This document shows positions 1-64,000 of a DNA stretch of 64,000 nucleotides, in pieces (position 1 is the stretch's first letter; the number at the start of each line of letters is the position of its first letter). Under the pieces are notes generated by a model. It was not told the DNA's origin. It worked only from the letters and a program-made list of their open reading frames with translations, and did not search any database. This stretch comes from Loktanella sp. Its GTDB lineage: Bacteria > Pseudomonadota > Alphaproteobacteria > Rhodobacterales > Rhodobacteraceae. The position numbers were made by a program, and so were the translations under genes. The stretch spans positions 124,001-188,000 of the forward strand of contig JAFPBO010000031.1 of the NCBI GenBank assembly GCA_017390475.1, given 5' to 3'.

Positions 1-2
1 GT

Positions 3-1958
3 CTCATCGAGCTTGATATGCCCGAATGGCTGAAAGCAGCAATCGTTCCTGCTCCCGGGTTGCTTTTTCGAGATGAGGGCGATGATGGTTACCAAACGCA
101 ACTGAGACCGTCCGACAGAGTGACAGCAGGAATCTCATTTTACGAACAGGCTCTCGAGGGGCTGACGCCCGACGACTGGGGAGACGGGCTATATCATTTC
201 GTGAGCGGAACGCCGGACGGCGACAAGGCGTTGGCAAGACATGGCCTTCATGTCGAAGCTGGGCAGATTGTCGAATTTCGGGGTGGTCTGACCCTGCATC
301 ATGACGGCACCACTGTAGGTCAGGCGTCTGGACGCCCGGCTCAGGCGCTGCCGGGGATCCCCTTGATGATTGTCGCAGAACGCTTGGACGGGTCGGAAAC
401 CGTCGAGTTCCCGCTATCGGACAACCGCTGGAATGCGCTCCCCATGACGGAAGGTATCTGGACGCTTTCCTCGGCAGGCACGTCCAAGATCCCGCCGATT
501 GATCTGGTGTTCCGTGAGATAGAACCGCCTGAACCAGTTGCCCTATCCCTTCAGCCAGAAAGCATTGGCCTTTCGGAACTCGCACGAGGGGCGGGCGCGT
601 TGCACATTTCTTCGCCCATCACACTGCATGAGGTCGACATCATTTGCGCGCTCGAGTCCAGTGACGGCCAGTCCAAAGTCGTTTGTGTCCGCGCAACGAC
701 TTCGCCGGCCAAGGTTGCTTTTGATGGACCAGAGTTCTTCGAAATGCGCGCTGCCGCACGCCTCTGGAGTGGTGGCGGCATGCGCGCCAGACTGCGGGTC
801 CGCGCGGCAGGGCTGGACGACCGATCTTGGACTTTGAAAGCCCCAGAACTGGAATGGACATATGAGCGCAGCAGCGGTCAATGGACCGGAATAGGCCAAA
901 CGCCGCTTGGCTCGCTCGAATGTGATCCGGTGACATCCTGCACAACATTCGTGCAGCGGGATCCTACACCAGCGAGGCCGTCACCAGAATACAGGCTGCT
1001 CCGTCCGAATACCCCGAGCGATAGCGCCTTGAGAAATTGCATTCTGGAAGAGCCCACAGCAGACATGTCATTGGCGGAGCTGCCCCGTGCCATCGCGGAT
1101 CCAATCCTCCGGCTTTCCGAGGCTGGTGCTGGTGGCGGCTCTCTGATGAAAGGGTTGGATGCCTATCTCTGCTGGCGACTGGCGACGGCCGAGACTGCGA
1201 TTGGCGAAGCCCTTCGAACAAGCGCGAGCAGACGAGTTGAGGACCGACTGGTTGCCGCTCTATGTGGTAACCATTGGATGAAAACGGAAAAGGCCTGTCG
1301 TGGACTGGGCACGAGCTTCCATCAGCGCCTTGTAGCGGAAGCCGTCAATGAAGGCCTTGCCTGTGACACCACGGCTTTCTCACCGCTGACCGAGGGTGAG
1401 AGACGTGACTTGATCATTCTTTTGGAGGACGGCTTCCGTCGCGCACTGCCTGCGCCGGACTTGATCGTCGTTCCTGACGGCGAGATGTGGCCCGAGTTGG
1501 ACGATGCCGTGCTTGATGCGTGGGAGAAACTGTCAGAGAAATCTGTTTCAGCGGGAGGATCTGAATTGGAATTCGACGCGGGTAACGCCGATGGTCTCTG
1601 GCAGAAGCTTGTGGTGCGTGCCCGCGAAGCAGCACGTCTTCCTGAACTGACTGCGCTCATACTGCCTTCCCTGCGTGCCAACAGCCTTGAAAGGGTGCCG
1701 TACGAGTCCAGCCATCTGGATGACCTTATTGCGGCTTTGGTTTCAAGCCATGCAGACGTTCAGTCTCGCAGCGGGCGCTGGATAACTCCTGCTGATCTGC
1801 GAACTCTGTTGCACCTGTTCCTTGCGCCGGAACGCGTCATGGATGACCCGGAATGGCGAGGCAGACTGCTACGTTTCGGGGCAGACCGTTTCACTGCACG
1901 CGCCGTGCGCTATACAGCCTTGCGCTATCGCGCGACGACAAGTGTTGCCCTTCAATGA
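3..1958 (+). CDS. Large protein of unknown function, 5' partial, paired with SNF2 helicase
   Basis: The reading frame is open from the window edge; the first ATG is at 18, but the codons before it also read as protein, so the gene probably begins upstream. About 650 residues are visible. I recognise no catalytic motif. The N-terminal half looks rich in beta strand, with repeated short Gly/Leu/Val stretches, and the C-terminal half looks helical. The stop overlaps the start of the SNF2-like helicase gene in an ATGA arrangement, so the two are translationally coupled and probably act together. Several anti-phage systems pair a SNF2 helicase with a large lineage-specific partner, and that is the context-based guess; no named system is assigned. 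The function is unknown. Confidence is for the gene, not for any role. Confidence 0.75.
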   Translation, partial: LIELDMPEWLKAAIVPAPGLLFRDEGDDGYQTQLRPSDRVTAGISFYEQALEGLTPDDWGDGLYHFVSGTPDGDKALARHGLHVEAGQIVEFRGGLTLHHDGTTVGQASGRPAQALPGIPLMIVAERLDGSETVEFPLSDNRWNALPMTEGIWTLSSAGTSKIPPIDLVFREIEPPEPVALSLQPESIGLSELARGAGALHISSPITLHEVDIICALESSDGQSKVVCVRATTSPAKVAFDGPEFFEMRAAARLWSGGGMRARLRVRAAGLDDRSWTLKAPELEWTYERSSGQWTGIGQTPLGSLECDPVTSCTTFVQRDPTPARPSPEYRLLRPNTPSDSALRNCILEEPTADMSLAELPRAIADPILRLSEAGAGGGSLMKGLDAYLCWRLATAETAIGEALRTSASRRVEDRLVAALCGNHWMKTEKACRGLGTSFHQRLVAEAVNEGLACDTTAFSPLTEGERRDLIILLEDGFRRALPAPDLIVVPDGEMWPELDDAVLDAWEKLSEKSVSAGGSELEFDAGNADGLWQKLVVRAREAARLPELTALILPSLRANSLERVPYESSHLDDLIAALVSSHADVQSRSGRWITPADLRTLLHLFLAPERVMDDPEWRGRLLRFGADRFTARAVRYTALRYRATTSVALQ

Positions 1959-4741
1959 AACCCCTTCAACTCATCCAATCAGGCTTTCACGCCCTTGAAA
2001 GCCTCGTCGATGCTGAGTCGTGGGAAATGGGCGGCGCACTTGGCGTTGCGGCTGACCCTTACCCACATCAGATCGAGAACCTGCGCCGGATCCTCGCCGA
2101 TACAGAGATCCGCCATCTGCTTGCCGATGAGGTAGGCATGGGAAAGACGGTGCAGACGCTGATGATTCTTAACATCCTGCGGCGGCGCGATCCATCTTTG
2201 CGAGTGGCTATCGTTGCACCGGAACGAATTTGTTACCAGTGGCAGGTTGAACTGTCGGCGCGCGGACACATTGCGGCAAGCATCCTGTCTGACGAAGACG
2301 AACGAGAGGAGTGTCCCGAAGGTGAGGGCCATGTCCATATCATAAAGGCCGACATGATCCGTAGGCAGCCTGCGCGGCCGTCCCCGGAAGATTACGATAT
2401 GCTGATTGTGGACGAAATGCACGCATTGAACTTGGAAGACGCTGCATTCCTTTCCGGCCTTTGTCGCGAACGCCGTGATGCTCCGCGGTTCAGGCATGTC
2501 TTGCTGATTACGGCCACGCCGCGGCTTGGCAACCCTGACTGGGCGCGCGCCGTCATTGGGGCAATTGAACCAGAACGCACAGAAATTGCCAACCTTCTTG
2601 GTCGCGAACCGCTTGACTATCTTGCTGAAGAGGCCGCCGTCGCTCAGGAACTTGTTTCGGACGGAACCCTTTCCGCCGACTCTTTCAGAACGGCTTTCGC
2701 AGCAGATCGCCGGATATTGCGCCAGACACGCAGCCAGTGGCCTGGCATTGCACCAGCACGCAAGGTGCATACGATCCGAACTGCGCCCTCTGACGCCGAG
2801 ATACCAAGAGTCATGCTCCAAAACGCGGCCTGTCGTGACGGAGGCGACGCCCCGCTCGAACAGGCGCCATGGCTGCAGTGCCGCCAGATGTTTCGGTCCG
2901 GGTCGAGCCTTCGCGGCATCCTGCGGCATCGGACCTTCTCAGCTTATTCAGAACTGCGCGATGACGTAGAAACGACGCTTTCCCGCAATCCTGGCAATGC
3001 ATTGTTCGATGACCTCTGCGACATTCTTCTCGACTTCTGGCAAGGCGACCCGAAGCGACGCATCATCATCGTCGCTGGTGACACACCAACCGTGGACATG
3101 TTGGAACGGCGCCTTGCAGAACTTTTTCCGCATCTGGCGAACGACGGTATCGCGACGATGCGAGGTCGGCACAATACAGGCTTGGTGGATGTCGTAGGCG
3201 CGATCGAGAGCCAGGCCACTGTCCTGATTATGGAAGAATTCGTCGAAGCAGGCCTCAACCTGCACAACGTGGCTTCAGACATGGTCTTCTACAACCTGCC
3301 GTGGCAGGCAGTGCGAATTGACCAGCTTATCGGCCGTCTGGACCGCCTACGTTTCGGTGGGCTAAGGGCCTACCTGAAGGATCGGAGCGTTGGCACAATC
3401 GGAATATGGCGTATGGTCGTCGCAGGCTCTGCAGATGAGAGGGTGCTTGAAGCCCTCGATCTGCTCAACGTTTTCGAACATCCTCTGCCGTACCTCGACG
3501 AAGCCTTGTCCAAACGTATCGATCGCATCATCACCGAAGCCGCCGCCGGACGGGCTGGTTTCAAGGCAGCTGCGATCGCATTGAAAGACGAATTGTCTTT
3601 CGGCCTGAGTGGCACTGCTGAGAGCTCTTCTTCCGTCGGGCAAGACAATCAGGGTCAAATCACAGAGATAATCGAGAAGGTTCGTGCCGCAGATAACAGA
3701 GGAAGCATTTGGCTGCGACTTTTACATGGGAGCGGTGGCTTTCACGGGGCATTTCCCAAGGTAAATGACAACGAGCGGGTGGCCTCACTTGCATTGCCGA
3801 AGCTTCTTGAAAATTGCCCCTACGACCTTGGTGCAATGACAACGCATGAGCCCGAGATATTCCGGTGGCGTCGCGATCGGCTCGGGCGACCACCAAAAAA
3901 AGACGTAATCCTGCCATGGGAGCAAGTTGGGAGACGCGTGCGTTTTTTCTCGACCGGCGACGAATTGCATGACGACCTTGTCCGCCAAGCTTACATCAAG
4001 GCAAAGGCACAGCCCCTCTCCCCGGGACCTATCGGAGTTTACCTTTACAATGAAGAAGTGGCATCCGAGTTGACAGGCAAGACGCTTCTTTTCGTCCGGA
4101 CAGCGTCACGGCCATCGATGTTCCTGGACCGGCAACTCAAAGCTAATGCGTCCGATGCTCCGGCCGTCCGGATTGGTCGACTTTCTGACCGTCGCTGGCT
4201 TTCGAACCTATTTCCGGATTCGGTCAAGACGACATGTCTTGTTATATCCGATGATCGCTCTGTCCAAAATGCGCCAGACAAGATCATTCAAGCGTTCCTG
4301 AGCGATGACTGCCGGCAAACAACGAACCAGCAAATTCAGCAAACGATCCGACCGATCCGGGAGGCCCAGAACATTGTAGCAGGCTTGGAGCAAGAAATGA
4401 TCCAAGAGCAACGCGAGCGTCATGCCAGGCAGCGCCAAATGACGTTAAGCGCGTTTCGCGACCGACGGCAAATCCTCACATCCGAGACTGAAACTTACAT
4501 CAGATGGAAGCAGATGAATATCGAACAGCTGCGGTCACGCAACATTCAGGATCGACAACAAATCCAAATGACAGAGGGGCAAATTGCATCTGAAAAACGA
4601 CGGATGGAAACGCGGATCACGGGAATGACAGATAGACTACGCACTCTGGAAGACTTGATTCAACGGCTCCCGGAGTACCAAGCTCTGGAAACACTTACGA
4701 TGCTGGTAAGGGTGCTGCCTTCGGTTCACCTCGATAGTTAA
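1955..4741 (+). CDS. SNF2-family DEAD/DEAH-box helicase with C-terminal coiled coil
   Basis: Superfamily 2 ATPase of about 928 residues. Walker A is DEVGMGKT (Lys about 64), the Walker B box is DEMH (Asp about 153), and motif III is TATPR. A second RecA-like lobe contains a QLIGRLDR-type motif VI near residues 450-460. The last 100 or so residues are highly charged and Gln/Arg-rich, as in a coiled coil. The start is taken at ATG 1955, which overlaps the upstream stop (ATGA); an upstream in-frame ATG at 1853 lies inside the preceding gene and is unlikely. SNF2 proteins translocate on double-stranded DNA and occur in defence systems such as DISARM and Dpd, but the partners diagnostic of those are not visible here. 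The role is inferred to be DNA translocation in an island-borne, possibly defensive, two-gene operon. Confidence 0.85.
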   Translation: MKPLQLIQSGFHALESLVDAESWEMGGALGVAADPYPHQIENLRRILADTEIRHLLADEVGMGKTVQTLMILNILRRRDPSLRVAIVAPERICYQWQVELSARGHIAASILSDEDEREECPEGEGHVHIIKADMIRRQPARPSPEDYDMLIVDEMHALNLEDAAFLSGLCRERRDAPRFRHVLLITATPRLGNPDWARAVIGAIEPERTEIANLLGREPLDYLAEEAAVAQELVSDGTLSADSFRTAFAADRRILRQTRSQWPGIAPARKVHTIRTAPSDAEIPRVMLQNAACRDGGDAPLEQAPWLQCRQMFRSGSSLRGILRHRTFSAYSELRDDVETTLSRNPGNALFDDLCDILLDFWQGDPKRRIIIVAGDTPTVDMLERRLAELFPHLANDGIATMRGRHNTGLVDVVGAIESQATVLIMEEFVEAGLNLHNVASDMVFYNLPWQAVRIDQLIGRLDRLRFGGLRAYLKDRSVGTIGIWRMVVAGSADERVLEALDLLNVFEHPLPYLDEALSKRIDRIITEAAAGRAGFKAAAIALKDELSFGLSGTAESSSSVGQDNQGQITEIIEKVRAADNRGSIWLRLLHGSGGFHGAFPKVNDNERVASLALPKLLENCPYDLGAMTTHEPEIFRWRRDRLGRPPKKDVILPWEQVGRRVRFFSTGDELHDDLVRQAYIKAKAQPLSPGPIGVYLYNEEVASELTGKTLLFVRTASRPSMFLDRQLKANASDAPAVRIGRLSDRRWLSNLFPDSVKTTCLVISDDRSVQNAPDKIIQAFLSDDCRQTTNQQIQQTIRPIREAQNIVAGLEQEMIQEQRERHARQRQMTLSAFRDRRQILTSETETYIRWKQMNIEQLRSRNIQDRQQIQMTEGQIASEKRRMETRITGMTDRLRTLEDLIQRLPEYQALETLTMLVRVLPSVHLDS

Positions 4742-4743
4742 AT

Positions 4744-5036
4744 GGGACTGTTGCACTAACGGCCATCTTGTCGTGAAGTTGTTGATGAAAGAACTTCCAC
4801 ATGCCGAGCAAACAGCCGTTCAAGCACCACCGGTTTCCCGCAGAGATCATCCTGTGTGCGGTTCGGATGTATCTGCGGTATCCACTGTCCTACCAAAATG
4901 TGACGAACTTGATGGCGGCGCGCGGTCTGGTGAGTATACACGGGTCCCCTCGCCAACTTTTTCAGTTCCGAGTGTTGATTTTCACTCATAACAGGAGTCC
5001 TTCTTAGACTCTGGATTATGCAATCAGCACAGTCCC
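4744..5036. mobile_element. Decayed IS6-family insertion sequence
   Basis: The left edge begins GGGACTGTTGCA and the right edge ends with the complement of GGGACTGTGC, forming short imperfect terminal inverted repeats around only 293 bp. Between them lies the N-terminal part of an IS6-type transposase. Full IS6 elements are about 800 bp, so most of the element is deleted. No 8-bp target duplication is visible. The right edge supplies the final codons of the restriction endonuclease gene at 5016. Confidence 0.6.
4801..5007 (+). pseudogene. IS6-family transposase, N-terminal fragment
   Basis: The frame starts with MPSKQPFKHHRFPAEI, followed by a segment including YLRYPLSYQNV, which matches the start of IS6/IS26-type transposases. 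After about 45 residues the similarity stops and the DDE catalytic core is absent. It cannot encode an active transposase. Confidence 0.65.
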
Positions 5037-6344
5037 AGAGGCTCGATATAATGCGTTAAGCCCATCATGGCGAACGCGAAACTGGCTCCGGCGTTTGATC
5101 ACCGGCTTTGCTGTCCCAACACCTTCAATCTTGATGCCTGGATCGTAGTATACGCTTCCCGCTGAAACCGCCGCCAGCAGCAGGAGAACGTCTGTACCCT
5201 CGCAAAGCTGCACCATCGCGCCGTAGCTGTACTCCGGTGGCGGAAACTGCATGAGCGACGGCACATAGACGGCCTTGGCATGCTTGCGGTTCCAGTGGGC
5301 GATAATGCCCTTGAATGCCCATGACGCTGCAATGTTGTCGTCCCGGTCGAGCAGGACAATCCCGCCGTCGAGATCGGTGATCTTGCCAGAGGCCACATCG
5401 AAACCAGCGAGTCTCAGCATGAGACCGGTTTCTAAATGAAAATTCCGGTTGGCAGCATAGATGCCGCCGAAGTTGATGCGGTCAGCCTTGCCCGATTTGT
5501 CCGCATAGCCATAGCGGTGAAGGAATGCGGCAACGCCGTCGTCCCGGTACAACCCGCCGGTCGGTTCCGGTGTCATGAGGGTGACGGGGCTTTTCGCGCG
5601 GTAGCCGGTGAAATCATTCACCCCGTATTGCTTGACCTCCCAGCCCATGAAATCGGGATCAGCATAGCCGTTCGGGGAAATGCCCAGTTCAGCCTCAAGC
5701 GTGTAGCCGCCGCCGTTGCGGGCGCTGTATGGTTCCGGTATCCCTGCCCTGCCCATCTTCTGCGATCCGATCCAGCCTTTGGCGTGGATGCGCCGGAGTG
5801 CGGTCAGCAGCGCCTCTTTCGGATCTGTGCCGCCCTGCCGCAGCTTTTGCAGATCGAGGAAAACGCCGGTCGCATCGAGGCCAGGTGCGGCAGCGTCAAA
5901 GGCGCGGGCAACGGGATCGTCACTGGCAACGACATGGCCAAGCACGCGGCCGTCCGGGCAGATGCCGAAAAACAGCACTCGGCCTTCGTCGCGCGATTTC
6001 ATCAGGGCATTCGGCGCGCGGACTGCCCCGCGCAGAAAGCCGGACATCCGCACTTCGGGATATTTCGGATAAAGTATCAGCTGCGCATCCGGCGCGGGCG
6101 TCACGCCCTCATCATCAAGCCAGAAGAAGCGCACCATGGCCTTGGCCCTGTCGCGCACGCTGCCAGCACGGCTGCTGTCGTCACTCTCGACCTCGCCATG
6201 CGGAATGATGTTCAGCGCGCCGAAGCCGCCGCCCAGATAAACCTGGTTCTTGGAGTTGTCATTCGGGGCGAGCCGCTTGGCATAGAACCGGGCAGCCCCA
6301 TGGGCGGCCATCCGGTCAAGCAGTCGGGTGAGTGGCGTTGTCAA
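5016..6344 (-). CDS. MvaI/BcnI-like type II restriction endonuclease
   Basis: This is the predicted nuclease of the restriction-modification operon. It carries the conserved block of the MvaI/BcnI family, which cuts CCWGG or CCSGG, including GYTLEAELGIS and MGWEVKQYG with the acidic and Lys residues of the nuclease core. The start is uncertain. TTG at 6344, with an AAGG about eight bases upstream, keeps the family-typical TPLTRLLDRM; ATG 6311 or 6407 are alternatives. It overlaps the end of vsr. The last few residues (about GTVLIA) are encoded by the terminal repeat of the adjacent IS6 remnant, so the natural C-terminus has been replaced by an insertion edge; activity may or may not survive. 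Specificity is inferred from family and neighbours, not shown. Confidence 0.85.
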   Translation of the reverse strand: MTTPLTRLLDRMAAHGAARFYAKRLAPNDNSKNQVYLGGGFGALNIIPHGEVESDDSSRAGSVRDRAKAMVRFFWLDDEGVTPAPDAQLILYPKYPEVRMSGFLRGAVRAPNALMKSRDEGRVLFFGICPDGRVLGHVVASDDPVARAFDAAAPGLDATGVFLDLQKLRQGGTDPKEALLTALRRIHAKGWIGSQKMGRAGIPEPYSARNGGGYTLEAELGISPNGYADPDFMGWEVKQYGVNDFTGYRAKSPVTLMTPEPTGGLYRDDGVAAFLHRYGYADKSGKADRINFGGIYAANRNFHLETGLMLRLAGFDVASGKITDLDGGIVLLDRDDNIAASWAFKGIIAHWNRKHAKAVYVPSLMQFPPPEYSYGAMVQLCEGTDVLLLLAAVSAGSVYYDPGIKIEGVGTAKPVIKRRSQFRVRHDGLNALYRASGTVLIA

Positions 6345-6798
6345 TCCATTGGCCTTCAATGCAGAATTCTTCTGCACCAGAGGACAGCCAGCAGGCCAGC
6401 GAGTCAATGACCTGACCGGACGGCAGACGCCCCCTGCCCTTCAGCGCGCATTCCCAGACCGTGCCACAGCGCCAGCCAGCCGCTCTGGCCGCTGCCCATG
6501 TGGCGGCATCCCGTTCCTGGTTGCGTCCGATCTTGGTCTGCCAGAATTCTTCGCGGCTTTTGGGCCAGTGAAACATCGGGCAGTCATGACCGTGCCAGAA
6601 GCAACCGTGCACCCAGATCAGCGCTTGATATCTCGGGAAGATCAGATCGGGTCTGCCGGGAAGATCCCGGCCGTGAAGCCGGAACCGGAAGCCACGCGCA
6701 TGCAGACCCTTGCGGATGATCAGCTCAGGCTTCGTGTCCCGCCCCCGGATTGCGGCCATGTTGCGGCTCCGGGTGGCTGGGTCATGGACATCAGCCAA
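6316..6798 (-). CDS. vsr: Very short patch repair endonuclease
   Basis: A 160-residue Vsr protein, which nicks 5' of T in T:G mismatches arising from deamination of 5-methylcytosine at methylase target sites. Family motifs are the start DPATRSRNMAAIRGRDTKPE, the GFRFRLHGRDLPGRPDLIF block with the catalytic Asp, and the zinc-binding HGCFWHGHDC segment. It overlaps the end of the methylase gene by eight bases and precedes the restriction endonuclease on the same strand. This is the usual arrangement of a C5-methylase R-M operon and supports methylation of an internal cytosine. Confidence 0.95.
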   Translation of the reverse strand: MADVHDPATRSRNMAAIRGRDTKPELIIRKGLHARGFRFRLHGRDLPGRPDLIFPRYQALIWVHGCFWHGHDCPMFHWPKSREEFWQTKIGRNQERDAATWAAARAAGWRCGTVWECALKGRGRLPSGQVIDSLACWLSSGAEEFCIEGQWIDNATHPTA

Positions 6799-8011
6799 CT
6801 TTGCGCAGGCCCGGCCCTTCTGTCAGCGCCAGAATATGCGGTCGCATCAGGCGGGCCACCTCGGCAAAGACCGGCACCGCCACCGAGTTGCCGAACTGCT
6901 TGTAGGCCTGTGTGTCAGAGACCGGGATACGGAAGCTGTCATTATAGCCCATGAGGCGCGCGCATTCGCGCGGAGTCAGGCGACGCGGATTGTTGCCCGG
7001 CCCCCTGCTGACAAGGATCTCGGATCCGTCTTTGTAGTATCGCGCTGACAGCGTCCGCGAGATACTGTCGCGGTCCACCAATCCAAAGCCAAAGCCGTTG
7101 CCCGCCGCTTTGTGCTTTGCCGCGTATCCCTGCAGATACTGCCAGAGCTTATCGCTGAGCGTGTACTTGTCGCTGACCCGCGCATCGCGGCCGACGGTGA
7201 AATGACTTTCCGGCGCTTCCGTCCCGTCTTCAGGGTGCAGCACATCGCGCATGCCGCGCCCTGCCCTGCCCGGCAGCACCAGATCGTCATAGGAGAACCC
7301 GGTGCTCTCACGAAAGCCGACCATCACGATCCGCTCACGGTGCTGCGGCACGAAATTGGCCGCATCAATGATCCGGGTGTGCAGTGTGTAGCCCAGCTCT
7401 TCGGTCAGCTTGCGCCGGATCACATCGAACGTGCGGCCCTTGTCATGGCTTTTGAGGTTCTTGACGTTCTCCAGCAGGAACGCCGCTGGGCGGTGGTGCA
7501 TCAGGATGCGCAGCACGTCGAAGAACAGCGTGCCTTGGGTTTCATCCTGAAAGCCGTGCAGCCGCCCCAGAGCGTTCTTCTTGGAAACGCCTGCAATGGA
7601 AAACGGCTGACACGGGAAGCCCGCGACCAGAACGTCATGCTCCGGTATGTAGGTGGCATCAACTTCGCGGATATCGCCCGCGATAGGTCGGTTGTCTGGG
7701 AAGTTGGCGTGATATGTCTTCTGGGCAAACGTGTCCCATTCTGAGGTGAACACGCAGCGCCCACCCGCGCTGGCCATCGCCTTGCGCAACCCGCCGATTC
7801 CGGCGAAGAGGTCGATGAAGGTGAATGCCCCTTCAGACTGCGCGGCCTTGTGCGTGTCGATCTGCATCCGCAGCAGGTTGATGACCCCGTCCCGCGGCAC
7901 TTCTTCGCCGCGCTTCCAGCGGTAAACGTGCCCTTCGGAGTAGCCCAGCACCTTTGCGGCCTCTGGCACAGACCAGCCTGTCTGCTGAATCAGCATCTCA
8001 AATTCGGTCAT
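6791..8011 (-). CDS. DNA (cytosine-5-)-methyltransferase with N-terminal HTH
   Basis: A 406-residue C5-cytosine methylase. Motif I is DLFAGIGGLR, the catalytic motif IV is GFPCQPFS, motif VI is ENVKNL, motif VIII is QHRERIVMVG, and motif X has QFGNSV. Residues 1-55 form an added helix-turn-helix (WSVPEAAKVLGYSEGHVYRW). In several type II systems such an extension lets the methylase repress its own operon. An 18-bp inverted repeat lies just upstream of the start and is a plausible operator. With Vsr and the MvaI/BcnI-like nuclease following, the target is probably CCWGG or CCSGG. Confidence 0.95.
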   Translation of the reverse strand: MTEFEMLIQQTGWSVPEAAKVLGYSEGHVYRWKRGEEVPRDGVINLLRMQIDTHKAAQSEGAFTFIDLFAGIGGLRKAMASAGGRCVFTSEWDTFAQKTYHANFPDNRPIAGDIREVDATYIPEHDVLVAGFPCQPFSIAGVSKKNALGRLHGFQDETQGTLFFDVLRILMHHRPAAFLLENVKNLKSHDKGRTFDVIRRKLTEELGYTLHTRIIDAANFVPQHRERIVMVGFRESTGFSYDDLVLPGRAGRGMRDVLHPEDGTEAPESHFTVGRDARVSDKYTLSDKLWQYLQGYAAKHKAAGNGFGFGLVDRDSISRTLSARYYKDGSEILVSRGPGNNPRRLTPRECARLMGYNDSFRIPVSDTQAYKQFGNSVAVPVFAEVARLMRPHILALTEGPGLRKVG

Positions 8012-8028
8012 CCTGCCCGCGCTCCTCG

Positions 8029-8046
8029 TTCCCAGTTATCTGGGAA
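8029..8046. promoter_or_regulatory. Putative operator upstream of the methylase gene
   Basis: Inverted repeat TTCCCAG-TTAT-CTGGGAA, with seven-base arms and a four-base spacer, located 18 bp upstream of the methylase start. Position and symmetry fit a dimeric HTH repressor such as the methylase's own N-terminal domain. Binding is inferred. Confidence 0.45.
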
Positions 8047-8275
8047 TATTTCTGACATCCTGCATTTAAAATTCCCTTAATGCAAGAACATTATGAAAAC
8101 AAAATGAAAAATATCTGGCAAGGATTGCTCTCCGGAAGCACTGCCACAACGACACAATCGACTGATGCTAATCCGAAAAATTGCCGTGATCATGACCCCC
8201 AGCTAGGACTATTGATCCACTACGAGGCTCAGCCCGGCTGCTTCTGCACGTACCACATGGATGCTGACGCCCACA

Positions 8276-9949
8276 CTACGGTCCAGACGGACCATAACTG
8301 GGTTTTTTCGTCAATCGAGCGCGTTCAACCTGCTCACCAGTTGTTGCTGGACTTGCACCAGAGCTCTCGTAGCGGAACCATCTGCCGCTGCTTCTGCCGC
8401 TGATGCTCTGCACCAGTCGACCAATCGCAGTTGACACTCGGCCAAAGACTTCACGCATAAGGCCAAAGCTTCTATGTCGCGCCTTGTCGCCCTCTCGATC
8501 CTCTCGGCTGAATGCCTGATGGCTATCGCGGATTCGTTGGATTGCTCTGTCAACCGATTGACGGATTTCAGCAATTCGCGCTCCATAGGGGTCATTTCCA
8601 TAGCTCAATTCTCCGTTCTTGGTGTTCTGACGCAAAGACGATCCCGTGGCGTCATCAGTGGGCAAGGTTGTTGTGTCACGCCTTCCGGCAGTACCAGTAC
8701 CGTCCCCGCTCCGCCCAGGGCCACCACCCTCACTGATTGCTCCAATCCGTTCTGGGGAGGCCGGATCTCGACCCTTGTCTGAACCGGTCGAGGCATGATC
8801 GCGAATACAAGGACCGCTGTTACCACCACCAACGCTGCGCCGATCCCCATCGGCATCACTGTGAAGCGCCAATCCCCCTTGCTCCGCCAAAGTTTGTGCC
8901 TGTCCTCCATCTCGCGCATCGTTTTCTGGACCTCTTCCGCCTGCGCGAGGACCTCCTTCTGAAGCATCCGCAAGACGTAGCGCGTGCGATCGGCGGCTTC
9001 TTTCATATCTTTCTCGGACAATACCTGAACGCCGATTAACTGCCGCTTGAAGGCTTCGTCGAAGTTCCTCAACTCTTCGCTGATCATCGCTTCGGATTCG
9101 CGAATCTCTCTCTCGGTCCTCTCTTGAATTTTTTGCAACAAGGAATTCATCGACGCTCCAATCTGAATGAAACAGCCTGTCAGTCAGGCGGTAGGTTTCT
9201 GACGTGCCAGTCGATCCGACGCGTCGCATGACAACTTTCGTTGCAGGTTTTGTCGCCGCTTTCTTAACAGGCCGAGGCGGCTTGATCTCAAGGCCATCCG
9301 CCTCAAGCTCAGCCAAGGCGGCAAGAACATCAGCATGATTACGGACCTTGCCTAACTCGATCTTGGTAATCACATGTGCCCGAACCGCATCACGAACTGC
9401 TGTTCGGTCTTTGCTCTCGAAGACATGCTTTAACGTGCGCCGCCGGTCGGGATCGTCCGGGCTGGCCCATCCCTTCAACGAATTCCAATAATCGCGAAAG
9501 GCATTGAAATAGCTTTCGGATCGGGGCGGGGCAATATTGAAGGCTGCGCCATCATACAGTTCTGTGCGCGGCACTACGAAATGCAGTTCAATGTTGCCCT
9601 TGTGCGTGTGCTGCACCCACAAGCAGTCGTATTGATCAGCTTCGAGGCCCGCGCATGCCGTGGCCTCAAATCCGTCCATGACTGCGTCCAATTCTGCCTG
9701 CGTTGGTCGATCTTCTGCTGCAAAAGCGACCACACCGCTGGTGTATTTCCACTCGCGGTGAATGCTATCGATCAGGTGGGCAGTGCGTGAAGCGTCGCCT
9801 CGCAAAACTAAGGGAAGCGGGTCCCGAATTTCGACCTCACCAGGAATGCGCCGACGCTCGCTGTCGTAGGCAGGTACCTCCTTAGCAAGCAAGTAATTAA
9901 TCGCTGGGCCGCCACCGCCTTGGCCATGTGGAAAGAAGCGGATCATCAT
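8276..9949 (-). CDS. Mobilisation relaxase (ColE1/MbeA-like)
   Basis: A relaxase of about 557 residues, which nicks oriT and pilots the strand during conjugative mobilisation. The metal-binding histidines lie in QHTHKGNIELHFV (His 114, 116 and 123). The first 200 residues form the relaxase domain, and the rest is a long charged, low-complexity tail rich in Arg, Gly and Asp. Its start overlaps the mobC stop by four bases. Two further mob genes are read in another frame inside its 3' half, as mbeB and mbeD lie within mbeA in ColE1. The 264 bp between this gene and the methylase start contains only the operator repeat and short unconvincing frames. Confidence 0.85.
   Translation of the reverse strand: MMIRFFPHGQGGGGPAINYLLAKEVPAYDSERRRIPGEVEIRDPLPLVLRGDASRTAHLIDSIHREWKYTSGVVAFAAEDRPTQAELDAVMDGFEATACAGLEADQYDCLWVQHTHKGNIELHFVVPRTELYDGAAFNIAPPRSESYFNAFRDYWNSLKGWASPDDPDRRRTLKHVFESKDRTAVRDAVRAHVITKIELGKVRNHADVLAALAELEADGLEIKPPRPVKKAATKPATKVVMRRVGSTGTSETYRLTDRLFHSDWSVDEFLVAKNSREDRERDSRIRSDDQRRVEELRRSLQAAVNRRSGIVRERYERSRRSHALRLADASEGGPRAGGRGPENDARDGGQAQTLAEQGGLALHSDADGDRRSVGGGNSGPCIRDHASTGSDKGRDPASPERIGAISEGGGPGRSGDGTGTAGRRDTTTLPTDDATGSSLRQNTKNGELSYGNDPYGARIAEIRQSVDRAIQRIRDSHQAFSREDREGDKARHRSFGLMREVFGRVSTAIGRLVQSISGRSSGRWFRYESSGASPATTGEQVERARLTKKPSYGPSGP
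8311..8601 (-). CDS. MbeD-like mobilisation protein nested in the relaxase gene
   Basis: A 96-residue, largely helical, charged protein beginning MEMTPMERELLKSVNRL. It lies wholly inside the relaxase coding region in another frame. Size, coiled-coil character and position match MbeD of ColE1-type mobilisation operons, where mbeD is embedded in mbeA. It follows the MbeB-like gene by three bases. It could still be a shadow frame, but the paired nested arrangement argues otherwise. Confidence 0.6.
   Translation of the reverse strand: MEMTPMERELLKSVNRLTEQSNESAIAIRHSAERIERATRRDIEALALCVKSLAECQLRLVDWCRASAAEAAADGSATRALVQVQQQLVSRLNALD
8605..9150 (-). CDS. MbeB/MobB-like membrane-anchored mobilisation protein, nested in the relaxase gene
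   Basis: A 181-residue protein starting MNSLLQKIQERTEREI. Residues 1-90 are a long charged helix, followed by a transmembrane segment at about 97-118 (GIGAALVVVTAVLVFAIM) and a C-terminal tail. This fits the MbeB/MobB family, which helps connect the relaxosome to the transfer machinery at the membrane. The gene is in a different frame from the relaxase that surrounds it and is followed at once by the MbeD-like gene. Confidence 0.65.
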   Translation of the reverse strand: MNSLLQKIQERTEREIRESEAMISEELRNFDEAFKRQLIGVQVLSEKDMKEAADRTRYVLRMLQKEVLAQAEEVQKTMREMEDRHKLWRSKGDWRFTVMPMGIGAALVVVTAVLVFAIMPRPVQTRVEIRPPQNGLEQSVRVVALGGAGTVLVLPEGVTQQPCPLMTPRDRLCVRTPRTEN

Positions 9950-10299
9950 TGGTCGCTTCCTTCTCGCAGAAGCTGCCCAAGTTGCCGCTCGATCACCGTG
10001 AGTTGCGTCAAAATGACAACCGCTTGAAGGCGCGCACCTGCCCCGCTGTTGGCGTTCACTACCCGCGAAATCTGCGCAAGGTTGTTGCCCGCGAGGGCCA
10101 ACTGCCGCAACAGCAAAGGATTGACGGTGGCCAAGGGTCGGCGCGGTCGTGGCGGTAGTTGATCCAGCAGCCGACGTACCATTGCGGACAGGCTCTCGTC
10201 ATATTCGTCCGCGAGGTCACCCCAGCGCTTCAAATCTGAGACCGTGCACCTCACGCGCAACACGGCATCAAGCTTTTCAGTAGAAATCAGTGAAACCAT
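9946..10299 (-). CDS. mobC: MobC-family relaxosome accessory protein
   Basis: A 117-residue protein with an N-terminal ribbon-helix-helix-like region (VLRVRCTVSDLKRWGDLADE) and the MobC signature LLRQLALAGNNLAQISRVVN. MobC binds near the nick site and helps open oriT for the relaxase. It overlaps the relaxase start by four bases, so the two are cotranslated. The region upstream, towards repC, is the likely oriT. Confidence 0.85.
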   Translation of the reverse strand: MVSLISTEKLDAVLRVRCTVSDLKRWGDLADEYDESLSAMVRRLLDQLPPRPRRPLATVNPLLLRQLALAGNNLAQISRVVNANSGAGARLQAVVILTQLTVIERQLGQLLREGSDQ

Positions 10300-10427
10300 C
10301 TAAGCCTCCACGACTGTTGCTTGGGTTGGGGTTGAGGGGAAGGGGCATGCCCCTTCCCCCACAAGGTGCGGTGCCGTAGGCACACGCGTAACCTTGCTAT
10401 CTTCCTCTTTCGGCCTCGTGGCAGCGG
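10300..10427. other. Candidate oriT / intergenic region with a perfect 24-bp palindrome
   Basis: The 128 bp between mobC and repC contain a perfect palindrome at 10336-10359 (two 12-base arms, GC-rich, no spacer) and a smaller repeat GTGCC-GTA-GGCAC just after it. In ColE1-type mobilisable plasmids oriT lies upstream of mobC, so this is the natural place for it. I cannot identify the nick site. The palindrome could instead be a terminator shared with repC. Confidence 0.4.
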
Positions 10428-11516
10428 TCATCCTGTGCCTCCGGTTTTGATAAGCGCGCTGGTGAGTTCACCAATCAGACGATCCAGAACGGCAACTTCT
10501 CTGACTTCTTTGGAGGCTAACCCAGCGAAAGCGGCAGCGGGGTTTTTGACGGCGTAGGCCGATGTTCGCTGCGTATTTCTATCTGCTACGATAAGGCAAA
10601 GCGCAGTTCGCTGTTCACCGATCTGGACGCACCTCTCACGCCAGACACGGCTCGAAATCCCCAACTCGTGCGCACGATCATGTGCTGCTCGGGTGATCGA
10701 CAGCCAATCTGGTGGTGCCCCACAGGCATACAGATCAATATACTCGCCCAACTGTGTTCCAGCCAAAAGTCGCGCGTGGGCTGGGCTGGTATTCAGCCTG
10801 CCCACTTCTTTCAGCTTCTCAGCCATACGGGTTTTGTGTTTCTTTTCTTTGTTCGTAATGAGTCGGACATTTTTGTCTGACCGGACGGACATTTCTGGCT
10901 GACTGACACCGGTCGAAAAATCAGAAAGCACGGCTTCCAGCGCCTCAGCGATCTCCTGCATTTTGCCGATGTCGGTCAACTCGACGGGGCGACGGCGGGG
11001 CAAGATACTTGTCGCTGCCTCATCCGCGACGTCGTTTTCGAGCGCTCGTATCTGTCGAAAGAGACCTTGGATGTGCTCCCGCAGCCGCTTTTGATCTTCA
11101 TCTGCTCGCATCTGGCGACTGACCAGCAAACGAATGTATTCCGCCTGCTCGATCAGTGGTGCCAGATTGATGCCTGCAGCGCGCTTGATCAGACCCTCTG
11201 ATCGATCACCCGATCTGCTTTTGCGTTCAGGGTAAGTGCGCCTGATCAAGCCAGCATCAACAAGCTCAGCCTCGATCCGTCCGATCTGGCGTCTCGACAT
11301 GCCAAAGATATTTGCGAGACGCTCTAGCGAATGCCAGATGGCGCAAATCCTGCCGTTCTGGAAGTCGGCTGGCTGGCAGTTCTCTATTGCGAATGCGAGA
11401 TATCGGACCGCACCAGTCGATAGACCGAGCGCCGTCCTTGATTGCTGCAGCAGGTGTTTCAGCCGGTAAGGCGTTATGTCAGCCGGCAGCCCACGATGGG
11501 TTAAAGTTGCACTCAT
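10428..11516 (-). CDS. RepC-like plasmid replication initiation protein
   Basis: About 362 residues, similar to the RepC initiators of alphaproteobacterial plasmids. A winged-helix N-terminal DNA-binding part spans residues 30-110 (AIWHSLERLANIFGMSRRQIGRIEAE), followed by a charged linker and a C-terminal domain ending near residue 360. No repA or repB partition genes sit upstream; the next gene is chromosomal serC. With the mob genes and an R-M system alongside, it marks the 0-11.5 kb stretch as plasmid-derived. It may be a fossil if the plasmid is permanently integrated. Confidence 0.8.
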   Translation of the reverse strand: MSATLTHRGLPADITPYRLKHLLQQSRTALGLSTGAVRYLAFAIENCQPADFQNGRICAIWHSLERLANIFGMSRRQIGRIEAELVDAGLIRRTYPERKSRSGDRSEGLIKRAAGINLAPLIEQAEYIRLLVSRQMRADEDQKRLREHIQGLFRQIRALENDVADEAATSILPRRRPVELTDIGKMQEIAEALEAVLSDFSTGVSQPEMSVRSDKNVRLITNKEKKHKTRMAEKLKEVGRLNTSPAHARLLAGTQLGEYIDLYACGAPPDWLSITRAAHDRAHELGISSRVWRERCVQIGEQRTALCLIVADRNTQRTSAYAVKNPAAAFAGLASKEVREVAVLDRLIGELTSALIKTGGTG

Positions 11517-11824
11517 GACACCACCTGACTTGCCAGAGATGGGCCGTATGAGTATTGTTCGATTGCAGAAGACTTTTCGAATAGGCCGTTGAGGTGAGTG
11601 CCAGCTCTCTCAACGGTTTTTCTTTGTCCGACACCCCCACGTGAGCAGTCTTCCTGAGGCCAACCGCTCGCAACTCCAGCGCGGCGGCGTAGAACAAAGC
11701 AGGACTTTCTTGTGTCAGATTTGTGCCTATCGGAAACATGCGTTCCCGCATCGTTCTGCAAAAGGCTGCATTTACCTGCAGGGCACACACCTTTTCCTAT
11801 TGCTGATTTTACTGGGGATCCGTA
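11517..11824. other. Plasmid-chromosome junction region, no gene seen
   Basis: Between the repC start and the serC leader. Short frames on both strands here look like shadows. The junction between plasmid-like DNA and the serC-serA chromosome must lie in this stretch, but I see no att repeat, integrase or insertion sequence defining it. The serC promoter should be within the last 60 bp. Confidence 0.4.
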
Positions 11825-11880
11825 TGTCCGGCGGTGGGACACCCTTCCCCAACGAAGGGCATATATCTGAGAGGATACCA
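11822..11880 (+). ncRNA. serC RNA leader motif
   Basis: Two adjacent hairpins lie directly upstream of serC: TGTCC-(GGCGGT)-GGGACA at 11825-11841 and CCCTTC-(CCCAAC)-GAAGGG at 11842-11859, followed by an AG-rich stretch with the ribosome binding site (AGAGGAT). A conserved cis-regulatory RNA of this type, the serC motif, is known upstream of serC in alphaproteobacteria, where it probably controls expression of the serC-serA operon. The assignment rests on position and the double hairpin. Confidence 0.65.
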
Positions 11881-11883
11881 GCA

Positions 11884-13023
11884 ATGGTGACGAATAAACC
11901 GACCGCGCGGCCTGTTAACCCGCGTTTTTCTTCGGGCCCCTGTGCCAAACCCCCCACATGGAAATTGGATGATCTGCGCGACGCCCCTTTGGGCCGGTCG
12001 CACCGTGCCAGCGTTGGTAAATCCAAACTGGCCGAAGCCATCGACCTGACTCGCGAAATCCTTGGCGTGCCGGATGATTACCGGATCGGGATCGTGCCTG
12101 CCTCCGACACAGGTGCGTATGAAATGGCGATGTGGTCGCTGCTGGGCGAACGCCCTGCCGAGATGGTGGCTTGGGAAAGTTTTGGTGCAGGCTGGGTCAC
12201 GGATGTGGTCAAGCAGTTGAAAATCGACGCGACCGTGCATGAAGCGCCTTATGGCGAGATCGTCGATATGGCGGCGCTGAATTATAACAATGACGTCTGC
12301 TTTACGTGGAACGGCACGACTTCGGGCGTACGGATGCCCCATGGTGATATGATCCCTGCGGATCGCGCTGGTCTGACGCTCTGCGATGCAACCTCTGCCG
12401 CTTTTGCGCAGGAATTGCCGTGGGACAAGCTGGATGTCACCACCTTCAGCTGGCAGAAAGTCATGGGCGGGGAAGCCGCGCATGGGATGCTGATCCTGAG
12501 CCCGCGTGCCGTGGAACGGCTGGAAAACTATACCCCCGCCTGGCCTTTGCCCAAGATTTTCCGCCTGACCTCCAAGGGCAAGCTGATCGAAGGCATCTTC
12601 AAAGGTGAGACGATCAACACGCCATCCATGCTGGCGGTCGAAGATTATCTGGTCGCGCTGAAATGGGGCCGGTCCATCGGTGGTCTGGATGCGCTGATCC
12701 ACCGCGCCAATGCCAATGCCCGCGCGATCTTTAATTTCTGCGCGGCGAACGATTGGATCGCCAATCTGGCGGTTGATCCGGCGACGCGGTCCAATACGTC
12801 TGTCTGTCTGAAATTCACCGACGACCGGATCACCGATGGTGCGGCCTTTGCCAAAGCTGTCGCGAAACGGCTGGAGGCGGAGAATATCGCGCTTGATATC
12901 GGCGCTTACCGCGATGCGCCTGCCGGTCTGCGGATCTGGTGCGGTGCGACGGTGGAAACCTCCGACATCGAGGCCATGCTGCCATGGCTGACATGGGCCT
13001 TCGAGACCGAGATCAACGCGTAG
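11884..13023 (+). CDS. serC: Phosphoserine aminotransferase
   Basis: A 379-residue PLP-dependent class V aminotransferase that converts 3-phosphohydroxypyruvate and glutamate to phosphoserine, the second step of serine synthesis. It is the alphaproteobacterial SerC type: N-terminal [16 protein letters not shown], the NGTTSGVR segment, and the PLP-Lys in [14 protein letters not shown]. The start at ATG 11884 is preceded by AGAGGAT. serA follows on the same strand 51 bp later, and the conserved RNA leader lies upstream. It is also used with 4-phospho-hydroxythreonine in vitamin B6 synthesis in related bacteria. Confidence 0.97.
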
Positions 13024-13041
13024 GCCGGGGTTAACCCCGGC
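13024..13041 (+). other. serC-serA intergenic palindrome
   Basis: A perfect 18-bp palindrome (GCCGGGGTTAACCCCGGC) begins directly after the serC stop, with no T-run behind it. It may attenuate or stabilise the serC part of the transcript; a full stop of transcription seems unlikely given the close serA gene. Confidence 0.45.
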
Positions 13042-13074
13042 TTCCCTTCCCCATTCTGAAAGAGGAGCGCCATC

Positions 13075-14667
13075 ATGGCCCCCAAAGTGCTTATTTCCGA
13101 CGAACTTTCCGAAGCTGCCGTACAGATCTTCAAAGACCGCGGCATTGACGTGGATTTCCAGCCCAAGCTTGGCAAAGACAAGGACAAATTGCTGGAAATC
13201 ATCGGCAATTACGATGGTCTGGCGATCCGCTCCGCCACCAAGGCGACCGAAAAGATCATCGCCGCCGCCACCAACCTCAAGGTGATTGGCCGTGCGGGCA
13301 TCGGTGTCGATAACGTCGATATCCCTGCCGCGTCGAAAAAAGGCATCATCGTGATGAACACGCCTTTCGGCAATTCGATCACCACCGCCGAACATGCGAT
13401 TTCGCTGATGATGGCCGTCGCGCGGCAAATCCCGGAAGCCAATGCATCGACCCATGCCGGGAAATGGGAAAAATCCCGCTTCATGGGCGTGGAGCTGACC
13501 AACAAAACCCTCGGCGTGATCGGTGCCGGCAATATCGGGTCCATCGTGATCGACCGTGCCTTGGGTCTGCGGATGAAGGTCGTCGCCTATGATCCCTTCC
13601 TCTCCGAAGACCGCGCGACCGAGATCGGTGTCGAAAAGGTCGAACTTAACGATCTGCTGGCCCGCGCCGATTTCATCACCATGCACGTGCCCCTGACCGA
13701 TCAGACCAAGAACATTCTGTCGCGCGAAAACATTGCCAAGCTCAAGAAAGGCGTACGCATCATCAACTGTGCCCGTGGCGGTCTGGTGGATGAAGAGGCG
13801 CTGGCCGATGCTTTGAAGGCTGGTCATGTCGCCGGTGCGGCGTTTGACGTGTTTGCCGTGGAGCCTGCCACCGACAGCCCGCTGTTCAACCTACCCAATG
13901 TGGTCGTGACGCCGCATCTGGGTGCTGCGACCACCGAGGCGCAGGAAAATGTGGCCCTGCAGGTCGCGGAACAGATGTCGGACTACCTGCTGACCGGGGC
14001 TGTGACCAATGCCCTGAACATGCCATCGGTGACCGCGGAAGAAGCCAAGATCATGGGGCCATGGATCGCTTTGTCTGGCCATCTGGGCAATTTCATCGGC
14101 CAGATGACGGATGATCCAATTGTGGCGATCAATATCCTGTTCGACGGCGAAGCGTCGGAAATGAACCTCAAGGCGCTGACGGCTTCGACCGTTGCGGGGA
14201 TCATGAAGGCCACCAACCCTGACGTGAACATGGTGTCGGCCCCCGTGATGGCCAAAGAACGCGGTGTCAAAATTTCGACCACCAAGCAGGATCAATCCGG
14301 CACATTCGACGGCTATATCAAAGTCACCGTTGTCACCGAAAGCCGTGAACGGTCCATCGCAGGCACCGTGTTCAGTGATGGTAAGCCGCGTTTCATCCAG
14401 ATCAAAGGCATCAATATCGACGCCGAGATCGGGGCGCATATGGCCTATACGACCAACAACGACACGCCCGGTATCATCGGCCTGTTGGGCACGATCCTTG
14501 GCAACAATGACGTGAACATCGCCAACTTCACCCTTGGCCGCGCCGAAGCCAAGGCCGAGGCGATTGCGTTGCTCTATCTTGACGAACCCCTGCCAGAGGC
14601 CGCGATTGCCGAACTGAAAGCGACTGGCAAGTTCAAACAGGTCAAACCATTGCGGTTCGATATCTGA
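13075..14667 (+). CDS. serA: D-3-phosphoglycerate dehydrogenase
   Basis: A 530-residue long-form SerA that oxidises 3-phosphoglycerate to 3-phosphohydroxypyruvate with NAD, the first step of serine synthesis. The NAD-binding site is GVIGAGNIGSIV at about 150. Catalytic elements are the RGGLVDEEAL region and the Glu/His of PHLGAATTEAQ. The C-terminal part has the ASB domain and an ACT domain (NNDTPGIIGLLGTILG) that usually senses serine. A ribosome binding site GAAAGAGGAG precedes the ATG. It forms an operon with serC and ends at a strong hairpin. Confidence 0.98.
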   Translation: MAPKVLISDELSEAAVQIFKDRGIDVDFQPKLGKDKDKLLEIIGNYDGLAIRSATKATEKIIAAATNLKVIGRAGIGVDNVDIPAASKKGIIVMNTPFGNSITTAEHAISLMMAVARQIPEANASTHAGKWEKSRFMGVELTNKTLGVIGAGNIGSIVIDRALGLRMKVVAYDPFLSEDRATEIGVEKVELNDLLARADFITMHVPLTDQTKNILSRENIAKLKKGVRIINCARGGLVDEEALADALKAGHVAGAAFDVFAVEPATDSPLFNLPNVVVTPHLGAATTEAQENVALQVAEQMSDYLLTGAVTNALNMPSVTAEEAKIMGPWIALSGHLGNFIGQMTDDPIVAINILFDGEASEMNLKALTASTVAGIMKATNPDVNMVSAPVMAKERGVKISTTKQDQSGTFDGYIKVTVVTESRERSIAGTVFSDGKPRFIQIKGINIDAEIGAHMAYTTNNDTPGIIGLLGTILGNNDVNIANFTLGRAEAKAEAIALLYLDEPLPEAAIAELKATGKFKQVKPLRFDI

Positions 14668-14675
14668 TCTTTGCT

Positions 14676-14702
14676 CCTGCGCCGCTTATGCCGCGGCGCA
14701 GG
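14676..14702 (+). terminator. Terminator hairpin after serA
   Basis: Ten-base-pair GC-rich stem (CCTGCGCCGC pairing with GCGGCGCAGG) with a seven-base loop, nine bases after the serA stop. The T-run is weak (CCTTT). Confidence 0.6.
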
Positions 14703-14741
14703 GGACCTTTCGCGTGACAGGTCGGCAGGATAGAAGGCGGC

Positions 14742-15794
14742 ATGGCATGCAACTTCCAATCACTTGATGACCTTCTGAACCACGGTTATGATACCGTGAT
14801 CGACGTCCGTTCGCCTGCAGAATTCGCACTGGACCATGTGCCGGGTGCGATCAATCTGCCAGCTCTGTCGAATGAGGAACGGGCAAGGGTCGGAACGATC
14901 TATAAACAGATCAGCCCGTTTGACGCGCGTAAGATCGGCGCATCGTTAGTCGCGCGCAATGTCGCTGACCACCTCGCCACTGCTTTGGCGGATAAGGATG
15001 GGGCATGGCGTCCCTTGATCTATTGCTGGCGCGGCGGGCAAAGGTCGGGATCATTCGCGTCGATCCTCAGCCAGATCGGCTGGCGCGCTGAAACCGTGCA
15101 GGGCGGCTATCAAACGTTCCGCCGCCTCGTGCATGATGCGGTTTATCACACACCGTTGATACACCGGATCATCCTGCTGGATGGCAATACTGGCACGGCG
15201 AAAACGGCCCTGTTGGCGCGGCTGGCTGCCAAAGGCGTGCAAGTGATTGATCTGGAAGCGTTTGCCAATCATCGTGGCTCTTTGTTGGGTGGCAGTGACA
15301 ATGGCCAGCCATCGCAGCGCGCCTTCGAGACCCGTATCGCCCTGGCGCTGCATCATTTTGACCCCGCCCGCCCCGTTTTGATCGAGGCCGAAAGCAGCAA
15401 GATCGGCCGCCTTATCATTCCGCCGATGCTGTGGTCGGCGATGTGTGCCGCCCGGCGGATCGCCGTGCGTGCGCCGCTCGCCGCGCGTGCCGCCTATCTG
15501 GCGCAGGCCTATGCTGATATCGCCGCTGACCACAATGAGATGGCGCACAGGCTCGCCCCGTTGCGCTATATCCGGGGGCATGACCTGGTGGATGGATGGC
15601 TGGGCTTATTGCGGGCGGGTGATCTGACAGGCTTTGCCACGGCGCTGATGGATCAGCATTATGACCCCGCCTATGCGAAATCACGACAGGCAGCGGATCA
15701 TGATCTGCTGGCAGAGGTGCAAAGCGACTGGCTGGACGACGCGGGACAGGAAAGCCTTGTCACGGAGATCATGCCGCTGGTCAGCGACATCTGA
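14742..15794 (+). CDS. mnmH: tRNA 2-selenouridine synthase
   Basis: A 350-residue MnmH (SelU/YbbB). It has an N-terminal rhodanese-like domain (residues 5-130, DVRSPAEFALDHVPGA, with the Cys in IYCWRGGQRSGS) and a C-terminal P-loop domain (LLDGNTGTAKTALL). It replaces sulfur with selenium at the wobble 2-thiouridine of Lys, Glu and Gln tRNAs, using selenophosphate. The gene converges with the selD fusion and the two 3' ends overlap by 14 bp. The pair supplies and uses selenophosphate; no selenocysteine insertion genes are in the window. Confidence 0.95.
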   Translation: MACNFQSLDDLLNHGYDTVIDVRSPAEFALDHVPGAINLPALSNEERARVGTIYKQISPFDARKIGASLVARNVADHLATALADKDGAWRPLIYCWRGGQRSGSFASILSQIGWRAETVQGGYQTFRRLVHDAVYHTPLIHRIILLDGNTGTAKTALLARLAAKGVQVIDLEAFANHRGSLLGGSDNGQPSQRAFETRIALALHHFDPARPVLIEAESSKIGRLIIPPMLWSAMCAARRIAVRAPLAARAAYLAQAYADIAADHNEMAHRLAPLRYIRGHDLVDGWLGLLRAGDLTGFATALMDQHYDPAYAKSRQAADHDLLAEVQSDWLDDAGQESLVTEIMPLVSDI

Positions 15795-17877
15795 TCTTTG
15801 ACCCTGCAGTGATTTGCCCGATGATTGCGGCGCGGTAACCTGCCGTTCCAAGTTCGGACAGCAGCTTATCCGCACTATCCGCAGCTACCGCCGCCAGCAA
15901 TCCGCCCGCCGTCTGCGGATCATAGGCCAGATCAGGCACGATGCCGTCAATACGTCCTGCCCCAGCCTGATTATCGGCAAAAAGGCTCGACCTGATCCCA
16001 TGTGCTGACAGGTCGGCAGCCCCTTGCATCAAGGGCACCTCTGCCCAGTCAAGCACAGCGCCGGTGCCGGATGCATCACATATCCCCCGCAAATGTCCCA
16101 ACAGGCCAAAGCCGGTCACATCTGTCATCGCATGGGCGGCGTGCAAAATCTGCGCGGCCTCGCCCTGCGGCTGGGTCATCAGATCCAGGCAGGCCACCAC
16201 ATCTGCCCCGCGCGCCTGCCCGGCCATTTCAGCGGCCATTATCGTGCCGCTGCCGATGGGTTTGGTCAGGATCAGTGCATCGCCCGCCTGCGCAGCGGCC
16301 AGCGTGATGGGCCGGTCCACCCGCCCGGTCAGGGTAAAACCGATGGTCAGTTCATCCCCGAGCGAGCTATGCCCGCCAACGATCCGCGCACCGGCCCGTG
16401 CCATGACTGTGGTTGCGGCGGTCATGATTTCGGCCATTGTCCGTTGCTGTAAATCGGCGCTCATCCTTGGCAGGATGATGCTGGTGGTGACAGCCTGCGG
16501 TTTGGCCCCCATCGCCCAGATATCCCCCAAGGCGTGTATTGCAGCGATCCGGGTCATCATCACTGGATCGGCAGTCAGCGCGCGCAGATGGTCAGTGCTG
16601 ATCACCTGCCCCGGCTGCACTATCGCCGCATCATCGCCAAAGGCATCACCAAGCACCTGTTGCAAGGCGCTGCGCCCAACCTTGGCCCCGCAGCCGCCGC
16701 ACATGGGTTTGTCGCCCAGCGCCTCGCGCAGGCCAATGGCGGCTGTTGCGGGTAGATCGGGCCGTTTCATCACAGGCAGCTTGTCGAATTGCGTCATGAA
16801 CTTGCTGTCAATCCGGTTCTTCAGCCGCCACAGTATTGCGCCCTGCCATGTCGTGCCGAATTTTTCCGCCAGAGCGTATTTCCCACCCAAAGAGATTAGC
16901 TTGAGGTAATCGCGCTGCGGCGTATAGCGGCGCATTGCGCCACCCGACAAAACCGCACGCAGATTGTCATAAAGCACCGGTGCTTGCCGCACAGCATAGA
17001 CGCCAGCCTTGGGGCGGGGTGACGCCGACATATGGGCACAATCACCCACGGCAAAGATCACCGGATCGTTGGTTTGCAACTGCGCATTCACCACGATGAA
17101 ACCGTCACGCAGGGCCAGCCCGGTTTCCGCAATCCAGTCATGCGGCTTGGCTCCGGCCGCCCCGGTGGTGAAATCGCTTTGGATAAGACGCCCATCTTTC
17201 AGCAACACGCCTTCGGGAAAGATCTGGATAACTTCTGCATTCTCGACAATCTCGATCCCATAGGCGGTCAGGGCTGCCACCATCCTTTGCCGCGCTTTAT
17301 AGCCAAGTGCGGCCAAGGCCCGCCCGCGGTCGATCAGATGCAGTTTTGGCGCGATGTCCCGCAAGGCATGGGCCATCGCAAGGGCGAGTTCCGCCCCGGC
17401 AACCCCGCCGCCGATGATGGCGATCTGCGGAGATTTTGCTTTCGCGCGATAATGGTCCCATGCGCGAGCATAGACCCCCAAAGGCTTGGCCGGGACACCA
17501 TGCGCCGCAAAACCCGGCAGGTCCGGCATGTCAGAGGTGATCCCCACATCGATTGCCAGCGCATCATATCCGATCGGCGGACGCCCCGGCACAGTGACTA
17601 TCCGCGCGTCACGATCAATCACCGTAGCCGCACCGTTGATGAACCGCGCCCCCGCAAAGCGCGCCAGTTTCACCAAATCAATGTCCAGATCATCGCGGCT
17701 GTAATGCCCGGCCACGAACCCCGGCAACATGCCGGAATAGGCCGCTGTCGGGCCGGGGTTGATCAATGTCACCCGGACCCCCGCCAACGGCTGCATCCCC
17801 CATTTGTGCAGCACCAAAGCATGGGTATGGCCACCACCGATCAGCACAAGGTCGCGGGTCAGGGGGAATTTATCCAT
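15781..17877 (-). CDS. selD: FAD oxidoreductase-selenophosphate synthase fusion
   Basis: A 698-residue two-domain protein. Residues 1-370 form an FAD/NAD(P)-binding oxidoreductase of the NADH dehydrogenase-like class (VLIGGGHTHALVL, IIGGGVAGAELALA, and FAVGDCAHM near 280). Residues 385-698 form SelD (MCGGCGAKVGRSALQQVLG, then STDHLRAL and GGHSSLGDELTIGFTLTG), which makes selenophosphate from selenide and ATP. The fusion is known in alphaproteobacteria and some other lineages; the flavoprotein half may deliver reduced selenium. It overlaps the 3' end of mnmH tail to tail. The start at ATG 17877 gives the full dinucleotide fold. Confidence 0.95.
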   Translation of the reverse strand: MDKFPLTRDLVLIGGGHTHALVLHKWGMQPLAGVRVTLINPGPTAAYSGMLPGFVAGHYSRDDLDIDLVKLARFAGARFINGAATVIDRDARIVTVPGRPPIGYDALAIDVGITSDMPDLPGFAAHGVPAKPLGVYARAWDHYRAKAKSPQIAIIGGGVAGAELALAMAHALRDIAPKLHLIDRGRALAALGYKARQRMVAALTAYGIEIVENAEVIQIFPEGVLLKDGRLIQSDFTTGAAGAKPHDWIAETGLALRDGFIVVNAQLQTNDPVIFAVGDCAHMSASPRPKAGVYAVRQAPVLYDNLRAVLSGGAMRRYTPQRDYLKLISLGGKYALAEKFGTTWQGAILWRLKNRIDSKFMTQFDKLPVMKRPDLPATAAIGLREALGDKPMCGGCGAKVGRSALQQVLGDAFGDDAAIVQPGQVISTDHLRALTADPVMMTRIAAIHALGDIWAMGAKPQAVTTSIILPRMSADLQQRTMAEIMTAATTVMARAGARIVGGHSSLGDELTIGFTLTGRVDRPITLAAAQAGDALILTKPIGSGTIMAAEMAGQARGADVVACLDLMTQPQGEAAQILHAAHAMTDVTGFGLLGHLRGICDASGTGAVLDWAEVPLMQGAADLSAHGIRSSLFADNQAGAGRIDGIVPDLAYDPQTAGGLLAAVAADSADKLLSELGTAGYRAAIIGQITAGSKIRCR

Positions 17878-17901
17878 GCGCTTTTCCCAAAATCCGGCAC
17901 A

Positions 17902-18459
17902 TCATGGCGACAGCCATTGTCCGGCCCAGTCATCGCTGCGGACATAGGCGGCGCGCCGGTGCTTTTCGCCCAGATGGACAAGATCGATCCGCATCACCTC
18001 ACACAGCAGCACCGCAAATGTCGCCGGGTCCGGCGCTTTGACATAGCCAAGTGCGTCGAGGATCGGCACGCCGGGAGGCGGGGTGACGCCATAGCTTTCC
18101 CGCGCGTGGTCAGGGATTTTGTCCCAAAGATCGCGGACCGACGCGCCGCTGGCGATAGTGACCTCGGCCTGCAGCCGGATCTGCAAGGCCGCCTCTGCAT
18201 CCCAGACATGCAGCGCGATGCGTGGGTTACTTTGTAAACTGGCCAGCTTGGTTGAATACAGGTCGGTATGCAGCATCACGACACCCGCCGCCGGATCAGC
18301 CGACCGCAGCACCATGGTCCGCGCCTCTGGCCACCCATCGGGGCTGACCGTCGCGACGGTCGGCAAACGGCAGGGATGCGACGCATCGCGCACGCCCTTG
18401 CCCAGCAGATCCCATGCCTGCGCATGCAGGCCTTGCAATGTTGCAAACCAGTCACTCAT
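17902..18459 (-). CDS. Pyridoxamine 5'-phosphate oxidase-family FMN-binding protein
   Basis: A 185-residue protein of the split-barrel flavin-binding family (TVATVSPDGWPEARTMVLR, then STKLASLQSNPRIALHVWD). True PdxH is longer and has additional C-terminal substrate residues not obvious here, so a general flavin-dependent oxidoreductase or heme-utilisation role is as likely. It is the last gene of the ABC-exporter operon, overlapping the AttH-like gene by eight bases. Confidence 0.8.
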   Translation of the reverse strand: MSDWFATLQGLHAQAWDLLGKGVRDASHPCRLPTVATVSPDGWPEARTMVLRSADPAAGVVMLHTDLYSTKLASLQSNPRIALHVWDAEAALQIRLQAEVTIASGASVRDLWDKIPDHARESYGVTPPPGVPILDALGYVKAPDPATFAVLLCEVMRIDLVHLGEKHRRAAYVRSDDWAGQWLSP

Positions 18460-19477
18460 AGCCTGTCATCTCCAGATAGCCGCGCCCCTGATGGCTGCCG
18501 GCAAAGGTCACCGGCCCTTCCCAATAGGGCACGCTGGTGGCCATCCACGCATCATCATTGATCGCTGCGACCGTCACATCGACCCCGCGATCAGGCAAGG
18601 TCAATTGCCAGCGCACCGGCACATCCGCGTCGTTCAGGCCCAAGGGTTCGACCTGCAACGCGCCGTCAGGGTAAGGTGTCGTTTCACCCTCCGCCGTGAT
18701 CCATGTGGCCGAGGTGTAATTCATCCCGTCCGTCTGTTGCAGCCGGAACCCCATCAGTTTCGCCCCATCGTCAAACGACAGCGAGAACCAATCCCAGCCG
18801 GTCTGGTTTTCCGCGAGAGGCTGCGACGACCATTCACGGTCAAGCCATGCTGACCCGGTCACCGCGATATCACCGTCCGGCAGTTGCAGAATGCCAGAAA
18901 TGTCAAAGAACGGCTGCGAATAATAGTAAGATGCCTGCCCCGCTGCCGACTTCACCGAATAGCCATCCTGCCCGTGAAAAACCAACGGGCCGTTGGCGGT
19001 CAGGTCCATCTGATAGCCGAAATCGGCGCCGCTCGCGCGCATCTGCATATCCTGCCAATCCCCTTCCAATGCCCAATCATCAATCCATGCGATAAAGGGA
19101 TCAGCCGTCACACCCGCCTGCCCGATCCCACCGCGCGCGAGGCGTTCGGCGACGAAATGGTTCGTTTCAGTCGTCACGGCGGCGTGGCCCATCCAAAGCT
19201 GCGGGCTTTGCCAGCCTTCAACATCATAAGGCGCAAGGGCGGATCGGAACAGGGTCCATTGAAGGCCGTAGGGCGTGCCCTCCGCATCTTCCAGATTGGC
19301 GGTCAGGTACCACCACTCGATGCGGTAATCCGGGTGTGGCCCGTGATCCGCAGGAAAATCGAACACCGGGTCTGGAGCGGGGGTTGAGAAACCATCGACA
19401 TCGGTGCCGAGGCCGGCAAAACCCTGCGCACTCGCCGTGACGGGCAGCAGGCAAAGGATCAGCGCTTTAGCGTTCAT
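18452..19477 (-). CDS. AttH/CrtC-like lipocalin-type exported protein
   Basis: About 341 residues with a signal peptide (ALILCLLPVTASAQG). It has the family start PHPDYRIEWWYLTANLE and the LDREWSSQPLAENQTGWDWF block found in AttH and carotenoid 1,2-hydratase-like proteins. These are periplasmic two-lipocalin-fold proteins found with AttEFG-type ABC transporters. ATG 19477 was chosen because it has AAGG upstream and overlaps the permease stop. No carotenoid genes are nearby, so hydratase activity is not claimed; the substrate is probably hydrophobic. Confidence 0.85.
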   Translation of the reverse strand: MNAKALILCLLPVTASAQGFAGLGTDVDGFSTPAPDPVFDFPADHGPHPDYRIEWWYLTANLEDAEGTPYGLQWTLFRSALAPYDVEGWQSPQLWMGHAAVTTETNHFVAERLARGGIGQAGVTADPFIAWIDDWALEGDWQDMQMRASGADFGYQMDLTANGPLVFHGQDGYSVKSAAGQASYYYSQPFFDISGILQLPDGDIAVTGSAWLDREWSSQPLAENQTGWDWFSLSFDDGAKLMGFRLQQTDGMNYTSATWITAEGETTPYPDGALQVEPLGLNDADVPVRWQLTLPDRGVDVTVAAINDDAWMATSVPYWEGPVTFAGSHQGRGYLEMTGYE

Positions 19478-21848
19478 TGGCAAATACCTTCAACAGATCG
19501 CCGGGCGGGGTGCGGGCCAGCCGCCAAGCGGGCCAGCCAGCGGCGAGCACGGCAGCAAGCAGGGCAAAGCCGCCAAGGCGCGCGTAGTCCAGCGGAAACA
19601 GATACATCGGCAGCCGCCAACCGAAGGCGGCGACATTGACGACCGCCAGCAGGACCCATGCCAGCGCGAGGCCTAGTGGCAAGGCCAACACGGCGGTCAG
19701 GACCGCCAGCATCACCGCGCGCAGCAATTCCAGCCGCCCGAGTTTCGCCCGCGTCATCCCCATCGCCCAGGCCGGGGCGAGTTGCGGCAGGCGCATCGCG
19801 GCCAAGGTCAGCAGGCTCATCAGAATGGCGAAACCGGCAACGGCGAGGGTCAGGATGTTAAGCGCCGTCGTGACGGTAAAGGTGCGCTCGAATATCGCAA
19901 GCGACACGGCCTTGATCCCGGCCTGATCAATCGTCTGGCCGGGGCCGATGCCGGTCGCCCCGGTCAGATCAGCGACAAAATCGCTGACATCGCCTGACAC
20001 ACGCAGGCCGAACTGGCGGGCTGTGACCTGCGGGAACTCGGCGGCAAAAGCAGCCTCCGCCAGCACGACCTGCCCGATGGGGTTGCCATAATCGCCATAA
20101 ACCCCAGCCACAGGCAAGGTCAGCGCGCCCACCTGCACCATATCACCCAACGACAGATCACCCCTGCGGGCCAGCTGTTCATTGATCACCACCGCCTGCC
20201 CGGCAAAGGTGGCATCCCACGCGCCGGGCGTGCTTTGCAGGAATTGCCAATTGTCGCGATAGGTGGCGTGGTCGCGGGTGCCGAAAACCTCGGTCGGTTG
20301 ACCGGCAACCTGAATGTCAGCGGACTGGATCGGCAGGACCCCAATATCCCGCGTCGCGGCATAGGTAATCAACGCATCGGTCTGGGTGGCGTTCTCGGTC
20401 GTGACATAAAGTTCGGACGCGAGCCTTTGGTCCAGAAATCCGGTAAAGGTCAGCCGGAAGCTCGACACCATCGTTGAGACGCCGATATTGGCCGCAATCG
20501 CCAGCATCAGCGCCATCAGCGCCAGCGACAGACCCGGCAATTGCTGGCGGCTGTCAGCCCAGAACCATTGCGCGGTCACGCTTTTGGCACGGGCAGATGC
20601 GGCGGCAAGCACGGCATTCAACACCGGCGGCAGTGCAAAGGCCGCCCCCACCAGCAAGGCACCGAGCATGGCAAACCCGGAGACCAGCCCGTCAGCGGTG
20701 AAGGCCAGCATTGCCGACAGGCTCAGCAACGTCAGCGCGACTATCAACTGCCAACGTGCCCTGCGCCCCGCCGCCATCGCCAAGGCGCGGGGTTGGGCGG
20801 CAGCCAGCAGCGGCATTTTTGCGATGGACCACAAGGCCGATCCGCCCGCGATCAAGGTCCCGGCAAGGGCGATCCCCAGCCCCGATAACCACCAGATCGG
20901 GCGCAATTGCAGGTTGCCGGACACATCTGCGCCGTAAAGCCCGCGCAAGGTGGCGGCGACATCGGGCAACAGTAGTGCGGCAATGGCATAGCCCAAGGCG
21001 ACGCCGATCATGCCCGCGATCAGCGCGAAGACCAACAATTCCGCCAGCATTAGCCCGATCAAATGGCGCAGGGGCAGACCCAAGGCGCGCAGGGTGCGGA
21101 CCATGCCGCGCCGCTGTTCAAACGCCAGACCGATGGCCCCATGGACGATGAAAATGCCCACCGCAAAGGACAGCAGGCCAAAGGCGGTCAGGTTGAGGTG
21201 GAAACTATCGGTCAGCCCCGCGATATCGGTGCCGCCTTGCGCAGCTTGCAGCGTCAGGTCGGGGGCGACCTGTGCCAGTGCGGGCAGATTGCCGGGCTGA
21301 TCCGGCAAGACCAGCAGGCTGTCGATCAGCCCCGCCTGCCCCAGCAAATCTTGCGCCGTGCCGATATCGGTCACCGCCGTGCCATCTGCGAGATCATCAG
21401 CGATCAGCACCTCGACCCCGTCCAACCGTGGTGCAGTCGCGGCATTCGCGAACACCTGCACACCGCCCATCAGGAAAGCGCCGATATCCATGTCACCGCC
21501 CAAACTGACCGGCCCCATCCCGCCCGGTGCGGTCAGCGCATCAAGGCCGACCAGCCGCACACCTTCCAGATCACCCGTCACCATCGGGCTGACCTGCCAC
21601 CCGGCGCGGCGCAAAGAGACGTAGATGTCCTGCGCGAAAGGCCCGCCGTCGCGGCTGACCAGCCGGTCATAGCGCCCTTCGTCGATACTGTTGGCAGCGG
21701 CGTCATAGCTGGCCCTTGCCTCGGCATTGATCGCCTGCACCCCGGACCACAGGCCGGTGGCAAGCGCCAGCCCCGCCAGCAGCGTGAACAATTGAAGCGG
21801 GTTGCGCCCCCAATGCGACAGCAATGCACGAAAGGCGGCAGCCGTCAT
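19467..21848 (-). CDS. ABC transporter permease, FtsX/MacB type
   Basis: A 793-residue membrane protein with an N-terminal transmembrane segment (NPLQLFTLLAGLALATGLWS), a large periplasmic domain, and two FtsX-like transmembrane blocks at about 220-480 and 660-785. Length and layout suggest a fused AttF-AttG-type permease that extracts lipids or lipophilic molecules from the inner membrane. It overlaps the ATPase gene upstream and the AttH-like gene downstream, forming one coupled operon. Confidence 0.9.
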   Translation of the reverse strand: MTAAAFRALLSHWGRNPLQLFTLLAGLALATGLWSGVQAINAEARASYDAAANSIDEGRYDRLVSRDGGPFAQDIYVSLRRAGWQVSPMVTGDLEGVRLVGLDALTAPGGMGPVSLGGDMDIGAFLMGGVQVFANAATAPRLDGVEVLIADDLADGTAVTDIGTAQDLLGQAGLIDSLLVLPDQPGNLPALAQVAPDLTLQAAQGGTDIAGLTDSFHLNLTAFGLLSFAVGIFIVHGAIGLAFEQRRGMVRTLRALGLPLRHLIGLMLAELLVFALIAGMIGVALGYAIAALLLPDVAATLRGLYGADVSGNLQLRPIWWLSGLGIALAGTLIAGGSALWSIAKMPLLAAAQPRALAMAAGRRARWQLIVALTLLSLSAMLAFTADGLVSGFAMLGALLVGAAFALPPVLNAVLAAASARAKSVTAQWFWADSRQQLPGLSLALMALMLAIAANIGVSTMVSSFRLTFTGFLDQRLASELYVTTENATQTDALITYAATRDIGVLPIQSADIQVAGQPTEVFGTRDHATYRDNWQFLQSTPGAWDATFAGQAVVINEQLARRGDLSLGDMVQVGALTLPVAGVYGDYGNPIGQVVLAEAAFAAEFPQVTARQFGLRVSGDVSDFVADLTGATGIGPGQTIDQAGIKAVSLAIFERTFTVTTALNILTLAVAGFAILMSLLTLAAMRLPQLAPAWAMGMTRAKLGRLELLRAVMLAVLTAVLALPLGLALAWVLLAVVNVAAFGWRLPMYLFPLDYARLGGFALLAAVLAAGWPAWRLARTPPGDLLKVFANER

Positions 21849-22504
21849 GCCACCTGACCCGCACGCAGATGCAACCGGCGTTGCAGCCGCCCCGCCAGGG
21901 TTTGCGAATGGGTGACCATGAGCAAGCCTGCAGCTGTTTCACCTACCAGTTCCAGCATCATATCCATGACGGTCGCGGCGGTGCCTTCGTCAAGGTTACC
22001 AGTCGGTTCATCAGCGAGAACCAAGGCAGGACGCGGTGCAAGCGTGCGCGCAATCGCGACGCGTTGCTGCTGGCCGCCGGACAGCTGTTCTGGATATTTG
22101 CGAAGCTGATCCGTCAGCCCCATCCTTTCCGCCAATGCAGCGCACCAATCCGCATCATAGCGCCCGGCAAGACGCGCCTGAAACGCGATGTTATCAGCGA
22201 TTTTCAGGCTGGGGATCAGATTGAACTGTTGAAAGACAACGCCGACCGTGCCGCGCCGCAAGGCCGCGCGGCCAGCGTCATCCATCTGGGTGATATCCTG
22301 ATCCTGCAAGATAATCCGGCCCGCATCGGCGTTATCCAGCCCGCCGATCAGGTGCAGCAAAGTGCTTTTGCCACTGCCCGATTCGCCGGTCAGGGCAAGG
22401 CTTTCGCCCGCGTCCAGCGTCAGGCTGACACCGCGCAGCACCGCGAAGGGGCCATCGGCGGTCGCATAGGCCTTGGTCAGGGTATCGACGGTAAGCAATG
22501 TCAT
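21845..22504 (-). CDS. ABC transporter ATP-binding protein, LolD/MacB family
   Basis: A 219-residue ATPase: Walker A ALTGESGSGKSTLL, Q-loop QFNLIPSLK, signature LSGGQQQRVAIAR, Walker B ALVLADEP. It is the first gene of the exporter operon (ATPase, permease, AttH-like protein, flavin-binding protein), all overlapping by a few bases. It is divergently placed from the thiolase gene, with 129 bp between them holding both promoters. Confidence 0.93.
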   Translation of the reverse strand: MTLLTVDTLTKAYATADGPFAVLRGVSLTLDAGESLALTGESGSGKSTLLHLIGGLDNADAGRIILQDQDITQMDDAGRAALRRGTVGVVFQQFNLIPSLKIADNIAFQARLAGRYDADWCAALAERMGLTDQLRKYPEQLSGGQQQRVAIARTLAPRPALVLADEPTGNLDEGTAATVMDMMLELVGETAAGLLMVTHSQTLAGRLQRRLHLRAGQVA

Positions 22505-22633
22505 GCTCCGGACCTAACACGCAAAGGGGCAAAAGAAACGTCCGGCCTTGCGATTTCCCCCGTGCCGCGACGTTGTGGCTTTTGCCAGGGGTCCGATCCG
22601 CTATGGTCGATCCAAACCCAAGGGAGGAGCACC

Positions 22634-23809
22634 ATGACCGACATCGTTATTCTGGGCGGCGCACGCACCGCCATCGGCACTTTTGGAGGCGCGCTGGCGG
22701 GGACCACGCCGATTGAACTGGGGACTTTGGTGGCCAAGGCGGCGCTGGAACGGTCGGGCGTTACGGGCACACAGATCGGCCATGTCGCCTTTGGCCATGT
22801 GATCAACACCGAACCCAAGGATATGTATGTCAGCCGCGTCGCCGCGATGCAGGCGGGTGTGCCCGATTCTGTGCCAGCGATGAACGTTAACCGCCTTTGC
22901 GGGTCGGGGGTGCAGGCGATCATCTCGGTCGCGCAATCGCTGATGCTGGGGGACGCCAATTTCGGCCTTGCGGGCGGGTCCGAGAATATGAGCCGGTCGC
23001 CCTATATCATCACCGATCAGCGTTGGGGGGCCAAGATGGGTGATATCCGCACGCAGGATATGATGCTGGGCGCGCTGAATTGTCCCTTTGGCACGGGCCA
23101 TATGGGGATCACGGCAGAGAATGTGGCGGGCGAACATCACGTGACGCGCGCCGAACAGGATGCCTTCGCGCTGCAAAGCCAACAACGAGCAGCGGCGGCG
23201 ATTGCCGCGGGTTATTTCGACAGTCAGATCACGCCGGTGCAGGTCCGCGTCAAGCGCGACATGGTGGATTTCATCCGCGACGAACATCCTAAAGCAACCA
23301 CGGCAGAAGCGCTCGCCAGCTTGCGCCCGGTGTTTCAGAGAGACGGGTCAGTGACGGCGGGTAATGCATCCGGTCTGAATGACGGGGCTGCAGCTATCGT
23401 GCTGGCCCGCGCCGATGCCGCAGAGGCTGCCGGGCTGACGCCACGGTTTCGCATCCTGGGCTATGCCCATGCCGGGGTGCGGCCAGAGGTGATGGGCATC
23501 GGCCCGGTCCCTGCCGTGCGGGCGCTGCTGGAAAAGACCGGGCTGACGGCCGCTGATTTCGACGTCATCGAATCGAATGAGGCTTTCGCGGCGCAGGCGC
23601 TGGCGGTCAGCAAGGAACTCGGGCTGGACCCGGCGAAGGTGAACCCGAATGGCGGGGCGATTGCGCTGGGTCATCCGGTGGGCGCGACGGGGGCGATCAT
23701 CACAGTGAAGGCGATGTATGAACTGGAACGCACCGGCGGCAAGCGCGCATTGATCACGATGTGTATCGGCGGCGGTCAGGGCATCGCGCTGGCGATCGAG
23801 CGGATTTAG
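22634..23809 (+). CDS. Acetyl-CoA acetyltransferase (thiolase)
   Basis: A 391-residue thiolase that condenses two acetyl-CoA to acetoacetyl-CoA, or the reverse. The nucleophilic Cys is in [12 protein letters not shown], the catalytic His in [15 protein letters not shown], and the C-terminal Cys in [11 protein letters not shown] strong ribosome binding site (GGGAGGAG) precedes ATG 22634. It stands alone, without phaB or fatty-acid oxidation partners, so biosynthetic or degradative use is open. Its end overlaps the convergent yaaA gene by four bases. Confidence 0.95.
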
Positions 23810-24576
23810 CTGGGATAGTCACGGGCAAACACCCAAGTTTGCTCGCTGGAAATATCGGGATCGTAGGCATAGCCGCCGCTGGTGAAATCCTTGATCTGAT
23901 CCGGATGCGTCAGGCGGTTTTCGATGATGAACCGCGCCATGGCACCCCGCGCCCGTTTCGCGAAGAAGCTAACGATGCGGGGTCTGTCGTCCTTCACCTC
24001 CATGAAACTCGGCGTAATGACCCGCAGCTTCAGCGCCTTGCGGTCCACTGCGCCGAAATATTCCTGACTGGCGCAATTGATCAGCGTATCGGTGCCAACC
24101 TGATCAGCACGCGCATTCAGCGCCTTTGCAATCGTGTCGCCCCAGTAATCATACAAAGACCCACCGCGTCGCGTTTTCAGCTTGCTCCCCATTTCAAGCC
24201 GATAGGGCTGGATCGCATCGAGCGGGCGCAGCAACCCGTAAAGCCCCGACAGAATGCCCAGATGGTCCTGCGCCCATGACAGATCATCTTCGGACAGGGT
24301 CTTCGCCTCCAGGCCCTGATAGGTGTCACCGTTGAAGGCGAGGGCGGCGGGTTTCACCGCATCGGCGGCAGGTTCGGCAGCAAAGGCTTTGAACCGGTCA
24401 CGGTTCAGCCGGGCCAGATCATCAGAGATTGACATCAGATCTTTCAACTGTGCCAGCGTCAGGTTGCGTGCGGTCTTTGCCAGCCGCACCGCATCATTCT
24501 GATAAGAGGGCCGGGTCGCCCGCACCTGAACTGGGTCCATATCAAGCGATTTGGCGGGGGAAATCACAACGAGCAT
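23806..24576 (-). CDS. yaaA: Peroxide stress protein YaaA
   Basis: A 256-residue YaaA (DUF328) protein with the family start MLVVISPAKSLD, the FNGDTYQGL segment, and GLLRPLDAIQPYRLEMG. In E. coli it lowers free intracellular iron during peroxide stress and binds DNA. ATG 24576 matches the family start; an ATG two codons upstream is possible. It converges on the thiolase gene. Confidence 0.95.
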   Translation of the reverse strand: MLVVISPAKSLDMDPVQVRATRPSYQNDAVRLAKTARNLTLAQLKDLMSISDDLARLNRDRFKAFAAEPAADAVKPAALAFNGDTYQGLEAKTLSEDDLSWAQDHLGILSGLYGLLRPLDAIQPYRLEMGSKLKTRRGGSLYDYWGDTIAKALNARADQVGTDTLINCASQEYFGAVDRKALKLRVITPSFMEVKDDRPRIVSFFAKRARGAMARFIIENRLTHPDQIKDFTSGGYAYDPDISSEQTWVFARDYPS

Positions 24577-24628
24577 CGGCACATCCTTTTCGGCTTTGCG
24601 CAGGATGTAACACGCAGCACGGAGATGA

Positions 24629-24645
24629 CCAGACCCTAGGTCTGG
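24629..24645 (-). terminator. Hairpin downstream of hspQ
   Basis: CCAGACC-CTA-GGTCTGG, a seven-base-pair stem directly after the hspQ stop. There is no clear T-run, so it is a weak terminator or RNA-stabilising hairpin. Confidence 0.4.
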
Positions 24646-24647
24646 CG

Positions 24648-24974
24648 TCAGTTTAACTGCACCTGAAGGGGATAGTGCCCATCTTCGAACGGACCGAACA
24701 ATTCGTCCAGATCCGGGTGATCCACCGGTTCACCGGATTGATCGGCGACCAGATTCTGTTCGGACACATAGGCCACGTAAAAGCTTTGCTCGTTCTCTGC
24801 CAGCAGGTGGTAATAGGGCTGGTTTTTCATCGGACGGCTGTCTTCTGGAATGGCATTGTACCATTCATCGGTGTTGGAAAACATCGCATCGACGTCAAAG
24901 ATAACGCCGCGAAACGGGTGTTTGCGGTGACGGACGATCTGCCCTAGATGGTATTTTGCGCAGCCTTTAAGCAT
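24648..24974 (-). CDS. hspQ: Heat shock protein HspQ
   Basis: About 108 residues, with the HspQ/YccV hemimethylated DNA-binding fold: KYHLGQIVRHRKHPFRGVIF, the central PYYHLLAE, and SEQNLV near the end. In enterobacteria HspQ stimulates Lon proteolysis and influences DnaA levels. The start at 24974 (MLKGCAKYHLG) is preferred over an ATG three codons upstream. It is a monocistronic gene. Confidence 0.93.
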   Translation of the reverse strand: MLKGCAKYHLGQIVRHRKHPFRGVIFDVDAMFSNTDEWYNAIPEDSRPMKNQPYYHLLAENEQSFYVAYVSEQNLVADQSGEPVDHPDLDELFGPFEDGHYPLQVQLN

Positions 24975-25182
24975 GTTTGCCAACCTTTCAAACCATTATA
25001 GGGCCTTTCGCGTCGGAAAGTCCACGCTTCACCTTGCGCCCGGGGCGTACAAAACTGCAGTGCCTGCACTGCTCGGATTACCGCTGATTGGGGGATTTGT
25101 GATCAGATCGGTCCGGGTTTGCCATTTCCAGCCGGGCGAAAACACGCTAGGGTGTAAAAAAACAAAATATGGCGACGGGCGA

Positions 25183-25770
25183 ATGAGCAGATATCTCCGC
25201 GCACTGGCACTCTTGGTGTTCCTCGGCAGCTGCGGCGGCGGCGGGAACTTCTCGGCGCCGCGCAACCTCAATGACGCGTGCAGTATTGCAAGCGAAAGAC
25301 CGCATTACTTCCGCGCCTTCCAGGCAGCAGAACGCAAATATGGCGTACCTGTGCCGACAATGATGGCGATGATGTATCAGGAAAGTAAATTCATCGGGGA
25401 TATCCGGCCGCCGCATACCTATGCGCTGGGCATTATCCCGATTGGCCGACAATCCTCGGCGTTGGGATATAGTCAGGCGCTGGACGGCACCTGGCGCGAA
25501 TATCAGCAAGAGGGTGCGGGCAACCGCGTTCGGCGCGACAATATCAACCACGCAACCGATTTCATGGGCTGGTATATGACCAAAACCGTAGCCGAAACCG
25601 GTGTGCCGTTGAATGATACCCGCAATCAATATCTGGCCTATCACGACGGTCGGCAAGGCTATCTGCGCGGCACCTGGCGGTCAAAAGCATGGCTGATCCG
25701 CATCGCAGGCGAGGTCGAATCACGCGCAGTGATGTATGATTCACAATTGCGGGCCTGCCGCCGCCGCTGA
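25183..25770 (+). CDS. Lytic transglycosylase-like lipoprotein
   Basis: A 195-residue protein with a lipoprotein signal (LALLVFLGSCGGGG, lipobox Cys about 18) and an SLT-like domain. The catalytic Glu is in MMAMMYQESKFIGD, followed by ALGYSQALDGTW and the Tyr-rich YLAYHDGRQGYLRG. It should cleave peptidoglycan at the outer membrane. The start at 25183 is chosen for the complete signal peptide and the GACGGGC upstream; the frame is open further upstream but without a credible start. Confidence 0.88.
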   Translation: MSRYLRALALLVFLGSCGGGGNFSAPRNLNDACSIASERPHYFRAFQAAERKYGVPVPTMMAMMYQESKFIGDIRPPHTYALGIIPIGRQSSALGYSQALDGTWREYQQEGAGNRVRRDNINHATDFMGWYMTKTVAETGVPLNDTRNQYLAYHDGRQGYLRGTWRSKAWLIRIAGEVESRAVMYDSQLRACRRR

Positions 25771-25798
25771 CCCGCCGACATAAACACGAGAGCGAATG

Positions 25799-26410
25799 AT
25801 GGCTTATTTCAAAATCTTTGCAGCCGCCGTTCTGGGCGTCACGTTGGCCGCACCGGCAATGGCCGCGACGGTCAGTTGCAACGCGAATATTGAAGGACAG
25901 CCCTACCAGATCTTCTACGACGATTCAGAACCCTATTATTCGTCGTTCAGGGAACGCATATTCAGCCGCAACACCTGCCCCGGCGCGGTTGTCGTCGCCT
26001 TTCTGACACCAGAGCTGACGCCCGAGGAACGGCAGGTGTTCTGTTCCAACTATGATTCAAGCACCCGCAGCCATTCGATGCCCGCCGAAGGGCGGCGCGA
26101 TGCCTATGGACGTTGCGTGGAACCGTCGCGCACCTGTCGCGTGGTGAACACGACGCGCGATCAGGCAATGAACTTGGTGGGCCTGGGCGAAGAGGTCGAA
26201 GATGCCACCGTGACCAGCCGCCTGTCATCGACCGTCTCTGCCGTGACGCATAGCTCCGGTGCGATGGTGCTGTCAGGCACATCCAGCACGATTACGGGTC
26301 TGCTGTCCTCTGCGGGCGCTGCCGTTGGTGCGCCTGTCATGTTGGCGGGGGCGGCAGCGAGCGTTGTCGTCATTGGCGGCGCGGTCTATCTTTGCAGTGA
26401 CGAAGATTGA
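25799..26410 (+). CDS. Exported hypothetical protein
   Basis: About 203 residues with a Sec signal (FKIFAAAVLGVTLAAPAMAA), six or more Cys in the mature part suggesting disulfides, and a hydrophobic Gly/Ala stretch near the C-terminus (about 165-197) that could span a membrane. The family is not recognised. It starts 28 bp after the transglycosylase gene and may be cotranscribed with it. ATG 25796 is equally possible. Confidence 0.75.
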   Translation: MAYFKIFAAAVLGVTLAAPAMAATVSCNANIEGQPYQIFYDDSEPYYSSFRERIFSRNTCPGAVVVAFLTPELTPEERQVFCSNYDSSTRSHSMPAEGRRDAYGRCVEPSRTCRVVNTTRDQAMNLVGLGEEVEDATVTSRLSSTVSAVTHSSGAMVLSGTSSTITGLLSSAGAAVGAPVMLAGAAASVVVIGGAVYLCSDED

Positions 26411-26492
26411 TATCGAAACGGCTGTGCAGTCTGCCCGGCAATTGACGTGATGCTATGTCCGCTCCATGATGACGCATGCAATGAGGTCGGGC

Positions 26493-27122
26493 ATGTACGT
26501 TCCAAAACATTTTGAACAGGTCAGCGCCGAGGCGATTGCCGCCATCATCACGGATGCACCGCTGGCATGTATCGTCGCGCAGACCGATGCCGGGTTGATC
26601 GCCAATCACCTGCCGCTGTTGCGGACGCCGAAAGGCGAACTTGTCGGGCATGTCGCATCCGGGAATGACATGCACCGCATGATCGCCGACGGACAGGAGG
26701 TGCTGGCAATATTCCGGCGTGATGATGCCTATATCTCTCCTAACTTCTATCCGACAAAGCAGGACCATCACCGCCACGTGCCAACTTGGAATTATGAAGT
26801 TGTCCATGTCCATGGCACGGTCCGCTTTCAACATGATGATCATGCGAAACGCGCCGCCGTCGGTCTGTTGACGCGGGATCACGAACATCGGCTGAACGGT
26901 GCCGATGCATGGCGGATGGCAGACGCACCAGCAGACTACATCGACCAGATGCTGGGCGAAATCGTTGCCTTCAGAATAGCTGTGACAAGAATTCTGGCAA
27001 AGTCAAAGCTGAGCCAGAACCGGGACGCCCGTGACTATCAGGGTGTTGTCGACGGACTGCGGTCCTGTGGTAAGGCCGCTATGGCCGAAAGAATGGCCGC
27101 ACTTAGTACTGACAACCGTTAG
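26493..27122 (+). CDS. PaiB-like FMN-binding protein
   Basis: About 209 residues with the PaiB hallmarks: MYVPKHFEQ start, NHLPLLR, GHVASGNDMHR, and YISPNFYPTKQDHHRHVPTW. PaiB in Bacillus was described as a negative regulator of sporulation and degradative enzymes. Elsewhere these are flavin- or heme-binding split-barrel proteins of unclear role. The ATG at 26493 matches the family start; one at 26466 would add nine residues. Confidence 0.9.
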   Translation: MYVPKHFEQVSAEAIAAIITDAPLACIVAQTDAGLIANHLPLLRTPKGELVGHVASGNDMHRMIADGQEVLAIFRRDDAYISPNFYPTKQDHHRHVPTWNYEVVHVHGTVRFQHDDHAKRAAVGLLTRDHEHRLNGADAWRMADAPADYIDQMLGEIVAFRIAVTRILAKSKLSQNRDARDYQGVVDGLRSCGKAAMAERMAALSTDNR

Positions 27123-27192
27123 CCGGATATCTAGCCAAGAAACAGACTGAAGCAAAGAGCCGGACGACCCTGACGGGCCGTTCTTGATCCGT

Positions 27193-27801
27193 TCAGTCGA
27201 AACCGCGTCGGCGCATTTCAGCACCGATGTTGAACATGATGTCGCCGATAGTTCCACCCGTCTGAAGGTCATTCAGGATCAACGTGGTTTCACTGCCCAT
27301 GTCATCGGTGATAATCCATTGCCGCAGCTCGACTGGATTGGCGGTGAAGACCATCTGGATATTGCCATATTGCGGGTTTTCCGGGTCCTGCGCAGTCACA
27401 GTTGTTGTGGTGCCGTCCGATGTCGTACCGGTCACCATGCGGGCTGCAGTCAAATCTACATTGCGTTGCAGGATGATGTTCAGGGGGGTCTGGTTCAACG
27501 GATAACGATCCGGTCCGGCGTTGGAGCGTGGATCGAAGATCGCCAACTGTCCTCCGCTGGCGAGGACCAGCGATTCCTCTGGCGGGTTATATTCAAACCG
27601 GATCCGTCCCGGCCGTTTGATATATATCTGGCCGGTGGACAGGGTGCCATCAGCATTGATCTGAGTAAATCCGCCCTGGGCTGTCTGCAACTGGTTAAGA
27701 TATTCGGAAATCTGCGGCAATGTCAGCTGCTGCGCCGAGGCGGCAACCGCATAGACTGACAGGGCGAAGGTCAGAAAGAAGGAGATGATGCGCTTTTTCA
27801 T
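27193..27801 (-). CDS. lolA: Outer-membrane lipoprotein carrier LolA
   Basis: A 202-residue periplasmic chaperone with a signal peptide (IISFFLTFALSVYAVAASAQ). LolA-fold features include GTLSTGQIYIKRPGRIRFEY, SGGQLAIFDPRSN, and IQMVFTANPVELRQWIITDD. It shuttles lipoproteins from LolCDE to the outer membrane. In many Rhodobacteraceae it sits downstream of ftsK, which is not in this order here. Confidence 0.93.
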   Translation of the reverse strand: MKKRIISFFLTFALSVYAVAASAQQLTLPQISEYLNQLQTAQGGFTQINADGTLSTGQIYIKRPGRIRFEYNPPEESLVLASGGQLAIFDPRSNAGPDRYPLNQTPLNIILQRNVDLTAARMVTGTTSDGTTTTVTAQDPENPQYGNIQMVFTANPVELRQWIITDDMGSETTLILNDLQTGGTIGDIMFNIGAEMRRRGFD

Positions 27802-28040
27802 ATGCTCTACCTAAGTAACGTCGAGGGCTTTTGCACCCTGTTGATGCCAGCCACAACAGCATGTGAACGTACGCTAAGCGATATCATGCCGGATGTTTCC
27901 CGATAACGGCTGCAAAGCCGGCGCCTGACCAAGCAGCATAACATCGCCCAATGCGCGTTATTCGACAGAGCGCAGATGCAGATGCAGATGCGTGACGGCT
28001 CGCGCGTCAGCGGCAACAGCTGCGAGGTCTGGCCCAGCCG

Positions 28041-28949
28041 TCATCCATGATTTGCCTGCCATGCCGCATAGGCCGCGCCGCGCGCGCCACTGACCGCCCC
28101 GCCAGCTGCCCGCAGGATCACCGGCGCGGAAAAACCCGCCAGCTGTGCCCGTGCTGTGGCAGCCGTCAGATCGTCCACCAGACCTGCAATATCGGACATG
28201 CCGCCACCCAATACGATACAATCGGGATCAAAGGTCAGCGTCAGCACCGTGATCAGGTCGGCGGTCAGGGCACACCAGATATGCCAAGCGGCCTGCATCT
28301 GCGGGTCGGTGCCGCGGGTCGCCACAATCTGCGGCGCGGTCAGATCGGCGCCGCTGGTTACCTTTGCGATCCGGGCCAGCCCCGCGCCGCTGATCAAGGT
28401 TTCGATACAGCCACGCCTGCCACAGACACAGTCCAGCACCGGGAGATTGTATTGCTGCACCAGATGAGCTGGAGCGGCGACATGTCCGACCTCGCCGCCG
28501 ATCCCGCTTGCACCGACCTGCAAGATGCCGTTGTGCACAAATCCACCGCCGACCCCAGTACCCAGTACCAGCGCAAAGACCCCGTGAAAAACGCTGCCCG
28601 CCCCAAAGACCGATTCAGACAGGGCTAATGCGCGGCTGTCGTTCAGATAGGTGACGGGTCGCGCAAGCGCTGACCCCAGATCGGCCGGCAAAGTCTGGCC
28701 ATTCGCCACCAGATTGGCAGCCAGCACCCGCCCGTCGCGTGGATTGACCGCGCCCGCCGCGCCGATCCCCACTGGCAGCGACGACCCTGCCAGCGCATCG
28801 GCCCACGCGACTAGCTCTATCAGAGCCGCCAGCAATGCCGGATAGCTATCGGGGGTTGCCACCCGCTTGCGATCGACCGATGTCCAGCTGGCATCAAAAA
28901 CCTGCGCTTCGATCTTTGTCCCGCCCAGGTCCAGGCCAAGCGCGATCAT
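28041..28949 (-). CDS. ROK-family sugar kinase
   Basis: About 302 residues of the ROK class. The phosphate-1 motif is GLDLGGTKIEAQVFD, the second ATP motif is ALVLGTGVGGGFV, and the zinc site is the HVAAPAH to CVCGRRGCIE segment (ROK HxnCxCGxxGCxE). It phosphorylates a hexose such as N-acetylglucosamine, fructose or glucose; the exact substrate cannot be read from sequence. Start at ATG 28949 (MIALGLDLGGT). No sugar transporter adjoins it. Confidence 0.9.
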   Translation of the reverse strand: MIALGLDLGGTKIEAQVFDASWTSVDRKRVATPDSYPALLAALIELVAWADALAGSSLPVGIGAAGAVNPRDGRVLAANLVANGQTLPADLGSALARPVTYLNDSRALALSESVFGAGSVFHGVFALVLGTGVGGGFVHNGILQVGASGIGGEVGHVAAPAHLVQQYNLPVLDCVCGRRGCIETLISGAGLARIAKVTSGADLTAPQIVATRGTDPQMQAAWHIWCALTADLITVLTLTFDPDCIVLGGGMSDIAGLVDDLTAATARAQLAGFSAPVILRAAGGAVSGARGAAYAAWQANHG

Positions 28950-29047
28950 CGCGCAGCGCACAGGCAACAGAGGTGAAAAAGGCGTATCATAGACACGAGT
29001 GATGCCGCAAAGCGCTGCACGCATCAAGCGCGGCTTGCTGGTACTTT

Positions 29048-29278
29048 CTACTTGATCCAGATTTCGACCCGGCCCAACGCAGGGCCGTCAACGAGACTAA
29101 CGTGACTGTCGTAGCAGGTCGCATGGGACACTGCACCAAAGCCTAGCGTCGACACAATCAGAGTATTGTCTGCCAGAACAGCAAATGCAAAACCGCTGAA
29201 AGCGGTAGCAACCTGATCTTCGGCGCGCGCCGATGTTTCGATGGTATCCTGCGGCCCGACGGCACTGCCAGCAAACTG
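29048..29278 (-). pseudogene. Possible C-terminal remnant of an exported protein
   Basis: The 557 bp between the ROK kinase and ttcA hold no complete gene. One minus-strand frame of 77 codons between two stops (29048-29278) lacks a start but has protein-like composition, ending GRVEIWIK. It may be the tail of a decayed gene. The rest (29279-29506) shows nothing I can name. Confidence 0.25.
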
Positions 29279-29506
29279 TTAAAGGTCACCGATCACTCCG
29301 GAAACGGCCTTGTGACACCCGCAACACCGATGGCACCCCGCCTGGATACAAACCCGAGGAAAATTTTGATGATCGAAAGGATTTGTCGGTTTGGTTTGCC
29401 GGAAAGCAGTATTTGCTTGTCCGGCCATACTGAAAGCATAGCAGATTTTTCGGTCAATGCGGGGTTGCACCGCATGCGGTAGTTTCGGAAACCGGGTGAT
29501 GGATCG

Positions 29507-30370
29507 TCAGGTCGGGGTGAAATCCTCTTTGACCGATCCGGTTGAAAGCCCTGCAAAATCAAACAGCTTCGGGTCCAGCAGATGCGAAGGTCGCGCGTTC
29601 ATTAGCGACCTGAACATCACCTGCCTGCGTCCAGGGCTGTTGCGTTCCCAGCCATCGAGGATTTGTTTGACTTGCTGACGCTGCAGCCCGTCTTGCGATC
29701 CGCATAGGTCACATGGAATGATCGGATACTGCATCGCCTGCGCGAATTTTTCGCAATCGACCTCGGCCACATGCGCCAGCGGGCGGTAAAGGAACAAATC
29801 TCCTTCTTCATTCACGAGCTTTGGCGGCATGGTTGCAAGGCGACCGCCATGGAACAGGTTCATGAAAAAGGTTTCAAGGATATCGTCGCGGTGATGCCCC
29901 AGCACAACGGCGGAGCAGCCTTCCTCGCGCGCGATCCGATAGAGATTGCCACGCCGCAACCGGGAACAGAGCGCGCAAAATGTCCGTCCTGCGGGGACCT
30001 TGTCGATCACGATTGAATAGGTGTCCTGATATTCGATCCGGTGCGGGACGGACATGCGTTCCAGAAATTCGGGCAGGACTGTCGCGGGAAATCCGGGCTG
30101 GCCCTGATCCAGGTTGCAGGCCAGCAGATCGACCGGCAGCAAGCCGCGCCATTTCAACTCGTACAGCACGGCGAGCAATGTATAGGAATCCTTCCCACCC
30201 GAAAGACAGACCAGCCATTTCGGTTGGGTTCCATCACTGCGCCGCTCGATCATGGCGTATTGTTCAATCGCCTCTCGGGTCTGGCGCACGATCCGTTTGC
30301 GGAGTTTTTTGAACTCCGTCGTGGTCGGTGCGCCCTCGAACAGCGGGTGTATTTCGGTTTCATCCAGCAT
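29507..30370 (-). CDS. ttcA: tRNA 2-thiocytidine biosynthesis protein TtcA
   Basis: A 287-residue TtcA that thiolates C32 of certain tRNAs using ATP and an iron-sulfur cluster. The PP-loop is [13 protein letters not shown]; cluster Cys pairs are [11 protein letters not shown] and CDLCGSQ; it also has [10 protein letters not shown]. The start [13 protein letters not shown] is complete. It is a single gene, divergent from the DUF3833 gene. Confidence 0.96.
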
Positions 30371-30460
30371 GGGGCAGGATATGGCAGATGATGACAGCCC
30401 TGCCTAGAGGCATCCGAACAGGCTCACGCGCCGTATCAGACTTAAACCGGAGTTTGTTTC

Positions 30461-31000
30461 ATGATGCGCCTGATTGCGTTTGCCACCCTCATCTTTCTTG
30501 CAGCCTGCACCGCCAAGCCATCATTCGACGATCCCACGTTGAGCGACCGGCAACTGAACCTTGAAGAGTTCTTTGACGGTGACTTTGTTGCCTATGGTCA
30601 GTTTCAGGATATCCTTGGCACCGTCAGACGCAGCTTTGTCGTCACCATCGCAGGCGAATGGGACGGTGAAAGGCTGCGGCTGGTCGAGGATTTTGTTTAT
30701 GAGGACGGATCGACCGAACAACGCATCTGGACCTTGGTCAAGACTGGCGCCGACACTTGGGAAGGCAGCGCCCCCGGCGTGATCGGTACCGCGACCGGAC
30801 GTGAACAGGACAATAGGTTCAATTGGCAATATGAGATCGACCTGCCGATCCCATCAGCCGATGGCACGACCGACACATTGCGCGTCACCTTCGATGACTG
30901 GATGTGGCTGCTGACCGAAGACCGGTTGCTGAACATCGCTTATGTCAAACGCTTCGGGTTCGATATCGGGACGGTCACGATTTCATTTGAGAAGTTGTAA
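30461..31000 (+). CDS. DUF3833 family lipoprotein
   Basis: A 179-residue protein with a lipoprotein signal (LIAFATLIFLAACTAKP, lipobox Cys about 16). DUF3833 features include LEEFFDGDFVAYGQFQD, TVRRSFVV, and FDDWMWLLTEDRLLN. The function is unknown; related proteins often sit by outer-membrane lipid or chalcone isomerase-like genes. It ends directly before a strong double hairpin. Confidence 0.85.
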   Translation: MMRLIAFATLIFLAACTAKPSFDDPTLSDRQLNLEEFFDGDFVAYGQFQDILGTVRRSFVVTIAGEWDGERLRLVEDFVYEDGSTEQRIWTLVKTGADTWEGSAPGVIGTATGREQDNRFNWQYEIDLPIPSADGTTDTLRVTFDDWMWLLTEDRLLNIAYVKRFGFDIGTVTISFEKL

Positions 31001-31061
31001 CAAGAAATTTCGACGAAATTTCTTGGTGGAGTGAAGATTTTTTGGCAAAAAATCTTCACTC
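31001..31061. terminator. Two consecutive perfect hairpins, bidirectional terminator
   Basis: The first is CAAGAAATTTC-GAC-GAAATTTCTTG (31001-31025). The second has 15-base arms around GGC (31029-31061), including an A/T-run on both strands, so it can act in either direction. They separate the convergent DUF3833 and yidD genes, and the yidD stop codon lies inside the second stem. Confidence 0.75.
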
Positions 31062-31277
31062 TGGAACGTTGTCAATTCCAGTGCCCCCCCATGGGTTGCA
31101 GCGCAGAATACGGCGGATCGTCAGGTAACCACCTTTAAGCGCGCCATGTTTCTCCAGAGCCTCCAGCGCATAGGCCGAACATGTCGGGTGATACCGGCAA
31201 TTAAATCCGACCCAGGGCGAAAAGATCAGCCGATAGGCGCGCACCGGCAGTGACAGGATATAGGCGAAGGGCGTCAT
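31056..31277 (-). CDS. yidD: Membrane protein insertion efficiency factor YidD
   Basis: A 73-residue YidD with the family core LPVRAYRLIFSPWVGFNCRY, HPTCSAYALEAL, and RRILRCNPWGGTG. It assists YidC-dependent insertion at the inner membrane. It overlaps the rnpA end by four bases in the conserved rpmH-rnpA-yidD cluster. Its stop codon falls within the terminator hairpin. Confidence 0.95.
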   Translation of the reverse strand: MTPFAYILSLPVRAYRLIFSPWVGFNCRYHPTCSAYALEALEKHGALKGGYLTIRRILRCNPWGGTGIDNVPE

Positions 31278-31666
31278 CCATGCACCCTGCGCAAGGCCCG
31301 CCGTAGATCGGCGACCAGCGTATCAAAGGGCAATGTTGTAGTCATCTCGTGCCGTCCGACCAGCACATAATCCCAACCGTCACGCCCATATTCGGGAAGG
31401 ACAAGCCTTGCCACTTCGCGTAACCGCCGCTTGGCGCGATTACGGGCGACGGCATTGCCAACTTTCTTGGAACAGGTGAAACCGACGCGCAGGCCGTTTG
31501 CCTCACCTTCGGCACGTTTGCGTGCTTGCAGGTGAATGCCGGACGTGCCTTGCCGCAGCGCATGCGAGGCGCGGACAAAATCGGCGCGTTTGGTAAGGAT
31601 CTTCAGACAAACGCAAACCGCCGGAAGCCCTGTATCAGGCGCAACCGGCGGTTTCAAAACGCTCAA
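31274..31666 (-). CDS. rnpA: Ribonuclease P protein component
   Basis: The protein subunit of RNase P, with the family motif VGNAVARNRAKRRLREVAR and start of fold LTKRADFVRA. The longest frame begins at 31849, but that covers rpmH in another frame, so the start must be downstream. TTG at 31666 (about 131 residues) or 31657 fits family length. It lies between rpmH and yidD. Confidence 0.9.
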   Translation of the reverse strand: MSVLKPPVAPDTGLPAVCVCLKILTKRADFVRASHALRQGTSGIHLQARKRAEGEANGLRVGFTCSKKVGNAVARNRAKRRLREVARLVLPEYGRDGWDYVLVGRHEMTTTLPFDTLVADLRRALRRVHG

Positions 31667-31680
31667 GTCGAAAGCAGCGC

Positions 31681-31815
31681 TTACGCGCTCAGCTTTGCAC
31701 GGCCTTTGGCGCGGCGTGCGTTCAGGATCTTGCGACCTGCCTTGGTCGCCATCCGTGCGCGAAAGCCGTGGCGGTTCTTGCGAACGCGGTTCGATGGTTG
31801 GAACGTACGCTTCAT
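31681..31815 (-). CDS. rpmH: 50S ribosomal protein L34
   Basis: A 44-residue L34: [20 protein letters not shown], then [15 protein letters not shown]. The ATG at 31815 has GGAGGA just upstream (CGGAGGACACGCG). It is the first gene of the rpmH-rnpA-yidD operon; the 231 bp upstream to the next gene hold its promoter and that of the divergent gene. Confidence 0.97.
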
Positions 31816-32046
31816 CGCGTGTCCTCCGGTTGAAGGCCAAACCCTGCACAGGATTCGAGGCCGTACTACATTTCAGACTTGCTCCTTAGAGGGGGTGTTG
31901 CCCTGTGTCAACGCGCTTGACCCAAGATTTCTGGCGCTGCCGACTGAAACATCCCCACACGTCCCATCAATGCGGCGTGATACGGCTATCGCGAGTGGCA
32001 TATTGCGGGCATCAAGACACTTATAGCCCATACTTGGAGGCAATCG

Positions 32047-32769
32047 ATGCCTGAAACATCTGAAAATACGCTGGTCCGCAAGCTGCCGCTGCTGATCATC
32101 GTGATCGTTGCAGTGGCGGGCGCGATTTATCTGCGTGACTACCTGACCTTTCAGGCGCTGGCCGACAATCGTGAAGCTTTGCTGGCCTTTCGCGATGCCA
32201 ATTATATGGTCACAGTACTAGCCTTTATCGCCGCTTACATCGTGATCGTCGCATTTTCCTTGCCGGGGGCCACGATTGCGACGCTGACCGGCGGCTTTCT
32301 CTTCGCCACATTTCCGGGGGCCTTGTTTAACGTCATCGGTGCCACAATCGGTGCGATGATCATCTTTCAAGCTGCGCGTTGGGGCCTTGGCGAAAAACTG
32401 GCGACCAAGATGCAAGCCTCTGACGGAACAGTCAAACGCATCAAGGATGGCATCGATGCCAATCAATGGGAAATGCTGTTCCTGATCCGTCTGGTCCCTG
32501 CTGTGCCATTCTTTGTCGCCAATCTGGTACCCGCACTAGTCGGCGTGCCGCTGGTGCGCTTCGCAATCACCACGTTTCTGGGGATCATCCCCGGCAGCGT
32601 AGTCTATACGTCGGTCGGGGCCGGGCTGGGCGAGGTATTTGCCCGCGGCGAGACCCCCAACCTTGGCATCATCTTTGAACCCGCAATATTGCTGCCTATC
32701 CTCGGGCTCTGTGTGCTGGCGGCCCTCCCTATCGTCATCAAGGCCCTGCGTGGCAAGAAAGGTCTATAA
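32047..32769 (+). CDS. TVP38/TMEM64 family membrane protein
   Basis: A 240-residue DedA-superfamily membrane protein. Hydrophobic segments lie at about 12-28, 50-75, 80-110, 145-190 and 210-232. The family core is LPGATIATLTGGFLFATFPG, with FLIRLVPAVPFFVANL. Such proteins probably move or flip lipids. The ribosome binding site is TTGGAGG. The flavoprotein gene follows three bases after its stop, a pairing that recurs in many bacteria. Confidence 0.92.
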   Translation: MPETSENTLVRKLPLLIIVIVAVAGAIYLRDYLTFQALADNREALLAFRDANYMVTVLAFIAAYIVIVAFSLPGATIATLTGGFLFATFPGALFNVIGATIGAMIIFQAARWGLGEKLATKMQASDGTVKRIKDGIDANQWEMLFLIRLVPAVPFFVANLVPALVGVPLVRFAITTFLGIIPGSVVYTSVGAGLGEVFARGETPNLGIIFEPAILLPILGLCVLAALPIVIKALRGKKGL

Positions 32770-32772
32770 ATC

Positions 32773-34191
32773 ATGAACCGGATCAAGACGGATATCTGCA
32801 TCATCGGCGCAGGCTCTGCCGGATTATCAGTAGCCGCGGGCGCTGTGCAGATGGGTGCGAAAGTCGTGCTGATCGAAGGCCATAAGATGGGCGGAGATTG
32901 CCTGAACTATGGCTGTGTGCCGTCCAAGGCGCTGATCGCCTCGGCCAAACAGGCCTATGCGATGGGGCATGGCGCGCCTTTAGGCATCGCCGCGGCCCAG
33001 CCGCAGGTGGATTACGCCGCGACCAAGGAACATATCGCCGATGTCATCGCGACCATCGCGCCGGTAGACAGCGTTGAACGGTTTGAAGGGCTGGGCGTGC
33101 AGGTCATTCAGGATTTTGCCCGTTTCATTTCTAAAACCGAAGTGCAGGCTGGTGACACGATCATCACCGCCCGCCGGTTTGTCGTGGCGACAGGGTCGGG
33201 CCCTTTGGTGCCGCCGATTCCCGGACTGGCGGATGTGACCTATTATACCAACGAAACCCTGTTCGATCTTCGCGACAAACCCGATCATCTGATCATCATT
33301 GGCGGCGGTCCGATCGGGATGGAAATGGCGCAGGCGCACAGGCGGTTGGGCTGCGAGGTGACGGTCATTGAGGGGGCCAAGGCGCTTGGCAAGGACGATC
33401 CCGAAACGGCTGCCATCGTGCTGGATAGATTGCGCGCCGAAGGCGTCACGATCATCGAGGATGCACAGGCCGACAAGGTCAGCAGCACAGGTGACCAGAT
33501 CACCGTCCATACGCCAAAAGGCGCGATTACCGGATCACATCTGCTGATCGCCGTCGGACGCAAAGTGAATACCGACAAGCTGGATCTGGACAAGGGCAGC
33601 ATCGCGCATAATGGCAAAGGTCTGAAAGTCGGCCCCAATCTGCGTTCTGTCACCAATCGCCGCGTCTATGCTGCCGGTGACGTCGCGGGCGGGCTACAAT
33701 TCACACATGTGGCAGGCTATCATGCGAGCGTGCTGATCCGGTCGCTGGTCCTTGGCCTGCCGTCAAAACAACGCACCGACCATATCCCATGGGCCACCTA
33801 TACCGACCCCGAACTGGCGCAGGTCGGCCTGACCGAGGTACAGGCAAAAAAACAATATGGACCAAAGCTGGAAGTGATCCGCTTTGACTTTCACCACAAT
33901 GACCGGCTGATTGCCGAACGCAAGACCAAGGGGCTGGTCAAGGTCATGGTCGCGAAAGGCAGACCAGTCGGCGTATCAATGGCAGGCCCGATGGCGGGTG
34001 AACTGATCGGGATGTGGGCGATGGCCATCGCCAACCGGATGAAAATGTCTGCCATCGCCACCACAGTTTTGCCCTATCCCACCGTAAGTGAGGTTAACAA
34101 ACGCGCTGCAGGTGCTTACTTTAGCCCAAGACTTTTTGAAAACCCCACTGTAAAGCGGGTTGTGGGTCTTGTGCAGCGGTGGTTGCCATGA
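32773..34191 (+). CDS. Mercuric reductase/lipoamide dehydrogenase-like flavoprotein
   Basis: A 472-residue class I pyridine nucleotide-disulfide oxidoreductase. FAD motif CIIGAGSAGLSVAAGA; redox-active Cys pair in GGDCLNYGCVPSKAL; NAD motif IIIGGGPIGMEMAQAH; second FAD motif VYAAGDVAGG. The C-terminal dimerisation domain lacks the vicinal Cys pair expected of true MerA, and no mer genes adjoin it. The coupling to a TVP38-type membrane protein suggests a membrane-redox role. Confidence 0.92.
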   Translation: MNRIKTDICIIGAGSAGLSVAAGAVQMGAKVVLIEGHKMGGDCLNYGCVPSKALIASAKQAYAMGHGAPLGIAAAQPQVDYAATKEHIADVIATIAPVDSVERFEGLGVQVIQDFARFISKTEVQAGDTIITARRFVVATGSGPLVPPIPGLADVTYYTNETLFDLRDKPDHLIIIGGGPIGMEMAQAHRRLGCEVTVIEGAKALGKDDPETAAIVLDRLRAEGVTIIEDAQADKVSSTGDQITVHTPKGAITGSHLLIAVGRKVNTDKLDLDKGSIAHNGKGLKVGPNLRSVTNRRVYAAGDVAGGLQFTHVAGYHASVLIRSLVLGLPSKQRTDHIPWATYTDPELAQVGLTEVQAKKQYGPKLEVIRFDFHHNDRLIAERKTKGLVKVMVAKGRPVGVSMAGPMAGELIGMWAMAIANRMKMSAIATTVLPYPTVSEVNKRAAGAYFSPRLFENPTVKRVVGLVQRWLP

Positions 34192-34206
34192 CCTCAGCGA
34201 GGCAGG

Positions 34207-35607
34207 ATGATCAATTCTCTTTCAGGACGATTTCTGATCCTTACGATCATCTTCGTGATGATCGCAGAAATTTTCATTTTTGTACCCTCGGTCGCCCGAT
34301 TCCGCGAAGACTATCTGCTCGCACGGCTTGAACGCGCACAGATCGCATCGCTGGCGACAGAAACTGATGCCATGATCAGCCCCGCGCTGGAAGCAGAGCT
34401 GTTGCGTAATGCCGAGGTTTTCAACGTCGTCTTGCGCCGTGACGAAGTCCGGCAACTGGCACTTTCATCACCGATTCCCAAACCGATCAGCGCAACCTAT
34501 GACATGCGCGCGCCCTCTGGTCTGGTGTTGATCGCGGATGCGTTGCGCACCCTGGTGCAATCAGAGGACCGGATTATCCGTGTGATCGGCAACCCGGTGC
34601 GGGATGGTGGCCTGTTGATAGAGGTCACGATGGATGAACGTCCGCTACAGGCGGCGATGCGTGAATTCGGGCGCAACATCCTGATTTTGTCAGCCTTTAT
34701 TTCGGTCATGACCGCCAGCTTGCTGTTCTTTTCGGTTCAGATCCTGCTGGTCCGCCCGATCAAGGGCGTCGTGGGCCATATGCAGAATTATGCCAAAGCG
34801 CCCGAAGACGCCCGCCAGATCATCACCCCCAGCGCAAAGGTGCGCGAATTACGTGACGCCGAAGTCGCGCTGCAAATGATGCAGACTCAGCTGACTGGCG
34901 CATTGCGACAAAAGGAACGGCTGGCGCAATTGGGTGGCGCGGTGGCCAAGGTCAGCCACGATCTGCGCAATATCATGACTTCGGCACAGCTGTTCACCGA
35001 CCGGATCGGCGGGTCGGCTGATCCGCTGGTACAACGTATGGCACCGAAACTGGTGAATTCGATCACCCGCGCGGTCAATCTCTGCGAAACCACGCTAGCC
35101 TTTGGCCGGGTTGATGAGCCTGCCCCGGCCTTGTCGCGCGTGAACCTTGCTCTGCTCGTCGAGGACGTGATCGACAGCGAGCGTTTGGCCGCAGGCGATT
35201 ACCCCTTGTCCTTCGCCGAAGATATCCCCGCCACCATGACCCTGCGCGCCGATGGCGAACAATTGTATCGTGTGATCTTTAACCTTGTGCGCAATGCGCG
35301 GCAGGCGATCATGGCCACAGGTGAACCCGGCGAAATAGGCCTACGCGCGGAAGAGGATGAATTGGTCTGGCGCCTGACCGTCAGCGACACCGGTCCGGGC
35401 ATGCCGCAAAAAGCCCAGGAACACCTGTTTCAACCCTTTCAGGGCGGCGTGCGCAAAGGCGGCGCAGGTCTGGGCCTGGTGATCGCCGCCGATCTGATCC
35501 GGGGTCATGGTGGCCGGTTGGAATTACTGGAGACCAGCGACAAAGGTACGACCTTTGTTATCCAACTGCCAAAAGCTGACCTGGCACTGGCGGATGCAAC
35601 GCAATAG
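34207..35607 (+). CDS. Sensor histidine kinase
   Basis: A 466-residue membrane kinase. Transmembrane helices lie at about 8-28 and 158-180, flanking a periplasmic sensor. A HAMP-like linker follows, then HisKA with the phospho-acceptor His about 251 in KVSHDLRNIMTS, and HATPase_c (NLVRNARQAI N-box, DTGPGMP, GGAGLGLVIA). No response regulator adjoins it, so the partner is elsewhere. It follows the flavoprotein gene by 15 bp. Confidence 0.93.
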   Translation: MINSLSGRFLILTIIFVMIAEIFIFVPSVARFREDYLLARLERAQIASLATETDAMISPALEAELLRNAEVFNVVLRRDEVRQLALSSPIPKPISATYDMRAPSGLVLIADALRTLVQSEDRIIRVIGNPVRDGGLLIEVTMDERPLQAAMREFGRNILILSAFISVMTASLLFFSVQILLVRPIKGVVGHMQNYAKAPEDARQIITPSAKVRELRDAEVALQMMQTQLTGALRQKERLAQLGGAVAKVSHDLRNIMTSAQLFTDRIGGSADPLVQRMAPKLVNSITRAVNLCETTLAFGRVDEPAPALSRVNLALLVEDVIDSERLAAGDYPLSFAEDIPATMTLRADGEQLYRVIFNLVRNARQAIMATGEPGEIGLRAEEDELVWRLTVSDTGPGMPQKAQEHLFQPFQGGVRKGGAGLGLVIAADLIRGHGGRLELLETSDKGTTFVIQLPKADLALADATQ

Positions 35608-35668
35608 CCAAGAAATCCGTTTTGCCCCTTGCATCACCGCGGCACTGAGTCTAAACGCACCGTCACGC

Positions 35669-35745
35669 GGATTGGTAGCTCAGTTGGATAGAGTACTTGA
35701 CTACGAATCAAGGGGTCGGGGGTTCGAATCCTCCCCAGTCCGCCA
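35669..35745 (+). tRNA. tRNA-Arg (anticodon ACG)
   Basis: A 77-nt cloverleaf. The acceptor stem GGATTGG pairs with CCAGTCC, with one G-T pair. The anticodon stem CTTGA/TCAAG encloses loop CTACGAA with anticodon ACG (read as ICG). The T-arm is GGGGG-TTCGAAT-CCTCC; discriminator G and CCA are encoded. ACG arginine tRNA is essential for CGN codons. Its 3' end is the attachment region of the adjacent Tn7-like element, which leaves the tRNA intact. Confidence 0.97.
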
Positions 35746-35749
35746 CAAA

Positions 35750-35754
35750 CAGCC
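35750..35754. repeat. Left copy of 5-bp target-site duplication (CAGCC)
   Basis: CAGCC directly abuts the left transposon terminus and is repeated exactly at 57191-57195. Five-base duplications are the rule for Tn7-like transposition. Confidence 0.9.
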
Positions 35755-35778
35755 TGTCAGATGCCAAGCAAAACCGAC
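35755..35778. repeat. Left transposon end with terminal TnsB-type site
   Basis: TGTCAGA followed by the site TGCCAAGCAAAACCGAC. A further similar core (GCTTGGTCA, in inverted orientation) occurs near 35900 and is also conserved in the decayed copy at 57.3 kb. Assignment as TnsB sites is by symmetry with the right end. Confidence 0.8.
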
Positions 35779-35900
35779 TTTTGTGTCACATAGCTGACCC
35801 AGTCGGCGGAATTTCCTGAAATCATTGCAGCGTTGCTCAGTTGAGCTTGTGATCGTAAGATCCGGCCAATCCAGCCTTTGTCTGATCTCGGAAGCCTCGC

Positions 35901-37460
35901 TTGGTCAAAAGCCTACCTGCCACTCCCGGAACGAACTTCCCGCAGTTGCCGCTGACGGTGTCACATGCCGCGTGTGAGCCGGCATCTTCGTTGCTGTCGC
36001 GGCTTGCGGCCAGGAACGGCGCCATCTCGATGCAGAGGTTCTGCGGAGACATTGCCTTTCCGATCGACCCGCTCTTTCGTGGTGAGAAGGTCGCTATAGA
36101 GCAATTGGCACAGCTTGCAGGGTGTGACGTGGGCGCATTGGAGCGGGTGTCTATCCGCCACCTCGGTAAGGGCCATTTTCGTCTGAGAGAAGAATTCGCC
36201 TCCCTTCAGAGCTTTCAGCGCACGCGCATCCGCGTCTGTCCAGAGTGCATACGGTCCGTGATGGCGTCAGCAACGGAGTCGTGGCGCGTGCCGCGTCGTC
36301 TCCAGTGGAAATTCTCGTCGATCAGGAGCTGCCCGGAACACGGCAGCATGCTCATATGTCTTCCACCCGAGAAATTTCACAAGGACGCCAGAGACTTCGC
36401 AGCGCAGCTGCAAAAACACCACGATTGGATTTTGGATCAGCCGGTGGTCCAGGCAAATTCCAGCCCTTTCGAGGCATACCTCACGAACCGCATCCTGAGC
36501 GGGCGGGGCGACCGATGGATCGACCGCCTCGAACTCAACGTGGCGTCTCGCGCATGCGAGGTGCTGGGCCTGCGTATCGCGAAGGGGCCAGATGCTGCGC
36601 TGGCGGGGCACAGTGAGCCAGACTGGATGAACTATGGTGTCTTGGGCTACGAAATATTGAAAGAAGGTCCCTTAGCCCTTTCCAGCTGTCTTGCTGATAT
36701 GGCTCGTGAGGACGGCGTGGACGGCAGGTTTTTCGGTCGACTCTTTGGCCCCTGGATGGCGTGGCTGAAAAGCCGGAGCCTCGGCGATGAGTTCGAGCCC
36801 CTCCGTGGCGTTGTGCGGCGACACGTCTTCGACAATTTCTCCGTCAGAAAAGGAGTGTTGGTGCTGGGCCTGCCTTCAGAGGGAACAGCTTCTTCGAACC
36901 CAAAGAAGTCGCTTTCGCTGAAAGGGTTTGCCAAGCGCAATGCAGAGGACCTGATTTACCGAGGTCTCGCAGCGCGTGACGCTGTCGGCAATATCGTACC
37001 GATGAATTTTGTCACCCAGCAAATACTTGACGCCTACGAGCGCGAGAAGAAGCTCTTTCGAACCAGACAGAGCTCATGTGAAAATGCTGAAACCAGTGCG
37101 TATTGTGTCGATAACGCTAGGGCATCAGGGGAGAGCCACCTTTCTGTCGGTGACGCCGCCCGGCAGTTAAGAGTGACAGTAAAAACAGTAGGGTATTTGA
37201 TCCAGCACGGAATGCTTCGCGGGGAGGATACCTCAGAGCTTTACCGCCGAGGGGCGACTGTTGTTACCGCTGATAGTCTGACGCAGTTCCACGAGAGCTT
37301 CATTTCCTTGGGCGAGCTCGCGGAGGTCATTCAGCGCCCACAAGGCGCACTTTCGATGAAACTTAGAAATGCCAACGTGGCCCTGTTGGCGATGCCCCAT
37401 GATCTAAGCCGGATCTACTGGCGCGTGGACGTGAGTGCCAACGAAACAGCCGAAAAATGA
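35901..37460 (+). CDS. tniQ: TniQ-family target-selection protein (tRNA-proximal, TnsD-like)
   Basis: A 519-residue TniQ protein: SSLLSRLAARNG near the start, then a zinc finger of the TniQ type (RVCPECIRS and RSCPEHGSML). The C-terminal 100 residues hold an excisionase-like helix-turn-helix (LSVGDAARQLRVTVKTVGYL). The start is TTG 35901 with GGAAG six bases upstream; TTG 35946 is the alternative. It lies only 146 bp inside the tRNA-proximal end, separate from the tns operon. That placement and the tRNA insertion suggest it is the site-specific selector recognising tRNA-Arg DNA, as TnsD does for glmS in Tn7. Confidence 0.85.
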   Translation: MVKSLPATPGTNFPQLPLTVSHAACEPASSLLSRLAARNGAISMQRFCGDIAFPIDPLFRGEKVAIEQLAQLAGCDVGALERVSIRHLGKGHFRLREEFASLQSFQRTRIRVCPECIRSVMASATESWRVPRRLQWKFSSIRSCPEHGSMLICLPPEKFHKDARDFAAQLQKHHDWILDQPVVQANSSPFEAYLTNRILSGRGDRWIDRLELNVASRACEVLGLRIAKGPDAALAGHSEPDWMNYGVLGYEILKEGPLALSSCLADMAREDGVDGRFFGRLFGPWMAWLKSRSLGDEFEPLRGVVRRHVFDNFSVRKGVLVLGLPSEGTASSNPKKSLSLKGFAKRNAEDLIYRGLAARDAVGNIVPMNFVTQQILDAYEREKKLFRTRQSSCENAETSAYCVDNARASGESHLSVGDAARQLRVTVKTVGYLIQHGMLRGEDTSELYRRGATVVTADSLTQFHESFISLGELAEVIQRPQGALSMKLRNANVALLAMPHDLSRIYWRVDVSANETAEK

Positions 37461-37613
37461 CCCTTTTGGCCCATTTCTGTCATTGATGTTTTGCTCCGCG
37501 ATTGACCGCTTCAGCGTAGAACCAGACCTCCCTTGCAAGGTGCAGGTGCGCTTTAGCAGCCACTCTGTGAGAGGAGGCGTCCAGGACTTTTGCGCCAAGC
37601 CCCTGCCTCTTGT

Positions 37614-39884
37614 TCATTTCTTGGCTGGATCGGTATGTGCCAGAAGCACAGCCGCATATGGTCTGTCCCACTGTTCGGTACTGCGACCGAACACGACGCA
37701 GGCCTCAATATTCCCACCTCCGAGAACCTCTGCCGCCAGGTGTTCCATGTTCTGGCGCATGGTGGCGCGCATCACGTCCGGGAACAGGAAGAAAATCACT
37801 CGTGCCTTGCGGTCCTCCGGTAGCTGAATCTGCAGCGAGCTTAAGTGCTGCGGGTTGCGGAAAGTCTTGCGGACCATGCCGCGCAGTTCTTCCAGCTTCC
37901 GTTCGACCAGTGCCTGTTCGGAAGGATCGGCGCAGGCAAGCAAGTGCAGGCCGATGGTCGTCCAGCCTGGGGGGCGCTTGGCGGCCAAGTGGTCAACGAT
38001 CTGCGAGAATGTCGGCCGTAGGCTCATCTTCGGCTTGGGGAGGTTAATGCCTGCATCCCGGCTGGTATAGTAGCGGTCGAGCGGCGCGGACATGCCGGAT
38101 GGCACGAACTGAATGTTCTCGCGCTGCATGGCTGCGAGGTTGAACCCTGTCACGAGGTACAGCCCCAAAAAATCGAGTTCGTCTCCCAGCAGGTCGAAGG
38201 CCTTCTGAAAGAACGACCGTTCGGCGAGGTAGTGTAGAACCTGCAGGGGATTATCGAGGATGTCGGTAATGCACCCGAGGTCCGAAATCAGGATCGTTGG
38301 CGCGAGGTCATGATCGGCCGGAACCCAGCCGACCGCCTTAAAGTCCGCCTCGGCCGAAGTCAGGGGCGAGAGGTCGTCGAGCGTGACCGACAGGCGGATG
38401 ACACGGTCGATCCGACCTTGGTCAAGCTTTGTCTCCTTCAAGACCTGCATCGCGGCCGGGTCGCCACTCTGAGCATCCTCGATCAGCTGCGCTAGGCGTG
38501 CGGACTGGAGCGAGGGAGCAAGCACCATGTCGGTAACATGGCGGCGGACGCGGTCCGGCGCACCCCGCAGGCCTTCCGGCGTAAGGCGATTGGACTTGGC
38601 CTCGGCGATAACGACAGTGCGGTCGATGACCACGAGGAGGTCGGTTTCGAACTGCTGGTCACTGACAGTCCATTTGACCGAGGACCGTATATCCGCGCCG
38701 GGGAGCGCACGGCGGAAGGTCTCCTCTAGTTTGTTTTCGAGGAAACGGGACCGGGATTCAGACAGTCGGTCCCTCAGTCCGGCGTCCGCGCATAGGCGGT
38801 CCATGATGCGGTGGATGTGGCTGAACGCCATCTGGGGAATTGGAATGAAGAAGAACTCGCCCAGATCAATCACGGGTCGTTCCCAGACGGGATTGCCGAG
38901 GAAAAGATGCTCGGCCTTGACCTCGCCTAGGTCTCCCGGCTTCAGTGCAATGGCTTTGAGGGCCACCGTAATTTCAGCTTTGGGAAGGCCGGTCAAGCTT
39001 GCAAGGTCAGCCGCGGTGAAAGTCGCGTGTTCAGCCAGTCGCAGATCGAAATGCGACATAATCATTGCCATCATGCCCTTACGGTCAATACCCGTCATTG
39101 CCGCGACAAACTCTTCCGGAGTGCCCTGGAGGCCCGGAGCGTACTTGAAGTAGTACCGGGCCATCTGGCGCGGGTTTTTGCCGTTGTAGACCTTCTGAAG
39201 GATTTTAAAGTGTTCTGACTGCCTGCGCTCGAACTCGGCGACTATAACGCGTAGGAGTTCCACGAGGTCGCTGGCGGCAAAGCCGAAATGCTCGCGGAAC
39301 GCTGGATCGAGCGGACTGAACAACTCCTTCGAGAGGCTGACCACGTCGCCGTGGTAGCCCCAGTTCCGCACGCCGTGGGTATGCATGCTGATACGCTCCC
39401 GGAGCGAGCTCACGAGTAGCAAGGTCTCGTCGGTGACCTTGGCCCCTTCGAGCAAGTGCTGGAACTGGAAGGCCTCTGTCAATTTCGGGACGGTGTCGAA
39501 AACCGTCTGCATAACGGGTGGAATGACCGGATCGTGGCCCCACTGGTTAAGGGGGATGCTGAGCATGATCGCCTGCATCAGCTCCGCGTGATGTTGGAGG
39601 ATATGCACGCCCTTCTGTTGCTCAACACCGGTATCGGACACGTATGAGCGCAGGCCGTAGGCTGCGAACGACGCCACGATGCCTAGGGGGTCGTGATTGG
39701 TCAACTGTTCCTTCACGGTCTTAAGCATGCCGGGGTATTCCGCAACGCCGGCGCGCGCTGCCTCCAACACAGCTGCCTTGAATTTTGCGTGGTGTTCTGG
39801 GGGAATGCCAAAGTTTCCGAATTCAAATCCTGAATCCGGCTTCTTCTCGTTCGCCTTCTTGCGCCGTTTTCGATCTCTGGCCAT
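37614..39884 (-). CDS. Large PD-(D/E)XK nuclease-like protein, candidate defence gene
   Basis: A 756-residue protein. A PD-(D/E)XK-type core is visible at about residues 430-460: FETDLLVVIDRTVVIAEAKS, with Asp and the E-x-K pair in order. The N-terminus is basic (KRRKKANEKKP) and the flanking regions are helical without recognised domains; no ATPase motifs are seen. It stands alone on the minus strand between tniQ and the regulator genes, in the cargo zone of the transposon. The role is inferred as a restriction or abortive-infection effector. No named system is assigned. Confidence 0.75.
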   Translation of the reverse strand: MARDRKRRKKANEKKPDSGFEFGNFGIPPEHHAKFKAAVLEAARAGVAEYPGMLKTVKEQLTNHDPLGIVASFAAYGLRSYVSDTGVEQQKGVHILQHHAELMQAIMLSIPLNQWGHDPVIPPVMQTVFDTVPKLTEAFQFQHLLEGAKVTDETLLLVSSLRERISMHTHGVRNWGYHGDVVSLSKELFSPLDPAFREHFGFAASDLVELLRVIVAEFERRQSEHFKILQKVYNGKNPRQMARYYFKYAPGLQGTPEEFVAAMTGIDRKGMMAMIMSHFDLRLAEHATFTAADLASLTGLPKAEITVALKAIALKPGDLGEVKAEHLFLGNPVWERPVIDLGEFFFIPIPQMAFSHIHRIMDRLCADAGLRDRLSESRSRFLENKLEETFRRALPGADIRSSVKWTVSDQQFETDLLVVIDRTVVIAEAKSNRLTPEGLRGAPDRVRRHVTDMVLAPSLQSARLAQLIEDAQSGDPAAMQVLKETKLDQGRIDRVIRLSVTLDDLSPLTSAEADFKAVGWVPADHDLAPTILISDLGCITDILDNPLQVLHYLAERSFFQKAFDLLGDELDFLGLYLVTGFNLAAMQRENIQFVPSGMSAPLDRYYTSRDAGINLPKPKMSLRPTFSQIVDHLAAKRPPGWTTIGLHLLACADPSEQALVERKLEELRGMVRKTFRNPQHLSSLQIQLPEDRKARVIFFLFPDVMRATMRQNMEHLAAEVLGGGNIEACVVFGRSTEQWDRPYAAVLLAHTDPAKK

Positions 39885-40087
39885 AGAGCAAGATTACCGT
39901 GGCTCCTTAGTTAGGATCAAGAAGAACAGAATTGCTTGAACCGCTGATAACATATGGCCAGCTGTTAGTGAGGTTCGCGCATCCGGTGCGAACTGACGTC
40001 CGCTGCTCAGCGCTTTGCGGTCATTTGTCCAGGACGCAACGAAAGACCGCATCCTTCCGTCCTTTCTGCGCTATGCATGCCGTTGCG

Positions 40088-40693
40088 TTACGGCGTTATG
40101 CGAGCCCTCGTGCTCCTGAGAGCGTACTGTGCTGCCTTTAGTACGGGCAACTCTGCGACGACGGATGGGAGCAGGAGCAATATCACCACAAACGAGCCTA
40201 AAAACATCCAGTCGATTCCGTTGATTTCGAAGCCGAAGGGGAGTTCAAGGGCCAAGGCGATGTTCTGCATCATGAAGTACATTGTCGCGCAGAAATAGAC
40301 CTCGTCGCGGATCTTCAAAAAAAGCTGTCCGAGCGGTGAATAGTTCCGCTTCCTGAGGCCCTGACTTTCTCTTCGTAATGTTTTCCAGAAACCTTTATCC
40401 TTAGCCTTCCGCCCCTTAGCATCGTGCAGGAGGTCCTTGGCTTCAAACCCAAGCTCTTCGGCTAACTGATCGCTGGCCAACGGATCGATCTTAAACTCAT
40501 GGATGATCGCGAGCCGTGTCTTTTGGGGAAGCTCACGCTCTCCACGCTCATAGCGACGCAGTGCGCGGTCTGACAAACCGATGACCGTCGCGAAATGTGA
40601 CTGGCTCATGCCTGTAGACGTACGAAGTGCCAACAGATTGGCTGCACCTATCTGCCGAGCAATCGATTCGTAATGTTTGTCCGAGCTGGCCAA
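40088..40693 (-). CDS. Membrane-anchored XRE-type HTH protein
   Basis: A 201-residue protein. Residues 15-75 are an XRE/Cro helix-turn-helix (GMSQSHFATVIGLSDRALRRY). Two hydrophobic segments follow at about 135-155 and 163-185, with a basic stretch between HTH and membrane part. A DNA-binding domain tied to the membrane suggests a regulator sensing envelope stress or membrane damage, but this is inference. It is divergent from the small HTH gene across a strong inverted repeat. Confidence 0.7.
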   Translation of the reverse strand: MASSDKHYESIARQIGAANLLALRTSTGMSQSHFATVIGLSDRALRRYERGERELPQKTRLAIIHEFKIDPLASDQLAEELGFEAKDLLHDAKGRKAKDKGFWKTLRRESQGLRKRNYSPLGQLFLKIRDEVYFCATMYFMMQNIALALELPFGFEINGIDWMFLGSFVVILLLLPSVVAELPVLKAAQYALRSTRARITP

Positions 40694-40781
40694 ATCTCTC
40701 GATCCAATGACTGTGTCTCAAAAGGCGACTCAGGAACCTTAGCTGAGAAAGCGTGTCAGCGGTTAAGAAATCAAGGTAGGT

Positions 40782-40813
40782 GGACCGTTTGGTCCGTGCG
40801 GACCAAACGGTCC
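40782..40813. promoter_or_regulatory. Perfect 14-bp inverted repeat, putative operator
   Basis: The arm GGACCGTTTGGTCC and its exact complement are separated by GTGC; each arm is itself a small GGACC/GGTCC dyad. An eight-T run follows. It lies between two divergent HTH genes, with no plus-strand gene ending upstream, so an operator or tetrameric repressor site is more likely than a terminator. Confidence 0.6.
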
Positions 40814-40928
40814 TAATTTTTTTTGTTTTGCGACAGTGGCTTGCGAGGTTGACTGCTTCTGCTGGAGTTCCTTAGCTGGGGTATGAATCCGGCTCATTTT
40901 GCACTCTCACAACCTGGAGATCGCCCCG

Positions 40929-41171
40929 ATGCGCACCCCGACAAAAGCTAATCTGGACGCTCATGAGCGTCTGAAGGCGGAACTTCGAATCCGCGGAACG
41001 TCACTGGCGCAGATTTCGCGTGAACTCGGGGTCAGCGACTCCGCGCTGACACTGGTCGGCAAGCGGATGTGCCGATCTCAGCGCATTGAAGAAGCCTTAG
41101 CTTTGGCCGTGGGCGAAACGCCGGAGGATTTGTTTCCCGACTTCCAAGAGGAAGGAGCAATCATGACTTAG
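40929..41171 (+). CDS. Small Nlp/Ner-like HTH regulator
   Basis: An 80-residue DNA-binding protein: MRTPTKANLDAHERLKAEL, then LAQISRELGVSDSALTLVG and a C-terminal EEALALAVGETPEDLFPD. This resembles the Ner/Nlp regulators of Mu-like transposable phages. The ATG at 40929 has GGAG about eight bases upstream; an ATG at 40899 is less likely. Placed just before tnsA, it probably controls the transposition operon. Confidence 0.78.
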   Translation: MRTPTKANLDAHERLKAELRIRGTSLAQISRELGVSDSALTLVGKRMCRSQRIEEALALAVGETPEDLFPDFQEEGAIMT

Positions 41172-41181
41172 AAAAGCAAAA

Positions 41182-41208
41182 GGCCTCGGAGTTGCAGCTC
41201 CAGAGGCC
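41182..41208 (+). terminator. Hairpin after the small HTH gene
   Basis: GGCCTC...GAGGCC with an internal GGAG/CTCC pairing, 11 bases after the stop. There is no T-run, so it is a weak or Rho-assisted terminator. Confidence 0.4.
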
Positions 41209-41212
41209 CTTC

Positions 41213-41242
41213 AGGTGTATCAAGTTGAACCCAGATACACCT
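41213..41242. promoter_or_regulatory. Inverted repeat upstream of tnsA
   Basis: AGGTGTATC and its exact complement GATACACCT are separated by 12 bases. It lies 129 bp before the tnsA start and is a plausible operator for the tns operon. Confidence 0.4.
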
Positions 41243-41370
41243 CATTCATGACCCAACTTTCGGCCTCGGTCAAGCGTGCAGTGGATTCTGTGGGCCGGGG
41301 CCCAGTGTCTCAACGAAAGAGGAACCCGTCGCACCGAGAGGCATGCCTTCGGTGCAGGGTGTAACAGCCA

Positions 41371-42063
41371 ATGTATGATGATGATTTCGGGGGACCTTAC
41401 GTCTCGCCGGAACGAACCCGCGCGACGCGGATGTTTCCGGCGCGATCCCGTGCGAGTGGGCGAGGGTTCGTGATCGCGAAACTGCGTGCGGGAGCCGCTT
41501 GGCGGCAGCTCATCTTTGAAAGCGACCTTGAGCGGAAGTGTCTCTTGGTGCTGCTGTCGCAGAAAGCTGTCGTCAATATTTGGGATCAGCCGCCGCAGAT
41601 CACCTATCGAAACAAAGCGGGGAAGCCCACGTTTCATACGTTCGACTTTCTTGTCACGTTGGAGGACGGGAAAAGAATCGCTATCGCTGTTAAACCGGAT
41701 GGGTTGGTCGAACGAAATGGGTTCAACCAAGAGTTCGCGTTGATTAAGGCGCAGACCACCAAGCAGTTCGCGGACGACGCGCTACTCGTTACAAACAGTA
41801 GCTTCTCCGCGGCGGAAGTGCGCAATGCAGAACTGCTTCATATGTTCCGGCAGGCCGAGGATGTCGAAGCCGATGCGGCGGTCCATCAGATATTCCGAGG
41901 CATGAACTGTGAAAGGTCCCTAGGGCACGTCGTCGCTGCAACTGGCTTGAATGGTCGTGCATTTCGTGCGGGGTTCAAGGCGATCTTCGATGGGATCGTC
42001 CTGACGGACATGTCAGTTCCGGTGACCGAAGCTAGTATGCTGTCGATACCGGAGGTGCGCTGA
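41371..42063 (+). CDS. tnsA: TnsA-like transposon endonuclease
   Basis: A 230-residue TnsA-type nuclease, which cuts the 5' strands at the transposon ends so that the element is excised rather than copied. Catalytic residues by motif are Glu about 50 (FESDLERK), Asp about 92 (HTFDFLVTL) and Lys about 108 (IAIAVKPDG), an E-D-K set as in TnsA of Tn7. The stop and the tnsB start share one base (TGATG). Confidence 0.88.
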   Translation: MYDDDFGGPYVSPERTRATRMFPARSRASGRGFVIAKLRAGAAWRQLIFESDLERKCLLVLLSQKAVVNIWDQPPQITYRNKAGKPTFHTFDFLVTLEDGKRIAIAVKPDGLVERNGFNQEFALIKAQTTKQFADDALLVTNSSFSAAEVRNAELLHMFRQAEDVEADAAVHQIFRGMNCERSLGHVVAATGLNGRAFRAGFKAIFDGIVLTDMSVPVTEASMLSIPEVR

Positions 42064-44222
42064 TGGCAGTAAGGCTTCGCATCAGCAAATCGGATGCGGT
42101 GATCTTGGCCGGCACCGTACATGTGGTCAGCGCCGTCTCGGATAGCACGCTGGAACTGCGTCCCTTGGATGGAAGCTCAGACCTACTCTGCTTTAGTCAT
42201 GCTGACGTCAAGCACATGCTTGACGAGCGCAAGGCATCCATTGAGTACGGGTATTTTTCCAGTGCGCAAGCTGCTCGTCGAGCATTGGCGGGCAGTTCGC
42301 TCATCAGCCGGATGAGCGCCGCCGAGAAGGCTCAGGTTTTCCGCAAGCAGCTTTACGTTGAATGCTTTCTCGAAGCGGAAGCAAATGGTGAAGTAAGCCG
42401 TTCCAATGACCCATGCGTCGCATTCCTCCCTGAGTTGGGCAAGCGCGTCGAGACCAAGATTCTGGAGCAGATACGCCTTGGCCAGGATGGGGCAGAGCTT
42501 GGAAAGCTACTCGCCATGAAGCATCCGGGTCGGACAGCCCTCATGGCCTGGGTGCGGGAGTGGCAGAAAACACATGATCCCATGTGTTTCGTCAAAAAAA
42601 GCCGCTTTAACGGTGTCAACGCCAAGCGGGTCTCGTCTCAAGTCGAGAATATCCTGCAGATGGCGATCAAGACATTTCTACACCCGAACCGAGTCTACAT
42701 TCCTCACGTCGCGGATGAGGCAAATCGGGAAATTCGTGAGTTGAACAAGTCACTCGTGCTGAATGATCAGCTTCCAGAGCGGGAAGTATCCAAGAGAACC
42801 GTTTACCGTCGCATAGAGGAGTTGCACCAGTTCGAAACCTTTGCGGCACGGGAGGGGATAGCAAAAGCGAAGAACAAGTTCGGGCCCTATGGTCAGGGGC
42901 TCGAAATCGAAGCTCCGATGCAGCGCATCGAAATGGACGAGTGGCAAATCGATCTCCTCGCGTTCTTGGAAGATGCGGGTATCGATGTGAGCGACCCAAA
43001 GTTCGACGAACTCCGAACTGGGCGCTTCTGGATGTGTGTCGCTATCGATGCGGCAACACGGGTGATCTTGGCCATCAAGGTAGCAAGAACGCCCAATGTC
43101 GAAACGGCATTGGCAACCTTGTGGTTGGCCATGCGGAACAAGAGCGAGATATCAAGGCAGCTCGGGTGCAAGAAGGCCTGGAGCCAGCACGGCCACATCT
43201 TCAACGTGGTGGTGGATAACGGGTCTTCCTTCGTCAACCCGGAATTCAAAGCCGCCCTATCAGACCTCGGGATAGGCTATGAAGTCCTGCCAGCAGGCGT
43301 GCCGAAGTTGCGGTCGCGCATCGAGCGCGTCTTCCGAACTTTGGGCACCATGCTCATGCCGTTTCTGACGGGCCGAACGTTTGGCAACCCACAAGAACGC
43401 GGCGACTATCTGGCTGATCAGTATGTCGTACACACTGCTGACAGCATTGTGGAACTCATGGTGCGTTTCGTCGTCGATGCCTACCACCATCGCACGCATC
43501 GCGGCTTAGAGTATGCTACGCCCGCAGATACTTGGGATAGGTTGATGGGGCTATACGGATATAGCCCTCCCAAGTCGCCCCATGTCCTGCGCCATTTCCT
43601 TGGTATTCCTCTGAGACGTCAGCTTGGTCGGCACGGCGTACTTGTCTGCGGCATAGCTTACACCAGTCGCAATCTTGCGGACCTTTTTCAGCGTCGCGGT
43701 GCGCAACAGATCGACCTACGCATAGACCCAGAGGACATGGGATGTCTGTCCGCCTGGTTTGACGATGCATGGCATACGATTCCTGCGGGCCTACAGAATG
43801 CGCACGGAGTGTCACTCTCTGTTTGGGAAGCGACCATCCGGGATCTGCGCCGATCAAACAAGGCCGCGGCGCGTCTCCATATCGAGATTGTCGATGCGGC
43901 ACTCGAGCGTATTAAGCAAATCGACGATCATCAGCGTGCATGGCGTCAGATCGGCCCTCTGACTGTTTCCGCGAAAGATATTCGACGAGCGGAGCACGAG
44001 AGCTTCTTTGGGCTGAGTTTCGGCACTGTTCCGGGCGAGGTGGCCGAGGACTTTCACTCGACAGCGGGGACAAGCCTGACAGGCAATCTCGCCGACATTG
44101 CAGCGGCCAAGCCTTCGGACAGTGAGCGTCCGCCCCCAGAAAATGATGCTCCAAACCAATCCCAGCGGTCTGAAGATACCCAACCAGAATGGAGATTCAG
44201 CGATGACGATGAACACAAGTAA
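42063..44222 (+). CDS. tnsB: TnsB-like DDE transposase
   Basis: A 719-residue transposase of the Mu/rve integrase type that binds the ends and joins the 3' strands to target DNA. The catalytic triad is Asp 292 (IEMDEWQID), Asp 385 (VVVDNGSSF) and Glu 421 (RSRIERVFRTLG), with the standard 35-residue D-to-E spacing. An N-terminal DNA-binding region precedes this and a Mu-type C-terminal beta-barrel follows. The C-terminal tail (PPPENDAPNQSQRSED) probably contacts TnsC. The tnsC start lies inside its 3' end. Confidence 0.93.
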   Translation: MAVRLRISKSDAVILAGTVHVVSAVSDSTLELRPLDGSSDLLCFSHADVKHMLDERKASIEYGYFSSAQAARRALAGSSLISRMSAAEKAQVFRKQLYVECFLEAEANGEVSRSNDPCVAFLPELGKRVETKILEQIRLGQDGAELGKLLAMKHPGRTALMAWVREWQKTHDPMCFVKKSRFNGVNAKRVSSQVENILQMAIKTFLHPNRVYIPHVADEANREIRELNKSLVLNDQLPEREVSKRTVYRRIEELHQFETFAAREGIAKAKNKFGPYGQGLEIEAPMQRIEMDEWQIDLLAFLEDAGIDVSDPKFDELRTGRFWMCVAIDAATRVILAIKVARTPNVETALATLWLAMRNKSEISRQLGCKKAWSQHGHIFNVVVDNGSSFVNPEFKAALSDLGIGYEVLPAGVPKLRSRIERVFRTLGTMLMPFLTGRTFGNPQERGDYLADQYVVHTADSIVELMVRFVVDAYHHRTHRGLEYATPADTWDRLMGLYGYSPPKSPHVLRHFLGIPLRRQLGRHGVLVCGIAYTSRNLADLFQRRGAQQIDLRIDPEDMGCLSAWFDDAWHTIPAGLQNAHGVSLSVWEATIRDLRRSNKAAARLHIEIVDAALERIKQIDDHQRAWRQIGPLTVSAKDIRRAEHESFFGLSFGTVPGEVAEDFHSTAGTSLTGNLADIAAAKPSDSERPPPENDAPNQSQRSEDTQPEWRFSDDDEHK

Positions 44223-45171
44223 TCCCGAAGTTCGCCAGATCATTCAAGATATAAGATCCGCCTATGTGCCGACGTTAGCCTACGAACGTCTTGATGACTA
44301 TTTTGGTCAACTGCTCGAACAACGGCGTGCAGACCTCGACGAGGGCATCGTATCCGATCTCAAAAGTATCGCTCTCGTCGGTGGATCAGGGGCCGGGAAG
44401 ACGACGGCGATCCAGGAGTTGAGGCGGCGCTACCGGAACCGACTGGTCTGTGACGGCCCGGACGGCATCAACGAGATAGTCGGCCTCAAGGTGCCATCGC
44501 CAGCGACGATGAAATTCGTGGCGACGGCGGCCCTCCATGCCGCGGGTTACCCGCTCGTCCGCGATCGGTCAGCGGCTGTTATCTGGGGGCTCGTGAAACA
44601 GCAGTTCAAGTTGCGAAAAACCCTTTTCTTGCACATAGACGAGGCGCAGGATTTGGCTCAACATCAGACCGACAAGGAGCGGCAGGCCATCGTCAATACG
44701 CTCAAGTCCCTGATGGAAAACAGCCAATGGCCGGTCGGCCTGCTTCTGACTGGAATGCCCGGCCTCAAGTCGATCATCAATCAGGATGCGCAGCTAGCGC
44801 GTCGGATGTACCCGATCGAAATCGAGCGCCTGTCGCAATTCGCGGGGCAGGATCAGGTCCTTGGCCTTGTGGCGCGATACTGTGACAGGGCCAAGGTGCA
44901 GCGCGATGAAGACCTGAAAACACCCGAATTCGCTTCGCGCCTGATGCACGCGGCTGACTACGAATTCGGCCTTTTGGCACAGTTTATTGTTGAAGCCCTT
45001 ACGCGGGCTCTGCGCTCCGACGGCTTGGAAGCATGCCTTTCCAAACGCCACTTCTCGGAGGTCTACTTCATGCGGACCGCAGTCATGCCGGGGCTCAACC
45101 CGTTTCTTGCTGAGGATTTCATCCGGATCAATCCAAGGCAATGTTTCGATGACGGGCGCGATGATGAGTGA
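44203..45171 (+). CDS. tnsC: TnsC/TniB-like AAA+ ATPase
   Basis: A 322-residue AAA+ regulator that links target selection by TniQ to the TnsAB transposase. Walker A is VGGSGAGKTTAIQ (Lys about 66) and Walker B is FLHIDEAQDL (Asp about 146). The ATG at 44203 has GGAG eight bases upstream and lies within the tnsB 3' end; the longer frame from 44098 is not needed. Its stop overlaps the start of the second tniQ. Confidence 0.92.
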   Translation: MTMNTSNPEVRQIIQDIRSAYVPTLAYERLDDYFGQLLEQRRADLDEGIVSDLKSIALVGGSGAGKTTAIQELRRRYRNRLVCDGPDGINEIVGLKVPSPATMKFVATAALHAAGYPLVRDRSAAVIWGLVKQQFKLRKTLFLHIDEAQDLAQHQTDKERQAIVNTLKSLMENSQWPVGLLLTGMPGLKSIINQDAQLARRMYPIEIERLSQFAGQDQVLGLVARYCDRAKVQRDEDLKTPEFASRLMHAADYEFGLLAQFIVEALTRALRSDGLEACLSKRHFSEVYFMRTAVMPGLNPFLAEDFIRINPRQCFDDGRDDE

Positions 45172-47005
45172 CGCTGAAAGGCATGAACGGCAACTTGGGC
45201 TGACCGTTACCCCCTTTGCAGGAGAGGTCCCTGCAAGCATCGTTTCGCGGATAGCGGCGAGAAACGGGATTTTTCCGCGGGATCTTTGCTCAGATTTTGG
45301 TTTGAGGTGGCCGTTTCTTTGCTCGGGCTATCCAGACCAGCTGTCTGGGCTTGCCGATGTTGCAGGCCTCGACCGAGTGAGCTTGGCACGATGGAACCCT
45401 GAAAAGATAGGGATCGGACGTTATCGGGTCGGGCAGACCCGAAGCGGTACCGGCGTCTTTCGACGTACGGCAACACGGGTCTGTCCAGTCTGCATCGAAG
45501 AGGCGTTAGAAAAGGACGGGCGTCATGGTGCCCACCAGCTTCTGGAGTGGAATGTCATGTGCTTGCACGGCTGCGAGCATCACAAGGTGCCTCTTGTAGA
45601 GCTACCTCGTGCTGGGACCTCGCACGAAAGCTATGACGTTGTCGCCCAGATCGACCGGCACAGCGACCTGATGAAGAAGGCCGCAGATGCCGGCCCGAAA
45701 TATGCTCCTACCGCATTCGATGCGTATGTGAGGGGGAGGATCAACCATGGTCCGCAGGCGGATTGGCTAAGCAAGCTGGAGCTCAGTCAACTACATGGTG
45801 CTTGCCTGACCCTTGGAGCGACTATTTGCGAGTCGCCCGTTCACGGACTCGCTCATGTCGATCCTGATCTTGAGCGTGAGTTCTGCGTGGAGGGGCTTAG
45901 CGTTCTTTCCGCTGGGCCGGCCAGCCTAATGGCGTGCATGGAGGGGCTGAAATCCCGCCCCCGCGCTCAACGTTCTTATTTTTCGACAGACCTCGGGGCA
46001 TTTTACGTCTGGCTGCGAGCGGCGCATGGTGATGCGGAGGTCCAATCTATCATCGATTGCGTCCATGCGTTTGCAGTCCAGAACTACACGATGAAACCCA
46101 AGAAACGTGTGTTGGGCAGGCCGGTGCCAGACGTTCAACGCATGTCGTTTGAAACCGCCCGTGAACAGTCGGGGCTTAGTGTGGGGTTTCTTAAACGGCT
46201 GATCCGTCACATCGATAATCTCTCTGAGGCACAATCCACAGCGCTGACGGAAACGACGCCTGACCAGCTATCCAGAGCGATCGTTTTCTGGGGCGGGTTG
46301 AGAAATCTCAAATCCACGGCAATAGCGTTGAATGTGCACCCGACGCAGGTGAAGGGGCTGATTGAAAAAGGGATATTGCGCTCGATCCGGTTTGGAACCG
46401 CGTTGCGCTATGTCTTCATTGAGGATGTCGATCGGCTTTTGGCAAAAGCGGCTGCCTTGCCTGAACTGCCCGATGTCGGGGTCTTCCTTCCGCTTCGCGA
46501 TCATTGCCAAAATCAACGGATCGGACTGGTTCGCATCATCACTCTCTGGCAGGAGGGCAAGGTCGGCGGTTTTGTCCGGGGGGCAGACGCGATAGGACTT
46601 CAGGCGATCTATGTGCCGCAAGATGTGGACGTTGGCGTGCGCGACACCCCGACCGCCATGCGAGACCTCACGCCGCTGGAAGCCGCATCCTACCTGAAAA
46701 TTGGCGTCGGAGCCATTCGGGCGCTTCGGGATGCGGGCTACCTTGGTCACGCGAAACGCCTCAACGCAGATACCAATCATCGTCATTCCCTGATAACCCA
46801 ATCCAGTATTCGGGAATTTGAGGCGCGTTTTCTGACGCTTGGACAGCTTGCCACGTCGGCGCGGGTTGCCCCAATACATTTGGCGCGGCGGCTGGATAGG
46901 GAAGGGGTTCCGACAGTCACCTGCCGTGGCCGACACGTTCGCGCCTACGAGCGATCGCAAGTTGCAGAGCATGAGGTTGTCGCAAGGAGCATCAGCCATG
47001 GATGA
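45161..47005 (+). CDS. tniQ: Second TniQ-family protein
   Basis: About 614 residues. TniQ features are LTVTPFAGEVPASIVSRIAA, the zinc-binding RVCPVCIEEA and CLHGCEHHKVPL, and a C-terminal excisionase-like HTH (LTPLEAASYLKIGVGAIRAL). The start at ATG 45161 overlaps tnsC by 11 bases. Being in the tns operon, it may mediate a second targeting pathway, for example towards mobile DNA, while the tRNA-proximal copy handles the chromosomal site. This division of labour is inferred from other two-TniQ Tn7-like elements. Confidence 0.88.
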   Translation: MMSDAERHERQLGLTVTPFAGEVPASIVSRIAARNGIFPRDLCSDFGLRWPFLCSGYPDQLSGLADVAGLDRVSLARWNPEKIGIGRYRVGQTRSGTGVFRRTATRVCPVCIEEALEKDGRHGAHQLLEWNVMCLHGCEHHKVPLVELPRAGTSHESYDVVAQIDRHSDLMKKAADAGPKYAPTAFDAYVRGRINHGPQADWLSKLELSQLHGACLTLGATICESPVHGLAHVDPDLEREFCVEGLSVLSAGPASLMACMEGLKSRPRAQRSYFSTDLGAFYVWLRAAHGDAEVQSIIDCVHAFAVQNYTMKPKKRVLGRPVPDVQRMSFETAREQSGLSVGFLKRLIRHIDNLSEAQSTALTETTPDQLSRAIVFWGGLRNLKSTAIALNVHPTQVKGLIEKGILRSIRFGTALRYVFIEDVDRLLAKAAALPELPDVGVFLPLRDHCQNQRIGLVRIITLWQEGKVGGFVRGADAIGLQAIYVPQDVDVGVRDTPTAMRDLTPLEAASYLKIGVGAIRALRDAGYLGHAKRLNADTNHRHSLITQSSIREFEARFLTLGQLATSARVAPIHLARRLDREGVPTVTCRGRHVRAYERSQVAEHEVVARSISHG

Positions 47006-47234
47006 TGAAGTTGAGCGCTTGAAGTCTCTGCTGTTGCGGATGGCCGACGTGGACGTGTCGTCTGATGTGTACAATGACCACCTAAGGACGGTGTTGTTTC
47101 ATGAACTCCACCGCCTGAAAGCTGAAGAAGACCTGCGCAAACGTCTGCGTTCGCTTCAAGGTCAGGTCGAACGTTTGGGGGCACGAGATCCAGATTTCGA
47201 TATGAAGCGCTTCATGGATGAAGGTTGGGAGTAG
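46998..47234 (+). CDS. Small charged helical protein at the end of the tns operon
   Basis: A 78-residue protein (MDDEVERLKSLLLRMADVD...), strongly helical and charged, with a coiled-coil-like stretch ELHRLKAEEDLRKRLRSL. It overlaps tniQ by eight bases and has AAGGAG upstream of its ATG, so it is translated with the operon. The family is not recognised. An accessory role in transposition is possible by position. Confidence 0.6.
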   Translation: MDDEVERLKSLLLRMADVDVSSDVYNDHLRTVLFHELHRLKAEEDLRKRLRSLQGQVERLGARDPDFDMKRFMDEGWE

Positions 47235-47424
47235 AAAAGCATAACTCTACACTGCGACATCGATGAAGCAGGTATCTAGAGCTGGTGCTGGAAGTTCCGC
47301 GACTGTTCAACTAGCCCGTGCTGACGGTGCGAGTTTTTTCTACGCTGTTCCGATCAGGCGAGCCGAGGGAGAAGAAAACTATAGATCGCTCTTTGGTGAC
47401 GACGGTTTGGTGTCTATTGCCACT

Positions 47425-48078
47425 CTAAAATGCGAAAGTCATCTGTCGCGCAGCGACCGATGACTCGCGCTGCCAAACCCATGCGTCGAAGCTCCTTCTG
47501 GAGACAGACAAAAGATCGGCGGCACAGCAAAAAACAGTCTTCAGGAAATCGTAGTCATCTTCCATGACACCGACCCGCTTCGCAAAAGTTCGGACGTGAC
47601 GGTCAACTGCGACAGTATCAAGACCGACCAAGCAACTTAAGTAGTCCACGGTCTTGGGGCCGACGCCCCTAACCGACCTAAGAGGTGTCGTGCGGACATC
47701 GGCATCCTTCAGGTACGCCTTCAGGTCGCAAACGCTATCAATGGCTTCGTTGTCGAGGAAAAGAACAAGGGCGTTGAAGCGATTTATCTTTTCCCCGTGG
47801 GTCCAGTTTAGCAATTCGGATGTCCTCCCAAGCTCAACGATCTCCCGTAGGCCCGAAGTGTTTGACATTGTTGGGTAATTTTCCAAAATTGCCAAGACGC
47901 GCGGTCGAACCACCGAGTTGTAGTTCAGCCCCGCCTGGAGCACAGAATCTGCGACCAACGCGCCCATGTGGCCGTACGTAGGCCGGATTTCAAGGTGTGG
48001 TAAGTCAGCTCCCAACTCCCTCGCGTAGTTGGCGACGCACCTAGCTGCGACGAGCATCTGAACTGCCGAAGATTGCAT
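47425..48078 (-). CDS. HhH-GPD DNA glycosylase/lyase-like protein (OGG/Cap11-like)
   Basis: A 217-residue helix-hairpin-helix GPD protein. The hairpin and active site are SVRGVGPKTVDYLSCLVGL followed by DTVAVDRHV, placing a Lys (about 142) and an Asp (about 159) where OGG-type bifunctional glycosylase/lyases have their catalytic Lys and Asp. There is no C-terminal iron-sulfur Cys cluster as in Nth or MutY. It is the last of four minus-strand genes with the QueC-like enzyme. OGG-like proteins are known as ancillary genes of type IV CBASS, here apparently without a CD-NTase. The substrate is unknown. Confidence 0.82.
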   Translation of the reverse strand: MQSSAVQMLVAARCVANYARELGADLPHLEIRPTYGHMGALVADSVLQAGLNYNSVVRPRVLAILENYPTMSNTSGLREIVELGRTSELLNWTHGEKINRFNALVLFLDNEAIDSVCDLKAYLKDADVRTTPLRSVRGVGPKTVDYLSCLVGLDTVAVDRHVRTFAKRVGVMEDDYDFLKTVFCCAADLLSVSRRSFDAWVWQRESSVAARQMTFAF

Positions 48079-48080
48079 GG

Positions 48081-48722
48081 CTACCCGACCTTTGCTTTGG
48101 GATGCGCGAGATCCGCGTCCTGTAGCGCACGGAGCCGCTCAACACAATTGGGACAGGCACCACACGGAAAGCTACTTGCCGCCTGGCATGAGTAAGTCCG
48201 TCCGATTGGTACACCTAAGCGGATTGCTGCTTGCGCAACTTCCGTCTTTGAGGAGTGCCGGAAAGGTGAATGGAAGCGAACTGGGCCGATGTTCTCGATC
48301 AGCCCATCCAGCTTGTTCATGAACTCGGCTGTGCAGTCGATCTCCTTGGCGTGATTACTGTTGATGAAGCCAGTATACACGTCAGAGATTTCCAGTGTTT
48401 GTGCGCGGGCTGCGGCGGCAGCGAAGAACAGCATTGTTCGGTAGGGTACGTACAGGTCATCGTCTGCAACTTCCTCAGTCCATAAATCGGCCTCCTTGAT
48501 CAGCCGCGATTTCGAGCCAAGGAAAAGATCGGAAAGGTTGCAGCGTTCTGGTTTGCGCATTCCCGTGGGTAGAACTTCGTTCACCCTATTCCACTCCATG
48601 TCGATGCAGTGCTGGCCGTAGTCAAAAAAGATAGGAAAAACGTCTACTTTATCTGAAAATAGGGAATATGCTACGGTCGTTGAATCTAGGCCGCCAGAAG
48701 CTAGAAGAATGACTTTTTTCAT
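48081..48722 (-). CDS. QueC-like enzyme (7-cyano-7-deazaguanine synthase family), defence-type context
   Basis: A 213-residue QueC homologue. The ATP pyrophosphatase P-loop is LLASGGLDSTTVAYS; zinc-binding Cys residues are in YSCQAASSFPCGACPNC; the substrate region includes HSPFRHSSKTEVAQAA. ATG 48722 overlaps the upstream stop (ATGA) and gives the canonical start MKKVILL; the 17 residues upstream in the longer frame are unlikely. Housekeeping QueC usually lies with queD/queE; here it is among a PfkB-deoxyribosyltransferase fusion and an OGG-like protein inside a transposon. QueC-like proteins in type IV CBASS (Cap9) and Qat (QatC) act in defence, and that is the likely role here. Confidence 0.88.
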   Translation of the reverse strand: MKKVILLASGGLDSTTVAYSLFSDKVDVFPIFFDYGQHCIDMEWNRVNEVLPTGMRKPERCNLSDLFLGSKSRLIKEADLWTEEVADDDLYVPYRTMLFFAAAAARAQTLEISDVYTGFINSNHAKEIDCTAEFMNKLDGLIENIGPVRFHSPFRHSSKTEVAQAAIRLGVPIGRTYSCQAASSFPCGACPNCVERLRALQDADLAHPKAKVG

Positions 48723-50056
48723 TGCTGCTCCTTGAGTAAATCCGAGAGCGCCACGAACAATGCGTTCAGACACGTATCGAGGTTATCCGAGTAGATAGCG
48801 CTTCCGCCGATAACCATAGTATTGTCGTTCTGTCGCCGCGGGTCGAAAGTCACCACCGGCTTCTTGGAAGCCATCGCCATCCCCATTTCGATCAAGGTGC
48901 CGGGGTCGCGTTCCAACGGGATCGCGAACACTATTGAGCACACATCCAGCAACGCTATGTCCGCTGCGTAAGTTTTGAGGAGCGTGGGCCCCGAGCTGCC
49001 TAGGGGCAGTTCGCCGTTTTCGACGACCGGGCGGCGCACTGTAAAATTGTGGTAGCTTAGAGCTTCGACCGCGTGTTCGATCTCAGGAGTGTTAAGGTAG
49101 GAGAAATCAGGCGCGGCGAGATAGATCTGGAAACGCTGTCGTTCATGCCACGGCAGGATAGTTCCTCCGAGGTTACGCATCTCATCGAGGGAGAGTGTGA
49201 GTTCCCGCTTCGTGTCTCGCCGGAAGTCGTCAGGAAATGTTGTCAAAGAGTAGACTGTAGCGGCTCTGGCGCCGCGCCATCCCGCCTCGATCCAACCACG
49301 GACACGATGGCCAAGCATGACAGCAGAATAGACATCTCCGACGCCGACGGAGTTAACTGTGTTTGACAACGTGGCTGGAATGTTTTCGACGTCATTGGTG
49401 CGCAAATCGAATAGGCGACTTCCTCCGCGATTCTCCTTGAGTAGGAAAACTTCGGCACCGAGGCTCTTTGCGCTTTCGAGCATGGCGTTGACAGAAGTGC
49501 TACCAGTTCGTTCAAAGAGCGGTGACGACGTTGAGATAATAATCGCACATAGCCGTCCTGAGAATTCATCTAGAACAGAAAAATCGTCCGTGCCATAAGC
49601 AATATCGAAGCTGACGCTGGCTGTCTCACTGAAGCAAGCGTGCACTGCGGAGAGATCATAAATACCTGGGAAGACGAGTATGTCTTCGTATATCGACAGT
49701 GAACCACCTACATCGCGGATTGTGACAGATTTCTCACTCCTCAGGAGGTCCTCGTATCCCTGAGCAGAAACCTCAGTGGGGTCGCCAATAACCATCACGT
49801 TCGGCGCCCCCGAGACTTCTCCTAGCCAGATTAACTCAATACAACCGTGCGCCGCTAGATAGGCTCGGGCCTGTTCAACCATATAGCTCGGGCATATGGC
49901 CGCAACTGAATAGGATAGATCGCAGGCCCAAAGCCCGCGCGCTGCATGTACGACGCCGCCAAGGCGTAATTTGCATGGGACATCTTGGCGGGAGGTTGTG
50001 AAGTCGACGACAATCTCTCCAACAAGAAGAAGCGGGTAATCTTCGTTCGTGTTCAT
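48719..50056 (-). CDS. PfkB-like kinase-nucleoside 2-deoxyribosyltransferase fusion
   Basis: A 445-residue two-domain protein. Residues 1-295 resemble PfkB/ribokinase sugar kinases, with the catalytic motif NSVGVGDVYSA (Asp 241) intact but the N-terminal substrate-binding part divergent. Residues 305-445 resemble nucleoside 2-deoxyribosyltransferase (IYLAAPDFS, ADIALLDVCS, then GTLIEMGMA with nucleophile Glu about 390). The pair suggests nucleoside binding or phosphorylation plus base exchange or hydrolysis. It overlaps both neighbours by four bases, so it belongs to the QueC cassette. In phage defence it might deplete or alter nucleotides; this is inference. Confidence 0.8.
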   Translation of the reverse strand: MNTNEDYPLLLVGEIVVDFTTSRQDVPCKLRLGGVVHAARGLWACDLSYSVAAICPSYMVEQARAYLAAHGCIELIWLGEVSGAPNVMVIGDPTEVSAQGYEDLLRSEKSVTIRDVGGSLSIYEDILVFPGIYDLSAVHACFSETASVSFDIAYGTDDFSVLDEFSGRLCAIIISTSSPLFERTGSTSVNAMLESAKSLGAEVFLLKENRGGSRLFDLRTNDVENIPATLSNTVNSVGVGDVYSAVMLGHRVRGWIEAGWRGARAATVYSLTTFPDDFRRDTKRELTLSLDEMRNLGGTILPWHERQRFQIYLAAPDFSYLNTPEIEHAVEALSYHNFTVRRPVVENGELPLGSSGPTLLKTYAADIALLDVCSIVFAIPLERDPGTLIEMGMAMASKKPVVTFDPRRQNDNTMVIGGSAIYSDNLDTCLNALFVALSDLLKEQQ

Positions 50057-50415
50057 TGGGGTGTGAAGTCGGCTGTAATGAATGCGAACGGCTGCAAGCC
50101 GGACTCTGTCACAACGCCGACATAGGTTTTGCCTTCCTTGAGGCAGCCGGCTAGGTAGTTGAGACTTGTCGGCAAAGCTCCAATTTTCATCCCATTACCG
50201 TTTGTAGCAAAGATACGGCCTTCAAGCATAATTGAAAGGACGGTGTCAGCGGCTGGGACGGTGTTGTTTGCTGAAAAAAAATCGCATTGCTCAATCTCTT
50301 CTAACTTCGCCGAGAAGGCTTGGCTGCAGCGGTCACTACCGCTCGAGCCGCCTGTGCCATCTGTCTTTTTGGCTCCGCTATAATCCGTAAACTTGCCCGA
50401 ACCTGAGCTTCCCAT
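50053..50415 (-). CDS. Small MGSSGSG-starting protein, first gene of the QueC-like cassette
   Basis: A 120-residue protein. The first 27 residues are Gly/Ser-rich and likely disordered (MGSSGSGKFTDYSGAKK). The rest appears to be a small beta-rich fold with conserved-looking segments SIMLEGRIFATNGNGMKIG, LPTSLNYLAGCLKEGKTY and three Cys. Removal of the initiator Met would expose Gly2. It overlaps the fusion gene by four bases, so it is cotranslated with it. The family is not named. Its start invites comparison with QatB-type proteins that partner a QueC-like enzyme; it may be the protein substrate of that enzyme. Confidence 0.72.
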   Translation of the reverse strand: MGSSGSGKFTDYSGAKKTDGTGGSSGSDRCSQAFSAKLEEIEQCDFFSANNTVPAADTVLSIMLEGRIFATNGNGMKIGALPTSLNYLAGCLKEGKTYVGVVTESGLQPFAFITADFTPQ

Positions 50416-50737
50416 CTCAATGCCCCCCTAAGTATGTATTTGGTTTGTCTAACACCTTATGCACTTTGAGGGAGCACGCAATCCCCGCGAACGGCTAGGT
50501 GTCGAAAGCAGTGCCGAATCGAGCTGCGGCCAAGTCGCCCTCAACGTCTACCTGATCAAGTAACGGACCTCTGAGTGAGGCGAATGCGTTACCTTTTGGT
50601 GAAATGTATGATTGGCTCGTTGGCCGTGATGTCTGAGCTACTCCCCATTTCTTGAACAGATTTCCGAGTGATTTAAGCTAGTGCCTGCACCTGCTGATCG
50701 ATTTGGGTTGCGTTGAAGTAGACCACGGCGGGCGGTT

Positions 50738-50905
50738 GACCGCCACTCGGCCTTGGATTACCAGACCCCCGCCGACTACGCGCGAACCCTGACCACCGCA
50801 ATCGCCCGCCCTGCTGCGCGAGATGAAAGCTCCGCGCGTCGGGCGATTGCTCAACCCGCGCCAAATGGCGTAAACACCAACCAGGCTCAGATCGTGGCTG
50901 GATGA
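50738..50905 (+). pseudogene. IS3-family transposase, C-terminal fragment
   Basis: The frame includes DYQTPADYARTLTTAIAR and ends QPAPNGVNTNQAQIVAG before a stop at 50903-50905, matching the C-terminus of IS3-family OrfB proteins common in Rhodobacteraceae. Nothing upstream in frame gives the DDE core. It sits in the 574-bp gap between the QueC cassette and the Septu-like genes; the rest of that gap (50416-50737 and 50906-50989) shows no gene. Confidence 0.6.
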
Positions 50906-50989
50906 AAGTTCAGTGGGAGGTCATTCGTCTTGGGGATCAGCAAACCTCAGATCGTGGCTTCCGTCACTGTCCGATTTTCGGGGAGTAGC

Positions 50990-51883
50990 TCAGTCTTCTA
51001 TATTCTCTATGCGAGTCGCTAGGCTGTCCGCAAAGGCCTTAACAAAAGCGCGCGCCATCGCCGAAAACGGTTTGTTTGGTTCGCAGTAACGCTTCAAAGC
51101 ATCGACACGTCTTAATGCATTTCTTATCGCAAATTCCGATCCGCCATGGGCAGCGTCTTCAGCTAGGTCATTCTCGATTTCTGTAGCCTTCAAGCGCATC
51201 TCGCGAAGGACGCCTGATCTCAACTGTACGAGGTGCGTACGGTTCAGGGCGAAGACATTAATTGTAGCAAGAGCACGCCTTGTAGAGGCATAGTCCACCA
51301 GAGAGGGGAGCACGATTGAATAAGTTGTGCCCGTTGACCAAGTTAGATACTGCTCGGGGTTGTCGACCGTAGGGTCAAGAATATCGTGATCTTCGCCGGA
51401 TAAGGAGTCGCTTTGTACGAAAGCTCTGGCTCCTGAAATGGGGAAATGATTTCCTTTCCCTGCTGTCTCAGTCGGTTTTTTTCCCTGCAAGACCGCGTAT
51501 TCGGCTTCGGTCGTGGTTGTGGTGATAAGATGTTGGCGCCGCCGCTGATTACATCCCGCACATGAAGGCAGCAAATTTTCCCACACCAGCGCTAGCCACC
51601 AATACCCGCGGTGTAAGGGTTCACCATCGACTCGTCCCTTAGGCCGGAAATGTTCGACCTCCATTCCATCGCCAAGCTGAAATTCGCAGTAAGCGCATTT
51701 ATAATCGAAGAGCACGCCGAGAGAAGTTTTCACGTCGAACTCTTTGTATTTCGAGAATTTATATGATGCCGTCCCGGTGCTAGCATAGTGCGCTACGGCC
51801 TCGTCCCGTTCTTTCAAAACGGCGGCTGAAGGTTTGCTCAGAGATGCTGGAGGAGTAACCGAACTACGTTTGACGTGCCGCAT
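50990..51883 (-). CDS. HNH endonuclease, Septu PtuB-like
   Basis: A 297-residue HNH protein. The zinc and catalytic block is YKCAYCEFQLGDG (Cys 63 and 66), EVEHFRPKGR (His 78), YWWLALVWENLLPSCAGCNQ (Cys 108 and 111). This pattern is typical of PtuB in Septu and of HNH effectors of related ATPase-nuclease systems. The start shares a base with the stop of the preceding ATPase gene. It presumably cuts phage or host nucleic acid when released by its ATPase partner. Confidence 0.87.
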   Translation of the reverse strand: MRHVKRSSVTPPASLSKPSAAVLKERDEAVAHYASTGTASYKFSKYKEFDVKTSLGVLFDYKCAYCEFQLGDGMEVEHFRPKGRVDGEPLHRGYWWLALVWENLLPSCAGCNQRRRQHLITTTTTEAEYAVLQGKKPTETAGKGNHFPISGARAFVQSDSLSGEDHDILDPTVDNPEQYLTWSTGTTYSIVLPSLVDYASTRRALATINVFALNRTHLVQLRSGVLREMRLKATEIENDLAEDAAHGGSEFAIRNALRRVDALKRYCEPNKPFSAMARAFVKAFADSLATRIENIED

Positions 51884-54096
51884 TAAGGAATTGACCTGAG
51901 TGCTGCGACGACCTCTTCGACCGCCTCAGCGCGTAGCTCTGTTCGAGACTTTCCATCGAGTTTCTCCCGCTCTGTAAGATAGCGCTCAAGCGCAGCCTGC
52001 ATGATCTGCTGAGATGGGGCATATCCCAATGACAGGCGATCAATCATTGCCTTTGTCTGCTCTGATATTTGGATGCCAGTTTCGCCGGTAAGCTTTCGAC
52101 GAGCGTAGTCGTTGGCTTCCCTCAGCAGGTGTAGTTCCAGGCCCGGATCAGCCGTACTCGCTAGGCCGAAATAGTCTGAAGTCAGCAATTGCTCAGCTGT
52201 CATGCCGCGGATGCTCGGAAGGTCTCGAAGCTGGCGGACTTCGCGACCACGGCTGCGCTGAAGCACCACGACTTCCCCATCGTCCATCCCTCTCAAACAC
52301 AAGGGGTCATGAGTCGTCGCGATGAACTGGACCTTCGGAAGCACACGTCGAAGTGACCCCATGACTTGCATTTTCCAGCGCGGATGCAAGTGCGTTTCTA
52401 TTTCATCGATCAACACTACCCCCTGTGCTTCTTCGAGATTAACAAAGTACTTCGAGAACTCCCGAAGCATGTCGACTGTCATCGTGAAGACTGATCTATA
52501 GCCTTCACTTAGCGCTTCGATGGAGGTCGAGCGCCCATTCGCATTTACTTTGATCGTCTGGCCATCTCTGACAAGTTCATCGTTGTCATCCATCGCAAGA
52601 ACAATACGCAGCGCGGAAGCGATTTTTTCAAACTGGACATGAGTTCTAGAACTTAACCAGTCGTCCGGATAAGGGATCGCGGCCAACGGATCAAAGAGAG
52701 TTTTCACACGAGATGCAGCACCGCCTCGGTAGTCGCGCTTTTTCGGATCAAAGTATCTTCTGGGGCCGTATCCAAGAACGACAGTTGCTTGGTCTGAGCC
52801 CTCGAAAGAATTCGAGTTTGGGTCGAATTTGAAGAGCGAGGTTTGCGACGTATGATGAAATCGAATGTGAGCGCCCATGGGTTTTTGGTCAAGTTGGTCA
52901 AACCGATCACGTTCGTCACTTCTTACGGCTGCCGGAAGAAATTTTTCGAGTTTTTTGCTTTCCTTTTTCCCAATCAGGGCTAAGGCAATGGCTGAGAGAA
53001 TGCTTGATTTTCCTGTAGAGTTCTCTCCTAGGATCATCAAGCATGGGGCGCCAGCGCGATCCGACCTGCTCGCGGGTAGCGTCAGTCTTAGTGCGTCGAT
53101 TACTTTGAAGTCTAGTACCGTAATTTGACGGATTTCTTGGTTCGAAGCGAAGAATTGCTTTGGACGCCTAGCTAAACGGCTGTCGAACGACGGCGCATGC
53201 CAATTAATCATGCGCGGAGTTGTCGCTAGGTCTCTATCAAGTAAGCGCTGGAAGCCATCCAGCAGGCGAACGCGTTCATCTAGGCTCAGCCGACGGATAT
53301 AGGATCTTAAATTATCTGCAAAGCGAGATGGATTGGAGCGTAGCAGTGTTGGAGGTAGGGCACGCTGTTCACGGCCTAGGCGCTTGCATATTTGTGCCAA
53401 TGCTCCCGCATGGAGCGCACTAGGTTCTTGCTGCGCAAATCCAAGGTCAGTTGAAGATACTAACCTATCCGCTTGGACGAACACGTCATCTAGTACCATT
53501 CGCCGGCTAATCACTAGCGAATCCCGGTTGAGTTCGAATATGTCGATGGTTGCGCTGCCCTGGGGAGTGATCGGCTCAACGAGGCCATCGCAGCGGAACA
53601 TTAGGTGCTTGCTGGGATCGTCTTTACAGGGGTCCAGCAGGAAGCGTCGCTCTTGCCGATTCACAGAATCGTATGTGGCAAGAAAGTCGGCACGCTTGCC
53701 GTTAACTGGGAACCTGTTGTCTTTGGCTTTTTCACAATAGGCGCATACTGCATGCAGGTTTCGCCACTCGAACGCAAGCCATAGGTAATAATGACTATCA
53801 AGATCGACTGCGTCTCGCACATAGCGGAGGGGCCTGAAATGCGTTACCTTAAGATGGTATTCGCCGCCTTCACTGTCCTTGGTGGTCTGCTCGCAGAAAG
53901 CACAAGCTCCATTGAAGGCCTCAATTAAGTCTTGCTTCAGAGAGGTGTCAAAGAATAGGGATTCATCTAGACTGTCGCGTCGAGAACGCCTTTCTATCGG
54001 ATCGCGCCGGAGGAATTCAAAAAGGCGCTGCTTCTCTGCGAGCACAACTGAAGAAGTAAGAAAAGTGGGCGACTCTCGTCGATATAAGCGTCTCAT
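51883..54096 (-). CDS. Septu-like AAA/ABC-type ATPase with an added N-terminal HNH domain
   Basis: A 737-residue protein. Residues 60-130 form a second HNH-like module (CAFCEQ with Cys 65/68, VTHFRP with His 86, VCAYCEKAKDNRFP with Cys 118/121). Residues 320-640 form an SMC/OLD-type ATPase: LMILGENSTGKSSIL (Lys about 363), ALSEGYRS signature-like segment, VVLIDEIETHLHP Walker B, and FIATTHDPL. The C-terminus is helical. In Septu, PtuA is the ATPase sensor and PtuB the nuclease. Here the ATPase also carries its own HNH module, giving two nuclease folds per pair. Confidence 0.87.
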   Translation of the reverse strand: MRRLYRRESPTFLTSSVVLAEKQRLFEFLRRDPIERRSRRDSLDESLFFDTSLKQDLIEAFNGACAFCEQTTKDSEGGEYHLKVTHFRPLRYVRDAVDLDSHYYLWLAFEWRNLHAVCAYCEKAKDNRFPVNGKRADFLATYDSVNRQERRFLLDPCKDDPSKHLMFRCDGLVEPITPQGSATIDIFELNRDSLVISRRMVLDDVFVQADRLVSSTDLGFAQQEPSALHAGALAQICKRLGREQRALPPTLLRSNPSRFADNLRSYIRRLSLDERVRLLDGFQRLLDRDLATTPRMINWHAPSFDSRLARRPKQFFASNQEIRQITVLDFKVIDALRLTLPASRSDRAGAPCLMILGENSTGKSSILSAIALALIGKKESKKLEKFLPAAVRSDERDRFDQLDQKPMGAHIRFHHTSQTSLFKFDPNSNSFEGSDQATVVLGYGPRRYFDPKKRDYRGGAASRVKTLFDPLAAIPYPDDWLSSRTHVQFEKIASALRIVLAMDDNDELVRDGQTIKVNANGRSTSIEALSEGYRSVFTMTVDMLREFSKYFVNLEEAQGVVLIDEIETHLHPRWKMQVMGSLRRVLPKVQFIATTHDPLCLRGMDDGEVVVLQRSRGREVRQLRDLPSIRGMTAEQLLTSDYFGLASTADPGLELHLLREANDYARRKLTGETGIQISEQTKAMIDRLSLGYAPSQQIMQAALERYLTEREKLDGKSRTELRAEAVEEVVAALRSIP

Positions 54097-54285
54097 CCGG
54101 CCTTCCTACTCAATCCAAACAGCTTAACGAATAATTCTGCCATCATTCATCGAAAGCGCGTAGTAGCTGGCGTATGCTATGCGCTTTGCAGCGTTCATGT
54201 TATTCTTGGCTAGCCTGAATGCAATCAAGCCAGCCTTGGAGGCAGGTCACTCCCGATGGTCTCCGGCTCTGCGCTTTGCCAAGTA

Positions 54286-56388
54286 TCACCTTGGGAGTTT
54301 CAATCGCTCACGATACACGCCAATACGCTTTCGGGCACGATCAACCACATCATCATAGTGCAGCAGCTCTGAATATAGTTGACCAATAGCATACTGGGAC
54401 GTTGGTTCCATAATGTTGTCCGTATTGAACCACCCCTTCCCTCCTGGAAGCGGCTTGTAGCCCCGCAAGCGAACAGTGTTAATCGTATCGCCAATTAGGT
54501 ACCCGTAAAACTTCTTCAATTTACCATTGGATTTTGCCGCGAGAATGGATGCGTATTCCATTAGATCATTGTCGTGATCATCTAGGCTCACACCTGGTGC
54601 CTTAAACTCAACAATCACTACAGAACCTTCCTCATGAAATAAGGCAATGTCGGGCCGACATGCCTTGTTTTCATCCGTGGTGCGAGCTAGCAGCGCATTA
54701 ATTTGTTCATCAATACCAGCTTCGAATAGAGTATCATTGCCCCACTTGATCTGGCTGAGCGGCTTATCCGAAGCGATGTAGTCGAAATAGTGATACTCTT
54801 CGCTCAAGAGCCAAACATCGTGGTCAGCCACTTCGCTGCTATCTTTTCGCATAGGGAAAAAAATGTTGTGAATGAGCGCTTCATTCCTCTTCCGTTTTCC
54901 CTGCTGCAAATCAGTTTGCACCCTCAGTAGTTCTTTTACAGCCATAGCTAAAACTTCGATCATATTAGATCGTCGAACCACTAACTGCGAAAGGTTGGCC
55001 ATATCCACAGTTTTTAGAGATGCCGTGAACTTCCAAGATATGTCATCGACTTTGCGCCGAAAGTCATCACTATCCGGCTCAAGTTGCTCGATGGCTTCTT
55101 TCATCGACAACAGGCTGGCAGTTTCATCCACCACCTTGTCTTGCAAGTTCTTTAGCGCCCGCTTTGCTATACTGGACGGCGTGTCACCGAACGTAACTCG
55201 TGTATTCGAGTGGGACAGCATTTCTTCCGATACCCCAAAATGGTGGCCAACTTCCGACACGATCTTGTCACGGGACCAGTCAGGAGGCGTTATTAACTCT
55301 TGAACCTTGTCATCTAGCTCGGCGTAAATGTCTTCGAAACTGATCAGTGAGCCATCGAATAAGTCAACACTCCCGTTCTCTTGCGGAATTTTGTCAAACC
55401 CGTCCCGCTGTTCATTCACACCTTCATCAAGTAACGTTCCTTCGACAAGAATTATGTGATAGGAGCCTTGAATTGCGTTGTTCTCAATTGCCTTTGCCCG
55501 AAGGTACCGCTTGGTTATGTCTTCTGCGATTGCAGACTTGGCACACAGTCCGACAACATTCTTCGGCAAAGGATATATGCGCTCATCAAGCTTATAGTGT
55601 GTCACGCTCAGCGAAGCGTGAATGGTCTGATCGCCTTCCACATGCACAACGTCTAGACTGCTTACTGAGGTGTGCACAGGTATGTCAGATGCGGTCAAAA
55701 TCGAGCTCGACTGCACGCCTTCCAGATCGCTCTCAAACTCAATTCTAAAACTCCCAAGAGCGTCTCTAAGGCTCACAAATCTCTGCAGTGCGCTGAACAA
55801 AACATATTGCTTGAGCGCAGCGGCTTCAAACCACTCTTGAACGAAGGGAACGGTGAATACCGTATCTCGAACCTTTGGCAATACTCCCGAAAGTTTCATG
55901 CTCGTTCCGAGCTCACCGCTTTTATGCAGAGTAATCTGGAAATCGGTCTCTTCGATTTCTTTTCTGTTTTCTTCAGCAGGCAAGTATATGCGGTACTTAT
56001 TGCCATCTTTAGAATACACAGACGATAATGACAACTTTGAGAAATGATGAAAGAATTGAACTCGACCCGCCCCTTTGCAGTTACCTATACCCGGAATACT
56101 TAGGTCATCTTTGTATGACGTGTCCTTTGTAAGAAACGCCTTTAGCTGATCTGGCCCAAGGCCACACCCGTTGTCCACACATTCGATTTCTAAATCGTAT
56201 TCATGGCCAAGCAGGTCGGTTCTCCGAGCCTTAACCAAAAACTTGATTTCAAGGTTTAGATCGTCCTGTGTGGTTGCGCGTCTAATCAAGAAAGCATCAA
56301 TAGAGTTTGCCATCAATTCATCAACGACGACCAAGGCATTCTTGCTCTTGCGAGTGTTTTTGAGGCTGCCCCGGATGTCTAAAGTCAT
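54286..56388 (-). CDS. GHKL ATPase-PD-(D/E)XK nuclease fusion, candidate defence protein
   Basis: A 700-residue protein. Residues 15-130 are a GHKL/HSP90-MORC-like ATPase: VVDELMANSIDAF (N box), CVDNGCGLGP (G1), GIGNCKGAG (G2). A transducer-like region and helical middle follow. Residues 590-650 hold a nuclease-like core: CRPDIALFHEEGSVVIVEFKAPG, with Asp and E-x-K in order. A nucleotide-gated clamp joined to a nuclease suggests DNA sensing followed by cleavage. It is separated by 189 bp from the Septu-like operon, with no gene between. No named system is assigned. Confidence 0.8.
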   Translation of the reverse strand: MTLDIRGSLKNTRKSKNALVVVDELMANSIDAFLIRRATTQDDLNLEIKFLVKARRTDLLGHEYDLEIECVDNGCGLGPDQLKAFLTKDTSYKDDLSIPGIGNCKGAGRVQFFHHFSKLSLSSVYSKDGNKYRIYLPAEENRKEIEETDFQITLHKSGELGTSMKLSGVLPKVRDTVFTVPFVQEWFEAAALKQYVLFSALQRFVSLRDALGSFRIEFESDLEGVQSSSILTASDIPVHTSVSSLDVVHVEGDQTIHASLSVTHYKLDERIYPLPKNVVGLCAKSAIAEDITKRYLRAKAIENNAIQGSYHIILVEGTLLDEGVNEQRDGFDKIPQENGSVDLFDGSLISFEDIYAELDDKVQELITPPDWSRDKIVSEVGHHFGVSEEMLSHSNTRVTFGDTPSSIAKRALKNLQDKVVDETASLLSMKEAIEQLEPDSDDFRRKVDDISWKFTASLKTVDMANLSQLVVRRSNMIEVLAMAVKELLRVQTDLQQGKRKRNEALIHNIFFPMRKDSSEVADHDVWLLSEEYHYFDYIASDKPLSQIKWGNDTLFEAGIDEQINALLARTTDENKACRPDIALFHEEGSVVIVEFKAPGVSLDDHDNDLMEYASILAAKSNGKLKKFYGYLIGDTINTVRLRGYKPLPGGKGWFNTDNIMEPTSQYAIGQLYSELLHYDDVVDRARKRIGVYRERLKLPR

Positions 56389-56465
56389 GATCTAGCTTTC
56401 AATGCCTTACTTTCTTCTGAAAGCCCTTATCAGGGCTGGCACTCACAAGGTCAATCTCGCTAGTC

Positions 56466-56990
56466 ATGTTCGGGGCAACGGGTTGCTTGCGCTGCCTAGA
56501 ATACCACTTGCCGCGTGCAGTTTGGGTGATCGGCATCTGCTTGCCTTCTCCCCTGACCGAGGTGCTGCACATCCATGGATCGCTGTTGGGCGAGGCATCA
56601 GAGATCGTCCTGGGCCACGGCTGGGAGCCAGAGAGCCGAGAGAAACTGCCCAGTCACATCAACGAGGACACGGACACCAGGGTCGCTGGCGGCTACAACC
56701 TGATCGACGACTACTTCAGCGAAACCTTCAAGCCGACGGAGAAGATCATCGAGCGCAACCGCGCCTTCTTCGAGAGCTTGCACGATGTGACGGAGGTCTT
56801 CGTCCTCGGTCACGGCATGGCCGAATTCGACCGGTTCTACTACTTCGAGATCCTAAACTTCGTTCCTAAGTCAACCCGATGGCCTCCGCCATCCTACCAC
56901 GGCAACGGGCGCGGCAGGATGGCGGAGGCCGTCAACGAGATCGGGATCCCTATGGAAAGGGCCACGTTCCATGCGCTCGATCGTCTTTGA
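56466..56990 (+). pseudogene. AbiH-like abortive infection gene, truncated
   Basis: The frame contains EVLHIHGSLLGEASEIVLGH and later FVLGHGMAEFDRFYYFEI, the two blocks typical of AbiH-family phage abortive infection proteins. The usual N-terminal half is missing, and the sequence after FYYFEI looks shifted or replaced. Length is 174 residues against more than 300 in the family. It lies just inside the right transposon end, as a worn former cargo gene. Confidence 0.6.
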
Positions 56991-57089
56991 GGAAATCCCG
57001 TTCGTCGTAGGCTTCTCTTGCGCCCTCTCGGCGGGCGGGACGGCTTGTAGGGCGTAGTGGCTGATTAATCGTGGACTGTGTTTTCATGG

Positions 57090-57190
57090 GTCAGAAATGC
57101 TTGGCATTTGGGTCGGAATTGCTTGGCACGGCCCACTGACAAGATTCAGAAAATTTGCCGCCAAGAGTCGGAAATGCGCGGCATTCGACA
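57090..57190. repeat. Right transposon end with three TnsB-type sites
   Basis: Three same-orientation 17-base sites: GTCAGAAATGCTTGGCA (57090-57106), GTCGGAATTGCTTGGCA (57112-57128) and GTCGGAAATGCGCGGCA (57167-57183). The terminus TTCGACA ends at 57190. The sites are inverted relative to the left-end site, as needed for synapsis by TnsB. Confidence 0.88.
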
Positions 57191-57195
57191 CAGCC
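57191..57195. repeat. Right copy of 5-bp target-site duplication (CAGCC)
   Basis: Exact repeat of 35750-35754, immediately after the right terminus. It also precedes the decayed second left end, so the same five bases served two insertions. Confidence 0.9.
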
Positions 57196-57350
57196 TGTCA
57201 GATGCCAAGCAAAACCGGCTTTTGTGATAGGTCTATGACCCAGTTGGTATTTCCAGAAATCGTGGAAACGCTGCTCGATTGAGATGGCGGTCTTAAGATA
57301 AAGACCGTTACCTGATCCCTTAAGCTTTGCTTGGTCAAAGGTTTACCTGC
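57196..57350. mobile_element. Decayed left end of an older, related Tn7-like element
   Basis: It begins TGTCAGATGCCAAGCAAAAC, near-identical to the intact left end for about 30 bases. Weaker similarity then continues to about 57350, including GCTTGGTCAAA and ACCTGCCA at matching distance. The downstream tniQ frame is not preserved. This is what remains of an earlier insertion at the same CAGCC; the newer element inserted between it and the tRNA. From 57351 to 57539 no gene is seen. Confidence 0.75.
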
Positions 57351-57539
57351 CATTGCAACGCCACAGGGGAACCCTGCCGCAAAAATCGCAACCCGCTCGG
57401 TACCAAATCGGATGCTGCGGTGCGGCCTGCCGATCCGTACATTCGCTGCAATAGCCCGTTTTAGCGCAAGCACCCGGGAGCTTTGTACATGATGTTCGTC
57501 ACTTCCACCCACCTCAGTATATGCCTTTTGCAACGCAAG

Positions 57540-57860
57540 CTAACGATGCTTTTTCTCGGTCAAAGCACGCTCTACATCGTCGCGCTGATGCGTGATCCAG
57601 AAAAGAAATGAAGGGAAAAAAATTGCAATAATACTGTATAAAGCAAACGAAATGGGTACGCTGATCATCCCCCATTTCACAAAAGGTGCCATAGAGGCCG
57701 CGAACTCAGGATCATTGAGCATGAGCCACACGATCCCACCAGCAATAAACCCCGCACCGCCTGCTTTGTATCCCTCACAAACACGTCTTCCATACCATTC
57801 TTTCACATAAAGCTTGAACATATGCGGATGCCGCAAAGCTGTTTTCAGGTCGACCCGCAT
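57540..57860 (-). CDS. Small membrane protein of unknown function
   Basis: About 106 residues from ATG 57860 (123 if ATG 57911 is used). It has two hydrophobic segments, about 34-48 (GGAGFIAGGIVWLML) and 62-90 (FVKWGMISVPISFALYSIIAIFFPSFLFWI), with a basic C-terminus. The family is not recognised. It is the first gene right of the transposon debris; the 257 bp beyond it are without a gene. Confidence 0.55.
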   Translation of the reverse strand: MRVDLKTALRHPHMFKLYVKEWYGRRVCEGYKAGGAGFIAGGIVWLMLNDPEFAASMAPFVKWGMISVPISFALYSIIAIFFPSFLFWITHQRDDVERALTEKKHR

Positions 57861-58117
57861 GGGTTTTCCCACGCGAGGCTTCGAGCGACTCCATTGCCCA
57901 TTTGGTCTCATCGAAACAGCCGCCAGACGCAGTTCTGGGTGGATGAAGTCTGGCTAGGCAGCTCAGGCGTAAAGGTCATCATGGTATCTCCAGTGTGTGT
58001 TGGTACGGGATAAACTATGTCCGACGACGTGTAAAACGAGCCAAAGAGCGTGATGAGCCTCAGTTATGCTGCATCGTGTGCAATCTCAGTCGGAAAACAC
58101 AAACACAGGTTCGCTGT

Positions 58118-59047
58118 TCATGGCTGGTTTAGATTTTGCTGTGATACCACCTCGCGTGACGTTTCGGCGTCATTGTCGCTGATCATGCCCATTACTGCGC
58201 CGTGCTGATAATCCTTGTTTGATCCGGTAACGAACACAACGCGCCCCCCGGCTTGGGCGGCGTCCCGGACAGCCTCCATCTCGTTAATTGAGACGAAGAA
58301 TGCCAGACCATCCGCAGGCGACAGACCCGTTTTACCAGCAAAGCTTTCCAAGGCTTCGGCATTCCCTTTGGCGACTGTCTTGCGAAAACTCGCAAAAGCC
58401 TCCCCCTTGATTTTCAGTGCCTCACCTTCGGCATTGGCTTCTGCGACCTGCAAGGTACGCTTGGCTTCACCCTCGTTCACGGCGGCTTCTTTCAGGCGTT
58501 CAGCCGAGATGACCCTGTCAAAGGCCTTGCGCAGTTCCGCCGATGGCTGCGGGTCATCGACCAGCACATTCTCGATCCGAAAACCAAATTCACCCATCCG
58601 CGTTGTCAGCGTGGTGGCGACATCCTTTTCAAATGTGTTCCGTGACTGGAACAGATCGTTGAACGACATGCCCGATGCGGTAGATCGCACCTGATTGACA
58701 ACATAGGACCGGATCTGGTCAGCGGCATTGGACAATTTGTAGAATGCATCCTGCGCTGTCGCCTCATCGACGCGGTACTGCACGCGGATCGGCACGCTGA
58801 CAAAGGCGTTATCTTTCGATTTGACGTTCACATCCTCAGCGATTTCCTGAATTTTGAGTGAGAAGTTTTCACCCGCGGTCTGGATCGGAAAAGGCAGTTT
58901 GAACGACAGCCCAGCTGAACGGATGCTGGAGAACCGCCCGAAAGTTTCGATCAGCCGGACGTTTTGCTGGCGGGTGATCACGATGGTCGATGCCAGTATC
59001 GGCAGGGCGACAAGAATGATCGCCGCATAGATGATGATGGTTTCCAC
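58118..59047 (-). CDS. SPFH/Band 7 (prohibitin-like) membrane protein
   Basis: About 309 residues. It has an N-terminal transmembrane helix (TIIIYAAIILVALPILASTI), then an SPFH domain (NVRLIETFGRFSSIRSAGL, VPIRVQYRVDEATAQDAFY) and a long charged helix with EGEAKRTLQVAEANAEGEA. Such proteins form microdomain scaffolds or protease regulators. The start is GTG at 59047, five bases after AAGGAGAG; the frame is open upstream to an ATG at 59128, but that ribosome binding site is decisive. Confidence 0.9.
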   Translation of the reverse strand: METIIIYAAIILVALPILASTIVITRQQNVRLIETFGRFSSIRSAGLSFKLPFPIQTAGENFSLKIQEIAEDVNVKSKDNAFVSVPIRVQYRVDEATAQDAFYKLSNAADQIRSYVVNQVRSTASGMSFNDLFQSRNTFEKDVATTLTTRMGEFGFRIENVLVDDPQPSAELRKAFDRVISAERLKEAAVNEGEAKRTLQVAEANAEGEALKIKGEAFASFRKTVAKGNAEALESFAGKTGLSPADGLAFFVSINEMEAVRDAAQAGGRVVFVTGSNKDYQHGAVMGMISDNDAETSREVVSQQNLNQP

Positions 59048-59422
59048 AATACTCTCCTTCAATGCATAGATCTGGCGGTCGGACCAGACATTTCCTATCT
59101 GACCTATGTTGACTGCCGGATTGTCCAAGCAAAATCACGGGATTGCGAAGACCGTGCCTGCGGTTTGACGTCCTTCACACAGAAAAAAATGGACGAACAC
59201 CGTCAAGGTTCTGTGTGGCAACACTAGCAACCTCGCAGCTCGCGCTTCGCCTCAAAGGACATAGCCCGCATTCGAAAATGATGCTGCGATGCCGGGCGCT
59301 GAACCAGCCATTCGTGCGTCGAACATCATTTCGCGTTGATCAACGCTCATGATCCGCGAGAAATCTTGCGTTATTGCTGGCATGTCCAATGATCACGCCG
59401 TGCGGTTAGCACCCTGAGCGAT
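59048..59422. other. Intergenic region without a gene
   Basis: No credible coding frame. The only structure noted is a perfect 14-bp palindrome, GCGTTGATCAACGC, at 59333-59346. It may hold the promoter of the SPFH gene near its left edge. Confidence 0.5.
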
Positions 59423-60034
59423 TCATTCATGAGCCAATACAGAGAATATGGCGTTTCGGATGGCGGTGCAGAATGTATCAAGCTCATTTTGGTCCGTCAC
59501 CAGCCGATGACGCAGCGACCTTGCCAGTTCGAGTTGCGTACCCTCGCCGGACCGCGTCCGGTTGCAAATGTTGGTTTCATGCAGACCGGGCAATCTGCTG
59601 TTAACTTCAGCCCCGAAGCCAGCACGCCCCAGCGCAGCACCGATGGCATCGCGCAGCGCAGTCGCGCGACCACCCAACCATACCGTATCGGTTCCGTCGT
59701 CCTTTCGGCCATGGATCGCGACGGCGTATTCCGCCTTGCTGACAAGGGCGAGCGCCTTGGGTTCATCGAAACGGTGGGACGTGATGTGAAAGTCGCGGTG
59801 CGCCCCAGGCGTCAATGCCTCAAAGGCGTAAAAGGAGAACGTGTTCCCCGCAATCGCCTGCGCGATTTGCAACGTTTCGGGTTCTATAGTGCCACCGTGC
59901 GGTGCAAGGATCACGACGAAACTTGAGCGATCCTCGCACTGGATCCGGTAGTCTACCCCGGACCGCATTTCTGCGGCGAGGCTTGCAAAATCAGGATACC
60001 GATCAGCCACCCTCGATATCCCAGCACGCCGCAA
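59423..60034 (-). CDS. Poly-gamma-glutamate hydrolase-like zinc protein
   Basis: A 203-residue protein of the phage-type poly-gamma-glutamate hydrolase family: VVILAPHGGTIEPETLQIAQ, FSFYAFEAL, DFHITSHRFDEPKAL, and the AVAIHGRKD segment. The zinc-binding His and Glu positions are present. Family members cleave gamma-linked polyglutamate; in proteobacteria the real substrate is unknown. It lies 10 bp after the glutamine amidotransferase gene on the same strand, so they may be cotranscribed. Confidence 0.85.
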   Translation of the reverse strand: MRRAGISRVADRYPDFASLAAEMRSGVDYRIQCEDRSSFVVILAPHGGTIEPETLQIAQAIAGNTFSFYAFEALTPGAHRDFHITSHRFDEPKALALVSKAEYAVAIHGRKDDGTDTVWLGGRATALRDAIGAALGRAGFGAEVNSRLPGLHETNICNRTRSGEGTQLELARSLRHRLVTDQNELDTFCTAIRNAIFSVLAHE

Positions 60035-60044
60035 AATGCCACAT

Positions 60045-60995
60045 TCAGAAGCTGAGCTTGCTGATTGATTTGGAGATGAACCCGTTGGTTCGTTCGAGCG
60101 TCACCATCTCACCGAAGGCGATGTGCAACCACGCATCGTCATCATCTGTCAGAGGCTCTGATGCAAAAATGGCTGATGTTGCCTCGCCTTCGGGGCAGAC
60201 ATCGACCTCGTAAGTGCCTTTTTTGTCCTGAAAATTTCTGCCCATCAGTAGATACATCGGCTCCAGCAGCATCGACAGCGCATAATCATGCGTTTCCGAC
60301 TCCGGGTCGCGTAGGTCTTTCCAATCGCCTTTCATGTCGGTTTCACCATCGCGCCCGCAGCCGAAGTTGACCCCGATGATCTTGTTCGGCGCAACCAGCG
60401 CGATCTTCAGCTTGGTCAGTGCCGCCAGATCAAGCGTCTTCATCGCCGCGCGGATCAGTTTCAGCATTTTTTCAAACCCAGTCTTGACCTGTTTGTTACT
60501 GTCGCCTTCCAGCAACGACAGAAGCAAGACATAGAGAAACTCTGTATCAGTAGTGCCGCGCATCTGTTTGAGATAACGATCCTCGCAATGCTGCAACAAT
60601 TCCCTTTGTAAGATATTCCAGTTTGGCAACGCCCCGTTATGCGCGATGATCCAAGGGGTTTCGTCATATGACATGGGGTGACAATTTTCATCGGCGAGGA
60701 CCACATCAGCGTTGTAATCCGACGCTCTAACATGTGCTAGAACGGTGCTGCCCTGCAGGCTGGGAATGATCCCCCATGCGTTGTCGTCGTAAAAGGCTGC
60801 CATCGGCCTGTGATAGAGAAACGGTTCTTCGGGTTTCAGCAGATGTTCGCTCCACGCGCCAAATCCCCAACCGGCAAGCTGCAGCTGTGGGTGAAGTTTT
60901 GGGTCAAGGCTCTGGTTGATCAGGCTATTTTCTGGCTCAAGCAGCAAGCTTTCAAGCGGTATTTCTGGCCCGATGTAGGCAAGGACGCGGCACAT
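60045..60995 (-). CDS. Class II glutamine amidotransferase
   Basis: About 316 residues. The start MCRVLAYIG exposes Cys2 as the Ntn-hydrolase nucleophile. Further motifs are AHVRASDYNADV, WIIAHNGALPNW and GTTDTEFLYVLLL, as in EgtC/YafJ-type amidotransferases. The start is set at ATG 60995 so that Cys follows Met; five extra residues from 61010 would block this. It probably releases ammonia from glutamine or hydrolyses a gamma-glutamyl bond. The neighbouring polyglutamate hydrolase-like gene hints at gamma-glutamyl chemistry. Confidence 0.9.
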   Translation of the reverse strand: MCRVLAYIGPEIPLESLLLEPENSLINQSLDPKLHPQLQLAGWGFGAWSEHLLKPEEPFLYHRPMAAFYDDNAWGIIPSLQGSTVLAHVRASDYNADVVLADENCHPMSYDETPWIIAHNGALPNWNILQRELLQHCEDRYLKQMRGTTDTEFLYVLLLSLLEGDSNKQVKTGFEKMLKLIRAAMKTLDLAALTKLKIALVAPNKIIGVNFGCGRDGETDMKGDWKDLRDPESETHDYALSMLLEPMYLLMGRNFQDKKGTYEVDVCPEGEATSAIFASEPLTDDDDAWLHIAFGEMVTLERTNGFISKSISKLSF

Positions 60996-61079
60996 TTTGT
61001 CTCCAGACATGTCAGGTTCGTGTAGTCCGGGCTGCTAAGCAAGACGCGGTTCAAACTGCACAACGATGGATTGCTGACC

Positions 61080-61190
61080 CTATAGGTATCTGCCGCGTTG
61101 TACAGTGAACAGCGATGTGCGTCGCCTTATCCGTTCCCGCTTCAAGAGCTGAAAGAAGCTCTCGGAAACGGCGTTTGCTTCTATGTTTGT
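61080..61190 (-). pseudogene. IS3-family OrfB fragment
   Basis: The minus-strand frame contains NAVSESFFQLLKRERIRRR, the region with the catalytic Glu of IS3-family DDE transposases. Only about 35 residues remain. It lies in a 626-bp gap between the amidotransferase and the methyltransferase-glycosyltransferase gene. Confidence 0.6.
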
Positions 61191-61380
61191 AAAGCGGAAG
61201 GAACCAAGGCCGGTGGGGCGCAGGGGGTTGGATGGTTGGACACGTCTGCGATGATAAACTCTGATGGTGACCAAAATCCCGTATCAGCGATACTAGAACT
61301 GCCAGATAAAAAACCTGATCCAACCACAGAAGCTTTTGGTTGAAAGCTCGCACGAAGTGAGAGGGCGCGGCACGAACTGG

Positions 61381-61530
61381 ACAGACCAGAGGCTGACACG
61401 GCGTGGGGCTGCCGACGATCTGGACATTGGGTTTTCGACCTTGAATAGATGGGTGACGGCGCTGCGCCACGGATGGCTCAAACGAGCACGTGGGGCGGCG
61501 CAATATGATGACAGGTCCACCCTAAAATGA
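61381..61530 (+). pseudogene. IS3-family OrfA fragment
   Basis: The frame contains RLTRRGAADDLDIGFSTLNRW, matching the helix-turn-helix of IS3-family OrfA proteins, and stops at about 50 residues. It is on the opposite strand to the OrfB fragment, so the two come from rearranged or separate insertions. The remaining gap to 61600 shows no gene. Confidence 0.55.
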
Positions 61531-61621
61531 GCATGTCACCTTGCGCTACGACTAAGACTTGTTCAAAGTTAAAGTCTGTCAAAGAAGATGCAACTATAAG
61601 ATGAATAAGAAGAACGGTGTC

Positions 61622-64000
61622 ATGGCGACTTTACTCGAAACGTTCCGCGCTCACGATGGTAAGCGGAGTGATAAATGGTTGGCGAATATCGCCGCTTACG
61701 AGAGGCTCTTTGCGCCCTATCGTGACCGACCCGTCCGGATCCTCGAAATCGGGATCCAAAACGGTGGTTCGCTCGAGATCTGGTCCAAGTTCTTCCCAAA
61801 CGCCGTGGCCATCATTGGATGTGATATCGACAAAAAATGCCGGGACTTGACCTACGACGATCCGAGGATCTCGGTGGTCGTGGGCGATGTGAATGAGCCC
61901 GCCGTTTTTGAAAAGGTTTCGTCGATCTGCAGCGAGTTCGACATTATCATTGATGATGGCTCCCATGTTTCGGGCGACATCATTCGTGCGTTTGCAAAGT
62001 TCTTTCCGGTCGTCTCCGTTGGGGGCATGTTCATTGCCGAAGACCTGCATTGTAGCTACTGGGCAGATTATCAAGGTGGTCTGGAATATCCTGGATCGTC
62101 CTTGAACTTCTTTCGACGTCTAGCTGATCTCACCAACAAGGAACATTGGGGAGGGGCGCTTACTGCCGCAGATAGCTTGTCATATTTCTCTGAGCTATAT
62201 GACTGCAGCTTTGATGAGATGCCCCTTCTGGGTGTAGCAGAAGTTTCATTCATGAACTCGTTGGCGGTGGTTGTCCGCGACACTCCCGAAAAACGCGCCT
62301 TGGGACCCCGCTTGGTGGTAGGGCCCGACGCTCAGGTGAGAGATTTATCTCTCGGTCTCGACGGTATGGTGTGCCCAGAGTCGCCGCAGAATGAGAATGC
62401 TTACGGACCGGCTAGCCTCCGTAGAGAAACGCTGAACGATATCATCGCTCAACGCGATGCTACGATTGCTACCCGCGACGCTACGATTGCTACCCGCGAA
62501 AAGGAACTCAGAGACATTGCGAACGATCTGAATGCGCTGAAACGGGAGCACTCGGCTCTTAACATCCAGCGCCAGCGCCTGGTCGATGATGATTCGGCGC
62601 TACGTCGGGATCTCGCCCATGCCCGGTCACGTGCCCTCCGCATTTGGCTGGAATACCTGACCCACAAGGCTCTTCTGAAGCTATCTGCGTCCAGATTGCC
62701 TCTTGCTAGTCGAACCAGGGATCGCTTTGCCCGCAGCGCAGCCAAGCGTGATCCCGACCGGTCTCTGAAGGATCCGAACCCCATTTCAGGTAAACCGGCC
62801 AAAACGCGTACTGTTCGTCAAAGTAACTTGCGGCGTTTAGCCTTCCATAAAAGTGGTAAGCCGCGCGGCTGGTTCCGGGCGATCGCATTAGAGAACCCAG
62901 GTGGAGAAGTGCGTTCTTTTTTCCGCCGTGCCTTCTACAAGAAAAACGGTGACCTGCGGCCCGATGTTGCAGCCTATATGACCTTTTCGCAAAATTATGG
63001 CATGTCTGGATTGCCGCGTGACCCTGAGGAAGTCGCCCGAACCCTTTTTGCTAATCAGCAGGCTGAACTGACTCCAGCAGCCGCTGAAACAATGATAGCT
63101 AAACTACCGTATCAGCCGCTCGTTTCGATTATCATGCCAGTCTACAATACACCGATTGAATGGCTGAGCCGTGCAGTCGAGTCGCTCCAGGAGCAATATT
63201 ATGCTAACTGGGAGCTTTGCGTCGTTGACGACTGCTCGCCTAACGAGGATCAGCGCCGCCTCCTAAGAGAAATGGCCAAAGACGATCCGCGGATTCGGCT
63301 GGCTGTGATGCCCGCCAACGGTGGTATTTCGGCCGCCTCGAACCTCGCCCTTAAGATGGCGCGAGGCGAGTTTGTCGCACTGGTTGACCATGACGATGAG
63401 ATTACCCCAGACGCGCTGTTGCGTGTGATGGAGGCGATTAACTCTAACCCAGACACTGATTTCCTCTATACTGACGAATGCAAGATTTGCGACACGTCTG
63501 ATCGTCGGCTTTTCCATTTCATGCTCAAGCCAGATTGGTCTCCAGAGATCATGTTCAATTCCATGTTGACCGGCCACCTGACTGTCTACCGCACGGTATT
63601 GGTGCACCAAATCGGTGGCTTCCGCAGTGATTATGATTTCTCGCAAGATTATGACCTAGCCCTTCGGATGGCAGAAGTGTCGCGAAACGTTATTCATGTC
63701 GAACGTATTCTATATCTGTGGCGGGCAATTAGTGGATCTGCGGCTTCGGGGGGCAAAGATTTCGCTAGGGAGACAAATATTGCTGCACTTAGCGATGCCC
63801 TGGTGCGGCGTGAAATCAACGGAACAGCAGAAATCGAAGGACACGCAAACCGTGTGCGGTTAACGCTGCCCACGGAGGGAGCAAGAGTATCAATCGTAAT
63901 CCCATCAGATTCGACAAAAAATCTGCGGCTCGCGCTGGATGCGATCCGCGATGGCACGGATTACAACGACTACGAGGTGTGTGTCGTCTGTAACAGCGAG
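61622..64000 (+). CDS. SAM methyltransferase-GT2 glycosyltransferase fusion, 3' partial
   Basis: The frame is open to the window end, at least 790 residues. Residues 20-200 resemble a class I methyltransferase of the cephalosporin hydroxylase/CmcI-like type (RILEIGIQNGGSLEIW, then FDIIIDDGSHVSGDI). A coiled-coil stretch with two near-identical ATIATRD repeats follows at about 279-290. Then comes a GT2 domain (PLVSIIMPVYNTPIEWLSRA, CVVDDCSP, ALVDHDDEITPD, and DYDFSQDYDLALRM), and a second GT2-like domain begins near the edge (ARVSIVIPSDS). Such fusions build and cap surface polysaccharide. ATG 61601 is an alternative start seven codons upstream. Confidence 0.85.
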   Translation, partial: MATLLETFRAHDGKRSDKWLANIAAYERLFAPYRDRPVRILEIGIQNGGSLEIWSKFFPNAVAIIGCDIDKKCRDLTYDDPRISVVVGDVNEPAVFEKVSSICSEFDIIIDDGSHVSGDIIRAFAKFFPVVSVGGMFIAEDLHCSYWADYQGGLEYPGSSLNFFRRLADLTNKEHWGGALTAADSLSYFSELYDCSFDEMPLLGVAEVSFMNSLAVVVRDTPEKRALGPRLVVGPDAQVRDLSLGLDGMVCPESPQNENAYGPASLRRETLNDIIAQRDATIATRDATIATREKELRDIANDLNALKREHSALNIQRQRLVDDDSALRRDLAHARSRALRIWLEYLTHKALLKLSASRLPLASRTRDRFARSAAKRDPDRSLKDPNPISGKPAKTRTVRQSNLRRLAFHKSGKPRGWFRAIALENPGGEVRSFFRRAFYKKNGDLRPDVAAYMTFSQNYGMSGLPRDPEEVARTLFANQQAELTPAAAETMIAKLPYQPLVSIIMPVYNTPIEWLSRAVESLQEQYYANWELCVVDDCSPNEDQRRLLREMAKDDPRIRLAVMPANGGISAASNLALKMARGEFVALVDHDDEITPDALLRVMEAINSNPDTDFLYTDECKICDTSDRRLFHFMLKPDWSPEIMFNSMLTGHLTVYRTVLVHQIGGFRSDYDFSQDYDLALRMAEVSRNVIHVERILYLWRAISGSAASGGKDFARETNIAALSDALVRREINGTAEIEGHANRVRLTLPTEGARVSIVIPSDSTKNLRLALDAIRDGTDYNDYEVCVVCNSE

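Follow-up and report, generated by a model that had tools for sequence, protein, structure and literature searches.

Within the window, the 64,000-nucleotide stretch of a Loktanella sp. contig that we analyzed, a single minus-strand operon (positions 47425 to 50415) encodes a small Gly/Ser-led protein, a fusion of PfkB and nucleoside 2-deoxyribosyltransferase (NDT) domains, a QueC homologue, and an OGG-like protein (Table 1). Overlaps of 4 nt occur at both the small/NDT and the NDT/QueC junctions, and a 2-nt gap separates QueC from OGG. The QueC gene is given here from its ATG; the listed frame with a GTG start extends to 48773. The cassette lies between a Tn7-like transposition module and a pair of Septu genes, in agreement with the context described in the first-pass annotation. 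A search around the module for the end repeats of a Tn7-like element gave no convincing pair.

Table 1. Positions of the cassette genes, their parts, and neighboring features in the window
Feature	Position	Strand	Evidence or remark
Small tail protein, 120 aa, starts MGSSGSGKFTDY	50053..50415	-	Gly/Ser tail and predicted HIRAN-like domain; candidate QueC substrate
N-terminal motif, codons 1-12 of small protein	50380..50415	-	Alignment of 59 distinct sequences
Predicted HIRAN-like globular domain, residues 31-120 of small protein	50056..50325	-	
Putative PfkB-type kinase domain and NDT domain, fused, 445 aa	48719..50056	-	
QueC-family ATP-PPi enzyme, 213 aa from ATG	48081..48722	-	PF06508, QueC/Cap9 structures, motif tallies
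OGG-like HhH DNA glycosylase/lyase, 217 aa	47425..48078	-	PADLOC OGG 2.1e-4; MjOgg 3fhf E=2e-4
PtuB-like protein (Septu), neighbor	50990..51883	-	PADLOC PtuB 3.5e-88
PtuA-like ATPase (Septu), neighbor	51883..54096	-	PADLOC PtuA 1.7e-238
Tn7-like module	41371..47005	+	Pfam PF08722, PF00665, PF05621, PF06527
TnsA	41371..42063	+	
TnsB	42063..44222	+	
TniB/TnsC	44098..45171	+	
TniQ	44987..47005	+	

The four genes had been taken to form a unit, and a check of gene order elsewhere bears this out. All four occur in the same order and on the same strand in 66 of 72 loci, which is more than chance. These loci were collected via QueC, with the other three genes not used as selection criteria, and because of this retrieval they are a single QueC subtype (subtype I) by construction. 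Five of the six exceptions are interrupted by contig ends, and one has an apparent deletion. Many of the loci are mutually related, and 43 were left after thinning; across these, protein distances among the cassette genes correlate at r=0.74-0.92, with none of 500 permutations reaching any of the values, which demonstrates joint inheritance of the cassette genes.

The window QueC matches PF06508 (E=3.4e-30) and the PADLOC QueC model (2.2e-25). When its profile is compared to structures, canonical QueC is nearest (2pg3, 5.5e-16), followed by Cap9 (9nto, E=1.7e-13), and in alignment with the QueC and Cap9 structures the PP-loop and Cys cluster are intact. The motifs are SGGLDS, PYRT, EIDC replacing YPDC, and C(x)7CxxCxxC, with the zinc-site sequence CQAASSFPCGACPNC. 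The Asp that reads guanine is kept in all 72 cassette QueCs, and all 72 have E(I/L/V)DC in place of YPDC, so that Glu occupies the position of the base-stacking Tyr of Cap9.

A housekeeping preQ0 synthase, serving queuosine in the window's genome beside unrelated neighbors, would be the plainest account of this gene, and the protein is indeed the sole PF06508 member of a 99.99% complete genome that also has Tgt (a single TGT match, on contig C39 rather than the window's C19). Against this account, a QueE profile search of the same genome found none, a Tyr-to-Ala change at YPDC inactivated E. coli QueC according to one report (PMC13329287), and a canonical QueC is additionally present in 33 of 51 host genomes. 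Transport points to salvage instead: a VUT-family gene, annotated for queuosine salvage, adjoins the Roseivivax cassette, and a VUT gene is found in 17 of the 18 hosts without canonical QueC. Because of the missing QueE, the Tyr-to-Glu replacement, and the canonical copies in other hosts, the window QueC is hardly a housekeeping enzyme; we set that account aside as extremely improbable, and the earlier premise that this is not a plain housekeeping copy stands.

The predicted supply of substrate differs among hosts. Neither canonical QueC nor QueE was found in 18 of the 51 hosts, the window's genome included, and 7-carboxy-7-deazaguanine (CDG), the Cap9 substrate, is on this basis not made by the known route there. 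A chemistry relying on CDG exclusively, in the manner of Cap9, was set aside. Of 11 hosts with canonical QueC that were tested, 10 had a QueE match (E up to 1e-10), G015 among them being a source of the query, as against 0 of the 18 without; a divergent QueE could be missed, since host G002 gave no match to the profile despite its canonical QueC and four other such hosts reached only 1e-14 to 1e-20. Some hosts are MAGs and the completeness figure applies to the window's genome, so absences may reflect incompleteness; six of the 56 genome loci (L014, L015, L050, L054, L056, L059) were excluded from the host-genome tests. The scan of seven proteins, those of the cassette and its neighbors, detected neither queD nor queE.

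The small gene is present in 68 of the 72 loci and in most encodes about 100-130 aa. Its product begins with MGS(S/T)xSGx(F/L/I)(S/T)DY in 66 of 68 cases, a tally for which starts were chosen using the motif itself as a pattern; a motif-free look at the genes placed the start codons at the same position. One protein without the tail motif (L060) is encoded near a contig end. Across 59 distinct sequences G2, S6, D11, and Y12 are invariant, the Gly is encoded by all four Gly codons, and two genes have a GTG start at the same Gly position. In the predicted structure, residues 6-8 and 12-26 have pLDDT <50 and values from residue 31 are around 90; the tail is apparently disordered, and Gly2 is predicted to be exposed once Met1 is removed. 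Such a tail resembles, by analogy, those of the N-terminal-Gly partners of Cap9 in type IV CBASS and of QatC in Qat.

Comparison of predicted structures places the globular part in the HIRAN fold, and we regard residues 31-120 as a predicted HIRAN-like domain. Sequence methods gave little: Pfam had no match in the window's small protein, Pfam HIRAN PF08797 matched 0 of 51 members with chance-level hits only, and an hhalign comparison of the subtype-I profile to five HIRANs was weak (prob 12.5, E=0.0023). A search of PDB sequences with the small-protein profile yielded one unconvincing S-layer match (E=0.0029), and the Arg of the HIRAN motif GYVPR is Thr. The HIRAN domain of HLTF binds DNA 3'-OH ends, as stated in the accessible text of PMC6265450. 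HIRAN domains are found in HLTF and Rad5 and, by structure, in HamB of Hachiman, with the word HIRAN absent from the Hachiman paper; the small protein differs in escaping the Pfam HIRAN model, in its conserved Gly/Ser tail, and in belonging to a cassette without a helicase.

The second protein is, from its sequence, probably a fusion of PfkB and NDT domains. In the window the NDT match is clear (PF05014, 1.3e-12, residues 311-410) and the PfkB match is just 0.14, while the profile compared to structures finds NDT at 1.9e-7 and ribokinase at 0.001. The NDT catalytic motif DPGT..E.G is present in 70 of 71 fusions and reads DAGT..E.G in the other (L020); the PfkB motif GVGD is kept in 68 of 71. 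PfkB-NDT was also sought in isolated phage genomes, with no match. For the OGG-like protein the PADLOC score is weak, yet the catalytic residues are present, with Lys and Asp aligning with those of MjOgg and GVGPK and VDRH kept.

The cassette looks like a mobile anti-phage defense system, judging from its defense-rich context, its mobility, and analogy. Cassettes lie on plasmids, in prophage late regions, and beside the Tn7-like module, and their distribution is patchy, with a cassette in 1 of 384 other genomes of the class. Counting PADLOC models, which are redundant, 195 are matched in cassette flanks versus 7 in control regions, the controls being stretches of housekeeping DNA that surround canonical queC or tgt, plus one at a weak PF06508 match. 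Within the controls a single model, mad3, matched 7 of 117 proteins, above any one model in the flanks. A dGTPase-like family adjoins 12 of the 72 loci, and in Moraxella (L005) the QueC gene overlaps one annotated as a dGTPase; the family name comes from the PADLOC count and our reading of the sequence, and PHROGs gives "unknown function" for L009.

We tentatively favor, at a little short of an even chance, an anti-phage cassette built around an N-terminally modified DNA-end-binding protein with QueC as the modifier. Family and motif suggest that the small protein would lose Met1 and that the QueC-family enzyme would use ATP to activate a carboxylated guanine-like base, which would then be coupled to the amine laid bare at the start of the Gly/Ser tail; the precedents are Cap9 acting on a CD-NTase and the proposed QatC/QatB pair. 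The PfkB-NDT protein may make, sugar-load, phosphorylate, or remove the base. Given the predicted fold, the HIRAN-like domain could bring the modified tail to 3' ends of DNA, candidates being phage replication or damage intermediates, where the OGG-like glycosylase/AP lyase may attack the DNA. A more elaborate version, in which phage chemistry arms the system, strikes us as a long shot: in the 18 of 51 hosts described above the base would arrive only with QueD/QueE brought by a 7-deazaguanine-DNA phage, QueC would load the HIRAN tail, PfkB-NDT would make a protein-linked (deoxy)nucleotide, and the protein so capped would either obstruct the 3' ends of phage DNA or flag them for the OGG-like lyase.

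Other divisions of labor among the four proteins can be envisaged. The PfkB-NDT fusion may instead be a toxic effector whose NDT domain hydrolyzes NAD+ or (deoxy)nucleotides on infection, in the manner reported of the effector of retron-Eco1, with HIRAN, QueC, and OGG sensing or licensing. We consider this unlikely though worth keeping in mind: the near-universal NDT motif and the dGTPase-like neighbors are consistent with it, as are the NDT-like genes named as retron partners in the available text of PMC12548924, whereas the invariant tail and constant QueC partnership are left unexplained and the retained GVGD would be odd for a mere depletion toxin. The proteins could also cooperate in making a modified deoxynucleotide for DNA, QueC altering the base, NDT adding deoxyribose, and PfkB phosphorylating it before entry into DNA, with OGG excising the modified base or its normal counterpart. 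This idea, akin to Dpd or phage modified-base pathways, gains from the fit of QueC, NDT, and kinase to stepwise dNMP synthesis, from the action of OGG and HIRAN families on DNA, and from a dGTPase that could lower competing dGTP. We judge it improbable all the same, as the four-gene cassette has no further nucleotide kinase or polymerase, the dGTPase-like family is at few loci, and the N-terminal tail motif would not be needed.

No more credible in our view is salvage of purines or deazapurines, in which QueC and PfkB-NDT would process a nucleobase for metabolism with no part in defense, as PMC13329287 proposes for the QueC branch called cluster 4. QueC, NDT, and the kinase are nucleoside-metabolism families, and the VUT genes noted above suit such a role; on the other side stand the regular HIRAN-like and DNA glycosylase partners, the patchy, mobile, and defense-rich location, and the occurrence of the cassette in 33 hosts whose genomes hold a canonical QueC as well; salvage was set aside.

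Cluster 4, a PfkB-NDT-linked QueC branch published as purine salvage (Libby et al. 2026, PMC13329287), limits the label "undescribed" that the first-pass annotation gave the cassette. Like the window cassette, it has a QueC adjoining PfkB-PF05014, an upstream homologous small protein, and an OGG-like gene nearby; in the accessible portion of that paper the small protein and the OGG-like gene are not reported. The arrangement small-NDT-QueC is present in 15 of 15 cluster-4 loci, of which 10 small-gene matches are independent because 3 to 7 of these very loci had gone into the profiles, and the OGG-like gene is present in 12 of 15. Of 11 cluster-4-like plasmid hits, 7 were included. M(S/G/T)G starts are found in 14 of 15 small proteins, the start at the Gly motif having been taken where several were possible (L156, L158, L160, L162, L163); the protein of L144 has no Gly start. 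As most begin MSG, the acceptor in cluster 4 would be Ser, not Gly. The cluster-4 small-protein profile reached prob 79.0 against the five HIRANs, and the PfkB match of a relative in L147 is 2.9e-12. The zinc signature differs, being CHx5CxxCxGCxK plus HxDG in cluster 4 (the former in 6 of 7 aligned relatives, without Haloarcula L143) and CQx6CxxCxxC plus EIDC in the window cassette; a nitroreductase-like gene is in 11 of 15 cluster-4 loci and absent from the window cassette. We propose that cluster 4 be re-read as the same kind of system as the window cassette.

QueC enzymes that modify the N terminus of a partner have a precedent in immunity, shown for Cap9 and proposed for QatC. The cassette would add a third lineage of QueC with a small dedicated partner and a conserved exposed N terminus, and cluster 4 a fourth, which hints that the conjugation of nucleobases to proteins is connected with the recognition of DNA ends. 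The version armed by phage chemistry, if true, would have a nucleotide-bearing protein at work on DNA ends, a kind of immunity not met in the literature searched. The partner's small size makes intact-mass tests simple. Literature searches pairing HIRAN with QueC, or Cap11 with OGG and CBASS, returned no papers, and for NDT/PfkB with defense and QueC, PMC13329287 alone was relevant among the matches listed.

Among known systems, the effector of retron-Eco1 is NDT-like and thus shares with the cassette an NDT-family domain within a defense locus, whereas the cassette NDT is fused to PfkB and no reverse transcriptase is among the proteins scanned. Retron-Eco1 hydrolyzes NAD+, according to the title of a reference in PMC12548924. 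With qatABCD the cassette shares a QueC-family enzyme and a dedicated partner with a disordered N-terminal tail, QatB starting MGTS. QatB is all-helical and QatC is about 400 aa with Thr/Thr replacing Tyr/Asp, in contrast to a HIRAN-like partner and a 213-aa QueC with Glu/Asp here; neither the QatA KAP NTPase nor the QatD TatD nuclease turned up in the scan of seven proteins from the cassette and its surroundings.

OGG belongs to type IV CBASS, and the kinship to that system which the first-pass annotation saw is supported by the PADLOC matches of both QueC and OGG. Shared are a QueC-family enzyme that retains the PP-loop, Asp, and zinc Cys of Cap9, the OGG-like partner, and a partner with a predicted exposed N-terminal Gly, MGGS in CBASS and MGSS/MGST in the cassette. 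The cassette differs in lacking a SMODS CD-NTase and the TGT-like Cap10, in adding PfkB-NDT, in having a HIRAN-like substrate candidate, and in Glu for the base-stacking Tyr of Cap9. The reported absence of a CD-NTase extends to the window's whole genome, where SMODS-type PF18144 was sought and none found; PF18144 is in 10 of 51 host genomes, and in G014 it lies at a distance of about 5 kb from a cassette. The suggestion that PfkB-NDT replaces the CD-NTase calls for revision: the small Gly/Ser-led protein, with its predicted HIRAN-like fold and conserved tail, which the first-pass annotation named but gave no part in its interpretation, most likely takes the place of the CD-NTase.

To survey the conservation of the cassette, we scanned genome and viral contigs with a four-sequence QueC alignment, comprising the window and three plasmid-collection relatives, L002 (Cupriavidus necator), L003 (Neotabrizicola shimadae), and L004 (Proteus mirabilis H63). 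Close relatives, 56 to 85% identical, make up 56 of the 59 genome loci (L007 to L062) and 12 of the 54 viral loci (L066 to L077) recovered, giving 72 loci with the window and L002 to L004. The remaining 3 genome and 42 viral loci hold distant QueCs and were set apart; at L063 to L065, profiles of PF06508 cluster 4, a second branch treated below, found no partner genes. Profile searches of the 72 loci detected the small protein in 68, the NDT in 71, QueC in 72, and the OGG-like protein in 70, and all four genes share order and strand in 66. In five of the six exceptions (L022, L050, L059, L071, and L076), the cassette reaches the contig end; in the sixth, L056, an apparent deletion, or a misassembly, has left the first part of a dGTPase-like gene running into the last part of the NDT gene. 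Frames are split in two for OGG in L027 and NDT in L073. Across 43 thinned loci, the between-locus distances measured for each of the four proteins are correlated pair by pair (r=0.74 to 0.92; as high a value as any of these arose in 0 of 500 permutations), which shows that the cassette proteins are inherited jointly.

Within the window, the four minus-strand ORFs are real and as tightly packed as described earlier: successive genes, all in the same direction, either overlap by 4 nt or are separated by 2 nt. The cassette lies between Septu and Tn7-like transposition genes (see table). That it is carried by a Tn7-like element, as had also been proposed, is no firmer than likely: the transposition genes do adjoin the cassette, but the element ends sought in the window were not found.

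Features in the window and at compared loci
Feature	Location	Coordinates	Strand	Remarks
PtuA-like and PtuB-like genes (Septu)	window	50990-54096	-	same strand as cassette and directly upstream of it; PADLOC
TnsA, TnsB, TniB, TniQ genes (Tn7-like module)	window		+	other side of cassette from Septu
700-aa protein	window	54286-56388		adjoins Septu; matches HATPase and HSDR_N weakly; nothing in PADLOC, and in PHROGs only a weak unknown-function match
AbiH-family match	window	56466-56990		C-terminal part of profile only; probably a fragment
dGTPase-like start joined to NDT-like end	L056, Bradyrhizobium	6459-7004		QueC and OGG present without small protein and NDT
Small protein, 211 aa	L143, Haloarcula plasmid	3398-4033		seems to have two C-terminal domain copies after its MGGGGSS start
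VUT-family gene	L006, mobilizable Roseivivax plasmid	7976-8515		queuosine-salvage annotation; adjoins cluster-4 cassette
Canonical queE-queD-queC	L121, Chelativorans genome	11-4369		adjoins TGT-like and DndB-like genes, a set resembling a Dpd cluster; genome also holds the cassette

Flanks were scanned with PADLOC (E up to 1e-20, ORFs of 200 aa or more) at 20 of the 56 genome loci; these were long, lay outside prophage, and could each be paired with a control region elsewhere in the host genome. Counted as models and not as proteins, 195 matched in flanks (119/120 ORFs) versus 7 in controls (117/118 ORFs); among those listed, the best single model was dGTPase in flanks (4/119) and mad3 in controls (7/117). 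One homologous protein family, read from its sequence as a putative dGTPase, stands in varied orientation beside 12 of the 72 loci, three of which (L013 to L015) are near-copies. Four of the 12 (L019, L020, L025, and L061) belong to the scanned set, which fits the four PADLOC dGTPase matches. An annotated dGTPase overlaps QueC in the Moraxella locus L005. Ten loci, alphaproteobacterial or viral, have a homologue of the L044 portal gene upstream of the cassette; the portal and tape measure genes of L044 were named from PHROGs. Among 384 further genomes sampled from the class, a single one carries PfkB-NDT at E up to 1e-40, and the same-genus (1) and same-family (3) genomes in the sample have none. 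Both this distribution and the surroundings follow the pattern of a mobile, accessory set of defence genes.

GxGPKT and DRH occur in 70/70 OGG-like proteins, whose motif Lys and Asp align with those of MjOgg, which we take to be its catalytic pair. The NDT motif D(P/A)GTxxExG is found in 71/71 and the PfkB GVGD motif in 68/71, the other three being cut or broken. SGGLDS, PYRT, and E(I/L/V)DC are present in QueC at 72/72 loci, the last where canonical QueC has YPDC. Against solved structures, the QueC profile matched canonical QueC 2pg3 (5.5e-16) ahead of Cap9 9nto (1.7e-13), with Bacillus subtilis QueC 3bl5 third (8.3e-12). In the accessible text on Cap9 (PMC13279940), a Tyr stacks on the base and an Asp reads its Watson-Crick edge; the cassette QueC keeps this Asp, whereas the Tyr is replaced by Glu. 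Cluster-4 relatives have HxDG.

According to the accessible text of Libby et al. 2026 (PMC13329287), cluster 4 adjoins PfkB-NDT in ~89% of cases and is read as purine salvage; a term search of that text found no naming of OGG. Our cluster-4 sample comprises the 15 loci whose upstream DNA could be read, a further one, L155, being truncated: L005, L006, and L143 to L147 from plasmids, reached via PfkB-NDT, and, through QueC, L156 to L158 from viral contigs and L159 to L163 from a scan of the phylum (5 of 398 genomes). With profiles partly built from these loci, the small gene, PfkB-NDT, and QueC are consecutive in 15/15, an OGG-like gene falls within the fetched stretch in 12/15, and a nitroreductase-like gene, possibly an extra tail- or base-modifying enzyme, lies downstream of QueC in 11/15 (L006, L145 to L147, L156, L157, and L159 to L163). 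The small proteins start with M(S/G/T)G in 14/15 (e.g., MSGSGGSYLG, MTGTSGSS, and, in Haloarcula, MGGGGSS), the exception being Azospirillum L144. The Roseivivax small gene is absent from the annotation shown for its record.

Host supply of the base was assessed in 51 genomes, one being that of the window and the others belonging to 50 of the 56 genome loci. Besides the cassette, 33 encode a canonical QueC at E below 1e-50; in the other 18, including the window's genome, none was found. PF01242 (QueD family) was not found in 16 of the 51; the window's genome has one match (65.9 bits). Among 29 hosts searched for QueE (E up to 1e-10), the 18 without canonical QueC and 11 others, it was detected in 0/18 and 10/11, respectively (one of these 10 being a source of the query). 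TGT is present in 28 of the 29 and a VUT transporter in 24, including 17 of the 18. On these results, the 18 hosts look like queuosine salvagers, the cassette QueC is hardly their preQ0 synthase, and the known route apparently does not supply them with 7-carboxy-7-deazaguanine (CDG), so the base for the proposed conjugation may be something other than CDG, or salvaged, or phage-borne.

No published account of this cassette as such a system was found in the accessible open-licence literature. By analogy with Cap9 and QatC, we take the cassette as a putative QueC-based N-terminal conjugation system whose partner protein would be new, and to which a nucleoside enzyme and a DNA glycosylase are added. 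It does not belong to type IV CBASS, as it lacks both the SMODS CD-NTase, whose absence the first-pass annotation had rightly noted, and the TGT-like gene of those systems. Nor is it Qat, since QatA and QatD are missing and the partner protein is predicted to have a different fold.
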